This document shows, in pieces, positions 1 through 64,000 of a stretch of 64,000 nt of DNA. The notes below the pieces were generated by a model. That model saw nothing but the letters and a program-made list of their open reading frames with translations. It was not told the DNA's origin and did not search any database. Numbering within the stretch: the stretch's first letter is position 1; every line of letters starts with the position of its first letter. The position numbers were made by a program, and so were the translations under genes. Source of the stretch: Prorocentrum cordatum (lineage: Eukaryota; Sar; Dinophyceae; Prorocentrales; Prorocentraceae); assembly GCA_963575745.1 (NCBI GenBank), contig CAUYUJ010000194.1:52985-116984 (forward strand). Direction: 5' to 3'.

Positions 1-931
1 TGTTTAGAGACCTCGAAGAATACAAATGGTTTCGCGGACCTGGCTCGAGTAGCAGACCGAGTTCAGACCTCTGCATGCGACAGACAAGCGCACCTGATGA
101 TTCTGAATCGGCGTTTGTGAGTACCAGCTCTAAAGCGTTTCTAGAGCCCGAGTTAAGTACGACAGCACCTGTCAAGATGACTCGAAGAATACGAATAGCT
201 TCGCGGACCTAGCTCGAGTAGCAGACCGAGTTCAGACCTCTAGATGTGACTGCAGAACGCGCCCGATGATTCTGAATCGATTACGTGGGCGCATCAGCCC
301 TGTAGCTCTCCTACAGCTCGAGTTAAGCAGCGAAAATCGACAGCATCCGCCTACAGAAATTCGTAGAATACGAATAATTTCGCGACCTAGCTCGAGTAGT
401 AGACCGAGTTCAGACTCTAGATGCTAGAGACAGACGCGCCTGATGTTTATAAATCGGTTTCTGTGAACACCAGCTCTGTAGCTCTCCTACAGCCCGAGTG
501 AAGTACAGAAAACCGACAGTACCTGTCAAGATGACTCGAATGATCAAACAGTTTCGCAGATCTAGCTCGAGTAGCAGACCGAGTTCAGACCTCTAGATCC
601 AACTGACGAACTCGCCTGATGATTCTGAATCGGTTTCTGTAAGTATCAGCTCTGTGGCTGCTCTACAGCTCGAGTTAAGTACAAAAAACCGTCAACGCGT
701 ATCAAGATGACTCGAAACGGCCGATCCCGCCGCAACGCTTTTTGGCAGTAAAAGGTACCCGATCGAGCTGAGATCAAGATAGCGAGCGGGAACAAGATCG
801 AATATAGTGCGAAAAATACTAGAGCTCAAACGAATTGTTGACTTTCGAGAACAAAATTTTCAACCGACCAAATCAGCAAAAGGTCCGTCGAGATGTTTCT
901 GGCCAGCTAGCTCCCCAGCGCCCCGGAATTA
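1..931 (+). repeat. F1 module, left end outside window
   Basis: About four 175-180 bp monomers are recognisable by the recurring CTCGAGTAGCAGACCGAGTT block (near 50, 220, 400, 570). The F1 tail runs from about 700 to 931 and is cut off at CGGAATTA, where the next hairpin A begins. No open frame with coding character is seen. Confidence 0.85.
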
Positions 932-2172
932 CTGGGCGCCGGCGGTAAACCGTCAGCCTTTCTTACCGCCGGGGGACTCGTAGAGCTTCCTTGCCATATA
1001 TTTATCCAAAGAATTGGCAGAGAACGAATAGTTTTTCAGCCTCCGCTGATAGCAGACTCGAATACAACACTCAGTTCAGAACTCTAGATGCAACAGACGC
1101 ACGCGCCTGATTATGCTGAATCGATTGATGTGCGTACGAGCTCTGTGGCCTTCCACATTTCGAGTTAAGTACAGAAAAACGACAGCATCTGCCAAGATGA
1201 CTCAAATAATGCGAATAGGTTCACGGACCTAGCTCGAGTAGCAGACCGAGTTCAGACCTCTAAATGCCATAGATGAACGCGCCTGGTGATCTCGAATGGG
1301 TTCTGTGAGTATCAGTTCTGTAGGTGTCCCACAGCTCGAGTTAAGTCCAGAAAGCCGACAGCATCTGTCAAGATGACTCGAATAATACGAATAGGTTCGT
1401 GGACATAGCTCGGGTAGCAGACCGAGTTCAGACCTCTAGATGCAACGAATGAACGCGCCTGATGATTCAGGATCAGTTTCTGTTAATATGAGCTCTGTAG
1501 GTGTCCTACAGCTCGAGTTAAGTACAGAAAACCGACAGCATCTGTCAAGATGACTCGAATAATATGAATAGCTTCGCGGACATAGCTCGGGTAGAAGACC
1601 GAGTTCAGACCTCTAGATGCGACAGATGAACGCGCCTGATGATTCTGGATCGGTTTCTGATAATAAGAGCTCTGTAAGTGTCCTACAGTTCGAGTTCGTA
1701 CAGAAAACCGACAGCACCTGTCAAGATGATTCGAATACTACGCATAGTTTCGCACGACCTAGCTCGGGTAGCAGACTGAGTTCAGACCTCTAGATGCAAC
1801 AGACAAACGCGCCTGATAATTCTAAGAGGGTTTCTCTGAATATCAGCTCTGTAGCTGTCCTATAGCTCGAGTGATGTTCAGAAAACCGCCACCGCGTGTC
1901 AAGATGACCCGAAACGGCCGATCCCGCCGCAGTGCTTTTTGACAGTAGTATCTACCCGATCGTGCTGAGATTGAGACGGCGAGCGGGAATGAGATCGGAT
2001 ATCACGGGAAAAAATACTAGAGCTTAAACGAGTGTTGAAATTCGAGAACAAAAATTTCAACCGACCGAAAATCAAAAAAAAGTCCGTCGAGCTTTTTTCT
2101 GGCCAACTAGCTCTCCAGCGCCCGGAATTACTCTTAAGCTTCCAGCAACTAGCTAAGGGAAGCTCTACGAAT
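932..2172 (+). repeat. F1 module with hairpin A and hairpin B
   Basis: Hairpin A occupies 932-990, with a loop variant CGTCAGCC instead of CGTCAACC. A TATA-like leader (CATATATTTATCC) follows, then about four monomers and the tail from about 1905. Hairpin B (2134-2172) closes the module, so this is one of the few copies with both F1 ends. Confidence 0.85.
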
Positions 2173-2497
2173 ACTCGAATACTACGAACAGCTTCGCAGA
2201 CATAGCTCGGGTAGCAGACCGAGTTCAGACCTCTAGATGCAACAGACGAACGCGCCTGATGATTCTAGGAGGTTTGTTTTGTTAATATCAGCTCTGTCGC
2301 TGTCCTATAGCTCGAGTTATGTTCAGAAAACCGCCACCGCGTGTCAAGATGACCCGAAACGGCCCATCCCGCCGCAGTGCTTTTTGGCAGTAATATCTAC
2401 CCGATCGATCTGACATTAAGACGGCGAGCGGGAATAAGATCGAATATCACGGAAAAAAATACTAGAGCTCAAACGATTTGTTGAATTTCGAGAACAA
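2173..2497 (+). repeat. F1 fragment: one monomer plus tail
   Basis: A single monomer is joined to an F1 tail that stops within the segment GAATTTCGAGAACAA near 2497. The sequence then switches abruptly to the opposite orientation. Confidence 0.75.
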
Positions 2498-3110
2498 CTA
2501 TCAGAAAGCGTTGCGGCGGGATCGGCCCTTTCGATTCATCTTAAGACGCGCTGTCGGTTTTTTGTACTCAATTCGAGCTGTAGGACAGCTAAAGAGCTGA
2601 TACTGACAGAAACCGATTCATAATCATCAGGCGCGTTCGTCTGTTGCATCCAGAGGTCTGAACTCGGTCTGTTGCCCGAGTCATTGCTCGATTCATCTTG
2701 AAACGTGCTGTCGGTTTTCTGTACTTAACTAGGGCTGTAGGGAGGCTACAGGGCTGGTAATTACATACACCGATTCGGAGGCATTAGGCGCGTCCGCCTG
2801 TCGCATGCAGAGATTTAAAATCGGTCTACTACTCGAGCCAGGTCAGCAACACTATTCGCATCGCTCGGGTCCACAGGGACTGTCGGTTTTCATACTGGAT
2901 CGTCTCATGTGCATACCAGCTTTGTAACTCTTCTAAATCTTCAATTGAGTAAGGAAGACTGAGAAAACTTGTCAAAATGACTAAGAAGAATAAAGAATAG
3001 ACGAACGCGCCTAAATCTCGAGTTAAGTACTCAAACCGTTCAACGATATTCGCAAAACCACCCAACAGTTTCTCCCTTCTGCATTCGATAGATGCCGAAG
3101 AGCTCAACGT
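2498..3110 (-). repeat. Inverted F1 fragment
   Basis: From about 2498 the sequence is the reverse complement of an F1 tail (GGCGGGATCGGCC), followed by inverted monomers with CAGGCGCGTTCGTCTG near 2628 and CAGGCGGACGCGCCT-type blocks later. Similarity to the monomer decays after about 2870. The breakpoint at 2497/2498 is a head-to-head junction of two F1 copies. Confidence 0.7.
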
Positions 3111-4753
3111 GGTTCTGGCTGGCGCCGGCGGTGCACCGTCAACCTGGTCACCGCCGCGTAAGATTACTCAGAATCGAAAGAGACAGCTTCTGGAAGCATT
3201 TATACAATTCATATTTTTTCATGTCCACGTGAAGTTGGTTCCGCCAAGTGTTTTGTAAAAGTGTGCCTACACAGCTCATATTATGAAGCAGAGGCTCTCA
3301 CTGTCATCTACAGATGCGAAATATATGTTTTTCTCAAATGAATTGTGAAACATCTTTCCAATCTTTGGAAAACCGACCTAAAGTTGACACATTATCTCTT
3401 CTTGTTGGGTCGACCAGCCCGCACCGGAATTTCTCTAGCTCATCGATAAAGAAGAGCTCTAAGAGCTAGAAGCGTCGGCTTGGTAGCATCTACTTGGTAG
3501 CCACTGGACCCCGCGGTAAACCGTTAATCTGGTCGCCGCCGAGAACTCCGCAGAGCTCCTCCGACGCGTGAAGTGCTGAGAGTCGAAGGAGAGAGCTCCT
3601 CGAGCCATTTCTCGGAAAATTGAATTCATTTGTTGATTAAAGTTGGTTCCGCCAAGTCTTCTGTTGTAAATTTATGCCTAAGACACAGAAACTCTCATAG
3701 TCGTGTACAGGTGTGAAAAATATCGTTTCTCAAAATACATGGTGAAGTATCTCTGAGATCTTAGCAAAACCGACCACTCGGTAGCGTCCACTCGGAACCG
3801 GCGGTGCACCGTCAACCAGATTACCGCCGGGGCCCTCGTAGAGCTCTTTTCTCACACTGCGCTCCTCCGTCAGCATGAAGAAAGCGTCTAGAGGAACACC
3901 GAAAACTCGAAAAATCACGTTTTTCTGTCTTTATGCAACGCCGGTTCCTCCAAGTGTATACTGCAGTTACGTACCTGAGCATTTAACTGGCAGACGCATA
4001 ACCCACTACAGGTGCAACACATCTTTTTTCTCACAATGAATGGTCAAATGTCTTTTAAATGTTCGCAAAACCACCCAAAGATTACCCCTGTGTCCTTTCT
4101 GGCCGGGTCGACCAAGTAGCTCCACCCCGCGCCGAAATTCCTCTAGCTTATCGACAACGAAGAGCTCTACGAGGTACTGACGCCGGCAGTGAACCCTAAA
4201 CCTGGTCACCGCCGGGAACCTCGAAGAGCTCCTTTCACGCGGGAGAGTGCTCAAAGTCGAAAGAGAGAGCCTCTCGAAGCTCGAAAAAGAGAAACATTGA
4301 TTTTTTCGTGTCCCAGACTGGGAACTGGCGGTAAACCGTCAACCAGGTTACCGCCGGGACCCTCGTAAAGCTCTTTTCTGATGAAGAAAGCTTCTGGGGC
4401 GAGGCCCGAAATAATAGAAAAAGTACGTTTTTCGATGTTTATCTGTCGTCAGTTGCTCCAAGTGTTTTGGTAGTCATACTGTACCTACGGGCCTAGAAAT
4501 TTTACAGGTGCACGCGTCAAAGCCCATTATAAGTGCGAAAAATCTGTTTTTCTCTGAATGAATTGTCAAATATCTTTCAAATCTTCGCAAAACCGACCCA
4601 ACTTTGTCTCTTAAGGCCGGGTCGACCAACTGGCGCCGGCGGTGAACCGTCAACCTGGTCACCGCCGGGAACCTCGTAGAGCTCCTTTCACACGTAAGAG
4701 AAAAAATCGAAAAATTACGTTTTTCTGATTTCACCCAACGTTGGTTCCCCCAC
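3111..4753 (+). repeat. F2 cluster with several A/A' hairpins
   Basis: Six A or A'-like hairpins are seen at about 3121-3158, 3503-3560, 3796-3850, 4171-4222, 4322-4373 and 4630-4685. Several are diverged (CACCGTCAACC, CCGTTAATC). Between them are F2 bodies recognised by GTTGGTTCCGCCAAGTGTTTTG-like text, CTCAAAATGAATTGTCAAA and AAAACCGACC, ending in worn C hairpins near 3430 and 4130. No protein-coding frame is credible. Confidence 0.75.
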
Positions 4754-5955
4754 TGGGCGCCGGCGGTAAACCGTCAACCTTCCTTACCGCCGGGGGACTC
4801 GTAGAGCTTCCTGAGCATATATAATGTCGAAAAAATTGCAGAGAACGAATATTTTTTCATCCTCAACGATTCCAGACCTCTGGATGCAACAGCCAAACGC
4901 CCCTCATGCTCGTGGATTGTTCTGTGCGCACGAGCTCCGTAGCTCTCCTACAGCCCGAGTTACGTGAAAATCGACAGCACCTCTGAAGATCACTCGAACA
5001 ATACAAATAGTTTCGCGAATCTAGCTCGAGTATCAGACCGAGTTCAAACATCTGAATGCAACAGGCGGATGCGCCTGATGTCTCCGAATCGATTCCTGTG
5101 ATTGCCAGCCCTGCAGCCCCCTTACAGCCCGAGTTAAGTGCAGAAAACCGAGAGCACCTCTGAAGACGACTCGAACAATATGAATAGCTTCGCAGACCTA
5201 GCTCGGGCAGCAGGCCGAGTTCAGGGCTCTGAATGCGACAGATGGACGCGACTGATGTCTCCGAATCGATTTCAGTGATTACAAGCCCTGCAGCCCCCTT
5301 ACAGCTCGAGTTAAGTGCAGAAAACGGACAGCATCTCTCAAGATGACTCGACAAATACGAATAGTTTTGCGAGACTAGCTCGGGCAGCACAGCGAGTTCC
5401 GAGCTCTGGATTCGGCAGGCCGACACGCCTGATGTCTCTGAACCGATTCATGTGACTACGAGCCCTGTAGTCCCCCTACAGCCCGAGTTAAGTGCAGAAA
5501 ACTGTCAGCAGCTCTCAATGTGACTCCAACAACACGAATAGTTTCGCGAACCTAGCTCGGGCAGCAGAAGGAATTCAGACCTCTAGATGGAACATACGAA
5601 CGCGGCTGATGATTCGCCATCGATTGCTGTGAGAATGAGCTCTGGTGCTGCCCAAGTACAACATACCGACAACACGTATCAAGATGACTCGAAACAGCCG
5701 ATCCCGCCGCGATGCTTTTTTGCAGAAATATTTAACCGATCGAGCTGAGATTAAGATGGCGAGCGGGAATAAGATCGAATTTTGCAGAAAAAAAACTAGA
5801 GCTCTAACGAATTGTTGAATTTTGAGAGCAAAATTTTCAACCGAGCAAAAGTCAGCAAAAGGTCCGTCGAGAGTTTTCTTGCCAACTAGCTCTCCAGCGC
5901 GCCGGAATTACTCTTAAGCTTCCAGCAACTAGCAAAGGGAAGCTCTACGAGTTAA
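4754..5955 (+). repeat. F1 module with hairpins A and B
   Basis: Hairpin A lies at 4754-4812 and hairpin B at 5908-5955. Monomer spacing here is exactly 177 bp (CTCGAG/CTCGGG blocks at 5025, 5202 and 5379). Because 177 is a multiple of three, the minus strand stays open through three monomers (4863-5426) as three 59-residue repeats. I treat this as a by-product of the period and not a gene. Confidence 0.85.
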
Positions 5956-6601
5956 GTGTTTTGATAGTAATACTGTACCCACGGACCTGAAAAATTACTG
6001 CGAGTGCGGCCGTTAACAGGTGCGAAAAATCTGCTTTCTCAAAATGAATTGTCAAATATCTTTCAAAAAATTGCGAAACCACCCAAAGTTTACCACTTTG
6101 TCCTTTCTGGCCGGGTCGACCAACTAGCTCCACCCCGCGCCGGAATTCCTTTAACTCATTGATGCCAAGGAGCTTTACGAGGTACTACCTCCAGCCCGCG
6201 CCAGAATTCTTCTGGCTGGTCGATGCCGAAGAGCTCTGCGAGGTACTCGCTTCCATGCATGCTTGCACGCGTGCAAGCACACTGGAGACGGCGGCGAACC
6301 GTCAACCTGGCTACCGCTGGAACCTCGTAGAGCTCTTTTCTTGCACGGCGATCGTCGGAACACGGAGAGAAAGCTTCTGGAGCGAGAAAGAAAAAACTCA
6401 AAAAAAACACGTTGTTCTGCTTTTACTCAACGTCGGTTCCCCCAAGTCTTTTGAAAGCAACACTGCACCTACAGACCTGAAAATGTTACTGGCAGACGCG
6501 GCAAAACCCACTACAGGTGCGAAAAATCTCGTTTCTCAAAATGAATTGTCAAACATGGTATCATCCGAAACCCGGAGAGCAAAGATAACACGCAACAGAA
6601 A
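5956..6601 (+). repeat. F2 pieces with two C hairpins and a 20-bp palindrome
   Basis: An F2 body (5956-6130) ends in hairpin C (6122-6183), followed by a second worn C hairpin (6184-6245). A perfect palindrome TGCTTGCACGCGTGCAAGCA lies at about 6262-6281 and resembles the F3 palindromes. A diverged A' hairpin follows (6281-6335), then another F2 body to 6601. Confidence 0.7.
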
Positions 6602-7676
6602 CTGGGCGCCCGTCAACCTTTCTTACCGCTGGGGGACTCGGAGAGCTTCCTGACAATATATAATGTGGGAAAACATGCAGAGAACGAATAGTTTTTCAGC
6701 CCAAGTGATTTCAGACCTCTCGATGCAACAGGGGAACGCCCCCGATGCTTCTCGATTGTCTTCTTCGCGAGCTCTGTAGCTCTCCTACAGCCCGAGTTAC
6801 GTGCGTGAATCGACAGCACCTCTAAAGATGAGTCTAATAAAACCAATAGTTTGAGAACCCAGCTCGAGTATCAAACCGAGTTCAGATCTCTCAATGCGAC
6901 AGGCGGACGCGTCTGATGTCTGCGAGTCGACTCCTGAAATTACCAGCCCTGCAGCCCCCCTACAGCCCGAGTTAAGCGCAGAAAATCGACAGCACCTCTC
7001 AGGATGACTCGAACAATAGAATAGTTTCGCGGACCTTGTTTGGGCACTCGAACAATAGAATAGTTTCGCGGACCTTGTTTGGCCAGCAGACCGAGTTCCG
7101 AGCTTTTGATTCGACAGGCGCACGCGCCTGACGTCTTCAAATCGATTCCTATGACCACACTGTAGCCCCCCAGCCCGAGTTGAGCAGAAAACCGAGAGCA
7201 CTTCTCAAGATGACTCGAACAAGACGAATAGTTTCGCGAGTCTGGATCGGGCAGCAGACCGAGTTGAGAGCTCTGGATTCAACAGACAAATGCGACTGAT
7301 GATTCTGAATCGCTTTCTGTAAGTATCGGCTCTGTAGATGTTCTATAGCTCGAGTTAGTACAGAAAACCGAGAGCTTGTGTTAAGATGACTCGAATAATA
7401 CGGATAGGTTTGCGCACATAGCTCAGACCTCTAGATTCAACAGGCGAACGCGTCTGTGGATTCTGGTTCGATTAGCTGTGCTAACCAGCTCTGTAGCTGT
7501 CCTCAAGCTCGAGTTATGTTCAGAAAACCGTCATCGCGTGTCAAGATGACTTAAAACGGCCGATCCCGCCTGCCTGCTTTTTGGCATAAAAGGTAACCGA
7601 TCGAGGTGAGATCAAGATGGCGAGCGGGGGAACAATACTAGAGCACACACGAATTATTGAATTTCAAGAACAAAAC
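6602..7676 (+). repeat. F1 module with damaged hairpin A
   Basis: Hairpin A (6602-6653) has lost its left stem arm: GGGCGCC runs directly into CGTCAACC. The leader has TATATAATGT. About four monomers follow; one contains a direct duplication of about 38 bp (7006-7043 and 7045-7082, around ACTCGAACAATAGAATAG). The tail runs from about 7540 and is truncated at 7676 by the next hairpin A. Confidence 0.8.
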
Positions 7677-8880
7677 TGGGCGCCGGCGGTAAACCGTCAA
7701 CCTTTCTTACCGCCGGGGGACTCGTAAAGCTTCCTGACAATATATAATGTAGAAAAAAATACACAGAAAAAAAAATTGTTCAGCCCAAGCAATTCCAAAC
7801 CTCTCGGATGCAATGCCGAACGCCCCCGACGCTTCTGGATTATCTTCTGTACGAGCTCTGTAACTCTCCTACAGCCCGAGTTTCGTGCGAAAATCGACAG
7901 CACCTCTCAAGATGCCTCGAATAATACGAATAGTTTGGCAAACCTAGCTCGAGTGTCAGACCGAGTTCAGACCTCATGCCACAGGTGGACGCGTCTGATG
8001 TAAGCGAATGGACTGCGATTACCAGCCCAACAGCCCCCCCTGAGTTAAGTGCAGGAAACTGACAGCACCTGTCAGGATGACTCGAACAATGCGAATATTT
8101 TTGCAGACCTAGTTCGGGCAGCAGACAGAGTTCGAAGCTCTGGATTCGAAAGGCGGACGCGCCTGATGTCTTCGAATCGATTCTAGTGATAAACCAGCCA
8201 TGCAGCTGCCCTACAGCCCGAGTTAAGTGCAGAGAACTAACAGCATCTCTCAAGATAACTCGAGCAATACGAATAGTTTCTGCGATTCTAGATCGGGCTG
8301 CAGACCGAGTTCAGAGCTCTGGAGTCAACAGACAAGGGCCACTGATGATTCTGAATAAGATTCTGTACGTATCAGCTCTTTACTGTCCTTTAGCTCGACT
8401 TTACAGAAAACCCGGAGCGTCTCTCAAGATAACTCGAATAATACGAATAAGTTTGCGGACCTAGCTCGGCTAGCAGACCGAGTTCAGACCTCTGGGTTGA
8501 ACAGGCGAACGCGCCTGATTATTCTGAATCGATTAGCTGTGCTTATCAGCTCTGTGCCTGCCCTGAAGCTCGAGTTATCTTGAGAAAACCGTTACAGCGT
8601 GACAAGCTGACCCGAGACGGGCGATCCCGCCGCAGTGCTTTTTGGCAGTAAAAGGTACCCGATCGAGCTGAGATCAAGATGGCGAGCGGGAATAAGATCG
8701 AATTTTGCAGAAAAAATACTAGAGCTCCAACGAATGCTTCAATTTCGAGAACCGAAATTTCAACCGACCAAAAGTCATCAAAATGTCCGTCGAGATTTTT
8801 CTTGCCAACTAGCTCTCCAGCGCCCCGGAATTACTCTTAAGCTTCCATCAATGACTTGCTAAGGGAAGCTCTACGAGTCA
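7677..8880 (+). repeat. F1 module with hairpins A and B
   Basis: Intact hairpin A occupies 7677-7733. The leader contains ATATATAATG. About four monomers follow, then the tail from about 8600 and hairpin B at 8829-8880. Confidence 0.85.
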
Positions 8881-9306
8881 TTTTCAACTGACAAAAAGTC
8901 AGCAAAAGGTCCGTAGAGATTTTCCACCAGCGTCCGGCTTCTAAACCCTTTAGCTCTCAGCGAGCTCTCCGGATATTACTTTTAAGCTTCCAGCGACTTG
9001 GTAGCGTCCAACTGGGAACCCGCGGTAAACCGTCAACCAGGTTACCGCCGGGAGCCTCGTAGAGCTCTGCATAGACCAGCTTGGTTCCGAGATAACGCAG
9101 AATAATAGCTTCAAACATAAAGACACTGTTTTTTTGGTCGTACACAATGGTGGTTCCCCCTAGTCTTTTAATCGAAATAATGCAGCTAGGGCCCTGAGAA
9201 TTGCACTATCGAAAGCGCCATGATTCACTGCATAGAATAAAAATTCAAATTCGCAAAACGAATTTCAAAATCTCTCGCCATCTTCGAATCTTTCATGGTA
9301 GCGTTC
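8881..9306 (+). repeat. F1-tail scrap and F2 piece
   Basis: 8881-9010 holds a rearranged scrap of F1 tail with an F3-like end (CTCAGCGAGCTCTCCGG). An A-type hairpin (9012-9068, loop ACCGTCAACCAGG) leads into an F2 body that runs to about 9306. No gene is seen. Confidence 0.65.
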
Positions 9307-9591
9307 AAAACCCGGAGAGCGAAGACACCCTCGGAAACGGGAATCTTTCCTGCAGAGTCTTGGGGGGCCCCCCTACAGCGCTGCTGAAGCGCTGCCAGGA
9401 TTGCTTCCATGCATGCCTGCAGGCGTGCAGGCACGCTTGGAAGCTTACCGGAAGCTCTCCCGGACCCGTTGCCGGGTCGCCGGAGTTTCTGCGGGGAACG
9501 TGGAGCGCCGTGGAGGAGCTCCTGGCAGGCACCACCACCGTCCGGCTTCTAATCTTAAACCCTTTAGCTCTCAGCGAGCTCTCCGGGAACT
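9307..9591 (+). repeat. F3 element with CCCGGAGAGC inverted ends
   Basis: This is a nearly complete F3 copy of about 285 bp. It starts at AACCCGGAGAGC and ends at GAGCTCTCCGGGAA, giving perfect 10-bp inverted ends. Inside are AGCGCTGC / GAAGCGCTGCC and a GCATGCCTGCAGGCGTGCAGGC-like palindromic block. Open frames on both strands reflect its high GC content. Confidence 0.75.
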
Positions 9592-10388
9592 GGGCGCCGG
9601 CGGTAAACCGTCAACCTTCCTTACCGCCGGGGGACTCGTAGAGCTTCCTGATAATATATAATGTGGAAAAAATGCAGAGAACGAATAGTTTTTCAGCCCA
9701 AGCGATTTCAGACCTCTCGATGCAACAGCCGAACGCCCCCGATGCTTCTGGATTGTCTTCTTTGCGAGCTCTGTAGCTCTCCTACAGCCCGAGGTACGTG
9801 CGTAAATCGACAGCACCTCTCAAAGATGACTCTAACAAAACGAACAGTTTGGCAACCCAGCTCGAGTATCAAACCGAGTTCAGACCTCTGAATGCGACAG
9901 GCGGACGCGTCTGATGTCTGCGAATCGATTCCTGTGATTACCAGCCCTGCAGCCCCCCGACAGCCCGAGCTAAGTGCAGAAAACCGACAGCACCTCTCAG
10001 GATGACTCGAACAATACAATAGTTTCGCGGACCTAGTTCGGGCAGCAGACCGAGTTCCCGGCTCTGGATTCGACAAGCGGACGCGCCTGATGTCTTCAAA
10101 TCGATTCCTGTGACCACCAGCACTGTAGCCCCCCCAGCCCGAGTTGAATGCAGAAAACCGAGAGCACTTCTCAAGATGACTCGAACAATACGAATAGTTT
10201 CGCGATTCTAGATCGGGCAGCAGACCGAGTTCAGAGCTCTAGATTCAACAAAAAAATGCGACTGGTGATTCTGAATCGGTTTCTGTAAGTATTAGCTCTG
10301 TAGCTGTCGTATAGCTCGAGTTAATTACAGAAAACCGAGAGCGTCTGTCAAGATGACTCGAATAATACGAATAGGTTTGCAGACCTGA
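9590..10388 (+). repeat. F1 module, monomer part
   Basis: Intact hairpin A occupies 9590-9648, followed by a leader with ATATATAATG and about four monomers. Near 10388 the standard monomers change into a clearly different variant. Confidence 0.85.
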
Positions 10389-10939
10389 AAAAAACGAATC
10401 ACGCAAGCACGTGTAGCACTCATGTGAAGAAGTTTTTCGATCATAACTTCTTCAATAGCCAGCTCTGAACACTCTTCCGCCACAAGTAGACGCACATCAT
10501 CATTCTCAAACGATTTGGTTTGCTTGCCATCTCTGTAGCTTGCCTACAGCTCGAGTTAAGTTTAAAAAACCGAATCACGCAAGCACGTGTAGCACTCATG
10601 TGAAGGAGTTTTTCGATCATAACTTCTTCCATGACCAGTTCTGAACACTCTCCCGCCACATGTAGACGCGCATTATCATTATACATCGATTTGGTGTGCT
10701 TGCTATCTCTGTAGCTGGCCTACAGCTCGGGTTAAGTTGAGGAACCGAATCACGCAAGCACGGTTAGCACTCATGTGAAGAAGTTTTTCGATCATAACTT
10801 CTTCAATGGCCAGCTCTGAACACTCTCCCGCCACATTTAGACGCGCATCATCATTCTACATCGATTTGGTGTGCTTGCCATCTCTGTGGCTGGCCTACAG
10901 CTAGAGTTAAGTTGTTTTTTAATTTTATTTTTTTTTTTG

Positions 10940-11021
<82 letters not shown>

Positions 11022-11620
11022 GAATCACGCAAGCACGTGTAGCACTCATGTGAAGAAGTTGTTCGATCATAACTTCTTCAATAGCCAGCTCTGAACACTC
11101 TTCCGCCACATGTAGACGCACATCATCATTCTGAATCGATTTGCTGTGCTTTCCATCCCTGTAGCTTGCCTACAGCTCAAGTTAAGTGGAGAAAAACCGA
11201 ACCACGCAAGCAAGTGTAGCACTCATGTGAAGAAGTTGTTCGATGATAAATTCTTACATAGCCAGCTCTGAACACTCTCCTGCCACATGTAGACGCGCAT
11301 CATGATTCTGAATCCGAAAGCTGTACTTGTCATCTCTGTAGCTTCCCTACAGCCCGAGTTAAGTTCAGAAAACCGACGACACCTGCCAACATGGCACTCA
11401 GCAGTCGATCCCGCCATGACGCTTTTCGATAGTAATGCCCACCCGATCGAGCTGATATCAAGATGGCGAGCCGCAGTAAGATCATAGATCACGGGAAAAA
11501 AATACTAGAGCTCTAACGAATGGTCAGATTTCGAGAACATAAATTTCAACCGAGCCAAAGTTGTGAAAAGTTCAGTCGAGATTTTTCGAGCCAACTAGCC
11601 TGCCAGCGTTTTCGAATTAC
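10389..11620 (+). repeat. Variant tandem monomer array and F1 tail
   Basis: Five units start at CGAATCACGCAAGCACG (10395, 10571, 10746, 11021) or its variant at 11198. Spacing is 176, 175, 275 and 177 bp, and the long interval is explained by the homopolymer tract at 10912-11020. The units share AGCTCGAGTTAAGT and the CTGTAG...CTACAG hairpin with ordinary monomers but differ in between (ATCATAACTTCTTCAAT, GAACACTCTCCCGCCACA). The F1 tail follows from about 11396. Confidence 0.85.
10912..11020 (+). repeat. T-rich run followed by 81-nt poly(A)
   Basis: A T-rich stretch (10912-10938) is followed by an uninterrupted run of A at 10940-11020. It interrupts the variant array at the place where sister units have a short A run (GAGAAAACCGAATC), so it looks like expansion of that run plus an opposing T tract. 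Homopolymer length is a frequent sequencing or assembly error, so the exact length is uncertain. Confidence 0.85.
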
Positions 11621-12664
11621 TGGGCGCCGGCGGTAAACCGTCAACCTTGGTTACCGCCGGGAGACTCGTAGAGCTTCCTAGCTCGACTTAAGTTGAGAAA
11701 ACCGACAGCACCTACCAACATTCCGACTTATAGTGAATATTTTTTGACCTCTCAATGCGACAGGCGGACGCGTCTGATGTCTGCGAATCGACTCCTGTCA
11801 TTACCAGCCCCGCAGCCCCTCTCAGCCCGAGTTAAGTGCAGAAAACCGACAGCACCTCTCAGGATGACTCGAACAATACGAATAGTTTCGCGGACCTAGT
11901 TCGGGCAGCAGACAGAGTTCAGAGCTCTGGATTCGACAGGCGGACGCGCCTGATGTCTTCAAATCGATTCCTGTGACCACCAGCACTGTAGCCCCCCCCT
12001 CAGCGCGAGTTCAGTGAAGAAAACCGAGAGCACTTCTCAAGATGACTCGACCAATACGAATAGTTTCGCGATTCTAGATCGGGCAGCAGACCGAGTTCAG
12101 AGCACTGGATTCGACAGACAAACGCAACTGATGATTCTGAATCAGTTTCTGTAAATATCAGCTCTGTAGCTGTCCTACAGCTCGAGTTAAGTACAGAAAA
12201 CCGAGAGTTCCTGTCAATATTACTCGAATAATACGAATAGGTCTGCGGACCAAGCTCGGCTAAAAGACCGAGTTCAGACATCTGGATTCAACAGGCGAAC
12301 GCGCCTAATCGTTGTACATCGATTGGCTGTGCTTACCAGCTGTAGCTGTCCTAAAGCTCGAGTTATGTTCAGAAAACCGTCAGCGCGTAGCAAGATGACT
12401 CAAAACGGCCGATCCCGCCATGACGCTTTTCGATAGTAATACCCACCCGATCGAGCTGATATCAAGATGGCGAGCCGCAGTAAGATCATATATCACGGGA
12501 AACATACTAGAGCTCTAACGAATGGTCAGATTTCGAGAACATAATTTTCAACCGAGCCAAAGTTGTGAAAAGTTCAGTCGAGATTTTTCGAGCCAACTAG
12601 CCTGCCAGCGTTTTCGAATTACTCTTAAACTTCGCCGCTGCGCTCTCAGGGAAGCTCTACGAGT
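11621..12664 (+). repeat. F1 module with hairpins A and E
   Basis: Hairpin A (11621-11679) has the loop ending CCTTGG. Its leader is of the second type (CTAGCTCGACTTAAGTTGAG) and lacks the TATA-like stretch. About four monomers follow, then the tail from about 12395 and hairpin E (12618-12664). Confidence 0.85.
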
Positions 12665-13764
12665 CACTGGGCGCCGGCGGTAAACCGTCAACCTTGGTTA
12701 CCGCCGGGAGACTCGTAGAGCTTCCTAGCTCGCCTTAAGTTGAGAAAAACCGACAGCACCTACCAACATTCCGGATTATAGTGAATATTTTTTTACCTGT
12801 GAATGCGACAGGCGGGCGCGTCTGATGTCTGCGAATCGACTTCTGTCATTACCAGCCCTGCAGCCCCCCCACAGCCCGAGTTAAGTGCAGAGGCCCGACA
12901 GCACCTCTCAGGATGACTCGAAGAATATAATAGTTTTGCATACCTGATTCGGGCAGCAGACCGAGTTCTGAGCTCTGAATTCGACAGGCGGACGCGCCTG
13001 ATGTCTTCAAATCGATTCCTGTGACAACAAGCACTGTAGCCCCCCCTCAGCGCGAGTTCAGTGAAGAAAACCGAGAGCACTTCTCAAGATGACTCGACCA
13101 ATACGAATAATTTCGCGATTCTAGATCAGACAGCATACCGAGTTCAGAGCTCTGGATTCGACAGACAAACACAAGTGATGATTCTGCATCGTTTTCTGTA
13201 AATATGAGCTGTGTAGCTGTCCTACAGCTCGAGTTAAGTACAGAAAACCGAGAGTTCCTGTCAAGATGACTCGAATAATACGAATAGGTTTACGGACCTA
13301 GCTCGGCTAAAAGACCGAGTTCGGAGCTCTGGATTCAACAGGCGAACGCGCCTAATCATTCTACATCGATTAGCTGTGCTTACCAGCTCTGTAGCTGTCC
13401 TAAAGCTCGAGTTATGTTCAGAAAACTGTCAACGCGTATCAATATGACTCAAAACGGCCGATCCCGCCACAGTGCTTTTCGATAGTAATATTCACCCGAT
13501 CGAGCTGAGATCAAGATGGCGAGCGGGAATAAGATCGAATATCACGGGAAAAAATACTAGAGCTCAAACGAATTGTTGAATTTCGAGAACAAAATTTTCA
13601 ACCGACCCAAAGTCAGCAAAAGTTCCGTCGAGATTTTTCGAGCCAACTAGCTCTCCAGCGCGCCGGAATTACTCTTAGCTTCCAGCAATAACTTGCTAAG
13701 GGAAGCTCTACGAGTTACTCTTAAGCTTCGCCGCTGCGCTCTCAGGGAAGCTCTACGAGTCACT
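12665..13764 (+). repeat. F1 module with hairpins A, B and E
   Basis: Hairpin A occupies 12665-12723 with the CCTTGG loop and second-type leader. This module is closely similar to the preceding one, suggesting tandem duplication. The tail runs from about 13440. Hairpin B (13676-13720) and hairpin E (13716-13764) follow back to back. Confidence 0.85.
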
Positions 13765-13927
13765 TGCCAGCGTCCAAAGCCCGGAGAGCGAGATGACCTT
13801 TGGGGTCGGGAGATCTTTCCTAGAGAGCTCCCTGGGGCCCTCTTGAAGCGCTTCGAAGGCACTGCCAGGCACGCCCCCGTGCGTGCCTGCACGCGTGCCA
13901 GCACACGTGGATGCGTGCCTTCCTGCA
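13765..13927 (+). repeat. F3 element, 3' end lost
   Basis: Starts with GCCCGGAGAGCGAG and includes CTTGAAGCGCTTCGAAGG and the palindromic GCCTGCACGCGTGCCAGC block. It is cut at 13927 by hairpin A. The right end GCTCTCCGGG is absent. Confidence 0.65.
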
Positions 13928-13960
13928 ACTGGGCGCCGGCGGTAAACCGTCAACCTTGGT
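13928..13960 (+). other. LINE-1 target: occupied hairpin A, 3' junction
   Basis: The left stem arm and loop of hairpin A (CCGGCGGTAA then ACCGTCAACCTTGGTT) run straight into the T-rich 3' end of LINE-1. The right arm (TTACCGCC) is missing at the other junction (about 16730), where the sequence resumes at GGGGAACTCGTAGAGC. The insertion therefore has a small target deletion and no duplication. Confidence 0.8.
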
Positions 13961-16735
13961 TTTTGTTTGTTTGGACTCGCGTTCCCAGCTGAGTGCAGCT
14001 GGGCGAGGACCGGTCCCGCAGAAGCACACGGGCAGCGCTGAGCAGCGCTTCGGCTGCCGACAATTCACATTCTGTGACTGTAGCTCCTTCGAGGAGCCAC
14101 GCGGCCTCGGCCAAATCGCTCCAAACGAGGGACACGGCACTAGAAACAGCAAGCTCATGCCCAGCAGGGAAGGGGCCCACGGTTCTCGCGGAAGCGATGC
14201 CTATCTCACTGGGATTGCACTGAGTATTGATTAAGCCGATCTGAAGCCAGAAACCACATCCTGATCCTTGCTGGTCAACCCCGCCATCAAAGCCTCCCCT
14301 GATAGCGAACGGTAAGAGATAAGTTTCGAATGGATATAGATAACAATGAGTTCTGTAGAATGTGCGGCCACATCTGGCCTCATGCGTCAATTCATCCGCT
14401 CGTGTATTGTCCTCCCTGAATTCATGTCTCCATATCTCACGTCCCAAGGCAGCAGGCCTCAGATTGAAACACGCAGCGAGCTCAAAGGTACAATCAATCA
14501 TGGCAGCTGTCCTCTTGCAGTAGCCACGATTCTCACATCTCCATTTCCCCTGTAGCCAGGAGCAGATAAGTAATGAGTCACCCTTGAACTCAGCAGCAAA
14601 ACCCTCTGAGGATATATCCCACACAGTCGCACGTTCCTGGATCATAGCATAACGTATTGCAAGCTTGGCGGACTCTTTGGGGTCGTACTTGGGGTGCAGA
14701 GGGTTGGTCGCGATGTCGACCGCCTCAGTATCGGCCTTCTCTCGAGCCTCAGGGGAGCCTCGAGGTCCATTAGGAGAGCCCTTCCAAGACACCACAAAGT
14801 AATCATAGACCTTAGTTTTGTTGTATTGTGTAAGGAGTTGCTTCCATACCTCCAAGAACTGAACCCAATCGCCCCGTACAGACTCCCACCACTTTTCCCC
14901 AAAGAACTGAATGTAGGGGAACTGCCAAGACCGACCGCCCACAGACACAGGGCCTCCACGAAGCCGCTTGCCCGAACTAGATAAGGCCCTGTTGCCGTGT
15001 TGTCGTAGAACCTCTGTTATTGTGTCGCGAGCCGTGACCCAGCCAACATTGCACATCATAAGCGCACGTCGGGAGTCTCGAAAGGCCCTCCTCCCCTTTG
15101 AGACGGCAAGTGGCTCGTCTCTGAGAGTGTGGGCAGCTCCCTCTCCAGAGGGCATCGGCTGTGAGCGGGCAATGGAACAGGCGACCTGCGAGCAAAGATC
15201 CTCCAGCCGCCTCTCCATATCCGTAATCCTCCCCTCCACCTCCGTCACAGTCGCTGCAGGTACATCCTCCCCCCGTCCATCCGTAAAGCGAACACGTTTA
15301 GCACGTTGAGTCGTTGATCCCTCCACCTCAACCTCCGTCCTTGCCGTCCTGTCCTCCTCCAAAGATAGTAAATATTGCCTCGTGGAGCGCATCATGCCCC
15401 AGCTCTTCCAACACAGCATCTGCACAGCCGACGGGAAACCCCCATCGCAGAAGATTGTCCTGACTCGTGTCAGTGCAGCTGGCCGCCATACCTCCCACCC
15501 CACATCTCCTGGCTTCCTCCTCCCTGACATTCTCAGAAGACACATACCCTCGAACGCATGGATAACCCTCACACACTCACTGTCAATCGTGATGGCCTCT
15601 GCTGCATATAAAAGACGGCTCTGCACAGTCGATTGATATCGACGAAACTTCTTCACCAGAGGCAGCGCCCTGCACGTAAAGTACTGCACCTGCGCAAAGA
15701 ATGCCCTTCGGGCCTGCTGGACGCGCTCCTGCACATCCGCGTGGATAGAAGTGAAACTTCTGGGAATCTGATACCCCAGCACATTCAAACTCTCAACATG
15801 CTTGAAAGGAACAATCCGCGAGCCAATCTGAACCGTGACCGTATCAGTGTACTGAGTACCACACACCATCATCTCTAGACTCTCCTCCTTCCACTCCATC
15901 CCCCAATCCCTGAGAGCAGTAGTGAAGGCAGTGGCCGCTACCTGCGCCTCCGATGCTGATTTGGCGGCCAGAAAAATATTGTCAGCCCAGAGAGCATGAT
16001 TCCAACGTGCATACCGACAATGATCATCATGGCATGGCATCTCGACTCCGACACCGCGCTGATCCAGGCGAGCAATCACATCACGCCACATAGCAATAGT
16101 GACAATAGTAAACGCGATAGGTGATTCGGTACCCCCAGTACGGAGCGACCGATCCCACTGCACATTGGGGATTGTCACTCCTTCAAACAGCACCGTGCAT
16201 GAAGTAGATGAGAGAGGCTCCAATAACGCATACTGTAACCGTGCACTGATCCCAAGGGCCGTCATCGCTCTCGACTGTCGGCAACGTCACAGCATCAAAC
16301 GCCCGCTCGATGTCACAGCTGAGGAGCCACGCCGTTTGATCTCGCCCCCATGTGGAAGCATGTTGTGCAATACATTTCATGGCCGATGAAATCTCCCAGC
16401 AACGTCGTCCGCTGGTAAAACCGTAAACCGCCATATCACTCATGAAGGGTTCCACACATCGTTCCAGTAAAATCGTCACACACGTGAGATACCATTTGGC
16501 CAAGGTATTTCCGACAAGCAGGTTCCTTGTTTGTCGCAGTGTTTCCAGTTTGCTCGTTTTCGGCATAAGTGTTAGGTATACTTCCTGCCATTCCCTTGGC
16601 GTCGGGCGAAGCCCGTTGAATATATCAGAGAAAACCTTACCAATAGAACGCACTGACCTCCACGAAAGAGACTTGAGAAGTTCAACCGAGATGCCGTCGG
16701 GCCCACAGGCCCGTCCTGTTCGGAGCCTGGGGAAC
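13950..16735 (-). mobile_element. LINE-1: 5'-truncated non-LTR retrotransposon
   Basis: The element reads leftward. Its 5' end is truncated inside the reverse transcriptase domain, at about TGRACGPDGIS on the protein. Its 3' end is a short A-rich tail (T-rich on the plus strand at 13955-13972) abutting the hairpin A loop. ORF1 and endonuclease are absent. The 3' untranslated region is essentially missing, since the reading frame runs through the A-rich tail into the target. Codon use and GC content differ from the surrounding repeats. Confidence 0.85.
13950..16735 (-). pseudogene. LINE-1 ORF2 remnant: reverse transcriptase and permuted RNase H, frameshifted
   Basis: Two overlapping frames make up the remnant. 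The upstream frame (16735 to about 16266) carries TGRACGPDGIS and the motif A region CDIERAFDAV. The downstream frame (16265-13950, 771 codons) carries RTGGTESPIAF (block 5), WADN at residues 93-96, motif D MEWKEESLEMMVCG, an FFGEKWW motif near 454-460, and the RNase H motifs. A single frameshift near 16266-16276 separates them, judged by alignment with the other copies. The RNase H motifs are in permuted order: GDSLL (D563), FREDNTRAD (D624), then GFDGG (D660) and ECELSAAEA (E734). The stop codon UGA is supplied by the host target (GGTTGAC). This copy cannot encode a full enzyme. Confidence 0.85.
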
Positions 16736-17787
16736 TCGTAGAGCTTCCTGACAGTATATAGTATGGAAGGAAAATCCAGAAAACGACTAGTTTCTGAGCT
16801 CAAGCGATTTCAGACCTCTCAAGATGACTAACAAAAAAACAGTTTGCCAACCCAGCTCGAGTATCAAACCGAGTTCAGACCTCTGAATGCAACAGGCGGA
16901 CGCGTGAAATGTCCGCGAATCGACTCCTGTGACTGGCCCTGCAGCCCCCCTACCGCCCGAGTTAAGTGCAGAAAACCGACAGCATGACTCGAATAATACA
17001 ATAGTTTCGCGAACCTAGTTCGAACAACAGACCGAGTTCCGAGCTCTGGATTCGACAGACGGACATTGCTGATGTCTCTGAATCGATTTATGTCACCAGC
17101 AGCACTGTAGCCCTCCCCAAGCACGAGTTAAGTACAGAAAACCGAGAGCACTTCTCAAGATGACCCGAACAATACGAATAGTTTCGCAGACCTAGCGCGG
17201 GCAGCAGGCCGAGTTCAGAGCTCTCGATTCAAGAGACGAACGCGCCTAAAGATTCCCAATCGATTTCTGTGACTATGAGCTCTGCAGCTGCCCTACAGCT
17301 CGAGAAAAGTACAGAAAACCGAGAGCGTCTGCTACAATGACTCGACTAATACGAATAGGTTTGCGGACCTACCCCGGCTACCAGACCGAGTTCAGACCTC
17401 TGGGTTCAACAGGCGAAGGCGCCTAATCATTCTACATCGATTAGCTGTGCTTACCAGCTCTGTAGCTGCCCTAAAGCTCGAGTTATGTTCAAAAAACCGT
17501 CAGCACGTATCAAGATGACTCGAAACGGCCGATCCCGCCACAGTGCTTTTCGATAGTAATATTCACCCGATCGAGCTGAGATCAAGATGGCGAGCGGGAA
17601 TAAGATCGAATGTCACGGGAAAAAATACTAGAGCTCTAACGAATTGTCAAATTTCGAGAACAAAATTTTCAACCGACCAAAAGTTATGAAAAGTTCAGTC
17701 GAAATTTTTCGAGCCAACTAGCCTGCCAGCGTTTTCCAATTACTCTTAAGCTTCGCCGCTGCGCTCTCAGGGAAGCTCTACGAGTCA
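16736..17787 (+). repeat. F1 module, right flank of LINE-1
   Basis: Begins at the remaining half of hairpin A (ACTCGTAGAGCTTCC) with a leader GTATATAGTATGG. About four monomers follow, then the tail from about 17505 and hairpin E (17745-17787). It is similar to the module at 30251-31284. Confidence 0.8.
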
Positions 17788-18888
17788 TGCTCTGTGGCAC
17801 CCTCCCGGGACGCTTGCAGAGCTCTGTCAACCCTTTCTGAAGCGATCCTGCATTGCTGCGGACCCGCTGCCGGGTCGGGCAATTTCAAAATCTCTCGCCA
17901 TCTTCGAAAAACCAACCCCAGGTCATCACATTGTCCGCCCGGGCCGGGTTGGCCAACTAGCTGCACCCCGCGCCGGAATTCCTCTAGCTCATCGATGCCG
18001 AAGAGCTCTACGAGGTAAACTCCAAGAGCGAAAACACCCTCTGGAACTGGAAATCTTGTCTCGGGATGTCTGGGGGGCCCCCCTGCAGCGCTGCTGAAGC
18101 GCTGCCAGGAACGCTTCCATGCGCGCCTGCACGCCTGCAGGCACGCGTGGACGCTTGCCGGAAGCTCTCCCGGACACGTCGCCGGGCCGGGCGAGGCGCT
18201 GCGAGGCGCGTGGACTGCCGTGGAAATACTTGTAAGCTTCCAGCAATAACATGCTACGGGAAGCTCTGCGAGTTATTTGTTCTGGCGGTCCTTCGGGCGC
18301 TCTCGTGAGGCGCTACTGGGGTTCTGGGGGGTTCCCCGGCAGCGCTTCTGAAGCGCTGCCAGGAACGTTTCCGCGCGTGCCTGCACGCACGCGTGCAGGC
18401 ACGCGTGGAATCTTGCTGGAAGCTCTTCCCGACCCGCTGCGACGTTTTAGCTCCCTCCGGGGATTCTGGACCGGCGAAGATGGGCTGCTGGCGGGCACCA
18501 CCACCGTCCGGCTTCTAATCTTAAACCCTCTAGCTCTCAGAGAGCTCTCCGGGAATATCTTTCAAATATTCGCAAAACCACCAAAAGCTGTCACATTGGC
18601 CGCCTCGGCCGGGTGGGCCAACTAGCTCCACCCCGCGCCGGAATTCCTCTAGCTCATCGATACCGAAGAGCTCTACGAGGCACGTGGAAGCTTGCCGGAA
18701 GCTCTTCCGGACCCGTTGCTGGGTTGGGCGAGGCGCCGCGGAGAACGTGGACCGCCGTGTAGGAGCCCCTGACGGCACAACCACCGTCCGGCTTCTAATC
18801 TTAAGCGCTCTAGCCCTCAGCGAGCTCCCCGGGAAAAACCCGGAGAGAGAAGAGGTCCTTCGGGGGCGGGAAAACGGGAAACTGGGCG
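17788..18888 (+). repeat. Mosaic of F3 and F2 fragments
   Basis: In order: F3 scrap (17788-17880), F2 end with hairpin C (17881-18016), F3 fragment (18017-18235) with AGCGCTGCTGAAGCGCTGCC, a worn hairpin B (18233-18275), an F3 piece with right end GCTCTCCGGG (18276-18555), F2 end with hairpin C (18556-18680), and an F3 piece to about 18888 that again contains CCCGGAGAG. The palindrome TGCACGCACGCGTGCA lies near 18381. No gene is seen. Confidence 0.7.
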
Positions 18889-18913
18889 CCGGCGGTAAAC
18901 TGTCAACCTTGGT
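18889..18913 (+). other. LINE-2 target: left copy of target-site duplication
   Basis: Hairpin A (one loop base changed, ACTGTCAACC) is interrupted after TCAACCTTGGTT (18902-18913), which merges with the poly(T) end of LINE-2. The same 12 bases recur at 23969-23980, followed there by the missing right stem arm ACCGCCGGGAGACTCG. Confidence 0.9.
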
Positions 18914-19126
18914 TTTTCGTTTCGCGGACACACGGGCCCTAAGGCCCCGTCCAGTCCGAGGCGGGCGGGCACGCCAAACGCGGGCCACCGAGCGGCTAAG
19001 GCGAAAGCCTCACCACGCCAAGCACGTGGGGGGCGGCTTAGGCGGTAGCCTCTGGCAGCTCTTATAAGGAGTGCGTACATCAACACAGTGTGTGCACGCA
19101 TGAAGGCAACACACAAAAGAGAATCA

Positions 19127-22100
19127 TCAATCACACAACTTATCGCTAAAATAGGCCTGCAAAACCCGTGGGAGTGCTGCAATAACGCACTCTGCAGCGG
19201 GGAGTTCCGTATCCGTCACCGTGGACCCGTCTTGGAGAGCGAAGGAACAAACGTAAACGTCCTTGAAGATAATCTGTGGGGATTCACAGAAGGAAGAGGT
19301 GGGCGAGAGATGGGAGAATCGAGAACGCAGTCCTATCTGAATCCAAGCTCCACTTCCTGCTCCCAGGCTGCACACACCACCATCAAAGCCCGCTTTGATG
19401 AGGCAAGGTTCATAGCATGACTGTTCGTATGGCTGCAACTGGTACTGTTCGTTCGTGTATTGGTGGCCCTCGCGGGCCTGGTGGGTAAGGAGGTCGGCTT
19501 TCTCATTCCATTCCCGAAACTCATGCTTCAGAAGATCGCGTCCTGCTTCAGCAGGTCTCACACCATACATACAACACATTCCTTCCAAAGCATTAATCAT
19601 ATTATCAACACGTGTCTGGTATAAGTGATTATCGGCCTTCCAGAGGCCGCAAAGCCAGCAAATGATAAGAAGAGAATCTCCTGTGATCTCCAACGGCACG
19701 CCTCCTGAAGTCACGTCCCAACATGTGCTCCTCATGTTGTGGATTGCTAATCTCTTACTGAATCGCAGGCGTGCAGCGGGAGAATCATCCTCTGTAACAA
19801 CATACTCCTCATTTCGTTCAGCCAGAAAGACAGGGGAGTTACCATCATGGATACCTTTGCATTTCTTCTGGAAAAGCTTAAGCATAGAGGGTGTACAATG
19901 ATGAGTTGCAAACTGCATAAAGGCATGAAGGCCGCCTTGGAATACTTCCCACCACCGTGGGCCAAAGAACTCATGAAAGGGTGTCTGCCAACAACGTTGT
20001 CCGATCGCTTGCCCTCCTGACCTCCAGCGTTTCATAACTCCACATTCCCTCCACTTGCCGAAAGCCCGAAGGGCTTCTCCCTCAAGTGTGCGCAGCGTAT
20101 CATAACTTATTCCAAAGGCAATCAAACACATGCGTGCATCACTCCATGCTCTATGCTCGTCCGTCATGTCCTCTCCCTGATACAACCTCTGCGCATATGC
20201 CGAGACATCCTTTGCCAGCAGCCACTGAGCTCGGAGAAATCTCTGGACCAAACTGTGGTACCCAGCCTCTGCGAACCTCGATCTGGCATCGCTGTATCTT
20301 CTCTCGTGCCATGTAGCATGGGATTCGTCTGGTTCTCGGCGGCATCGAAGCATGAAGCATAAACACTTGCCCTCAAACGCGTGCAATGCATGGAGGCTAT
20401 CCTTGTCGGCCGTGCAGCCATCCGCACCGAAAAGGGCAATACTCTGAACCTTTTGCTGGTATCGTAGGAACTTGTCCTTCAGAGGCGTGCTTTTGTTCCG
20501 AAAATATCCTGCCTGGGAATAAAATGTCCGACGAGCCGCCTCAATCCTAGAGTCCACATCAAGGTGCGAGGAGTACTTATAATCAGAGAACAACTGGACG
20601 CCTAGAACCGTCATCTCAGTAACACGCCTGAACCGCATAACGTCATTCAGGAAGGGTACAAGTAAGTCGGCTGAAGATAGGATCAGCCCCTCTGCATCTC
20701 TCGCAGCGTCGGCTCCGAAGACCATGTAAAGCAAGCTTGAGGGTTTCCAGCGCATGCCGAAATCGTGGAGTCTAACAGTAAGGTCGTGAATCATGCGTGC
20801 CAATTCTTCCCTGCTTCGTGCCAAGATGTAGCAATTGTCTGCCCATACGAAGTGATTGACGACCGACGTGTAGGACGATTTGCCAGACTCCATGGGATCC
20901 CCAGTTTTAAAACACACTTGATAACCTATGTTCTGTCTATCCCATTGTCGGAAGGTTTCCTGCCACATCGCAGCAATAATAAGATTGAACCCTAGGGGTC
21001 CCTCGGCACCGCCCGTTCTAATACATCTATCCCATCTCACACCCTCCACCTCGATACTTTCATGGCAAACCGTCCCCACACTATCGCATAGTGGATCAAG
21101 AAACGCATATTGAAGATGATAAGGTACATGCGCGTGCTGCAAACCCCGTCTAACATTGGCTACCGTGCAATGGTCGAAGGCTTGTAGGATATCTGCATTG
21201 GCCAGATGTGCTGTTTCCCCCTTTCCCCATGTAGAAGCATGCTGTCCGATGTGTTTCAAACTCGCCGTGATCTCGTTCGTGGTGCGATTAGATTGGAAGC
21301 CGTAAAGACCGAGAGGGCGAAAGAGACCGTTTCGCTCGACATGTTGTTCCACCAAGATAACAATACATGTGCTGTACCATCGTGCAATAGCGTTCTGCAT
21401 ACATAGAAGCCTACCGTCCCTAAGATCCGTGATGCCAGGAAGCTCGGGCATAAAGGAGATGAGGATATCACGCCATGAGGAGGGGTACGGTGTGCACATG
21501 TGTAGCATATCGTCGAACAGGCGTCGGATGTTGCGCAATATCGTCCAAGGGAGACACTTTAACACCTCACACGGTACTCGATCTGGCCCTGTGGCTCGTT
21601 GTGTACGGAGACGCGCCCGCCCACGTCCGAGCAACGCCATAGTGATGGTCGAATACGTGCTGCTACAGAGCTCCTCCCTCGCCTTCTCCTTGATCTCCTC
21701 CATCATACTAGCGTTCTCCTCCCGCATCTGATCCGATGAAAGCTTATTTCTGCAGAAACTGTCGAGCTCCTTCCTCCAAACCTCCCTGTCCTCCGTCTCC
21801 TGGCCCTCCACCACCAAGTGTTTAATATGATGACGAGTCTTTCGACGATTGAGGGGACACTTCCAGGCTGCAACATCTCTGCGATATCGACGGCGATGTA
21901 GATTAAGCTCACTCCTGAGACGTTTCTTTTCCTCTGGAGTCGTGTCTGACGGTAGTTCCCGCCATCTCTCCAAAAGACGAGTCAACTCGATCGGCCTCAC
22001 AGGTGGCCTCTGCTTGCCGCTCTGCGTCGTGGTAAAGTCCACGTCAGGAGCAGCAACAAAAGACTGGATGAGCGTGCTAGGTAAGCTGGCTGGCTCCATC

Positions 22101-23119
22101 TCGAGAGAACGTGCGGGAATCCCACGAAACACAACATCTCCCAAGCTCCGATCCACCCTCCTCCTGGCATTGAACTCATCTCCCCATGTCACGCATCGAT
22201 ATCCTACCAGAGAGGGCGCCGGCGGCTCCACCCGCTCCCTGTGGTCACGTCGCACAATCACACGGCCAGGCGATGCAAACAGCCCAGTTAGAAGTGCATG
22301 ATCACTTAATCGACTCCTATTCCTCCTTCCTCCTCTTGCATAACACCAAGAAACTTCACACTCAGAGCACTCCCAGCGGCTGGGCACCAAGATGTAATCG
22401 AGCACCTTCTGAATTCGTCCAAAGCTACGTTGCTCGCACCACGCTTCCCAAGTAGGACGCCTATCTGCAGAAAAGGTATTGGCCGCCTTAAACATGTGGG
22501 TCTGCATGAACCCCAGTAGCATCTCCATCATCCTCCTCCTCCTGTTGATACGCTCCCTCTCCTCCGTACCACATGCCAAGGTCCTGACCTCCTTCCTCAA
22601 GCCCTCTCCCGTGGCAAGATACAATTCCCCATTACATTCTAACTCACATAGTGGCGGTAGCTCAACATTCCCGTCAAGCAAACAAACAAAGCTGGCCTGG
22701 CTATACCTGTGTCTGAGGCTTCTGAAAGTGGCAGACACACGCTCAAGCGTGAGTTCATACTCCGCTTCGCAATCTTCTCGATGAGAATCGGGCAGGTAAA
22801 GAGAGCAGACAACCAAGGGCGAGATGGATGTACCGAACACACCAATGGCGAATCTAGAGAAAGTAGTAACGAATTCCCTGGACGTCGAGGCCCAACTTCG
22901 ATCGAAGAGGAGCCCCGCCTTCCTGCAGGCACTGTGCTTGATCTGCCATCCGAGACGGGCGGCATCTGCATGAATTATATTCTGGGCCTCCTGAAGCGCG
23001 AACAGACCGCCACATGCACGCATATGGTTGAGCACCTCCACGCCTCTGAAGTTGTTCTCACCAGCCTTGTCGAGGTTCCAGCATCCCAACTTGATCCCCG
23101 ACAGCCGGTGCCGATTCGG
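19127..23119 (-). CDS. LINE-2 ORF2: endonuclease, reverse transcriptase, permuted RNase H
   Basis: This is an open frame of about 1330 codons. Residue numbers count from the UUG codon at 23089. An APE-type endonuclease spans about 1-270: CWNL (3-6), QE (33-34), LDGNVELP (138-145), VLDYILVP (229-236) and SDHAL (262-266). Reverse transcriptase spans about 490-830: ATGPDRVP (499-506), YGFQSNRTTNE (597-607), motif A ADILQAFD (D633), RTGGAEGPLGFN (691-702), motif C WADN (749-752) and motif D FGMRWKPSS. The C-terminal region has FFGPRWW (1041-1047), then RNase H motifs in permuted order: GDSLL (D1138), FREWNEKAD (D1199), GFDGG (D1236), TDTELPAAE (E1295). There is no AUG before the endonuclease; the first (residue 23) lies after CWNL. 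The frame continues ORF1 after one UGA, so it may be made by readthrough. No disabling mutation is seen. Confidence 0.92.
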   Translation of the reverse strand, partial: PNRHRLSGIKLGCWNLDKAGENNFRGVEVLNHMRACGGLFALQEAQNIIHADAARLGWQIKHSACRKAGLLFDRSWASTSREFVTTFSRFAIGVFGTSISPLVVCSLYLPDSHREDCEAEYELTLERVSATFRSLRHRYSQASFVCLLDGNVELPPLCELECNGELYLATGEGLRKEVRTLACGTEERERINRRRRMMEMLLGFMQTHMFKAANTFSADRRPTWEAWCEQRSFGRIQKVLDYILVPSRWECSECEVSWCYARGGRRNRSRLSDHALLTGLFASPGRVIVRRDHRERVEPPAPSLVGYRCVTWGDEFNARRRVDRSLGDVVFRGIPARSLEMEPASLPSTLIQSFVAAPDVDFTTTQSGKQRPPVRPIELTRLLERWRELPSDTTPEEKKRLRSELNLHRRRYRRDVAAWKCPLNRRKTRHHIKHLVVEGQETEDREVWRKELDSFCRNKLSSDQMREENASMMEEIKEKAREELCSSTYSTITMALLGRGRARLRTQRATGPDRVPCEVLKCLPWTILRNIRRLFDDMLHMCTPYPSSWRDILISFMPELPGITDLRDGRLLCMQNAIARWYSTCIVILVEQHVERNGLFRPLGLYGFQSNRTTNEITASLKHIGQHASTWGKGETAHLANADILQAFDHCTVANVRRGLQHAHVPYHLQYAFLDPLCDSVGTVCHESIEVEGVRWDRCIRTGGAEGPLGFNLIIAAMWQETFRQWDRQNIGYQVCFKTGDPMESGKSSYTSVVNHFVWADNCYILARSREELARMIHDLTVRLHDFGMRWKPSSLLYMVFGADAARDAEGLILSSADLLVPFLNDVMRFRRVTEMTVLGVQLFSDYKYSSHLDVDSRIEAARRTFYSQAGYFRNKSTPLKDKFLRYQQKVQSIALFGADGCTADKDSLHALHAFEGKCLCFMLRCRREPDESHATWHERRYSDARSRFAEAGYHSLVQRFLRAQWLLAKDVSAYAQRLYQGEDMTDEHRAWSDARMCLIAFGISYDTLRTLEGEALRAFGKWRECGVMKRWRSGGQAIGQRCWQTPFHEFFGPRWWEVFQGGLHAFMQFATHHCTPSMLKLFQKKCKGIHDGNSPVFLAERNEEYVVTEDDSPAARLRFSKRLAIHNMRSTCWDVTSGGVPLEITGDSLLIICWLCGLWKADNHLYQTRVDNMINALEGMCCMYGVRPAEAGRDLLKHEFREWNEKADLLTHQAREGHQYTNEQYQLQPYEQSCYEPCLIKAGFDGGVCSLGAGSGAWIQIGLRSRFSHLSPTSSFCESPQIIFKDVYVCSFALQDGSTVTDTELPAAECVIAALPRVLQAYFSDKLCD

Positions 23120-23122
23120 TCA
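23120..23122 (-). promoter_or_regulatory. Candidate readthrough stop, UGA-C, between LINE-2 ORF1 and ORF2
   Basis: On the minus strand, AAG GTG TGA CCG ends ORF1, and the same frame stays open through ORF2. UGA followed by C is known to be the leakiest stop context in many eukaryotes. LINE-4 has the same arrangement (UGA CAA), although the surrounding codons differ. Readthrough is inferred, not shown. Confidence 0.5.
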
Positions 23123-23950
23123 CACCTTGCGGTTGACCTCTACCTCGAAGTCCGTCGCTGTGATCGTCAGATTTGGGAACTTCACCTGAAGTTGGCCCCA
23201 CTGCGTCTCATGGATCGTCCACGTCTGGGCTGCTCCGAATTCAGCGATACAGATCGGGCGGAGGAGTCGGTCGCCCTGAGCCTTGACCCACATGTTCGAT
23301 TTCGGGGGGCCAACCTCTCCCCTCACCTCCAGGACCAAGCCGTGGCGCTGGCACACGTTACGCCAGGCCCCGCAGAAGCGACCAACTGCACGAACATGGT
23401 CGCGCTTCCAAGGAGCTGATTCGATATTGAAACGTAACTGAGTCGGGTCGATGACCTGCGTCATGCCTGCGATGAGCACGCTGGGATCTGGAATAGTCGT
23501 CCCTTCTGGCAAGGGGGCTCGCTGTGCAGTGGGAGTCACAATGATCCTGAGGAGCTTCTGGAAACGATATAGCACCTCTCGATCAGTGAATGGAAGAAAC
23601 TTGATGCGACAACTGCCGAACATGTAGCGACCCGCATTGATACGCTCTGTCCCCTCCTTGCTGAGAAAGGCCTGGTCATCTGAGGCAATAACTTTGGATA
23701 TATTGTCTACGAGTATCATGGTGTCGTCAGAAGTCAGCATTTGAGCACAACGATTCTGATGATTGGCCCAATCCGTAACCCACCCCTTGACCTCGATGTA
23801 TGTTGGAGAGAACTGGTTCCTACCCCCGCCTCCTCCACCGCCCCCGTCAGCGGGGCCGCTCCCAGCACTGAAGGTAGACACCGCACTCCCATTCTGAACC
23901 GTTTTTAGTGTTTTCTCGAGTTCGTCCATACGTTTATCCGTTCCGTCCAT
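23120..23950 (-). CDS. LINE-2 ORF1 protein, N-terminally truncated
   Basis: 276 codons from an AUG at 23950 to UGA; the true start is lost to 5' truncation. Residues 1-25 are the end of a coiled-coil-like segment (RMDELEKTLKTVQNG). A Gly-rich linker (about 33-43) follows, then a conserved globular part that matches LINE-4 ORF1: PTYIEVKGWVTDW, ERINAGRYMFGS, APWKRDHVRAVGRFCGAW, VRGEVGPP, LRPICIAEFGAA and TWTIHETQWGQ. No CCHC zinc knuckle is visible. I do not recognise the fold. Coiled coil plus nucleic-acid-binding domain is the usual plan of LINE ORF1 proteins, so an RNA-binding role is inferred from position and layout only. ORF2 follows directly in the same frame. Confidence 0.82.
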   Translation of the reverse strand: MDGTDKRMDELEKTLKTVQNGSAVSTFSAGSGPADGGGGGGGGRNQFSPTYIEVKGWVTDWANHQNRCAQMLTSDDTMILVDNISKVIASDDQAFLSKEGTERINAGRYMFGSCRIKFLPFTDREVLYRFQKLLRIIVTPTAQRAPLPEGTTIPDPSVLIAGMTQVIDPTQLRFNIESAPWKRDHVRAVGRFCGAWRNVCQRHGLVLEVRGEVGPPKSNMWVKAQGDRLLRPICIAEFGAAQTWTIHETQWGQLQVKFPNLTITATDFEVEVNRKV

Positions 23951-23968
23951 ACGTTTAGTGTGTTCTGC

Positions 23969-24947
23969 TCAACCTTGGTTACCGCCGGGAGACTCGTAGA
24001 GCTTCCTACCTCGACTTAAGTTGAGAAAACGAACAGCACCTACCAACATTCCAACTCATAGTGAATATTGTTTGACCTCTGAATGCGACAGGCGGACGCG
24101 TCTGATGTCTGCGAATCGAATCCTGTCATTACCAGCCCTGCAGCCCCCCTGCAGCCCGAGTTAAGTGCAGAAAACCGACAGCACCTCTCAGTATGACTCG
24201 AACAATACAATAGTTTCGCAGACCTAAATCGGGGAGCAGACCGAGTTCCGAGCTCTGGATTCGACAGGCAGACGCGCCTGATGTCTTCAAATCGATTACT
24301 GTGACCACCAGCACTGTAGCCGCCCTCAGCGCGAGTTGAATGAAGAAAACCGAGAGCACTTCTCAAAGATGACTCGACCAATACAAAGAGTTTCGCAATT
24401 CTAGATTCGGCAGCAGACCGAGTTAAGAGCTCTGGATTCGACAGACAAACGCAACGAATGATTCTGAATCGGTTTCTGTAAATATCAGCTCTGTAGCTGT
24501 CCTACAGCTCGAGTTAAGTACAGAAAACCGGGAGATCCTGTCAAGATGACTCGAATGATACGAATAGGTTTGCGGATATAGCTCGGCTAACAGACCGAGT
24601 TCAGACCTTTGGATTCAACAGACGAACGCGCCTAATCATTCTACATCGATTAGCTGTGCTTACCAGCACTGTAGCTGTCCTAAAGCTCGAGTTATGTTCA
24701 GAAAACGGTCAGCGCGTATCGAGATGACTCAAAACGGCCGATCCCGCCACAGTGCTTTTCGATAGAAGTATTCACCCGATCGAGCTGAGATTAAGATGGC
24801 GAGCGGGAATAAGATCGAATATCACGGGAAAAAATACTAGAGCTCAAACGAATTGTTCAATTTCGAGAACAAAATTTTCAACCGACCAAGATTTTTCGAG
24901 CCAACTAGCTCTCCAGCGCGCCGGAATTACTCTTAGCTTCCAGCAAC
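23969..24947 (+). repeat. F1 module, right flank of LINE-2
   Basis: Starts with the right TSD copy (23969-23980) and the right stem arm of hairpin A. The leader is the second type (CTACCTCGACTTAAGTTGAG). About four monomers follow, then a tail from about 24715 shortened by an internal deletion (ACCGACCAAGATTTTTCG). It ends at CCAGCAA, where the next hairpin begins. Confidence 0.85.
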
Positions 24948-25847
24948 TGGGAGCCGGCGGTAAACCGTCAACCAGTTACCACCGGGAGCCTCGTAGAGCT
25001 CTTTTCGTGCGGGGCTACCCGGTACACATTAAGGGAGTTTTCTTCAAGATTTCTATGCGAAAGAGCTCTCAAGCTCATCTGGAGCTCGAGTAAAGTAGAA
25101 AAAACACCTGTTCCAACAAAAATCGGTCGCATACGAATAGTGTTGCGGATCTAGCTCGGGTAGCAGACTGTGTTCAGGGCTCTAGATGCTCAGCCGAACG
25201 CCCCTGATGATTCTCGATCGGTATCCGTGCGTCCTAGCTCTGCAACTCTGCTACAGTTTCAGTTAAGTACAGAAGACCGACAGCGCCTGCAAAGAGAACT
25301 TGAAGCGAATAGTTTTGCGGACCTAGCTCGGTAGCAGACCGAGTTCAGACCGCTCGATGCAACAGACGGACGCGCCTAATGATACAGAATCCTATCATGT
25401 GCGTACCAGCTCTGTAGCTATTCTAGATCGTGAGTTAAGTACAGAAAACCAGCAGCACTTGTTAAAATGACTCGAAGAATACGAATAGATTTGCGGACCC
25501 TGCTCGAGCAGCAGACCGAGTTCAGAGCTCTCGATGGGAGAGACGAACGCGCCTGAAGATTCTGAATCGGTTCCTGTAAGCATCAGCTCTGTAGCTGTCC
25601 TAAATCTCGAGGTAAGTACAGAAAACCGTTAACGCGTGTCAAGATGACTCCAAACGGCCGTCGGTTCCAGCAAGTCTTTTGATAGTAATATTGCAGCTAC
25701 GGACCTGAGAATTTAAATGGCAGACGCGGCACAGCCCACTACAGGTGAGAAAAATACCACTTTCCAAAACGAATTTTCAAATTTCGCACAAAGATTCAAA
25801 CACCGACCCAAAGTTAACACATTGTCTCTTACGGTCGGGTCGGCCAA
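24948..25847 (+). repeat. A-type hairpin, short F2 piece, monomers, F2 end
   Basis: The hairpin at 24948-25002 has one stem mismatch (TTACCACCGG). A short F2-like piece (25003-25085) is followed by three diverged monomers (25086-25655), then an F2 body end (25656-25847) with CAGCAAGTCTTTTGATAG and GGTCGGGTCGGCCAA. Confidence 0.7.
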
Positions 25848-26911
25848 CTGGGCGCCGGCGGTAAACCGTCAACCTTTCTTACCGCCGGGGGACTCGTAGA
25901 GCTTCCTGACAGTATATAATGTGGGAAAAAACTCCAGAGAACGACTAGTTTTTCAGCCCAAGCGATTTCGGACCTCTCAAGATGACTCTAACAAAAACAA
26001 ACAAACAGTTTCGCAACAGAGTTCGAAAATCAAACCGAGTTCAGACCTCTGAATGCGACAGGCGGACTGACGACTCCGAATCGACTCAGGTGATTACCAG
26101 CCCTGCAGCCCCCCTACAGCCCGAGTTGAATGCAGAAAACCGACAGCATCTCTCAGGATGACTCGAATAATACAATAGTTTCGCGGACCTAGTTCGAGCA
26201 GCAGGTCGAGTTCCAAGTTTTAGGTTCGACGGACAGACGCGCCTGATGTGTCCGAATCGATTTCTGTGACCAGCAGCACTGTAGCCCTCTCCCAGCACGA
26301 GTTGAGTGCAGAAAATTGAGAGCACTTCTCAAGATGATTCCGAGAATACGAATAGCTTCGCGAACCTAGCTCGGGCAGCAGGCCGAGTTCAGATCTCTCG
26401 ATTCAACAGACGAAAGCGCCTGATGACTCCAATCGATTTCTGTGACTATGAGCTCTGTAGCTGCCCTACAGCTCGAGTTAAGTACCGAAAACCGAGAGCG
26501 TCTGTCAAGATGACTCGAATAATACAAATAGGTTTGCGGACCTAGCTTGGCTAGCAGACCGAGTTCAGACCTCTGGATTCAACAGGCGAGCGCGCCTGAT
26601 GATTCTGAATGCGATAGGTGTGCTGACCAGCTCTGTAGCTGCCCTACAGCTCGAGTTAAGTACAACGTACTGACAACGCGTATGAAGATGACTCGAAACG
26701 GTCGATCCCGCCTGCCTGCTTTTCGGCAGTAAAAGGTACCCGATCGAGCTGAGATCAAGATGGCGAGCGGGAATAAGATCGAATATCACGGGAAAGAATA
26801 CTAGAGCTCTAACGAATGGTTGAATTTCGAGAACAAAATTTTCAACCGACCAAAGGTCACCAAAAGGTCCGTCGAGATGTTTCTTGCCAACTAGCTCTCC
26901 AGCGCCCCGGA
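25848..26911 (+). repeat. F1 module with hairpin A
   Basis: Hairpin A occupies 25848-25905 with loop end CTTTC and a TATA-like leader (AGTATATAATGTGGG). About four monomers follow, with the tail from about 26685, truncated at CCCCGGAA. Confidence 0.85.
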
Positions 26912-28056
26912 ACTGGGCGCCGGCGGTAAACCGTCAACTTTTCTTACCGCCGGGGGACTCGTAGAGCTTCCTGACAATATATAATGTCGAAAAAAATTGC
27001 GGAGAACGAATAGTTTTTCAGCCCAAGCGATGTCAGACCTCTCGATGCAACAGCCGAACGCCTCCCGATGCTTCTGGATTGTCTTCTGTACGAGCTCTGT
27101 AGCTCTCCTACAGCCGCAGTTACGTGCGTCAATCGACAGCATCTCTCAAGATGACTCGAACAAAACGAATAGTTTGGCAACCCCAGCTCGAGTATCAGAC
27201 CCAGTTAAGACCTCTGAATGCGACAGGCGGACGCGTCTGATGTGTCCGAATCGATTCCTGTGATTACCAGCCCTGCAGCCACCCTACAGCCCGAGTTAAG
27301 TGTAGAAAGCCGACAGCATCTTTCAGGATGACTCGAACAATACGAACAGTTGCGCGGACCGAGTTCGGGCAGGAGACCGAGTTCCGAGCTCTGGATTCCA
27401 CAGGCGGACGCGTCTGATGTCTCCAAATCGATTGCTCCCACCACCAGCACTCTAGCCTCCCTACAGCCCAAGTTAAGTGCAGAAAACCGACAGCACCTCT
27501 CAAGGTGACTCGAACAATACGAACAGTTTCGCGATTATCGATCGGGCAGCAGACCGAGTTCAGAGCTCTGGATTCAACAGAGAAACGCGACTGATGATTC
27601 TGAATCGGTTTCTGTAAGTATCAGCTCTGTAGCTGTCCTTTAGCTCGAATTAAGTACAGAAAACCGAAAGCGCCTGTCAAGATGACTCGAATAATACGAT
27701 TAGGTTTGCGGACCTAGCTCGGCTAGCAGACCGAGTTCAGACCTCTGGGTTCAACAGGCGAACGCGCCTGATCATTCTGCATCGATTGGCTGTGCTTACT
27801 AGCTCTGTAGCTGTCCTGAAGCTCGAGTTATCTCGATAAAACCGACAGCGCGTATCAAGATGACTCGAAACGGCCGATGCCTGCTTTTTGGCAGTGAAAG
27901 TGACCCGATCGAGCTGAGATCAAGATGGTGAGCGGGAATAAGATCGAATATCACGGGAAAAAATACTAGAGCTCTAACGAATGGTCAAATTGTGAGAACA
28001 AAAATTTCAACCGACCAAAAGTCAGCAAAAGGTCCGTCGAGATTTTCCTTGCCAAC
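26912..28056 (+). repeat. F1 module with hairpin A
   Basis: Hairpin A occupies 26912-26970 (loop CGTCAACTTTTC, one base changed), followed by a leader with ATATATAATG. About five monomers follow. The tail from about 27850 is missing the GATCCCGCC segment and is truncated at CTTGCCAA. Confidence 0.85.
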
Positions 28057-29186
28057 TGGGCGCCGTCGGTAAACCGTCAACCTTGGTTACCGCCGGGAAA
28101 CTCGTAGAGCTTCCTAGCTCGACTTAAGTTGAGAAAACCGACAGCACCTGCCAACATTCCGACTCATAGTGAATATGTTTTGACTTCTGAATGCGACAGA
28201 CGAACGCGTCTGGTGTCTGCGAATCGACTCCTGTTATTACCAGCCCTGCAGCCCCCCTACAGCCCGAGTTAAGTGCAGAAAACCGACAGCACCTCTCAGG
28301 ATGACTCGAACAATACAGTAGTTTCGCAAACTTAATTCGGGCAGCAGACCGAGTTCCGAGCTCTGGATTCGACAGGCGAACGCACCTGATGTCTTGAAAT
28401 CGATTCCTGTGACGACCAGCACTGTAGCCCCCCTCAGCGCGAGTTGAGTGAAGAAAACCAAGAGCACTTCTCAAGATTTGCGATTCCAGATCGGGCAGCG
28501 GACCGAGTTCAGAGCTCTGGATTCGACAGACGGGTGCGCCTGATGTCTTGAAATCGATTCCTCTGATTACCAGCACTGTAGCCCCGCTCAGCGCGGGTTG
28601 AGTGAAGAAAACCGAGAGCACTTCTCAAGATAACTCGACCAATACGAATAGTTTTGCGATTCAAGATCGGGCAGCAGACTGAGTTCAGAGCTCTGGATTC
28701 GACAGACAAACGCAACTGATCATTCTGGATCGGGTTCTGTAAATATCAGCTCTGTAGCTCTTCTACAGCTCGAGTTAAGTACATAAAACCGAGAGTTTCT
28801 GTCAAGATGCCTTGAATAATACGAATAGGTTTGCGAATCTAGCTCGACTAACAGACCGAGTTCAGACCTCTGGCTTCAACAGGCGAACGCGCCTAATCAA
28901 TCTGCATCGATTAGCTGTGCTTACCAGCTCTGTAGCTGTCCTAAAGCTCGAGTTATGTTCAGAAAACCGTCAGCGCGTATCAAGATGACTCAAAACAGCC
29001 GATCCCGCCAGAGTGCTTTTCGATAGTAATTTCACCCGATCGAGCTGAGATCAAGATGGCGAGCGGGAATAAGATCGAATATCACGGGAAAAAATACTAG
29101 AGCTCTAACGAATGGTCAGATTTCGAGAACATAATTTTCAACCGACCAAAAGTCAGCAAAAGTTCCGTCGAGATTTTTCTTGCCAA
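28057..29186 (+). repeat. F1 module with hairpin A
   Basis: Hairpin A occupies 28057-28115 with one stem mismatch (CCGTCGGTAA) and a CCTTGG loop, followed by the second-type leader. An extra, partly duplicated monomer segment lies at 28470-28625. One monomer carries the covarying stem CAGACG-AACG-CGTCTG at 28196-28211. The tail runs from about 28985. Confidence 0.85.
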
Positions 29187-30250
29187 CTGGGCGCCGGCGG
29201 TAAACCGTCAACCTTGGTTACCGCCGGGAGACTCGTAGAGCTTCCTAGCTCGACTTAAGTTGAGAAAACCGACAGCACCTACCAACATTCCGACTCATAG
29301 TGAATTGTTTTTAACCTCTGAATGCGAAAGGCGGACGCGTCTGATGTCTGCGAATCGACTCCTGTCATTAACAGCCCTACAGCTTCCCTACAGCCCGAGT
29401 TCAGTGCAGAAAACCGACAGCGTCAGAATGACTCGAAAAATACAATAGTTTCGCAGACCTGATTTGGGCAGCAGACCGAGTTCCGAGCTCTGGATTCGAC
29501 AGGCGGACGCGCCTGATGTCTTCAAATCGATTCCTGTGACCACCAGCACTGTAGCCCCCCTCAGCGCGAGTTGAGTGAAGAAAACCAAGAGCACTTCTCA
29601 AGATGACTCGACCAATACGAATAGTTTCGCGATTCTAGATCGGGCAGTAGACCGAGTTCAGAGCTCTGGATCCGACAGACGAACGCGCCTATTCCCAATC
29701 GATTTCTGTGACTATAAGCTCTGTAACTGCCCTATAGCTCGAGTTAAGTTCAGAAAACCGAAAGCGTCTGTTAAGATGACTCGAATAATACGAATAGTTT
29801 TGCGGACCTAGCTCGGCTAGCAGACCGAGTTCAGACCTCTGGATTCAACAGGCGAACGCGCCTAATCATTTTACATCGATTAGCTGTGCTTACCAGCTCT
29901 CTAGCTGTCCTAAAACTCGAGTTATGTTCAGAAAACCGTCAGCGCGTATCAAGATGACTCAAAACGGCCGATCCCGCCAGCGTGCTTTGATAGTAATATT
30001 CACCCGATCGAGCTGAGATCAAGATGGCAAGCGGAACTAAGATCGAATATCACGGGAAAAAATACTAGAGCTCAAACGAATGGTTGAATTTCAAGAACAA
30101 AATTTTTAACCGACCAAAAGTCAGCAAAAGTTCCGTCGAGATTTTTCTTGCCAGCTAGCTCTCCAGCGCGCCGGAATTACTCTAAGCTTCCAGCAATAAC
30201 TTGCTAAGGGAAGCTCTACGAGTTACTAGCTCTCCAGCGCGCGGGAATTA
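29187..30250 (+). repeat. F1 module with hairpins A and B
   Basis: Intact hairpin A occupies 29187-29245 with the CCTTGG loop and second-type leader. About four monomers follow, with the tail from about 29955. Hairpin B (30178-30226) is followed by a second partial tail end (CTAGCTCTCCAGCGCGCGGG) up to the next hairpin A. Confidence 0.85.
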
Positions 30251-31284
30251 CTGGGCGCCGGCGGTAAACCGTCAACCTTGGTTACCGCCGGGGAACTCGT
30301 AGAGCTTCCTGACAGTATATAATATATAAGAAAAATCCAGAGAACGACTAGTTTTTGAGCTCAAGCGATTTCAGACCTCTCCAGATGACTAACAGAAGAA
30401 GAAAAAGTTTGCCAACCCAGCTCGAGTATCAAACCGAGTTCAGACCTCTGAATGCGACAGACGGACGCGCCTAATGTCTGCGAATCGACTCCTGTGATTA
30501 CTAGCCCTGCAGCCCCCCTACAGCCCGAGTTAAGTGCAGAAAACCGACAGCATGACTCGAATAATACAATAGTTTGGCGAACCTAGTTCGAGCAGCAGAC
30601 CGAGTTCCGAGCTCTCGATTCGACAGACAGGCAGTTCTGATGTCTCTAAATCGATTTATGTGACCAGCAGCACTGTAGCCCTTCCCAAGCACGAGTTAAG
30701 TGCAGAAAACCGAGAGCACTCAACAAGATTACTCGAACAATACGAATAGTTTCGCAAACCTAGCTTCGGCAGCAGGCCGAGTTCAGAGCTCGATTCAACA
30801 GACGAACGCGCCTAAAGAATCCCAATCGATTTCTGTGACTATGAGCTCTGTAGCTGCCCTACAGCTCGCGAAAAGTACAGAAAACTGAGAGCGTCTGCTA
30901 CAATGACTCGACTAATACGAATAGGTTTGCGGACCTAGCTCGGCTACCAGACCGAGTTCAGACCTCTGGATTCAACAGGCGAACGCGCCTAATCATTCTA
31001 CATTGATTAGCTGTGCTTACCAGCTCTATAGCTGTCACAAAGCTCGAGTTATGTTCAGAAAACCGACAGCGCATATCAAGATGACTCAAAACGGCCGATC
31101 CCGCCAGAGTGCTTTTCGATAGTAATATTCACCCGATCGAGCTGAGATCAAGATGGCGAGCGGGAATAAGATCGAATATCATGGGAAAAAATACTAGAGC
31201 TCTAACGAATGGTCAAATTTCGAGAACAAAATTTTCAACCGACCAAAAGTCAGCAAAAGTTCCGTCGAGATTCTTCTTGTCAAC
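30251..31284 (+). repeat. F1 module with hairpin A
   Basis: Hairpin A occupies 30251-30310 (CCTTGG loop combined with a TATA-like leader AGTATATAATATATAAG). About four monomers follow, with the tail from about 31080. It closely resembles 16736-17787. Confidence 0.85.
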
Positions 31285-32702
31285 TGGGCGCCGGCGGTAA
31301 ACCGTCAACCTTTCTTACCTCCGGGGGACTCGTAGAGCTTCCTGACAGTATATACTGTGGAAAAAACTCCAAAGAACGACTAGTTTTTCAGCCCAAGCGA
31401 TTTCAGACCTCTCAAGATGACCCTAACCAAAAAACAAACAGTTTCGCAACCCAGTTCGAGTATCGAACCGAGTTCAGACCTCTGAATGCGACAGGCGGGC
31501 GCGTCTGATGTCTGTGAATCCACTCATGTGATTCACAGCCCTGCAGCTCCTCTACAGCCCGAGTTAAGTGGAGAAAACCGACAGTATCGACTCGAATAAT
31601 AGAATAGCTTCGCGGACCTAGTTCGAGCAGCAGACCGAGTTCCGAGCTCTGGAATCGACCAACAGACGCGCCTGATGTGTGCAAATCGATATCTGTGACC
31701 CGCAGCACTGTAGCCCTCCCCCAGCACGAGTTGAGTGCAGAAAATTGAGAGCACTTCTCAAGATGATTCGGACAATACGAATAGTTTCGCGAACCTAGCT
31801 CGGGCAGCAGGCCGAGTTCAGAGCTCTCGGTTCAATAGACGAACGCGACTGATGATTCCCCATCGATGTCTGTGACAATGAGCCCTGTAGCTGCCCTACA
31901 GCTCGAGTTAAGTACAGAAAATCGAGAGCGTCTGTCAAGACGACTCGAATAATACGAATAGGTTTGCGGACCTAGCTCGGCTAGCAGACCGAGTTCAGAC
32001 CTCTGGATTCAACAGGCGAACGCGCCTGATAATTCTGAATGCGATAGGTGTGCTTACCAGCTCTGTAGCTGCCCTACAGCTCGAGTTAAGTACAGAAAAC
32101 CAAGAGCGTCTGTCAAGACGACTCGAATAATACGAATAGGTTTGCGAACCTAGCTCGGCTAGCATACCGAGTTCAGACCTCTGGATTCAAGAGGCGAACG
32201 CGCCTGATAATTCTGAATGCGATAGGTGTGCTTACCAGCTCTGTAGCTGCCCTACAGCTCGCGTTAAGTACAGAAAACCGAGAGCGTCTGTCAAGACGAC
32301 TCGAATAATACGAATAGGTTTACGGACCTAGCTCGGCTAGCAGACCGAGTTCAGACCTCTGGATTCAACGTGCGAGCGCGCCTCATAATTCTGAATGCGA
32401 TAGGCGTGCTTACCAGCTCTGTAGCTGCCGTACAGCTCGAGTTAAGAACAAAATACCGACAACGCGTATTAAGATGACTCGAAACGGCTGTTCCCGCCGA
32501 GACGCTTTTTGGCAGTAAAATGTACCCGATCGAGCTGAGATCAAGATGGCGAGCGGGAATAAGATCGAATATCATGGGAAAAAATACTAGAGCTCTAACG
32601 AATGGTTGAGTTTCGAGAACAAAATTTTGAACCGACCAAAAGTCACCAAAAGGTCCGTCGAGATTTTTCTTGCCAACTAGCTCTCCAGCGCTCCGGAATT
32701 AC
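31285..32702 (+). repeat. F1 module with an evenly spaced monomer array
   Basis: Hairpin A occupies 31285-31343 with one mismatch (TTACCTCCGG). About six monomers follow. The last ones are very regular, with CTCGAG/CTCGCG starts at 32080, 32258 and 32436, so the period is exactly 178 bp. High similarity between them points to recent unequal exchange. The tail runs from about 32465 to 32702. Confidence 0.88.
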
Positions 32703-33960
32703 TGGGCGCCGGCGGTAAACCGTCAACCTTTGTTTTTTTTTTGGGGGGGGAGGCTGACCAGGCACCGAGCGCCCCAGCGCCCGTTAAGTGCCTACCTAGT
32801 CTCTCTGCAGCTGGAGGTCTTGGGCCACCTGGGCTGCGGCCCGCAAGAGGCCCTCGAGACCCGAAAGCTCAGCGTCAGTGATACTGCTATGGGAGGGGAG
32901 TGCCTGTGCACAACGCCCTACTACTTCCCATATGATTGGACAAGGAGAGGAGGCTTGGGGGAAGAGGGAGACTACACGAGCTCTCTTATCTCTATGTTCA
33001 GGGTCAGGGTACGGATCATGGAAACGAGGGATATATCCAATCTGCAGAAACCAACCAACGCCCACACCTTGGGCACACACTCCGCCATCGAAGGATCCGC
33101 GGAGGCCGATAACTCGAAAGTTGTCTTGAACATCAGGACGGAAGATATGGTGGTGGAACAGCTCTCTGAATATCTGGCCTTCCCGTGCTAGATGGGTAAG
33201 TTCATCAGCTACTGTATTACTCTCCCGATATATGTGTCGAATAAAGTCATTGCCCCATGAGGGGGGTCGTACTCCTTCCTCCTCCAATTCTTCCAAAAGA
33301 GAAATAATATTTGCAACCCGCCTACGATAAGAAGCCCCATCTCCTCCTTCTCCTCCTTCAACCTTCCAGAGACCGTTGATCCAATTACAGATAAGAAGCG
33401 AATCGCCCGTCAGCTCCAGACCGATCCCATCATCACTCAGATCCCAAGTCGGCTCCTGTTCATTGTTCGAGGCCAATCTCTGGGCCAGCTTCTCAGACTC
33501 CTTCACCGACAACGGACGGGCCATCATCTCCTCCCCCCTCTCCTTTATGTAGTTTCCTCGTCCTCCAGTTCCTCCACGGACAACAAACAAGTCAAACAGA
33601 GAACCCAAAGTACAAGCTTCCAGGAACTGCCTGCAATACTGAACGAAGTCAGAGTAAGAGAAAGAGCACGCCCTCCACCACCGATCCTCCAGATTCACAA
33701 ACGAGGGAAATATCGTCTGGAACATGAAACACCAAGGATGTTCACCCGTCGCCTGCCCCTTAGCACTGCCTAATCGTGTCAGTTTCGAGGCCTCCTTCCA
33801 CTTCCACTGGGAACGCAAACATTCTGACTCAAGTGTCCTTTTCTCCTCCCACCTCGGGGTACAACACATCAGAAGCCGACGTGCGTCTCGATGCGCTCGA
33901 GGAAACACCGTCTGTTGTCCAGGTCCAGGAACTGCCACCCTCCGACGCTTCGGGGGACTC
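32703..33960 (-). mobile_element. LINE-3: short 3' fragment of a non-LTR retrotransposon
   Basis: Left of the element, hairpin A (32703-32728) runs into a T-rich tract and eight G residues (32729-32750). The right junction is at about 33955, where CGCTTCGGGGGACTCGTAGAGC resumes the F1 site without TTACCGCC. Only the region after the reverse transcriptase is kept. The 3' untranslated part is about 65 bp. Orientation and position match the other three LINEs. Confidence 0.85.
32796..33955 (-). pseudogene. LINE-3 ORF2 C-terminal fragment with permuted RNase H
   Basis: The 401-codon frame begins in flanking F1 sequence at 34001; true LINE sequence starts at about its residue 16-20. It has an equivalent of the FFG-WW motif (FVNLEDRWW, 101-109). 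Permuted RNase H motifs follow: GDSLL (D200), YRESNTVAD (D266), GSFDGG (D305), TDAELSGLE (E378), and a UAG stop. The RNase H region is uninterrupted. With no reverse transcriptase it is a dead fragment. It is clearly diverged from LINE-1, 2 and 4, so it represents another lineage. Confidence 0.85.
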
Positions 33961-35180
33961 GTAGAGCTTCCTGACTCGTAGGGATGTGAGAAAAAATCCA
34001 AAGAACGACTATTTTTTCAGCCGAAGCAATTTCAGACCTCTCAAGATGACTCTAACAAAAAAACAAACACCTCCAATAATACAATAGGTTCGCGGACCTA
34101 GTTCGAGCAGCAGACCGAGTTCCGAGCTCTGGGTTCTTCGACAGACAGACGCGTCTGATGTCTCAGAATCGATTTCCGTGACCAGCAGTACTGTAGCCCT
34201 TTCCAGCACGAGTTAAGTGCGGAATACCGAGAGCACTTCTCAGAATAACTCGAACAATACAAATAGTTTTGCGAACCTAGCTCGGGCAGCAGGCCGAGTC
34301 CAGAGCTCTCGATTCGACGCACGAACGCGTCTGATGATTCCCAATCGATTTCTGTGACTATGAGCTCTGTAGCTGCCCTAGAGCTCGAGTTCAGTATAGA
34401 AAACCGAGGGCGTCTATGAAGATGACCAAAATGATACGAATATGTTTGCGGACCTAGCTCGGCTAGCAGAACGAGTTCAGACGTCTAGATTCAACATGCG
34501 AACGCGCCTAATGATTCTGAATGCGATAGGCGTGCTTACCAGCTCTGTAGCTGTCATTTAGCTCGAGTTAACTACACAGAACCGAGGGCGTCTATCAAGA
34601 TGACCCAAATAATACCAATAGGTTTGCAGACCTAGCTCGGCTAGCAGACCGAGTTCAGACCTCTAGATCCAACAGGCGAACGCGGTTAATGATTCTGAAT
34701 GCAATAGGTGTGCTTACCAGCTCTGTAGCTGTCCTGTAGCTCGAGTTAAGTACAGAGAACCGAGGGCGTCTATCAAGATGACCCAACTAATATCAATAGG
34801 TTTGCAGACCTAGCTCGGCTAGCAGACCGAGTTCAGACCTCTAGATACAACAGGCGAACGCGGTTAATGATTCTGAATGCAATAGATGTGCTTAACAGCT
34901 CTGTTTCTGATCTACAGCTCGAGTTAAGTACAAAATACCGATACCGCGTATCAAGATGACTCGAAACGGCCGATCCCGCCAGAGTGCTTTTTCGCAGTAA
35001 AAGCTACCCGATCGAGCTGAGATCAAGATGGCGAGCGGGAATAAGATCGAATATCACGGGAAAAAATACTAGAGCTCAAACGAATTATTGAATTTCGAGA
35101 ACAAAATTTTCAACCGACCAAAAGTCAGCAAAAGTTCCGTCGAGATTTTTCTTGCCAACTAGCTCTCCAGAGCGCCGGAA
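33956..35180 (+). repeat. F1 module, right flank of LINE-3
   Basis: Resumes at GGGGGACTCGTAGAGCTTCC, with a leader that has lost the TATA-like run. About five monomers follow, the last three with GGGCGTCTATCAAGATGACC variants. The tail runs from about 34955 to 35180. Confidence 0.85.
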
Positions 35181-35282
35181 CTGGCGCCGGCGGTAAACCG
35201 TCAACCTGGTCACCGCCGGGAACCTCGTAGAGCTCCTTCCACGGGTGAGAGTGCTTAGAATCGACAGAGAGAGCTTAACTGG
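35181..35282 (+). repeat. A' hairpin and short F2 start
   Basis: The hairpin at 35181-35236 combines a left arm of A type (GGTAA) with a right arm of A' type (TCACC), giving one G-T-type wobble or mismatch. About 45 bp of F2 body follow before an orientation switch. Confidence 0.7.
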
Positions 35283-36383
35283 TAGAGGTTCCCTTAGCAA
35301 GTTATTGCTGGAAGCTTAAGACTAATTCCGGGGCGCTGGAGAGCTAGTTGGCAAGAAAAATCTCGACGGACCTTTTGCTGACATTTGGTCGCTTGAAAAT
35401 TTTGTTCTCGAAATTCAACAATTCGTTAGAGCTCTAGTATTTTTTCCCATGATATTCGATCTTATTCCCGCTCGCCATCTTGATCTCAGCTCGATCGGGT
35501 AACTTTGAAGGCCAAAAAGCAGGCAGGCGGGAACGGCCGTTTCGAGTCATCTTGATACGCGCTGTCGGTTTTCTCAAGATAACTCGAGCTTCAGGACAAC
35601 TACAGAGCTGGTCAGCACAGCTAATGCATTCAGAATGATCAGGCGCGTTCGCCTGTTGAATCCAGAGGTCTGAACTCGGTCTGCTAGCCGAGCTAGGATC
35701 GCAAACCTATTCGTATTATTCGAGTCATTGTAGCAGACGCTCTCGGCTTTTCGTACTTAACTCGATCTGTAGGGCAGCCACAGAGCTGATAATCACAGAA
35801 ATCGATTGAGAATTATCAGGCGCGTTGGTCTGTTGAATCAAGAGCTCTAAACTCGGCCTGCTCCCCGAGCTAGGTTCGCGAACATTGGTATTGTTCGAGT
35901 CATCTTGAGAAGTGCTCTCGGTTTTCTGTATTTAACTCGTGCTGGGGAGATCTATAGTGCTGCTGGTCACAGGAAACGATTTCGAGACATCAGGAGCGTA
36001 CGTTGATCGAATCGAGAGCTCGGAACTCGGTCTGCTGCTCGAACGAGATCCGCGAAACTGTTGTATTATTCGAGTCATCCTGAGAGGTACTCTCGGTTTT
36101 TTGCACTTAACTCGGGCTGTATGGGGGGCTGCAGGGCTGGTAATCACAGGAATCGATCCGAAGACATCAGACGCGTCCGCCTGTCGCATTCAGAGGTCTG
36201 AACTCGGTTTCATACTCGAGCTCGATTGGAAAACTGTTCGTTTGTTTTGTTAGAGTCATCTTGAGAGGTCTATAATCGCTTGGGCTGAAAAAATAGTCGT
36301 TCTCTGAAATTATTTCCCACATTATATATTGTCAGGAAGCTCTACGAGTAAGAAAGGTTGACGGTTTACCGCCGGCGCCCAGT
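35283..36383 (-). repeat. Inverted complete F1 module
   Basis: Reverse-complement order: hairpin B (TTCCCTTAGCAAGTTATTGCTGGAAGCTTAAG, 35288-35320), tail (35321-35560), about four monomers, leader with ATTATATATTGTCAGG (36318-36333), then hairpin A (about 36335-36383) lacking the outer part of one stem arm. Both F1 ends are present, bounded by inverted CTCGTAGAGCT motifs. Confidence 0.85.
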
Positions 36384-36580
36384 CTGGAAGCATTTCGGGA
36401 AAAAGGGCAAATTTGTGTTTTTGCATGTCGATATGAAATTGGTTCCGCCAAGTGTTTTGATAGTAAATGTGCGCCTACAGAGCCCATGTTAAGACGCAGA
36501 GGCCCTGATAATCGTTCACAGGTGCGAAAAATCTGATTTCTCAAAATCAATTGTCAAATATCTTTCAAATCTTAGCAAAA
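36384..36580 (+). repeat. F2 body fragment
   Basis: Contains TTGGTTCCGCCAAGTGTTTTG, ACAGGTGCGAAAAATCTG and CTCAAAATCAATTGTCAAATATC, as in the F2 copies at 3.1-4.7 kb. It ends at AGCAAAA, where a new hairpin A starts. Confidence 0.75.
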
Positions 36581-37555
36581 CTGGACGCCGGCGGTAAACC
36601 GTCAACCTTGGTTACCGCCGGGAGACTCGTAGAGCTTCCAGCTCGACTGAAGTTGAGAACACCGAGCACCTACCAACATTCCGACTCACAGTGAATATTT
36701 TGTGACCTCTCAATGCGACAGGCGGACGCGTCTGATGTCTGCGAGTCGACTCCTGTCATTACCAGCCCTGCAGCCCCCCTACAGCCCGAGTTGAGTGCAG
36801 AAAACTGACAGCATCTCTCAGGATGACTCGAACAATACAGTAGTTCTGCAGACCTAATTCGGGCAGCAGACCGAGTTCCGAGCTCTGGATTCGACAGGCG
36901 GACGCGTCTGATGTCTTCGAATCGATTCCTGTGACCACCAGCACTGCAGCTCCCCTCAGCGCGAGTTGAATGGAGGAAACCGAGGGCACTTCTCAAGATG
37001 GTTCGACCAATACGAATAGTTTCGCGATTCTAGATCGGGCAGCAAACCGAGTTCAGAGCTCTGAATTCGACAGACAAACGCAAATGATGATTCTGAATCG
37101 GTTTCGGTAAATATCAGCTCTGTAGCTGTCCTACAGCTCGAGTTAAGTACAAAAAACTTAGATTTCCTGTTAAGACGACTTGAATAATACGAATAGGTTT
37201 GCAGACCTAGCTCGGCTAGCAGACCGAGTTCAGACCTCTAGATTCGACATGCGAACGCGCCTGATGATTCTGGATGCGATAGGTGTGCTTACCAGCTCTG
37301 TAGCTGCCCTGAAGCTCGAGTTATGTTCAGAAAACCGTCGGCGCGTATCAAGATGACTCAAAACGGCCGATCCCGCCAGAGTGCTTTTTGACAGTAATAT
37401 TCACCCAATCGAGCTGAGATCAAGATGGCGAGCGGGAATAAGATCGAATATCACGGGAAAAAAAAATAGAGCTCTAACGAATGGTTGAATTTCGAGAACA
37501 AAATTTTGAACCGACCAAAAGTCAGCAAAAGTTCCGTCGAGATTTTTCTTGCCAA
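36581..37555 (+). repeat. F1 module with hairpin A
   Basis: Hairpin A occupies 36581-36640 with the CCTTGG loop and second-type leader. About four monomers follow, with the tail from about 37340 to 37555. Confidence 0.85.
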
Positions 37556-38795
37556 CTGGGCGCCGGCGGTAAACCGTCAACCTTTCTTACCGCCGGGGGA
37601 CTCGTAGAGCTTCCTGACAGTATATAGTGTGAAAAAATCCAAAGAACGACTAGTTTTTCAGCCCAAGCGATTTCAGACCTCCCAAGATGACTCTGACCAA
37701 AAAAAGAAACAGTTTCGCAACCCAGTTCGAGTATCGAACCGAGTTCAGACCTCTGAATGCGACAGGCGGGCGCGTCTGATGTCTGCGAATCCACTCATGT
37801 GATTACCAGCCCTGCAGCTCCCCTACAGCCCGAGTTAAGTGCAGAAAACCGACAGTATCGACTCGAATAATAGAATAGTTTCGCGGACCTAGTTCGAGCA
37901 GCAGACCGAGTTCCGAGCTCTGGAATCGACCAACAGACGCGCCTGATGTGTGAAAATCGATATCTGTGACCCGCAGCACTGTAGCCCTCCCCCAGCACGA
38001 GTTGAGTGCAGAAAATTGAGAGCACTTCTCAAGATGATTCGGACAATACGAAAAGTTTCGCGGACCTAGCTCGGGCAGCAGGCCGAGTTCAGAGCTCTCG
38101 GTCCAATAGACGAACGCGACTGATGATTCCCCATCGATGCCTGTGACAATGAGCCCTGTAGCTGCCCTACAGCTCGAGTTCAGTACAGAAAACCGAGAGC
38201 GTCTGCCAAGACGACTCGAATAATACGAATACGTTTGCGGACCTAGCTCGGCTAGCAGACCGAGTTCAGACCTCTGGATTCGACAGGCGAACGCGTCTGA
38301 TAATTCTGAATGCGATAGGTGTGCTTACCAGCTCTGTAGCTGCCCTACAGCTCGAGTTAAGTACAGAAAACCGAGAGCGTCTGTCAAGACGACTCGAATA
38401 ATACGAATAGGTTTGCGGATCTAGCTTGGCTAGCAGACCGAGTTCAGACCTCTGGATTCAACGGGCGAACGCGCCTGATAATTCTGAATGCGATAGATGT
38501 GCTTACCAGCTCTGTAGCTGCCCTACAGCTCGAGTTAAGAACAAAATACCGATAACGCGTATCAAGATGACTCGAAACGGCCGTTCCCGCCGGGACGCTT
38601 TTTGGCAGTAAAATGTACCCGATCGAGCTGAGATCAAGATGGCGAGCGGGAATAAGATCGAATATCACGGGAAAAAATACTAGAGCTCTAACGAATGGTT
38701 AAATTTCGAGAACGAAATTTTCAACCGACCAAAAGTCACCAAAAGGTCCGTCGAGATTTTTCTTGCCAACTAGCTCTCCAGCGCTCCGGAATTAC
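37556..38795 (+). repeat. F1 module with hairpin A
   Basis: Hairpin A occupies 37556-37613 with a CTTTC loop and leader AGTATATAGTGTG. About five monomers follow, with the tail from about 38560. Strongly similar to 31285-32702, the site occupied by LINE-3, so it shows what that locus looked like before insertion. Confidence 0.85.
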
Positions 38796-40125
38796 TGGGC
38801 GCCGGCGGTAAACCGTCAACCTTTCTTACCGCCGGGGGACTCGTAGAGCTTCCTGACAGTATATAGTGTGGGAAAAAATCCAGAGAACGACTAGTTTTCA
38901 GCCCAAGCGATTTCAGACCTCTCAAGATGACTCTAACAAAAAACAAACAGTTTCGCAACCCAGTTCGAGTATCAGACCGAGTTCAGACCTCTCAATGCGA
39001 CAGGCGGACGCGTCTGATGTCTGCGTATCGACTCATGTGATTACCAGCCCTGCAGCCGTCCTACAGCCCGAGTTAAGTGCAGAAAACCGACAGCATCTCT
39101 CAGGATGACTCGAATAATAGAAAAGTTTCGCGGACCTGTTTCGAGCAGCAGACCAAGTTCTCAGCTCTCGAATCGACCAACGAACGCGACTGATGTGTGC
39201 AGATCGATTTCTATGACCCGCAGCACTGTAGCCCTCCCCCAGCACGAGTTGAGCACGAGTTCAGAGCACTTTCCACGATGATTCGAACAATACGAATAGT
39301 TTCGCGGTTCTAGCTCGGGCAGCAAGCCGAGTTCAGAGCTCTCGATACAACAGACAAACGCGCCCGATAATTTCCAATCGATTTCTGTGACTATAGGCTC
39401 TGCAGCTGCCCTACAGCTCGAATTAAGTACAGAAAACCGAGAGCGCTTGTCAAGATTACTCGAATAATACGAATAGATTTGCGGACCTAGCTCGGCTAAC
39501 AGACCGACGTCAGACCTCTGGAGTCGAGAGGCGAACGCGCCTGATGATTCTGAATGCGATAGATGTGCTTACCAGCTCTGTACCTGCCCTGCAGCTCGAA
39601 TTAAGTGCAAAATACCCACCACGCATATCAAGTTGACTCTAATAATACGAATAGATTTGCAGACCTAGCTCGGCTAGCAGACCGAGTTCAGACCTAGGGA
39701 TTCAACAGCCGAACGCGCCTGATGATTCTGAGTGCGATAGGTGTGCTTACCAGCACTGTAGCTGCCCTACAGCTCGAGTTAAGTAGAGAATACCGACAAC
39801 GCGTATCAAGTTGACTCGAATAATACGAATAGGTTTACGGACCTAGCTCGGCTAGCAGACCGAGTTCAGACCTATGGATTGAACAGGCGAACGCGCCTGA
39901 TGATTCTCAGTGCGATAGGTGTGCTTACCAGCACTGTAGCTGCCCTACAGCTCGAGTTAAGTTGAAAATACCGACAGCGCGTATCAAGATGACTCGAAAC
40001 GGCCGTTCCCGCCGGGACGCTTTTTGGCCTTCAAAGTTACCCGATCGAGCTGAGATCAAGATGGCGAGCGGAAATAAGATCGAATATCATGGGAAAAAAT
40101 ACTAGAGCGCTAACGAATGGTCAAA
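38796..40125 (+). repeat. F1 module with hairpin A
   Basis: Hairpin A occupies 38796-38853. About six monomers follow. The last ones share CAAGTTGACTCGAATAATACG and GAGTGCGATAGGTGTGC, a sub-variant also seen at 41 kb and 53.8-55 kb. The tail is shortened and ends at 40125. Confidence 0.85.
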
Positions 40126-41542
40126 CTGGGCGCCGGCGGTAAACCGTCAACCTTTCTTACCGCCGGGGGACTCGTAGAGCTTCCTGACAGTATATAGTGT
40201 CCGAAAAAATCAGAGAACCACTAGTTTTCAGCCCAAGCGATTTCAGACCTCTCAAGACTCTAACATAAAAAGAAACAGTTTCGCGACCCAGTTCGAGTAA
40301 CAGGCCGAGTTCAGACCTCTCAATGCGACAGGCGGACGCGTCTGATGTCTGCGAATCGTCATGTCATTACCAGCCTTGCAGCCCCCCTACAGCCCGATTT
40401 AAGTGCAGAAAACCGACAGTATCTCTCAGGATGACTCGAATAATACAATAGTTTCGCAAACCTGTTTCGAGCAGCAGACCAAGTTCTGAGCTCTCGAATC
40501 GACCAACGAACGCGTCTGATGTGTGCAAATCGATCTATGACCCGCAGCACTGTAGCCCTACCCCAACACGAGTTGAGTGCAGAAAAATGAGAGCACTTTT
40601 CACGATGATTCGGACAATACGAATAGTTTCGCGAACCCATCTCGGGCAGCAGGCCGAGTTCAGAGCTCTCGATACAACAGACAAACGCGCCCGATAATTC
40701 CCAATCGATTTCTGTGACTATAGGCTCTGTAGCTGCCCTACAGCTCGAGTTAGTACAGGAAACCGAGAGCGTAGAGCGTTTGTCAAGATGCCTCGAATAA
40801 TACGAATAGATTTGCGGACCTAGCTCGGCTAGCAGACCGAGTTCAGACCTCTCGAGTGAAGAGGCGAACGCGCCTGATGATTCTGAATACGATGGATGCT
40901 TACCAGCTCTGTAGCTGCCCTGCAGCTCGAATTAAGTACAAATACCCACCACGCGTAAGAAGTTGACTCGAATAATACGAATAGGTTTGCGGAGCTAGCT
41001 CGGCTAGCAGACCGAGTTCAGACCTATGGATTCAACAGACGAACGCGCCTGATGATGCTCAGTGCGATAGGTGTGCTTACCAGCACTGTAGCTGCCCTGA
41101 AGCTCGAGTTAATTAGAAAATATCGATAACGCGTATCAAGTTGACCCAAATAATACGAATAGGTTTGCGGACCTAGCTCGGCTAGCAGACCGAGTTCAGA
41201 CCTCTGGAATCAACAGGCGAACGCGCCTGGTGATTCTGAGTGCGATAGGTGTGCTTACCAGCACTGTAGCTGCCCTACAGCTCGAGTTAAGTAGAAAATA
41301 CCGACAGCGCGTATCAAGATCACTCGAAACGGCCGTTCCCGCCGGGACGCTTTTTGGCAGTAAAAGGTAACCGATCGAGCTGAGATCAAGATGGCGAGCG
41401 GGAATAAGATCGAATATTATGGGGAAAAATACTAGAGCTCTAACGAATGGTGAAATTTTGAGAACAAATTTTTCAACCGACCAAAAATCACCAAAAGGTC
41501 CGTCGAGATTTTCCTTGCCAACTAGCTCTCTAGCGCTCCGGA
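40126..41542 (+). repeat. F1 module with hairpin A
   Basis: Hairpin A occupies 40126-40183. This is a near copy of the preceding module with about six monomers; the tail runs from about 41320 to 41542 and leads into a hairpin cluster. Confidence 0.85.
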
Positions 41543-42071
41543 ATTACTCTCAAGCTTCCAGCAATAACTTGCTAAGGGAAGCTCTACGAGTTATTTTGAA
41601 AACAAATTTTTCAACCGACCAAAAGTCACCAAAAGGTCCGTCGAGATTTTTCTTGCCAACTAGCTCTCCAGCGCTCTGGAATTACTCTTAAGCTTCCAGC
41701 AATAACTTGCTGAGGGAAGCTCTACGAGTTACTCTCAAGCTTCCAGCAATAACTTGCTCAGGGAAGCTCTACGAGTTACTAGCTCTCCAGCGTCCCGGAA
41801 TTACTCTAAAGCTTCCAGCAATAACTTGCTAAGGGAAGCTCTACGAGTTACCGACCGAAAGTTGTCACATTGTCTCGTCTAGTCGGGTCGGCCAACTAGC
41901 CCCACCCCGCGCCGGAATTCCTCTAGCTCATCGATGCCGAAGAGCTCTACGAGGTATTACTCTAAGCGTCCAGCTATAACTTGCTGAGGGAAGCTCTACG
42001 AGTTACTCTCAAGCTTCCAGCAATTACTTGCTAAAGGAAGCTCTAAGTACTAGCTCTCCGGCGCGCCGGAA
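41543..42071 (+). repeat. Cluster of six B hairpins and one C hairpin
   Basis: B hairpins lie at about 41543-41593, 41682-41731, 41729-41778, 41801-41850, 41957-42005 and 42003-42048, with a C hairpin at 41892-41955 after an F2 end. A stretch of about 90 bp of F1 tail (41596-41685) repeats 41455-41545. Neighbouring hairpins overlap by the GAGTTACTC junction, as if each landed in the end of the previous one. Confidence 0.85.
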
Positions 42072-43044
42072 CTGGGCGCCGGCGGTAAACCGTCAACCTT
42101 GGTCACCGCCGGGGAACTCGTAGAGCTTCCTACCTCGACTTAAGTTGAGACAACCGATTGCACCTACCAACATTCCGACTTACAGTGAATATTTGTTGAC
42201 CTCTGAATGCGACAGGCGGACGGGATGTCTGCGAATCGACCCCTGTCATTACCAGCCCTGCAGCCCCCCTACAGCCCGAGTTAAGTGCAGAAATTCGACA
42301 GCACCTCTCAGAATGACTCGAACAATACAATAGTTTCGCGGACCTAGTTCGGGCAGCAGACCGAGTTCCGAGCTCTGGACTCGAAAGGCGGACGTGCCTG
42401 ATCTCTTCAAAGCGAGTACTGTGACAACAAGCACTGTAGCCCCCCTCAGCGCGAGTTGAGTGAAGAAAACCGAGAGCACTTCTCAAGATGACTCGACCAA
42501 TACGAATAATTTCGCGATTCTAGATCGGGCAGCAAACCGAGTCCAGAGCTCTAGATTCGACAGACAAACGCAACTGATGATTCTGAATCGATTTCTGCAA
42601 GTATCACCTCCGTAGCTGTCCTATAGCTCGAGTTAAGTACAGGAAACCGAGAGCGTCCGTCAAGATGACTCGAATAATACGAATATGTTTGCGAACCTAG
42701 CTCGGCTAGCAGACCGAGTTCAGACCTCTGGGTTCAACAGACGAACGCGCCTGATCATTCTAAATCCATGAGCTGCTTACCAGCTCTGTAGCTGCCCTGA
42801 AGCTCGAGTTATCTCGAGAAAACCGTCACCGCGTATCAAGATGACTCGAAACAGCCGATCCCGCCAGAGTGCTTTTTGGCAGTAAAAGGTACCCGATCGA
42901 GCTGAGATTAAGATGGCGAGCGGGAATATGATCGAATATCACGGGAAAAAATACTAGAGCTCTAACGAATGTTCAAATTCCGAGAACAAAATTTTCAACC
43001 GACCAAAAGTCACCAAAAGTTCCGTCGAGATTTTTCTTGCCAAC
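42072..43044 (+). repeat. F1 module with hairpin A
   Basis: Hairpin A occupies 42072-42130 (loop CCTTGG, right arm TCACC, so one pair is not matched). The leader is the second type. About four monomers follow, with the tail from about 42835 to 43044. Confidence 0.85.
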
Positions 43045-44129
43045 TGGGCGCCGGCGGTAAACCGTCAACCTTTCTTACCGCCGGGGGACTCGTAGAGCTT
43101 CCTGACAATATATAATGTGGAAAAGAATTTCAGAGAACGACTAGTTTTTCAGCCCAAGCGATTATAGACCTCTCAAGATGACTCTAACAAAACAAACGAA
43201 CAGTTTTCCAATCGAGCTCGAGTATGAAACCGAGTTCAGACCTCTGAATGCGACAGGCGGACGCGTCTGATGTCTGCGGATCGATTCCTGTGATTACCAG
43301 CTCTGCAGCCCCCCATACAGCCTGAGTTAAAGTGCAGAAAACCGAGAGTACCTCTCAGGATGACTCGAATAATACAACAGTTTCGCGGATCTCGTTCGAG
43401 CAGCAGACGAGTTCCGAGCTCTCGGTTCGACGAACGGACGCGCCTGATGTCTCGAAATCGATTCCTGTGACCAGCAGCACTGTAGCCCCCCCCAGCACGA
43501 TTTAAGTACAGAAAACCGAGAGCACTTCTCAAGATGACTCGAACAATACCAATAGGTTCGCGAACCTAGCTCGGGGAGCAGGCCGAGTTCAGAGCTCTTG
43601 ATTCAACAGACGAACGCGCCTGATAATTCTCAATCGATTTCTGTGATTATCAGCTCTGTGGCTGCCCTACAGATCGAGTTAAGTACGAAAAACCGAGAGC
43701 GTCTGCTACAATGACTCGAAGAATACGAATAGGTTTGCGACCCTAGCTCGGCTAGCAGACCGAGTTCAGACCTCTGGATTCAACAGGCGAACGCGCCTGA
43801 TCATTCTGAATGCATTAGCTGCTGACCAGCTCTTAGTTGTCCTGAAGCTCGAGTTATCTTGAGAAAACCGACAGCGCGTATCAAGATGACTCGAAACGGC
43901 CGTTCCCGCCTGTGCTTTTTGGCCTTCAAAGTTACCCGATCGAGCTGAGATCAAGATGGCGAGCGGGAATAAGATCGAATATCATGGGAAAAAATACTAG
44001 AGCTCTAACGAATGGTCAAATTTCGAGAACAAAATTTTCAACCGACCAAAAGTCAGCAAAAGGTCCGTCGAGATTTTTCTTGCCAACTAGCTCTCCAGCT
44101 CCCCGGAATTACTCTTAAGCTTCCAGCAA
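43045..44129 (+). repeat. F1 module, left flank of LINE-4
   Basis: Hairpin A occupies 43045-43102. About four monomers and the tail follow, ending with the AGCTTCCAGCAA part of hairpin B. Nearly identical to 49965-50966 on the other side of LINE-4 and to the copies at 50967 and 51940. Confidence 0.88.
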
Positions 44130-44166
44130 CTGGGCGCCGGCGGTAAACCGTCAACCTTTCTTTTTG
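44130..44166 (+). other. LINE-4 target: occupied hairpin A, 3' junction
   Basis: The left stem arm and loop (ACCGTCAACCTTTCTT) continue into TTTGCGGC of the LINE-4 3' end. At the other junction (about 49955) the site resumes as GAGCCGGGGGACTCGAAGAGC, so TTACC is missing and no duplication is seen. Confidence 0.8.
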
Positions 44167-44445
44167 CGGCTTTGCGAGGCTCCTACTGGCCCTAGGGCCA
44201 CGAGCAAGCATGAGGTCAGGTGTCATCAGGAAGCGAAAGCTCTTATTCGAACCTAAAGTCAAGACAACCCAGAGCAGCGAAGCTGCGATGAATCATCAAT
44301 CACAAATATGAGCGAACGAGCAAACGCACACAGAAATGAATCAAAGTGCAGTCAACTAAACATGCAAGAGAAAAGAGAAGTCCCAGCGAAAGCTGAGTAA
44401 ATCATAGTATGAGGAAGAACAGTGAAATAAGAAAAACTGCAACTA

Positions 44446-47400
44446 TCAAGTCTGTGATAACCATAGAACTGCCTGTGGGAGCGCAGTCACGATGCACTCC
44501 AAAGCACTGAGTTCTGTATCAGTAACAGTTGTGGTCGGAGAAATAAGCCAAGCCCTCTCAAAAACTGACTTCCATATCAGCTGAGCGGGGTCCCGTCGAT
44601 CCCAATACCGAGGTTTGAGGCCTATGTCTATCCAGCAACCGCACCCACATCCCTCAGACGACACGCCGCCATCGAAACCAGCCCGAATAGCAGCAGCAAC
44701 GTAAAATTCTGTCTCATAATCATGTGTATACGGACTACATTCTGAACTAGAAATCTGGCCCTCTCGGGCCTGGTGTGTTAGAACGTCGGCACGAGTGTTC
44801 CACTCCCGAAAATCATGACGAATAAGATCCATACCCGGCGCTGGAGGTCGTATATTATAGCTGCAACAAAGCCCATCAAGCGTATTGATAATTTTTGATA
44901 TTCTATCCGCATATGATCTATTATCTGCACGCCACCGTCCCGTAGCCCAGCTAACCACGAGAAGCGAGTCACCCACCACCTCCAGAGGGATTCCAGGGGC
45001 CTCCAGGTTCCAACGGGTTGCTTTCATATTATGAAGAGCGATGCGCTTTGCAAGTTTCTCAGCAGCCATCGGACTATCATCCGTGCTCACCTGGATTTCA
45101 CCATGCTCGGAGGGCGCCAAATATGCGGGCGAACTCACAGGTCCGCACGTCGACACCTCCTGGAAACATTGAAGCATGCTATGAGTACAAAGGTGCGTGG
45201 CGTATTGCATAAATCCAAGCTGGGAGCCTGTGAAATGAATCCACCAATCATCTCCGAAAAACTCAGCTAATGTATATTGCCATGATCTCTGTCCAATACT
45301 CTCCGTACCTCGACAGCGACGTTTGTAAGAAGAGGCCTCCGACCAGTTGCCAAAGTGTCTCATCGTCTCGCTCATAAGTGTACGAGTGCGGTCAGTGTAC
45401 GGTCCAAAACATAAACTCGCCATACGGGAATCGCGCCATGTCCTCTCCGCCGCCTTCAAGTCAATCACTTTCTCAACAATCATGCCATTTGCGAAACTTG
45501 CAATGTCTTTTGCGAAATTCCAGTGCAATATCAGATAACGCTGGACAAGAGAGGAGTACCCAGCCTTCAAGAAACGTTCCCGTGCGACATGATATCTCCT
45601 CTGCTGATAAGCTTGCTCCGTTTCCGTCGGGCCTTTTCGAGAAGAGATCATCATCTTCAGGCATTTCCCTTCGAAGGAATGGAGAAACGAGAGAGTATAA
45701 GAATCTGCAGTGGTGGTCTCCATACCATACAGAGCCAGGCTCTGGACTCTGTCCTGGTATCTCCGCAGCTTATCCTTGAGAGGAATACAGTGCGACCTGA
45801 AATACCCTGCCTGAGAGTAAAATGCGCGACGAGCACAGTCTACGCGAAAAGAAACATCACGATGTACAGAACAGCTATATTCACTATGCAGCTGCGTGCC
45901 CAGTACGTCCATAGAAACAACTCTACGGTAACATAACTCATCAATCTGCTGCACTGCATTCCTCCCGTCACATGCATCTGAGAAGATCGGTATTTTAAGA
46001 TCCATCGAACGCGGGATATTCCCGTCCTCATCCAAGACAGCAGGAGCTCCGCACACCATGTACTTCAGCGATGTGGGTTTCCATCGCATCGAGAAGTTGT
46101 AAAGTGGAAGTGTCAAGTCTCTTACCATACGAGTAAGCTCCTCACGGCTACGACTGACGAGGTACACGTTATCTGCCCAGATAAAATGATTCACCACCGA
46201 CCGATGCTCCGTACCGAAATCTACCGCATACCCCATGCCCTGAACGTCCCAATTATGAATAACGTCACCCCACATGGCAGCAATAATGAGGTTAAAGCCC
46301 AAGGGCCCTTCTGGGCCTCCAGTCCTAATACAGGTGTCCCACTGGATGTTATCAATCTCCAACCCGTCATAGTAGAGGCAGCCCGTGCTGTGCGATAACG
46401 GATCCAGAAACGCGTGCTGTAAATACGCAGGGACACGTGCATGCTCAAGACCCTTATGAACGTTCTGTATCGTGCAGTTGTCAAAGGCCTGGTATATGTC
46501 CATGTCCGCAACGTACAGACACTCACGCTTCCCCCACTTGTCCCCGTGCATACACATGTTAGTAAGGCTACTCGTGATATGGGATGTGCTGTGACCCTGA
46601 CGGAACCCATAGAGGCCCAGAGGATGAAATAGCTTAGACTCTTCCACATGCTGCTCCACCAGGATAACTACGCACGCCGAGAACCAGCGAGTTATGCTAT
46701 TCTGTAAGCACAAGAGTCGAGCATCCGCCAAGTTCGTGATCCCCTTTAGTTTAGGCATGTATGCAATGAGAATGTCCCTCCATCGAACAGGGTACTGGAC
46801 AACCAGCCTCAAAAGAGAGTCGAAGATCTGTTGGATGTGCCGAACTGTGCACCATGGGAGAAGCTTGAGCATTTCACAAGGTACGCGATCCGGTCCTGTT
46901 GCCCGTCGCGTTCGAAGACGAGCCCTCGCTGCACAACATATCGACATCGTAATACTTCGAATGATCTGGCCACCCTTGATCTCCTCCTCCGCCTTCCTCC
47001 TGATTTCCTCCATCAAGTTGCTGTTCTCCTCCCTCCTACGCTGTGATGTCACCTTCCCCTTAACATGCTCCTCCAACTTCTCCTTCAAGATATATCTATC
47101 CTCCGTCTCCCATCCATCAACCACCACATGTTTGATACGATGTCGAATCTTACGACGAGTCGGGGGTACAGCCCATTCAAGAAGATCACGCCGATACTGT
47201 CTCCTCCAAACATTGGCAGCTGCTCTGAGTCTCTTTTTCTCTGGACCATTCTGAAGGGACCGAATCCGCTCTTCGAGACGTGTGAGCTCGGGCGGGCGAG
47301 TAGGCGCTGGAGGCCGGGCAGCTGAGGCCGTGGAGTAATCCACATCCTCCTGCGTAAATGCTTTCAAAATGACAGGAGCGGTCTCTGTCACGTCCTGTGG

Positions 47401-48435
47401 TCGTGTCGACGCAGCTGGAGGGGAACCACATCCAGCAAACACGGCACCGCAAAACTCGAGGTCAACCCTTTCCCTCCCTATCATCTCGTCCGCATACGTC
47501 TGAGCCCGCCATCCCACCAAAGAAGGTTCCCTATGCACACGCTCGACTGTCCAATCAGTCCTGCCAGGACTGGACTGTCGTACTGTGCACATAACTAGAG
47601 CATGATCAGCAAGTCTACTACGATTATGAGTTCCTCCGCTGCGATACTTGAAATCGATCTTACACTCCTGCACCTCCCACCCCATCGGAACCATCACATA
47701 GTCTAAGACTCTCCTCATCGATCTAGTCCGAGAACGATTTCGCTCTTGTCCCCAGGGCTCCCAGGTCGGGCGACGACGGTCGAAGGTGTTGGCAGCTAAC
47801 AAACCCCAAGTCTGCATAAAGGTCAGCAAGTTATCCGTCAATATCTGCCTCCTATCCTTCCTCTCCCTCTCCGCCTTCCCCTCAGATCCCGTCCTCCTCC
47901 ATGATTTCGTACCTGTCCCAGTGGCAGCATAACCCTGACCTGCAACCTCAAGCTGAACAAGTGGTGGCAACTCAACATTGGCATCCGCAAGCAAACAAAA
48001 GCTGGCCTGACGATATTTCTGCTTCAAGAGACGGATCTGACCCTCCAACTCCCCCAGCATTTCCGCCGATTCAAGATCACACTGATCACGATCATGATGT
48101 GGAAAATAAGCCGAACATATGATCACCTGAGACGCCTCCGTTCCAAACACACCCAAGACAAATCTATCGCAGTCTGTGACACATTCGCGCAGGAGTTGGG
48201 CCCACCCATGGGCATACAACAAGCCTGCACGTCTATCCCTGGAAGGTTTAAAATGCCAACCGAGTCTATCTAATTCAGCTGAGTCAAAGAACTCACACTC
48301 TTGCAAACCGAAAATTGAAGAGGCTCCTATCTTCCTCAGAGATGTTAGAACCTCGGTCCCACGTGAGTTGGAAACACCCGAATTACCTACATTCCATGTT
48401 CCGATACGAAGTCCCTTGCTCCAATATCGTTTTTG
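44446..48435 (-). CDS. LINE-4 ORF2: endonuclease, reverse transcriptase, permuted RNase H
   Basis: Open for 1329 codons after the ORF1 UGA. Residues are numbered from the UUG codon at 48306. The endonuclease starts 33 codons upstream of that point with LRIGTWNVGN, then LQE (1-3), ADANVELP (108-113), RRVLDYVMVP (198-207) and ADHAL (233-237). Reverse transcriptase: ATGPDRVP (469-476), YGFRQGHST (566-574), motif A MDIYQAFD (D603), RTGGPEGPLGFN (661-672), WADN (710-713), motif D FSMRWKPTSLKYM. Next FFGDDWW (1016-1022) and permuted RNase H: GDSLL (D1113), FREWNTRAD (D1174), GFDGG (D1212), TDTELSALE (E1265). No AUG occurs before residue 83, well inside the endonuclease. An out-of-frame AUG overlaps the UGA but closes after 18 codons. 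The enzyme would copy LINE RNA at a nicked target. All key residues except the WADN Asn look normal. Confidence 0.93.
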   Translation of the reverse strand, partial: QKRYWSKGLRIGTWNVGNSGVSNSRGTEVLTSLRKIGASSIFGLQECEFFDSAELDRLGWHFKPSRDRRAGLLYAHGWAQLLRECVTDCDRFVLGVFGTEASQVIICSAYFPHHDRDQCDLESAEMLGELEGQIRLLKQKYRQASFCLLADANVELPPLVQLEVAGQGYAATGTGTKSWRRTGSEGKAERERKDRRQILTDNLLTFMQTWGLLAANTFDRRRPTWEPWGQERNRSRTRSMRRVLDYVMVPMGWEVQECKIDFKYRSGGTHNRSRLADHALVMCTVRQSSPGRTDWTVERVHREPSLVGWRAQTYADEMIGRERVDLEFCGAVFAGCGSPPAASTRPQDVTETAPVILKAFTQEDVDYSTASAARPPAPTRPPELTRLEERIRSLQNGPEKKRLRAAANVWRRQYRRDLLEWAVPPTRRKIRHRIKHVVVDGWETEDRYILKEKLEEHVKGKVTSQRRREENSNLMEEIRRKAEEEIKGGQIIRSITMSICCAARARLRTRRATGPDRVPCEMLKLLPWCTVRHIQQIFDSLLRLVVQYPVRWRDILIAYMPKLKGITNLADARLLCLQNSITRWFSACVVILVEQHVEESKLFHPLGLYGFRQGHSTSHITSSLTNMCMHGDKWGKRECLYVADMDIYQAFDNCTIQNVHKGLEHARVPAYLQHAFLDPLSHSTGCLYYDGLEIDNIQWDTCIRTGGPEGPLGFNLIIAAMWGDVIHNWDVQGMGYAVDFGTEHRSVVNHFIWADNVYLVSRSREELTRMVRDLTLPLYNFSMRWKPTSLKYMVCGAPAVLDEDGNIPRSMDLKIPIFSDACDGRNAVQQIDELCYRRVVSMDVLGTQLHSEYSCSVHRDVSFRVDCARRAFYSQAGYFRSHCIPLKDKLRRYQDRVQSLALYGMETTTADSYTLSFLHSFEGKCLKMMISSRKGPTETEQAYQQRRYHVARERFLKAGYSSLVQRYLILHWNFAKDIASFANGMIVEKVIDLKAAERTWRDSRMASLCFGPYTDRTRTLMSETMRHFGNWSEASSYKRRCRGTESIGQRSWQYTLAEFFGDDWWIHFTGSQLGFMQYATHLCTHSMLQCFQEVSTCGPVSSPAYLAPSEHGEIQVSTDDSPMAAEKLAKRIALHNMKATRWNLEAPGIPLEVVGDSLLVVSWATGRWRADNRSYADRISKIINTLDGLCCSYNIRPPAPGMDLIRHDFREWNTRADVLTHQAREGQISSSECSPYTHDYETEFYVAAAIRAGFDGGVSSEGCGCGCWIDIGLKPRYWDRRDPAQLIWKSVFERAWLISPTTTVTDTELSALECIVTALPQAVLWLSQT

Positions 48436-48438
48436 TCA
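48436..48438 (-). promoter_or_regulatory. Candidate readthrough stop, UGA-C, between LINE-4 ORF1 and ORF2
   Basis: Minus strand CGC CAA TGA CAA AAA ends ORF1, and the same frame is open from the next codon through ORF2. The next base is C, as in LINE-2. Whether the ribosome reads through, reinitiates at a non-AUG codon, or ORF2 needs another mechanism cannot be decided from sequence alone. Confidence 0.5.
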
Positions 48439-49839
48439 TTGGCGTCTGTTGACCTCACTCTCTAACATCTGCTTAGTGACAGCCGCCACCGCAGGAAATG
48501 CGCTGACAACCTGCTGCCACTGCGGCTCGTGCACCTCCCAAGTATTACGAGCTGAAGTGAATGTGGCAATATTGATGGGACGCAAAGCACCCTTGGCGAC
48601 GGTCCATATCAACGATCGCGGTGGTCCAATTTCTCCTCTCACTTCGATCTGGGCGTGCTGTTGCGTCATCGTTCTGAACGCTCCGCAAAACCTCGCCACA
48701 GCTTTAACGTGATCCCTTTTCCAAGGTGCGCACTCGATTTGGACACGTAAATTTGATCCTGGGAACTGAATCGCAAGGCCCTCAGTCAAGACTGCAGGTA
48801 AGGGCAGACCATTGTGCCCATCAACAGTATTCTTAATGATTGCATCCCACTTCTTTTTAATCGTCCAGAGCAGGTCCCTACTCGTATTGGGTTTGAAACT
48901 GATCTTGACACTGCCAAACATATACCTGCCCGAATTGATACGCTCAGTTGTTTCACGATCTACTGCATCCTTCTCGAGTTGATTGCATCGCTCCAAGCAA
49001 TTGTCGATAAGTTTTTGGCAATCACTCCACGTTAGGAGTTGCTCCGCCCGCGCGCCATGATCTGACCAATTCGTCACCCACCCCTTCAACTCAATGTATG
49101 TCGGTCTGAAATCCTGGAAACGCGAGCTGGGAGATAAGCCAGGCGGCCCGCCGCCTCCAATACCTCCACCAGCCGTAGTACGAGAAACATCTGATCCAGC
49201 ACCACTTCCATTATGTACTTGACGCAGGGCCTCTTCAAATTTATTCATCCTCTCCTCCATCTTATTAGCTCTGTCATCGTGCTTCTGCAATGTACTCTCC
49301 ACGGCTTTGATATGATTGTTCGTGTTCTGAATGGTCTGTAAAATCTCCTCCTTACTATCCTCTGCTTTGAAGAAATGGTCCATGACGAACCGCTCAAACC
49401 CAGTGGTGGCAGTTTTCATCATCTCCTCACGTTGTTTTTGAATATCACCTCCATTCCTCGGTCTCTTGTTTTCTTTATTTGTGTCCACAGCAGCGTTCAT
49501 ATTTGCATCAACCGAAGAGGATGCACCCAACATTATTGCTTCTGAAATCTGTGATGGAATACCCCACTTGTTTAGAAATGCTTTGTCGTCTTCACGCTGT
49601 CGTTTCCCTGATGCACGCTCCAAGGATCTTAAATCAGCGGCGTCCCAAGGTTCAAATTGATCCAAGTAGTCGAAATGATCCACACGGTCCTCTCGAGGTG
49701 TCAATGGGCAGTCAAGATCTTGACTTGTATTCTGATGCCACTGAGCAACTGTTTCGTTCCAACGCCCCAATCCAATTGCTTCCAACAAAGCTTGTCTCGA
49801 CTCGGGTGTGTCGTACGACGTGGTCCCAAATACTTGCAC
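48436..49839 (-). CDS. LINE-4 ORF1 protein
   Basis: 467 codons, bounded upstream by a UAA at 49846-49848. The first codon given is GUG, since no AUG lies upstream in frame, so the start is uncertain. N-terminal part (about 1-130) is acidic and unrecognised, with a basic patch KENKRPRN. A predicted coiled coil follows at about 165-215 (EEILQTIQNTNNHIKAVEST, KMEERMNKFEEALRQVHNG), then a Gly-rich linker. The conserved globular part matches LINE-2: PTYIELKGWVTNW, ERINSGRYMFGSVKISFKP, APWKRDHVKAVARFCGAF, VRGEIGPP, LRPINIATF, TWEVHEPQWQQ. No zinc knuckle is seen. An RNA-binding chaperone role is inferred from position in a LINE. The fold could be RRM-like, but I cannot show that. Confidence 0.85.
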   Translation of the reverse strand: MQVFGTTSYDTPESRQALLEAIGLGRWNETVAQWHQNTSQDLDCPLTPREDRVDHFDYLDQFEPWDAADLRSLERASGKRQREDDKAFLNKWGIPSQISEAIMLGASSSVDANMNAAVDTNKENKRPRNGGDIQKQREEMMKTATTGFERFVMDHFFKAEDSKEEILQTIQNTNNHIKAVESTLQKHDDRANKMEERMNKFEEALRQVHNGSGAGSDVSRTTAGGGIGGGGPPGLSPSSRFQDFRPTYIELKGWVTNWSDHGARAEQLLTWSDCQKLIDNCLERCNQLEKDAVDRETTERINSGRYMFGSVKISFKPNTSRDLLWTIKKKWDAIIKNTVDGHNGLPLPAVLTEGLAIQFPGSNLRVQIECAPWKRDHVKAVARFCGAFRTMTQQHAQIEVRGEIGPPRSLIWTVAKGALRPINIATFTSARNTWEVHEPQWQQVVSAFPAVAAVTKQMLESEVNRRQ

Positions 49840-49954
49840 GAAGAATTACGATATGCACCTCAGGCTCTGCTGATCACTACCGCTGGCCTTGGCGGAGGTA
49901 GCCCAGGCAGGACAAAGTCAGCGGCTCCGTGACCTTGAGCCGACACGCCTTGAG

Positions 49955-50966
49955 CCGGGGGACTCGAAGAGCTTCCTGACAACATATAATGTGGGAAATA
50001 ATTTCAGAGAACGACTAGTTTTTCAGCCCAAGCGATTATAGACCTCTCAAGATGACTCTAACAAAACAAACGAACAGTTTTCCAATCGAGCTCGAGTATG
50101 AAACCGAGTTCAGACCTCTGAATGAGACAGGCGGACGCGTCTGATGTCTGCAGATCGATTCCTGTGATTACCAGCTCTGCAGCCCCCCATACAGCCTGAG
50201 TTAAGTGCAGAAAACCGAGAGTACCTCTCAGGATGACTCGAATAATACAACAGTTTCGCGGATCTCGTTCGAGCAGCAGACCGAGTTCCGAGCTCTCGGT
50301 TCGACGAACGGACGCGCCTGATGTCTCGAAATCGATTCCTGTGACCAGCAGCACTGTAGCCCTCCCCCAGCACGATTTAAGTACAGAAAACCGAGAGCAC
50401 TTCTCAAGATGACTCGAACAATACCAATAGGTTCGCGAACCTAGCTCGGGGAGCAGGCCGAGTTCAGAGCTCTTGATTCAACAGACGAACGCGCCTGATA
50501 ATTCTCAATCGATTTCTGTGATTATCAGCTCTGTGGCTGCCCTACAGATCGAGTTAAGTACGAAAAACCGAGAGCGTCTGCTACAATGACTCGAATAATA
50601 CGAATAGGTTTGCGACCCTAGCTCGGCTAGCAGACCGAGTTCAGACCTCTGGATTCAATAGGCGAACGCGCCTGATCATTCTGAATGCATTAGCGGTGCT
50701 GACCAGCTCTGTAGTTGTCCTGAAGCTCGAGTTATCTTGAGAAAACCGACAGCGCGTATCAAGATTACTCGAAACGGCCGTTCCCGCCTGCCTGCTTTTT
50801 GGCCTTCAAAGTTACCCGATCGAGCTGAGATCAAGATGGCGAGCGGGAATAAGATCGAATATCATGGGAAAAAATACTAGAGCTCTAACGAATGTTCAAA
50901 TTTTGAGAACGAAATTTTCAACCGACCAAAAGTCACCAAAAGGTCCGTCGAGATGTTTCTTGCCAA
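49955..50966 (+). repeat. F1 module, right flank of LINE-4
   Basis: Starts at GCCGGGGGACTCGAAGAGC (one base differs from the usual CTCGTAGAGC) with leader ACATATAATGTGGG. About four monomers and a tail (50765-50966) follow. Differs from 43080-44090 at only scattered positions. Confidence 0.88.
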
Positions 50967-51638
50967 CTGGGCGCCGGCGGTAAACCGTCAACCTTTCTTA
51001 TCGCCGGGGGACTCGTAGAGCTTCCTGACAATATATGATTTGGAAAAGAATTTCAGAGAACGACTAGTTTTTCAGCCCAAGCGATTATAGACCTCTCAAG
51101 ATGACTCTAACAAAACAAACAAACAGTTTTCCAATCGAGCTCGAGTATGAAACCGAGTTCAGACCTCTGAATGCGACAGGCGGACGCGTCTGATGTCTGC
51201 GGATCGATTCCTGTGATTACCAGCTCTGCAGCCCCCCATACAGCCTGAGTTAAGTGCAGAAAACCGAGAGTACCTCTCAGGATGACTCGAATAATACAAC
51301 AGTTTCGCGGATCTCGCTCGAGCAGCAGACCGAGTTCCGAGCTCTCGGTTCGACGAACGGACGCGCCTGATGTCTCGAAATCGATTCCTGTGACCAGCAG
51401 CACTGTAGCCCTCCCCCAGCACGATTTAAGTACAGAAAACCGAGAGCACTTCTCAAGATGACTCGAACAAGACCAATAGGTTCGCGAACCTAGCTCGGGG
51501 AACAGGCCGAGTTCAGAGCTCTTGATTCAACAGACGAACGCGCCTGATAATTCTCAATCGATTTCTGTGATTAGCAGCTCTGTGGCTGCCCTACAGATCG
51601 AGTTAAGTACGGAAAACCGAGAGCGTCTGCTACAATTA
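50967..51638 (+). repeat. F1 module truncated within monomers
   Basis: Hairpin A occupies 50967-51025 (TTATCGCC, one stem mismatch). Near-identical to the start of the preceding module, then cut at 51638 inside a monomer by an A' hairpin, leaving no tail. Confidence 0.85.
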
Positions 51639-51939
51639 CTGGCGCCGGCGGTGAACCGTCAACCTGGTCACCGCCGGGAACCTCGTAGAGCTCCTCTCAC
51701 TAGTAAGAGTGCAGAGAATCGACACAGAATCAAAAAATGGAGATTTTTCGAAAATCTTGAAATTCGATTTTTTTCGATGTTCATATTCGCTCAGTTCCCG
51801 GAAGTCAACTCATGCAAAAATCCATCGAGAGAGCTGAGCTGCTGTCAGAGAGGAGTTCATATGCCAATGCTCGGCGTAAAAATCTGCTTTTTCAAAATAA
51901 ATGGTCAAATATCTTTCAAATTTTCGCAAAACCACCCAA
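51639..51939 (+). repeat. F2 element with A' hairpin
   Basis: Hairpin A' occupies 51639-51693, with a perfect GGTGA/TCACC stem. The F2 body contains GTGCAGAGAATCGACACAG, CAATGCTCGGCGTAAAAATC and TCAAATATCTTTCAAAT. It ends at CCACCCAAA, where the next hairpin A starts. Similar bodies lie at 59.2, 60.0 and 61.1-61.4 kb. Confidence 0.8.
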
Positions 51940-53040
51940 ACTGGGCGCCGGCGGTAAACCGTCAACCTTTCTTACCGCCGGGGGACTCGTAGAGCTTCCT
52001 GACAATATATAATGTGGAAAAGAATTTCAGAGAACGACTAGTTTTTCAGCCCAAGCGATTATAGACCTCTGATAACTCTAACAAAACAAACGAACAGTTT
52101 TCCAATCGAGCTCGAGTATGAAACCGAGTTCAGACCTCTGAATGCGACAGGCGGACGCGTCTGATGTCTGCGGATCGATTCCTGTGATTACCAGCTCTGC
52201 AGCCCCCCATACAGCCTGAGTTAAGTGCAGAAAACCGAGAGTACTCTCAGGATGACTCGAATAATACAACAGTTTCGCGGATCTCGTTCGAGCAGCAGAC
52301 CGAGTTCCGAGCTCTCGGTTCGACGAACGGACGCGCCTGATGTCTCGAAATCGATTCCTGTGACCAGCAGCACTGTAGCCCTCCCCCAGCACGATTTAAG
52401 TACAGAAAACCGAGAGCACTTCTCAAGATGACTCGAACAATACGAATAGGTTCGCGAACCTAGCTCGGGAGCAGGCCGAGTTCAGAGCTCTTGATTCAAC
52501 AGACGAACGCGCCTGATAATTCTGAATCGATTTCTGTGATTATCAGCTCTGTGGCTGCCCTACAGATCGAGTTAAGTACGAAAAACCGAGAGCGTCTGCT
52601 ACAATGACTCGAATAATACGAATAGGTTTGCGACCCTAGCTCGGCTAGCAGACCGAGTTCAGACCTCTGGATTCAACAGGCGAACGCGCCTGATAATTCT
52701 GAATGCATTAGCTGTGCTGACCAGCTCTGTAGTTGTCCTCAAGCTCGAGTTATCTTGAGAAAACCGACAGCGCGTATCAAGATGACTCGAAACGGCCGTT
52801 CCCGCCTGCCTGCTTTTTCGCCTTCAAAGTTACCCGATCGAGCTGAGATCAAGATGGCGATCGGAAATAACATCGAATATCATGGGAAAAAATACTAGAG
52901 CTCTAACGAATGGTCAAATTTCGAGAACAAATTTTTCAACCGACCAAAAGTCAGCAAAAGTTCCGCCGAGATTTTTCTTGCCAACTAGCTCTCCAGCGCG
53001 CCGGAATTACTCTTAAGCTTCCAGCAATAACTTGCTAAGG
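51940..53040 (+). repeat. F1 module with hairpin A and part of B
   Basis: Hairpin A occupies 51940-51998. Fourth near-identical copy of the module seen at 43045, 49955 and 50967. About four monomers follow, with the tail from about 52785 and hairpin B at about 53007-53056. Confidence 0.85.
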
Positions 53041-53228
53041 GAAGCTCTACGAGTTAAGTTGTCACATTGTCCGCCTCGGCCGGCTGGGCCAACAGCTCCA
53101 CCCCGCGCCGGAATTCCTCTAGCTCATCGATGCCGAAGAGCTCTACGAGATATTACTCTCAAGCTTCCAGCAACTAGCTTGGGGAAGCTCTACGAGTCAC
53201 CTTTTGGCTCTCAGAGAGCTCTCCGGGA
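53041..53228 (+). repeat. Hairpin cluster: B, F2 end with C, B, F3 end
   Basis: An F2 end (GTTGTCACATTGTCCGCC) with hairpin C reaches 53152. A second hairpin B with CAACTAGCTTGGGG lies at about 53152-53200. A short F3 right end (CTCAGAGAGCTCTCCGGGAA) closes at 53228. Confidence 0.75.
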
Positions 53229-54310
53229 ACTGGGCGCCGGCGGTAAACCGTGACCCTTGTTACCGCCGGGGGACTCGTGAGCTTCCTGACAACATATAAT
53301 GTCGAAAAAAATTGCAGAGAACGAATAGTTTTTCAGTCCAACTCGAGTATCAGACCGAGTTCAGACATCTGAATGCGACAGACGGACGCGTCTGATGTCT
53401 CCGAATCGATTCATGTGATTACCTGCCCTGCAGCCTCCCTACAGCCCGAGTTAAGTGCAGAACGCCGACAGTAGCTCTCAAGATGACTGGAAGAATACGA
53501 ACAGTTTCGTGATTCTGGATCGCGCAGCAGACCGAGTTCAGAGCTCTGGAGTCGACAGACAAACGCGACTGATGATTCTGAATCGTTTTCTGTAACTATC
53601 AGACCTGTAGCTGTCCTGTAGCTCGAGTTAAGTACAGGAAACGGAGAGCGCCTATCAAGATGATTTGAATAATACGAATAGGTTTGCGGACTTGCCTCGG
53701 CTAGCAGACCGAGTTCAGACCTCTCGTTCGAACAGCCGAACGCGCCTGATCATTCTCAGTGCGATAGGTGTGCTTACCAGCACTGTAGCTGCCCTACAGC
53801 TCGAGTTATGTAGAAAATACCGACAACGCGTATCAAGTTGACTCGAAGAATACAAATAGGTTGGCGGACCTAGCTCGGCTAGCAGACCGAGTTCAGACCT
53901 ATGGATTCAACAGGCGAACGCGCCTGATAATTCTGAGTGCGATAGGTGTGCTTACCAGCTATAGCTGCCCTACAGCTCGAGTTAAGTACAATATACCGAC
54001 AACGCGTATCAAGATGACTCGAAACGGCCGTTCCCGCCTGCCTGCTTTTTGGCCTTGAAAATTACCCGATCCAGCTGAGAAACAGATGGCGAGCGGAAAC
54101 AAGATCGAATATCACGGGAAAAAATACTAGAGCTCGAACGAATGGTCAAATTTCGAGAACAAAATTTTCAACCGACCAAAAGTCAGCAAAAGTTCCGTCG
54201 AGATTTTTCTTGCCAACTAGCTCTCCAGCGCTTCGGAATTACTCGAAAGCTTCCAGCAATAACTTGCTAAGGGAAGCTCTACGAGTTACTAGCTCCACCC
54301 CGCGCCGGAA
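53229..54310 (+). repeat. F1 module with hairpins A and B
   Basis: Hairpin A occupies 53229-53285 with a changed loop (ACCGTGACCCTTG) and a one-base loss in CTCGTGAGC. About four monomers follow, with the tail from about 54010, hairpin B at 54238-54288 and a short piece of C-type end (CTAGCTCCACCCCGCGCCGG). Confidence 0.85.
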
Positions 54311-55330
54311 CTGGGCGCCGGCGGTAAACCGTCAACCTTTGTTACCGCCGGGGGACTCGTAGAGCTTCCTGACAACACATAATGTCAAAAAAAATTGCAG
54401 AGAACGAATAATTTTTCAGCCCAACTCAAGTATCAGACCGAGTTCGGACCTCTGAATGCGACAGACAGACGCGTTTCATGTCTCCGAATCGATTCATGTG
54501 ATTAACCGCCCTGCAGCCCCCCTGCAGCCCGAGTTAGGTGCAGAACGGCGACAGTAGCTGTCAAGATGACTGGAAGAATACGAACAGTTTCGTGAGTCTG
54601 GATCGCGCAGCAGACCGAGTTCAGAGCTCTGGATTCAACAGGCGAACGCGCCTGATTATTCTGAGTGTGATAGGTGTGCTCACCAGCACTGTAGCTGGCC
54701 TGCAGCTCGAGTTAAGTAGAAAATACCGACAACGCGTATCAAGTTGACTCGAATAATACGAATAGGTTTGCGGACCTAGCTCGGCTTGCAGACCGAGTTC
54801 AGACCTATGGATTCAACAGGCGAGCGCGCCAGATGATTCTGCATGCGATGGGTGTGCCCACCAGCACTGTAGCTGCCCTACAGCTCGAGTTAAGTTGAAA
54901 ATACCGACAACGCGTTCAAGTTGACTCGAATAATACGAATAGGTTTGCGGACCTAGCTCGGCTAGCAGACCGAGTTCAGGCCTCTGGGTTCAACAGGCGA
55001 ACGCGCCTGATCATTCTGCATGCATTAGCTGTGCTTACCAGCTCTGTAGCTGCCCTAGAGCTCGAGTTATGTTCGAAAAACCGACAGCGCGTATCAAGAT
55101 GACTCGAAACGGCCGTTCCCGCCACCGTGCTTTTTGGCCTTCAAAGTTACCCGATCGAGCTGAGATCAAGATGGCGAGCGGGAATAAGATCGAATATCAC
55201 GGGAAAAAATACTAGAGCTCTAACGAATGATCAAATTTCGAGAACATAATTTTCAACCGAGCAAAAGTTGTCAAAAGTTCCGTCGAGATTTTTCGAGCCA
55301 ACTAGCTGTGGGGCGCGCCGGAATTACTCT
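54311..55330 (+). repeat. F1 module, first copy of the 2.26-kb duplication
   Basis: Hairpin A occupies 54311-54368. About four monomers follow, with the tail from about 55100 ending in CTGTGGGGCGCGCCGG, an unusual variant shared only with 62750. The whole module is repeated 7436-7437 bp downstream. Confidence 0.88.
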
Positions 55331-56715
55331 TAGCTTCCAGCTATAACTAGCTAAGGGAAGCTCTACGAGTTATTACTCTTAAGCTTCCAGCAACTAGCCA
55401 CGGGAAGCTCTACAAGTTACTTGCTGAGAGAAGCTCTAGGAGTTACTCGCCCGAGCCGGCAGCGGGTCCAGGACAGCTTCCCGCTAGAGCCCACGCGTGC
55501 TGCTCGCGTGCAGGCACGCGAGGGGGCGTTCCTGGCAGCGCTTCGGAGGCGCTGCAGGGGAGCCCCCCAGAGCCGCAGAAGCGCTTCCCGAGAGCGTTCG
55601 ACGGCTCGCCAAGAAAGCTTTCCGGCTTGTCTCCCCTTTGCTCTCCGGGTTTGGGACGCTGCCATTCTTGCCAACTAGCTCTCCAGCGCCCCTGGAACTT
55701 GGTGGCGTCCACTTGGTCGCGTCCAAAAGACGGAGAGAAGGAGAGCGAAAGCAACACACAACGGAAAGCTGTCCTCGCGTGCCCTCGGACGCTCTCGTGG
55801 AGCCCTTTTGGGGCTCTGGGGGCCCCCCTGCAACGCTTCTGAAGCGCTGCCAGGAACGCTTCCACACGTGCCTGCACGCGCGCAGGCACGCGTGCAGGCA
55901 TGCGTGGGCGCGTGCCCGAAGCGCTCCCGGACAGGCTGCGAGGTTTTACAAGCCGCTGCGAGGATCCTGAACCGGCGGAGATGGGCTGCTGGCAGGCATC
56001 ACCACTGTCCAGCGTCTAATCTGACACCCTCTAGCTCTCAGAGAGCTCTCCGGGAAAAACCCGGAGAGACGGAGAGCGAAAGCAACGCACACCGGAAAGC
56101 TGTCCTAGCGAGCCCTCGGACGCTCTCGTGCAGCCCTTCTGGGGCTCTGGGGCTCCCCTGCAGCGCTTCTGAAGCGCTGCCAGGAACGCTTCCTCGCGCG
56201 CCTGCCCGCGTGCAGCCACGCGTGGACGCGTGCCCGAAGCGCTCCTGGACGGGCTGCGAGGTTTTACAAGCCGCTGCGAGGATCCTGGACCGGCGGTGAT
56301 GGGCTGCTGGCAGGAACCACCACTGTCTGGCTTCTAATCTAAAACGCTCTAGCTCTCAGAGAGCTCTCCGGGAATTACCCTTAAGCTTCCAGCAACTAGC
56401 TAAGGGAAGCTCTACGAGTTATGCCAGAGAGCTCTACAAGGTATTACTCTTAAGCTTCCCGCAACTGGCTAAGGGAAGCTTTGCGAGTTACTAGCTTTAT
56501 CCCGCGCCGGAATTTCTCTAGCTTATCGATGCCGAAGAGCGCTACAAGGTAAGAGACCCTCGGGGGCGGAAAATCTTTCCTGGAGAGCTCTGGGGGGGCC
56601 CCCTGAAGCGCTTCTGAAGCGCTGCCAGGAACGCCTCCGCACGTGATTGCACGCGCGCAGCCATGCGTGAAAGCTTGCCGGAAGCGCCCCGAACCCGTTG
56701 CCGGGACGGGCGAGT
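55324..56715 (+). repeat. B hairpins and long F3 region
   Basis: Worn B hairpins lie at about 55324-55442. F3 DNA (55443-56375) has two half-repeats, each with AGCGCTTCTGAAGCGCTGCC and a GCGCGCAGGCACGCGTGCAGGC-like palindromic block (near 55877 and 56197), separated by GCTCTCCGGGAAAAACCCGG at 56047. B and C-type hairpins occupy 56376-56555. A last F3 piece lies at 56560-56715. High GC keeps frames open on both strands; I see no protein family in them. Confidence 0.75.
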
Positions 56716-58255
56716 AACTCGTAGAGCTTTCCTTAGCTAGTGACTCGTAGAGCTTCCCTGAGAGCGCAGCGGCGAAGCCTAAGAGTAATTCGAAAACGCT
56801 GGCAGGCTAGTTGGCTCGAAAAATCTCGACTGAACTTTTCACAACTTTGGCTCGGTTGAAAATTATGTTCTCGAAATTCAACAATTCGTTTGAGCTTTAG
56901 TATTTTTTCCCGTGCTATTCGATCTTATTCCCGCTCGCCATCTTGATCTCAGCTCGATCGGGTGAATATTACTATCGAAAAGCACTGTGGCGGGATCGGC
57001 CGTTTTGAGTCATATTGATACGTGTCGTCGGTATTTTGTACTTAACTCGAGCTCTAGGACAGCCACAGAGCTGGTAAGCACAGCTAATCGATGTAGAATG
57101 ATTAGGCGCGTTCGTCTGTTCAATCCAGAGGTCTGAAGTCGGTCTGTTAGCCGAGCTAGGCCCGCAAACCTATTCGTAATATTCCAGTCATCTTGACAGA
57201 CGCTCTCGGTTTTTCTGTACTTAACTCGAGCTGTAGGACAGCTACAGAGCTGATATTTACAGAAACCGATTCAGAATCATCAGTTGCATTTGTCTGTCGA
57301 ATCCAGAGCTCTGAACTCGGTCTGCTGCCCGATCCAGAATCGCGAAACTATTCGTATTGGTCGAGACATCTTGAGAAATGCTCTCGGTTTTCTTCACTCA
57401 ACTCGCGCTGAGGGGGGCTACAGTGCTGGTGGTCACAGAGACCTTCGGTTTTCTGTACTCAACTCGAGCTGTAAGACAGCTACAGAGCTGCGATTTACAT
57501 AAACTGATTCAGAATCGTCAGTTGCGTTTGTCTGTCGACTCCAGAGCTCTCAACTCGGTCTTCTGCTCGATCTAGAATCTCGAAAGTATTCGATTAAGCA
57601 CAGAAAATACCGAGAGCGTTTGTCAGAATAATACGAATAGATTTGCGGACCTAGCTCGGCTAGCAGACCGAGTTCAGACCTCTGGAGTCAAGAGGCGAAC
57701 GCGCCTGATAATTCTGAATGCGATGAATGTACTTATCAGCTCTGAACATAACTCGAGCTTTAGGGCAGCTACAGAGCTCGTAAGCACAGCTAATAGATGT
57801 AGAATGATTAGGCGCGTTCGCCTGTTGAACCCAGAGGTCTGAACTCGGTCTGGGAGCCGAGATAGGTCCGCAAACCTATTCGTATTAGTCGAGTCAATGT
57901 AGCAGACGCTCTCGGTTTTCTGCACTTTTCTCGAGCTGTAGGGCAGCTACAGAGCTCATAGTCACAGAAATCGATTGGGAATCTTTAGGCGCGTTCGTCT
58001 CTTGATTATTCGAGTCATGCTGTCGGTTTTCTGCACCTAACTCGGGCTGTAGAGGGGCTGCAAGGTCAGTCGGGTGCTCGAACTGGGTTGCGAAACTGTT
58101 TGTTTTTTGTTAGCGTTATCTTGAGAGATCTGAAATCGCTTGGGCTTAAAAAATAATCGTTCTTCGGAGTTTTTCCCCACAGTATATATTGTCAGGAAGC
58201 TCTACGAGTCCCCTGGCGGTAAGAAAGGTTGACGGTTTACCGCCGGCGCCCAGTG
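56716..58255 (-). repeat. Inverted F1 module(s)
   Basis: Reverse-complement order: two hairpin ends (ACTCGTAGAGCTTTCC and E-like, 56716-56780), tail (56781-57005), monomers to about 57600, a short plus-oriented monomer segment (about 57595-57745), inverted monomers again to about 58090, leader with ACAGTATATATTGTCAGG, and hairpin A at 58196-58255 with both stem arms. Confidence 0.8.
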
Positions 58256-58440
58256 GTAACTTCGCGTCGGTGTTTTTCACTTTGTGCAAAATTTTGAAGT
58301 TCGTTTTTAGAAGTGAGATTTTTATTCCCTGTAGTTTGCTATGGCGACCTGCTGGTAAATTTCCCATGACTCTAGGTCCAGTATTATTATGGAAACACTT
58401 GGAGGAACCCACTGTATGAAAACCGAAAAATCGTGATTTC
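58256..58440 (+). repeat. F2-like body, orientation mixed
   Basis: Contains reversed F2 phrases (CCCATGACTCTAGGTCCAGTATTATTATGG, in part) next to hairpin A. It ends where inverted F1 monomers begin near 58440. No gene is seen. Confidence 0.6.
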
Positions 58441-59000
58441 TCGAATTTTTCGGCTCTCGCTCGAAGACATCAGGCGCGTCCGCCTGTCGAATGCAGAGCC
58501 AAGAACTCGGTTTCCTGCCCGAATTAGGTCTGCGAAACTATTGTATTGTTCGAGTCATCCTGAGAGGTGCTGTCGGTTTTCTGCAGTTAGCTCATACTGT
58601 AGAAGTGCTGCAGGGCTGGTAATGACAGGAGTCGATTCGCAGACATCAGACGCGTCTGCCTCTCGCATTCAGATAAAATGTTCACTATGAGTCGGAATTT
58701 GGTAGCTGCTGTCCGTTTTCTCAACTTAAGTCGAGCTAGGAAGCTCTACGAGTCTCACGGCGGTAACCAAGGTTGACGGTTCACCGCCGCGCCCAGTTGC
58801 TGGAAGCTTAAGAGTCATTCCGGCGCGCTGGAGAGCTAGTTGGCAAGAAAAATCTCGACGGACCTTTTGCTGACTTTTGGTCGGTTGAAAATTTTGTTCT
58901 CGAAATTCAACCATTCGTTAGAGCTCTAATATTTTTTCTGACCATATTCGATCTTATTCCCGCTCGCCATCTTAATCTCAGCTCGGTCGGGTAAATATTC
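58441..59000 (-). repeat. Inverted F1 fragment with hairpin A and tail
   Basis: Inverted monomers (58450-58680), second-type leader (CTTAAGTCGAGCTAGG), hairpin A at 58740-58798 (CGGTAACC/GGTTCACCG, imperfect), then an inverted F1 tail (58799-59000) on the other side of A. This shows that A joins two F1 copies in the inverted orientation too. Confidence 0.75.
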
Positions 59001-59520
59001 TCTGCTGGTAAAATTTTCAGGGCTCTAGGGGCAATATTACTGTCAAAAGACTTGCAGGAACCGACTTTGCCTGCAGTGCAGTTTGGCAGGTGACGGTGGT
59101 TGGCTTTACTTAACTCGAGCTGTCAGCAATCTACAGACCTCTCTTGCACATCAGTCGATGCAGAATGATCTGACGCGTCACTGGCGCCGGCGGTGAACCG
59201 TCAACCTGGTCACCGCCGGGAACCTCGTAGAGCTCCTTGAATCCGTGAGAAAGCTCAGCATCAAAGCGGGAGCTTCTGGGAGCTTTTCTACAAAAACTTC
59301 AAGTTGAGATTTTTTCGGAGTCAACATGAAGTCGGTTCCTTCAAGTGAACTGGTACTGAAAATGACTCTAGATGGCCGAGCTGATCAGGGAACGAAGTTT
59401 ATATCTCAATGCTCGGAGTAAAAATCTGCTTTTTCAAAATGAATTGTCAAATATCTTTCAAAAAATTGCAAAACCACCCAAAAGTTGTCACATTGTCCGC
59501 CTCGGCCGGCTGGACCAAAG
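59001..59520 (+). repeat. F2 pieces with A' hairpin
   Basis: An F2 scrap (59001-59180) is followed by hairpin A' (59181-59236) and an F2 body with AAAACTTCAAGTTGAGATTTTTTCGG-like text and CAATGCTCGGAGTAAAAATC. It ends at GTCACATTGTCCGCCTCGGCC. The body is repeated at 61021-61330. Confidence 0.75.
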
Positions 59521-60009
59521 TTCTCACTCCCAGCGAAGCTATTCATATGAAGTCTCGCGCTCTCAGTGAGAGCGCGAGACCATTCTGCGTCGACAAAAAT
59601 GCACCAGAACTCTCTAGGTCACCCATAGATCGATATAAATTAGAAAAAAATCATCCGACACAAAAAATATAAAATTGTACAAATCGATATTTTTCATTAA
59701 TTTTGAAAATTCTAATCAATTTGGGCACTCTCGAGGCTCCCATTCGATGTCTCGCATGTCGCTGCTTCGATTGGAATGTACCTGGCATGCATAGCATGCA
59801 CTCAGCTCGAATTATCATCGGAACACCGTTCGCAACACGCATACATAGAGACAGTATTTCGATCATAACTCCTGACTCAGCCATTTCTAGGAACTCTCGA
59901 GCTTCCAGTGTGACGCGCCAGATCATTCTGCATCGACTGATCTGCGTGAGAGGCCTGTAGCTTGCTGACAGCTCGAGTTAAGTAAAGCCAACCACCGTCA
60001 CCTGCCAAA
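59521..60009 (+). other. Unclassified AT-richer stretch with a short palindrome
   Basis: About 490 bp resemble neither F1, F2 nor F3. A perfect inverted repeat GTCTCGCGCTCTC / GAGAGCGCGAGAC lies at about 59550-59582 with a short spacer. The rest includes ATTTTTCATTAATTTTG and CATGCATAGCATGCA. Phrases such as GATCATAACTCCTGACTCAG and GTGACGCGCCAGATCATTC weakly recall the variant monomer at 10.4 kb, so it may be an old, diverged monomer. No credible gene is seen. Confidence 0.5.
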
Positions 60010-61747
60010 CTGGCGCCGGCGGTGAACCGTCAACCTAGTCACCGCCGGGAACCTCGTAGAGCTCCTCTCACTGGTAAGAGTGCAGAGAATCGACACAGAA
60101 TCGAAAACTTGAGATTTTTCGACACACGTAGAGACGGTGTTCCGCCCATATCTCCTGAGGCAACTATTTTTGAAGACCCTCGCGCTTCCACTGGAATGCG
60201 TCAGATCATTCAGGATCGCCTCGTGTGCGAGAGACATCCATAGCCTGCCTACAGCTCAAGTTAAGTTGACGAAACCACCGTCATCTGCAAAAGTGGTGGT
60301 ACATGGTTTGTTCCTGGAAATTTTCCGATAGTAATACCTGGGCTACAGACTCCTTCTGCTCTCAGAATTCAATTTATATTGTTATTCACCGCTCAAAAAT
60401 CTTTTTTTCTTAAAATGAATTTCAAAACTCTGCAAAAAGTTCAGAAAACCGACTCAAAGTTATCACATTGTCTCTTTTCGTCGGGTCGGCTAACTAGCTC
60501 CACCCTGTGCCCGAATTCCTCTTAGCTCATCTTTGCCGAAGAGCTCTACGAGGTACTGCACTGCAGGCAAAGTCGGTTCCTGCAAGTCTTTCGACAGTAA
60601 TATTGCCCCTAGAGCCCTGAAAATTTTACCAGCAGGTGCGCCATAGCTTACTGTATGTGAGAAAAATCCGTTTTCTGAAAACGAATTGTTAAATCTTGCA
60701 CAAAGTTTCAAAAACCGACCTGGTCGGGTCGGCCAACTAGCTCCACCCTGCGCTGAGAGGTCTGTAGCTTGCTGACAGCTCGAGTTAAGTAAAGCCAACC
60801 ACCGTCACCTGCCAAACTGCACTGCAGGCAAAGTCGGTTCCTGCAAGTCTTTCGACAGTAATATTGCCCCTAGAGCCCTGAAAATTTTACCAGCAGGTGC
60901 GCCATAGCTTACTGTATGTGAGAAAAATCCGTTTTCTGAAAACGAATTGTCAAATCTTGCACAAAGTTTCAAAAACCGACCCCAGGTTAACACATTGTCT
61001 CTTTTGGTCGGGTCGGCCAACTGGCGCCGGCGGTGAACCGTCAACCTGGTCACCGCCGGGAACCTCGTAGAGCTCCTCGAATCCGTGAGAAAGCTCAGCA
61101 TCAAAGCGGGAGCTTCTGGGAGCTTTTCTACAAAAACTTCAAGCTGAGATTTTTTCGGAGTCAACATGAAGTCGGTTGCTCCAAGTGAACTGGTACTGAA
61201 AATCACTCTAGAGAGCTGAGCTGCTCAGGGAACGAAGTTTATATCTCAATGCTCGGAGTAAAAATCTGCTTTCTCAAAATGAATTGTCAAATATCTTTCA
61301 AAAAATTACAAAACCACCCAAAAGTTGCCACATTGTCCTTTCTGGCCGGGTCGACCAACTGGCGCCGGCGGTGAACCGTCAACCTAGTCACCGCCGGGAA
61401 CCTCGTAGAGCTCCTCTCACTGGTAAGAGTGCAGAGAATCGACACAGAATCGAAAACTTGAGACCAACTAGCTCCACCCCGCGCCGGAATTCCTCTAGCT
61501 CATCGATGCCGAAGAGCTCTACGAGGTACTAGCTCCACCCTGCGCCCGAATTCCTCTTAGCTCATCTCGTCGAAGAGCTCTACGAGGTAGAATTCCTCTA
61601 GCTCATCGATGCCGAAGATCTCTACGTGGTATTACTCTTAAGCTTCCAGCAACTAGCTAAGGGAAGCTCTACAAGTTAGTCGTAAGCTTCTAGCAATAAC
61701 TTGCTAAGGTAAACTCTGCAAGTTACTAGCTTTCCAGCGCCCCGGAA
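60010..61747 (+). repeat. F2 cluster with A' hairpins, C hairpins and an internal duplication
   Basis: A' hairpins lie at 60010-60063, 61021-61075 and 61359-61414. F2 bodies at about 60552-60720 and 60826-60990 are almost identical (GCACTGCAGGCAAAGTCGG onward), offset by about 274 bp. Three C hairpins end at about 61525, 61590 and 61630. B hairpins follow at about 61630-61735, before hairpin A at 61748. No gene is seen. Confidence 0.78.
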
Positions 61748-64000
61748 CTGGGCGCCGGCGGTAAACCGTCAACCTTTGTTACCGCCGGGGGACTCGTAGA
61801 GCTTCCTGACAACACATAATGTCAAAAAAAATTGCAGAGAACGAATAATTTTTCAGCCCAACTCAAGTATCAGACCGAGTTCGGACCTCTGAATGCGACA
61901 GACAGACGCGTTTCATGTCTCCGAATCGATTCATGTGATTAACCGCCCTGCAGCCCCCCTGCAGCCCGAGTTAGGTGCAGAACGGCGACAGTAGCTGTCA
62001 AGATGACTGGAAGAATACGAACAGTTTCGTGAGTCTGGATCGCGCAGCAGACCGAGTTCAGAGCTCTGGATTCAACAGGCGAACGCGCCTGATTATTCTG
62101 AGTGTGATAGGTGTGCTCCAGCACTGTAGCTGGCCTGCAGCTCGAGTTAAGTAGAAAATACCGACAACGCGTATCAAGTTGACTCGAATAATACGAATAG
62201 GTTTGCGGACCTAGCTCGGCTTGCAGACCGAGTTCAGACCTATGGATTCAACAGGCGAGCGCGCCAGATGATTCTGCATGCGATGGGTGTGCCCACCAGC
62301 ACTGTAGCTGCCCTACAGCTCGAGTTAAGTTGAAAATACCGACAACGTGTTCAAGTTGACTCGAATAATACGAATAGGTTTGCGGACCTAGCTCGGCTAG
62401 CAGACCGAGTTCAGACCTCTGGGTTCAACAGGTGAATGCGCCTGATCATTCTGCATGCATTAGCTGTGCTTACCAGCTCTGTAGCTGCCCTAGAGCTCGA
62501 GTTATGTTCGAAAAACCGACAGCGCGTATCAAGATAACTCGAAACGGCCGTTCCCGCCACCGTGCTTTTTGGCCTTCAAAGTTACCCGATCGAGCTGAGA
62601 TCAAGATGGCGAGCGGGAATAAGATCGAATATCACGGGAAAAAAATACTAGAGCTCTAACGAATGGTCAAATTTCGAGAACGAAATTTTCAACCGAGCAA
62701 AAGTTGTCAAAAGTTCAGTTCTTTTTTTTCGAGCCAACTAGCTGTGGGGCGCGCCGGAATTACTCTTAGCTTCCAGCTATAACTAGCTAAGGGAAGCTCT
62801 ACGAGTTATTACTCTTAAGCTTCCAGCAACTAGCCACGGGAAGCTCTACAAGTTACTTGCTGAGAGAAGCTCTAGGAGTTACTCGCCCGAGCCGGCAGCG
62901 GGTCCAGGACAGCTTCCCGCTAGAGCCCACGCGTGCTGCTCGCGCGCAGGCACGCGAGGGGGCGTTCCTGGCAGCGCTTCGGAGGCGCTGCAGGGGAGCC
63001 CCCCAGAGCCGCAGAAGCGCTTCCCGAGAGCGTTCGACGGCTCGCCAAGAAAGCTTTCCGGCTTGTCTCCCCTTTGCTCTCCGGGTTTGGGACGCTGCCA
63101 TTCTTGCCAACTAGCTCTCCAGCGCCCCTGGAACTTGGTGGCGTCCACTTGGTCGCGTCCAAAAGACGGAGAGAAGGAGAGCGAAAGCAACACACAACGG
63201 AAAGCTGTCCTCGCGTGCCCTCGGACGCTCTCGTGGAGCCCTTTTGGGGCTCTGGGGGCCCCCCTGCAACGCTTCTGAAGCGCTGCCAGGAACGCTTCCA
63301 CACGTGCCTGCACGCGCGCAGGCACGCGTGCAGGCATGCGTGGGCGCGTGCCCGAAGCGCTCCCGGACAGGCTGCGAGGTTTTACAAGCCGCTGCGAGGA
63401 TCCTGAACCGGCGGAGATGGGCTGCTGGCAGGCATCACCACTGTCCAGCGTCTAATCTGACACCCTCTAGCTCTCAGAGAGCTCTCCGGGAAAAACCCGG
63501 AGAGACGGAGAGCGAAAGCAACGCACACCGGAAAGCTGTCCTAGCGAGCCCTCGGACGCTCTCGTGCAGCCCTTCTGGGGCTCTGGGGCTCCCCTGCAGC
63601 GCTTCTGAAGCGCTGCCAGGAACGCTTCCTCGCGCGCCTGCCCGCGTGCAGCCACGCGTGGACGCGTGCCCGAAGCGCTCCTGGACGGGCTGCGAGGTTT
63701 TACAAGCCGCTGCGAGGATCCTGGACCGGCGGTGATGGGCTGCTGGCAGGAACCACCACTGTCTGGCTTCTAATCTAAAACGCTCTAGCTCTCAGAGAGC
63801 TCTCCGGGAATTACCCTTAAGCTTCCAGCAACTAGCTAAGGGAAGCTCTACGAGTTATGCCAGAGAGCTCTACAAGGTATTACTCTTAAGCTTCCCGCAA
63901 CTGGCTAAGGGAAGCTTTGCGAGTTACTAGCTTTATCCCGCGCCGGAATTTCTCTAGCTTATCGATGCCGAAGAGCGCTACAAGGTAAGAGACCCTCGGG
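61748..64000 (+). repeat. Second copy of the 2.26-kb F1-B-F3 block
   Basis: Matches 54311-56564 with an offset of 7436-7437 bp and only a few differences: CTCACCAGC versus CTCCAGC near 62115, GCGTGC versus GCGCGC near 62940, and an altered stretch AGTTCAGTTCTTTTTTTTCG near 62711. Hairpin A occupies 61748-61805. The match continues to the last base of the window, so the duplicated block is longer than what is visible. Confidence 0.92.

Follow-up and report, generated by a model that had tools for sequence, protein, structure and literature searches.

Introduction

RNase H is a textbook fold whose chain order is seemingly fixed. The canonical enzyme has one of its four acids in each of b1, the start of aA, the end of b4 and the start of aE (b, strand; a, helix). 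The aA-b4 connection and the chain ends at aE and b1 are located on the opposite end of the sheet from these catalytic residues. Conventional LINEs (I, Tad1, plant L1 and others) carry an RNase H of canonical order at the end of ORF2, behind the reverse transcriptase (RT), and the presumed role of this domain is to remove the RNA template once the first strand has been made. Circular permutants usually arise when a domain is duplicated in tandem and the outer halves are then lost.

A 2025 preprint (CIRPIN, PMC12667903) reported, in the portion of its text considered here, one circularly permuted 'Ribonuclease H-like' domain pair among AlphaFold cluster representatives, the proteins being unnamed. 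In dinoflagellates, the sections considered of the study on SymbioLINE-Dnmt of Symbiodinium (PMC5890265) described a DNMT encoded by ORF1 and, for DIRS-like elements, an RNase_H within Pol. Among open-licence PubMed Central papers, no description of retroelements with a permuted RNase H was recognised, the CIRPIN preprint coming nearest.

The window analysed here, a stretch of 64,000 nucleotides of Prorocentrum cordatum, contains four LINE copies in which the C-terminal domain of ORF2 is very probably a natural circular permutant of type-1 (RVT_3-like) RNase H.

Organization of the LINE copies

The LINE copies and the features discussed below were found at the following positions.

44446..48435, minus strand: LINE-4 ORF2, 1329 aa from stop to stop, with endonuclease-like N-terminus, RT and C-terminal permuted RNase H
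44749..44994, minus strand: first-encoded half of the LINE-4 permuted RNase H, the canonical second half (b4 with GDSLL, aB, aD, b5, aE with NxxAD)
44959..44973, minus strand: GDSLL motif of LINE-4, the canonical TDS with the b4 Asp
44785..44817, minus strand: HDFREWNTRAD motif of LINE-4, with the canonical NxxAD Asp
44449..44691, minus strand: second-encoded half of the LINE-4 permuted RNase H, the canonical first half (b1 with FDGG, b2, b3, aA with TELSALE)
44662..44676, minus strand: FDGGV motif of LINE-4, the canonical DG with the b1 Asp
44503..44523, minus strand: TDTELSA motif of LINE-4, the canonical ELxA with the aA Glu
48436..49845, minus strand: LINE-4 ORF1-like frame upstream of ORF2, 469 aa from stop to stop
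19127..23119, minus strand: LINE-2 ORF2, 1330 aa, with permuted RNase H at 19130-19702
13950..16286, minus strand: LINE-1 ORF2, C-terminal part, 778 aa, with permuted RNase H at 13953-14603
32796..34016, minus strand: LINE-3 ORF2 remnant, 406 aa, with permuted RNase H at 32799-33428
46168..46176 (LINE-4), 20834-20842 (LINE-2) and 15978-15986 (LINE-1), minus strand: RT motif C, ADN and not ADD

Translated from its first TTG, the LINE-4 ORF2 corresponds to 44446-48306 on the minus strand, and a Pfam search of the ORF1-like frame gave zero matches above cut-off. The LINE-1 ORF2 was spread across two overlapping minus-strand frames (16183-16809 and 13950-16286), indicating that this copy is broken. 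The RVT_1 cut-off of 29.6 bits was exceeded by LINE-4 (34.6 bits), LINE-2 (27.5 bits) and LINE-1 (22.9 bits) fell below it, and Pfam gave no RVT_1 match in the LINE-3 remnant. Exo_endo_phos reached 12.9 bits in LINE-4, below its cut-off of 24.5, and a WN.G-type start and a QEC motif seen by eye at the ORF2 N-terminus may correspond to an APE-like endonuclease. RT motif C read ADN (WADN or YADN) in 34/34 readable loci of the 57 permuted-group loci described below, the fetched frame being too short in the other 23; L044, L076 and L077 are among the loci with ADN. Close to the window end, near-identical frames at 55351-56299 and 62787-63735, about 7436 bases apart, pointed to a long direct duplication.

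Motif order in the C-terminal domain

The last ~180-220 residues of the minus-strand ORF2 presented the motifs GDSLL, HxxRExNxxAD, FDGGV and TxxELxxxE, in this order, in the four window LINEs. The sequence-only reading had proposed such a permuted order for all four copies, with the second half of RNase H encoded before the first and the protein ending right after the ELxA helix. These proposals were confirmed: the order was recovered in 4/4 copies by sequence, at the coordinates given and with the gene on the minus strand, the exchange of the halves was supported by both the motifs and the two AlphaFold models presented below, and the LINE-4 ORF2 has its stop directly behind aA. The tails of LINE-1, LINE-2 and LINE-3 were only 34-46% identical to that of LINE-4, and the motifs were nonetheless invariant.

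Database relatives comprised 18 proteins in a first search and 12 in a second one, of which 3 were repeats and one (P0030, from Rosa) was a canonical plant protein. In the alignment of 22 proteins (the four window copies and the 18 relatives of the first search), G.SLL, H..RE.N..A and the D of FDG were invariant columns, and because of this the motif order was not attributed to chance. All four acids were present in 16/18 parsed rows, with P0008 (NxxAN) and P0018 (GYS) each devoid of one; the row of P0007 was mis-parsed in this count, its DG having been taken from the wrong place. By eye, P0010 and P0017 were seemingly out of frame close to their ends, so that the column match of P0017 in that part would be accidental.

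The possibility that ORF2 contains a conventional RNase H at another place was also considered and rejected. Pfam called none in any of the four window ORF2s, and motif searches of the LINE-4 and LINE-2 ORF2 found neither a second NxxAD or [TS]DS nor, upstream of GDS, a hydrophobic-DG-[GSA] pattern. Such a domain, which the sequence-only reading had named as refuting the permutation, was thus not found in the four copies by Pfam or in these two by the motif search.

Relatives and age of the permutation

Inspection by eye of the proteins P0002-P0029 revealed the motifs of both halves in 25/28, always in permuted order; P0017, P0028 and P0029 were without one half. Two of these proteins (P0026 and P0027) were labelled Karenia brevis and P0018 was labelled P. 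cordatum. A second group of relatives presented FDGS in place of FDGG, and the same-genome locus L076 (C4809) was a member of it, with HFDSS replacing FDG[GS] and the Asp kept. In L076, RT and RNase H were found in separate open frames. A further family of the same genome was represented by L077, whose 1244-aa frame has CGDSKTVV, HIYREANAYAD, CWDGG and TVTEAELSAAE at its end.

A tree of 23 tails, rooted only at its midpoint, separated an FDGS clade (6 rows, including Karenia and L076) from an FDGG clade (17 rows, including the four window LINEs and the long-branched L077). This split was supported in 100/100, and most of the remaining tree was not resolved. Since both clades are permuted, the permutation is older than their split, and it seems to be old and conserved.

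Canonical-order RNase H (DG, ELxA, TDS, GNxxAD) was found elsewhere in the same genome (loci L021-L040, the 20 fetched among the best 150 scored of 2607 candidates), which argues that the permutation is not an assembly quirk. An assembly artefact was rejected likewise because the permuted order occurred on many contigs, in other data sets and in Karenia. As a separate observation, an ORF1-like frame begins just behind a LINE-3-family ORF2 (L044:2283-3815), an arrangement that suggests head-to-tail neighbouring elements.

Predicted fold

The tails of LINE-4 and LINE-2 were modelled with AlphaFold, as the sequence-only reading had advised, and both models returned the RNase H set of elements in the order b4-aB-aD-b5-aE-b1-b2-b3-aA. 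The predicted strands and helices of RNase H were packed in one compact domain. The canonical order b1-b2-b3-aA-b4-aB-aD-b5-aE was not found, the RNase H being opened between aA and b4, and the domain is therefore described as a circularly permuted RNase H of the type 1 / RVT_3 family. In the LINE-4 model, the domain was mostly above a pLDDT of 90 (75.7 for the whole model), with a mean pLDDT of at least 91 in 14/18 ten-residue blocks between residues 151 and 330. Its main elements (E, strand; H, helix) were E153-159, H162-168, H177-197, E209-211, H218-228, E249-263, E266-279, E291-302 and H308-331, with the small elements E233-236 and H243-248 in the linker. The LINE-2 model, a single chain whose main elements were ordered as in LINE-4, reached a mean pLDDT of 91.5 and a pTM of 0.88. 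Structure searches that depend on chain order matched RNase HI by halves only and ranked unrelated proteins first; the first-encoded half of LINE-4 was 23-25% identical to RNase HI chains.

The same arrangement could be read as domain swapping between the subunits of a dimer, in which two half-domains remaining from a tandem RNase H pair would each be complemented by the partner. A permutant is likely to originate from tandem duplication, and the helix located just before GDS (residues 126-142 of the LINE-4 model) could be a remnant aA. However, the LINE-2 tail folded with the above confidence as a single chain, and among the four window copies a Glu was invariant in the C-terminal helix but none in the upstream helix, which makes the two-half-domain arrangement very improbable.

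Profile searches with native and swapped halves

The relative P0022 matched the Pfam profile RVT_3 with 29.3 bits in native order, in two stretches of which the best covered profile positions 61-123, and with 34.0 bits once its halves were swapped, in a single stretch covering 2-123 of 123. Similar increases were observed for P0023 (22.3 to 28.8 bits, profile 2-122 when swapped), P0020 (21.2 to 27.6 bits, profile 2-122) and P0019 (20.1 to 22.3 bits, profile 61-123 only), and P0021 gave no RVT_3 match in either order. The curated cut-off of RVT_3 was exceeded by P0022 and P0023 natively and by P0019, P0020, P0022 and P0023 when swapped. The canonical plant control P0030 gave the mirror image of this result, with 92.7 bits in one stretch natively; swapping its halves lowered the score to 76.4 bits and split the match into two stretches. 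As single sequences, the window copies had no significant Pfam RNase H match, native or swapped.

A profile built from 16 swapped sequences retrieved 6 matches from the PDB at E up to 1, the best being 3u3g (27.0 bits, E 3.1e-5), with an alignment running across the restored aA-b4 junction. In the native-order control, made from the same 16 sequences and the same pieces, 3u3g was again the best match, with 22.0 bits and E 0.001, and only the second half was aligned. The same 6 chains were found under both orders and 6/6 scored higher when swapped (4h8k, 23.3 against 18.3 bits; 4e19, 19.9 against 17.8; 3aly, 17.8 against 15.9; 2ehg, 17.6 against 15.8; 2kq2, 18.1 against 13.0). All of them are RNase H or RNase H-related, 3aly being named "uncharacterized protein" in the sequence match and titled RNase HI in the structure search. 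Comparison by hhalign with seven canonical RNases H of the same genome gave 80.7% (E 1.3e-5) over 91 columns across the junction for the swapped order, against 34.2% (E 4.2e-4) over 71 columns for the native one. In addition, a native-order HMM of five permuted FDGS-group sequences matched P0030 in crossed pieces, in which HMM 76-112 corresponded to target 26-62 and HMM 4-81 to target 104-169 (full E 4.6e-8, domain E 0.17 and 0.0022; best of 2000 shuffles 0.066); doubling this profile brought no gain in the P0030 match. The search with swapped halves suggested in the sequence-only reading was thus borne out in part: relatives and profiles gave continuous matches where the native order gave split or half matches, and single sequences from the window were negative or weak.

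These data also bear on a chance likeness of motifs in an unrelated C-terminal domain. Such a likeness would fit the window copies, which in native order and as single sequences stay without a Pfam RNase H match above cut-off, and the unrelated proteins placed first by the sequential fold searches. However, every PDB profile match listed belonged to the RNase H group, P0022 and P0023 passed the RVT_3 cut-off even natively, the motifs were kept across deeply split clades, and the crossed match of the FDGS-group HMM to P0030 contradicts it, so that a fortuitous resemblance is hardly credible.

Conservation, selection and copy number

The sequence-only reading had noted the four acids as conserved between diverged copies, and they were present in 4/4 window copies and in 57/57 permuted-group loci (L001-L020 and L041-L077, which include the window copies L004 and L042); these loci had been taken from the best matches, a choice that favours intact copies. 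Selection was evaluated on 41 LINE-4-type sequences (the window reference and 40 loci), of which 35 aligned gapless over 852 bases and 6 were dropped for matching only from base 4, and was computed over 190 pairs of 20 distinct sequences. For the permuted domain the pooled pN/pS was 0.17 and the median dN/dS 0.15 (159 pairs with pS above 0.02); for the stretch just upstream these values were 0.15 and 0.14 (160 pairs). Selection on the permuted form, also anticipated from the sequence, was accordingly found to be purifying.

A fold that is now mainly structural or involved with nucleic-acid binding, and no longer catalytic, would account for the acid absent in P0018 (GYS) and in P0008 (NxxAN), as well as for the HFDSS of L076, in which the Asp is nevertheless kept. 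The acids retained in every one of the 57 loci, even with intact copies over-represented, and a constraint on the domain close to that of the adjacent stretch speak against this loss of catalysis, which is considered unlikely. From these sequence comparisons, the permuted RNase H is probably still working.

The genome search covered an assembly of 4.128 Gb in 21,875 contigs. For the LINE-4 tail, the best 137 of 5711 first-look candidates were scored, a lower bound on its copies; at least 30 matches were protein-identical (window copy included) and at least 8 had an internal stop. For the LINE-3 tail, the best 137 of 5352 first-look candidates were scored, again a lower bound. The 852-base tail was DNA-identical to the window copy in 15/40 fetched LINE-4-type loci, in which L004, the window copy itself, is counted. 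Beyond the ORF2 match, 9/19 other loci were the same as the window copy for 279-319 bases, after which the flanks differed; the remaining 10/19, compared without gaps, lost register at +47 or +48, the 20th locus being L004. Among the 9 loci with a common 3′ end, 7 were DNA-identical over the tail. Independent insertions sharing a 3′ end, as is characteristic of LINEs, were therefore observed, and the common 3′ ends, differing flanks and DNA-identical tails together indicate recent separate insertions of LINE-4.

At the LINE-4 3′ end (GCCGCAAAAA), both at 44127-44167 and in L005-L018, the repeat GGTTGACGGTTTACCGCCGGCGCCCAGT or a close variant often came next, with the exception of L005 and L015. 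The GGTTGACGGTTTACCGCCGGCGCCCAGT repeat recurs at 43041, 50964 and 51938, and its place behind the 3′ end may reflect a target preference. A tandem repeat of ~177 bases was present on both sides of the LINE-4 insertion, at 43200-43800 and 50100-52500.

Proposed mechanism

According to the models, the aA-b4 connection would have been opened to give the new termini, and the old ends, from aE to b1, would be joined by a linker of ~20 residues. The fold and the four acids (the D in GDS, the D in NxxAD, the D in FDG and the E in ELxA) appear to be kept, and these acids are predicted from the fold to form the usual two-metal site. Since the aA-b4 and aE/b1 connections lie away from the acids, the permutation need not disturb catalysis. 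The domain, entered from the RT side through b4, would clear the RNA template from the RNA:cDNA hybrid as target-primed reverse transcription proceeds. As to its origin, the ancestor of these LINEs probably underwent a single tandem duplication of the domain with loss of the outer halves; no permutation intermediate was seen among the relatives examined.

Taken as a whole, it is rather likely that a deep group of dinoflagellate LINEs is marked jointly by a catalytically active permuted RNase H and an ADN motif C, that the permutation arose once before the split between Prorocentrum-type and Karenia elements, that the chain re-enters from RT via b4 with altered tethering, and that this would be the first such case in a reverse-transcribing element.

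Comparison with known systems

The domain has in common with RNase HI / RVT_3 (PF13456) and RNase_H (PF00075) the motifs, the four acids, the set of strands and helices and the profile homology, and differs from them in that its halves are circularly permuted, with new termini between aA and b4. The canonical loci L021-L040 of the same genome presented the same four acids in canonical order (7/20 aligned). Compared with conventional LINEs, the domain occupies the same place behind RT, but here it begins at b4. SymbioLINE-Dnmt are also dinoflagellate LINEs with endonuclease and RT, and the sections of that study considered here mention no permutation (PMC5890265). The CIRPIN pair is a reported case of natural circular permutation among RNase H-like domains, taken from predicted structures in the portion considered, and the words retrotransposon, reverse transcriptase and dinoflagellate occur 0 times in the CIRPIN text (PMC12667903).

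Since Pfam made no RNase H call above cut-off in the window copies, annotation would list elements of this kind as devoid of RNase H, and other mobile elements may harbour permuted catalytic domains that go unnoticed. The order of this fold would be rewirable while the active-site residues are kept, in a permutant that is conserved, abundant (at least 137 scored close copies of one family) and apparently recently spread. This group provides structural biologists with a natural experiment on the role of the tether between RT and RNase H.
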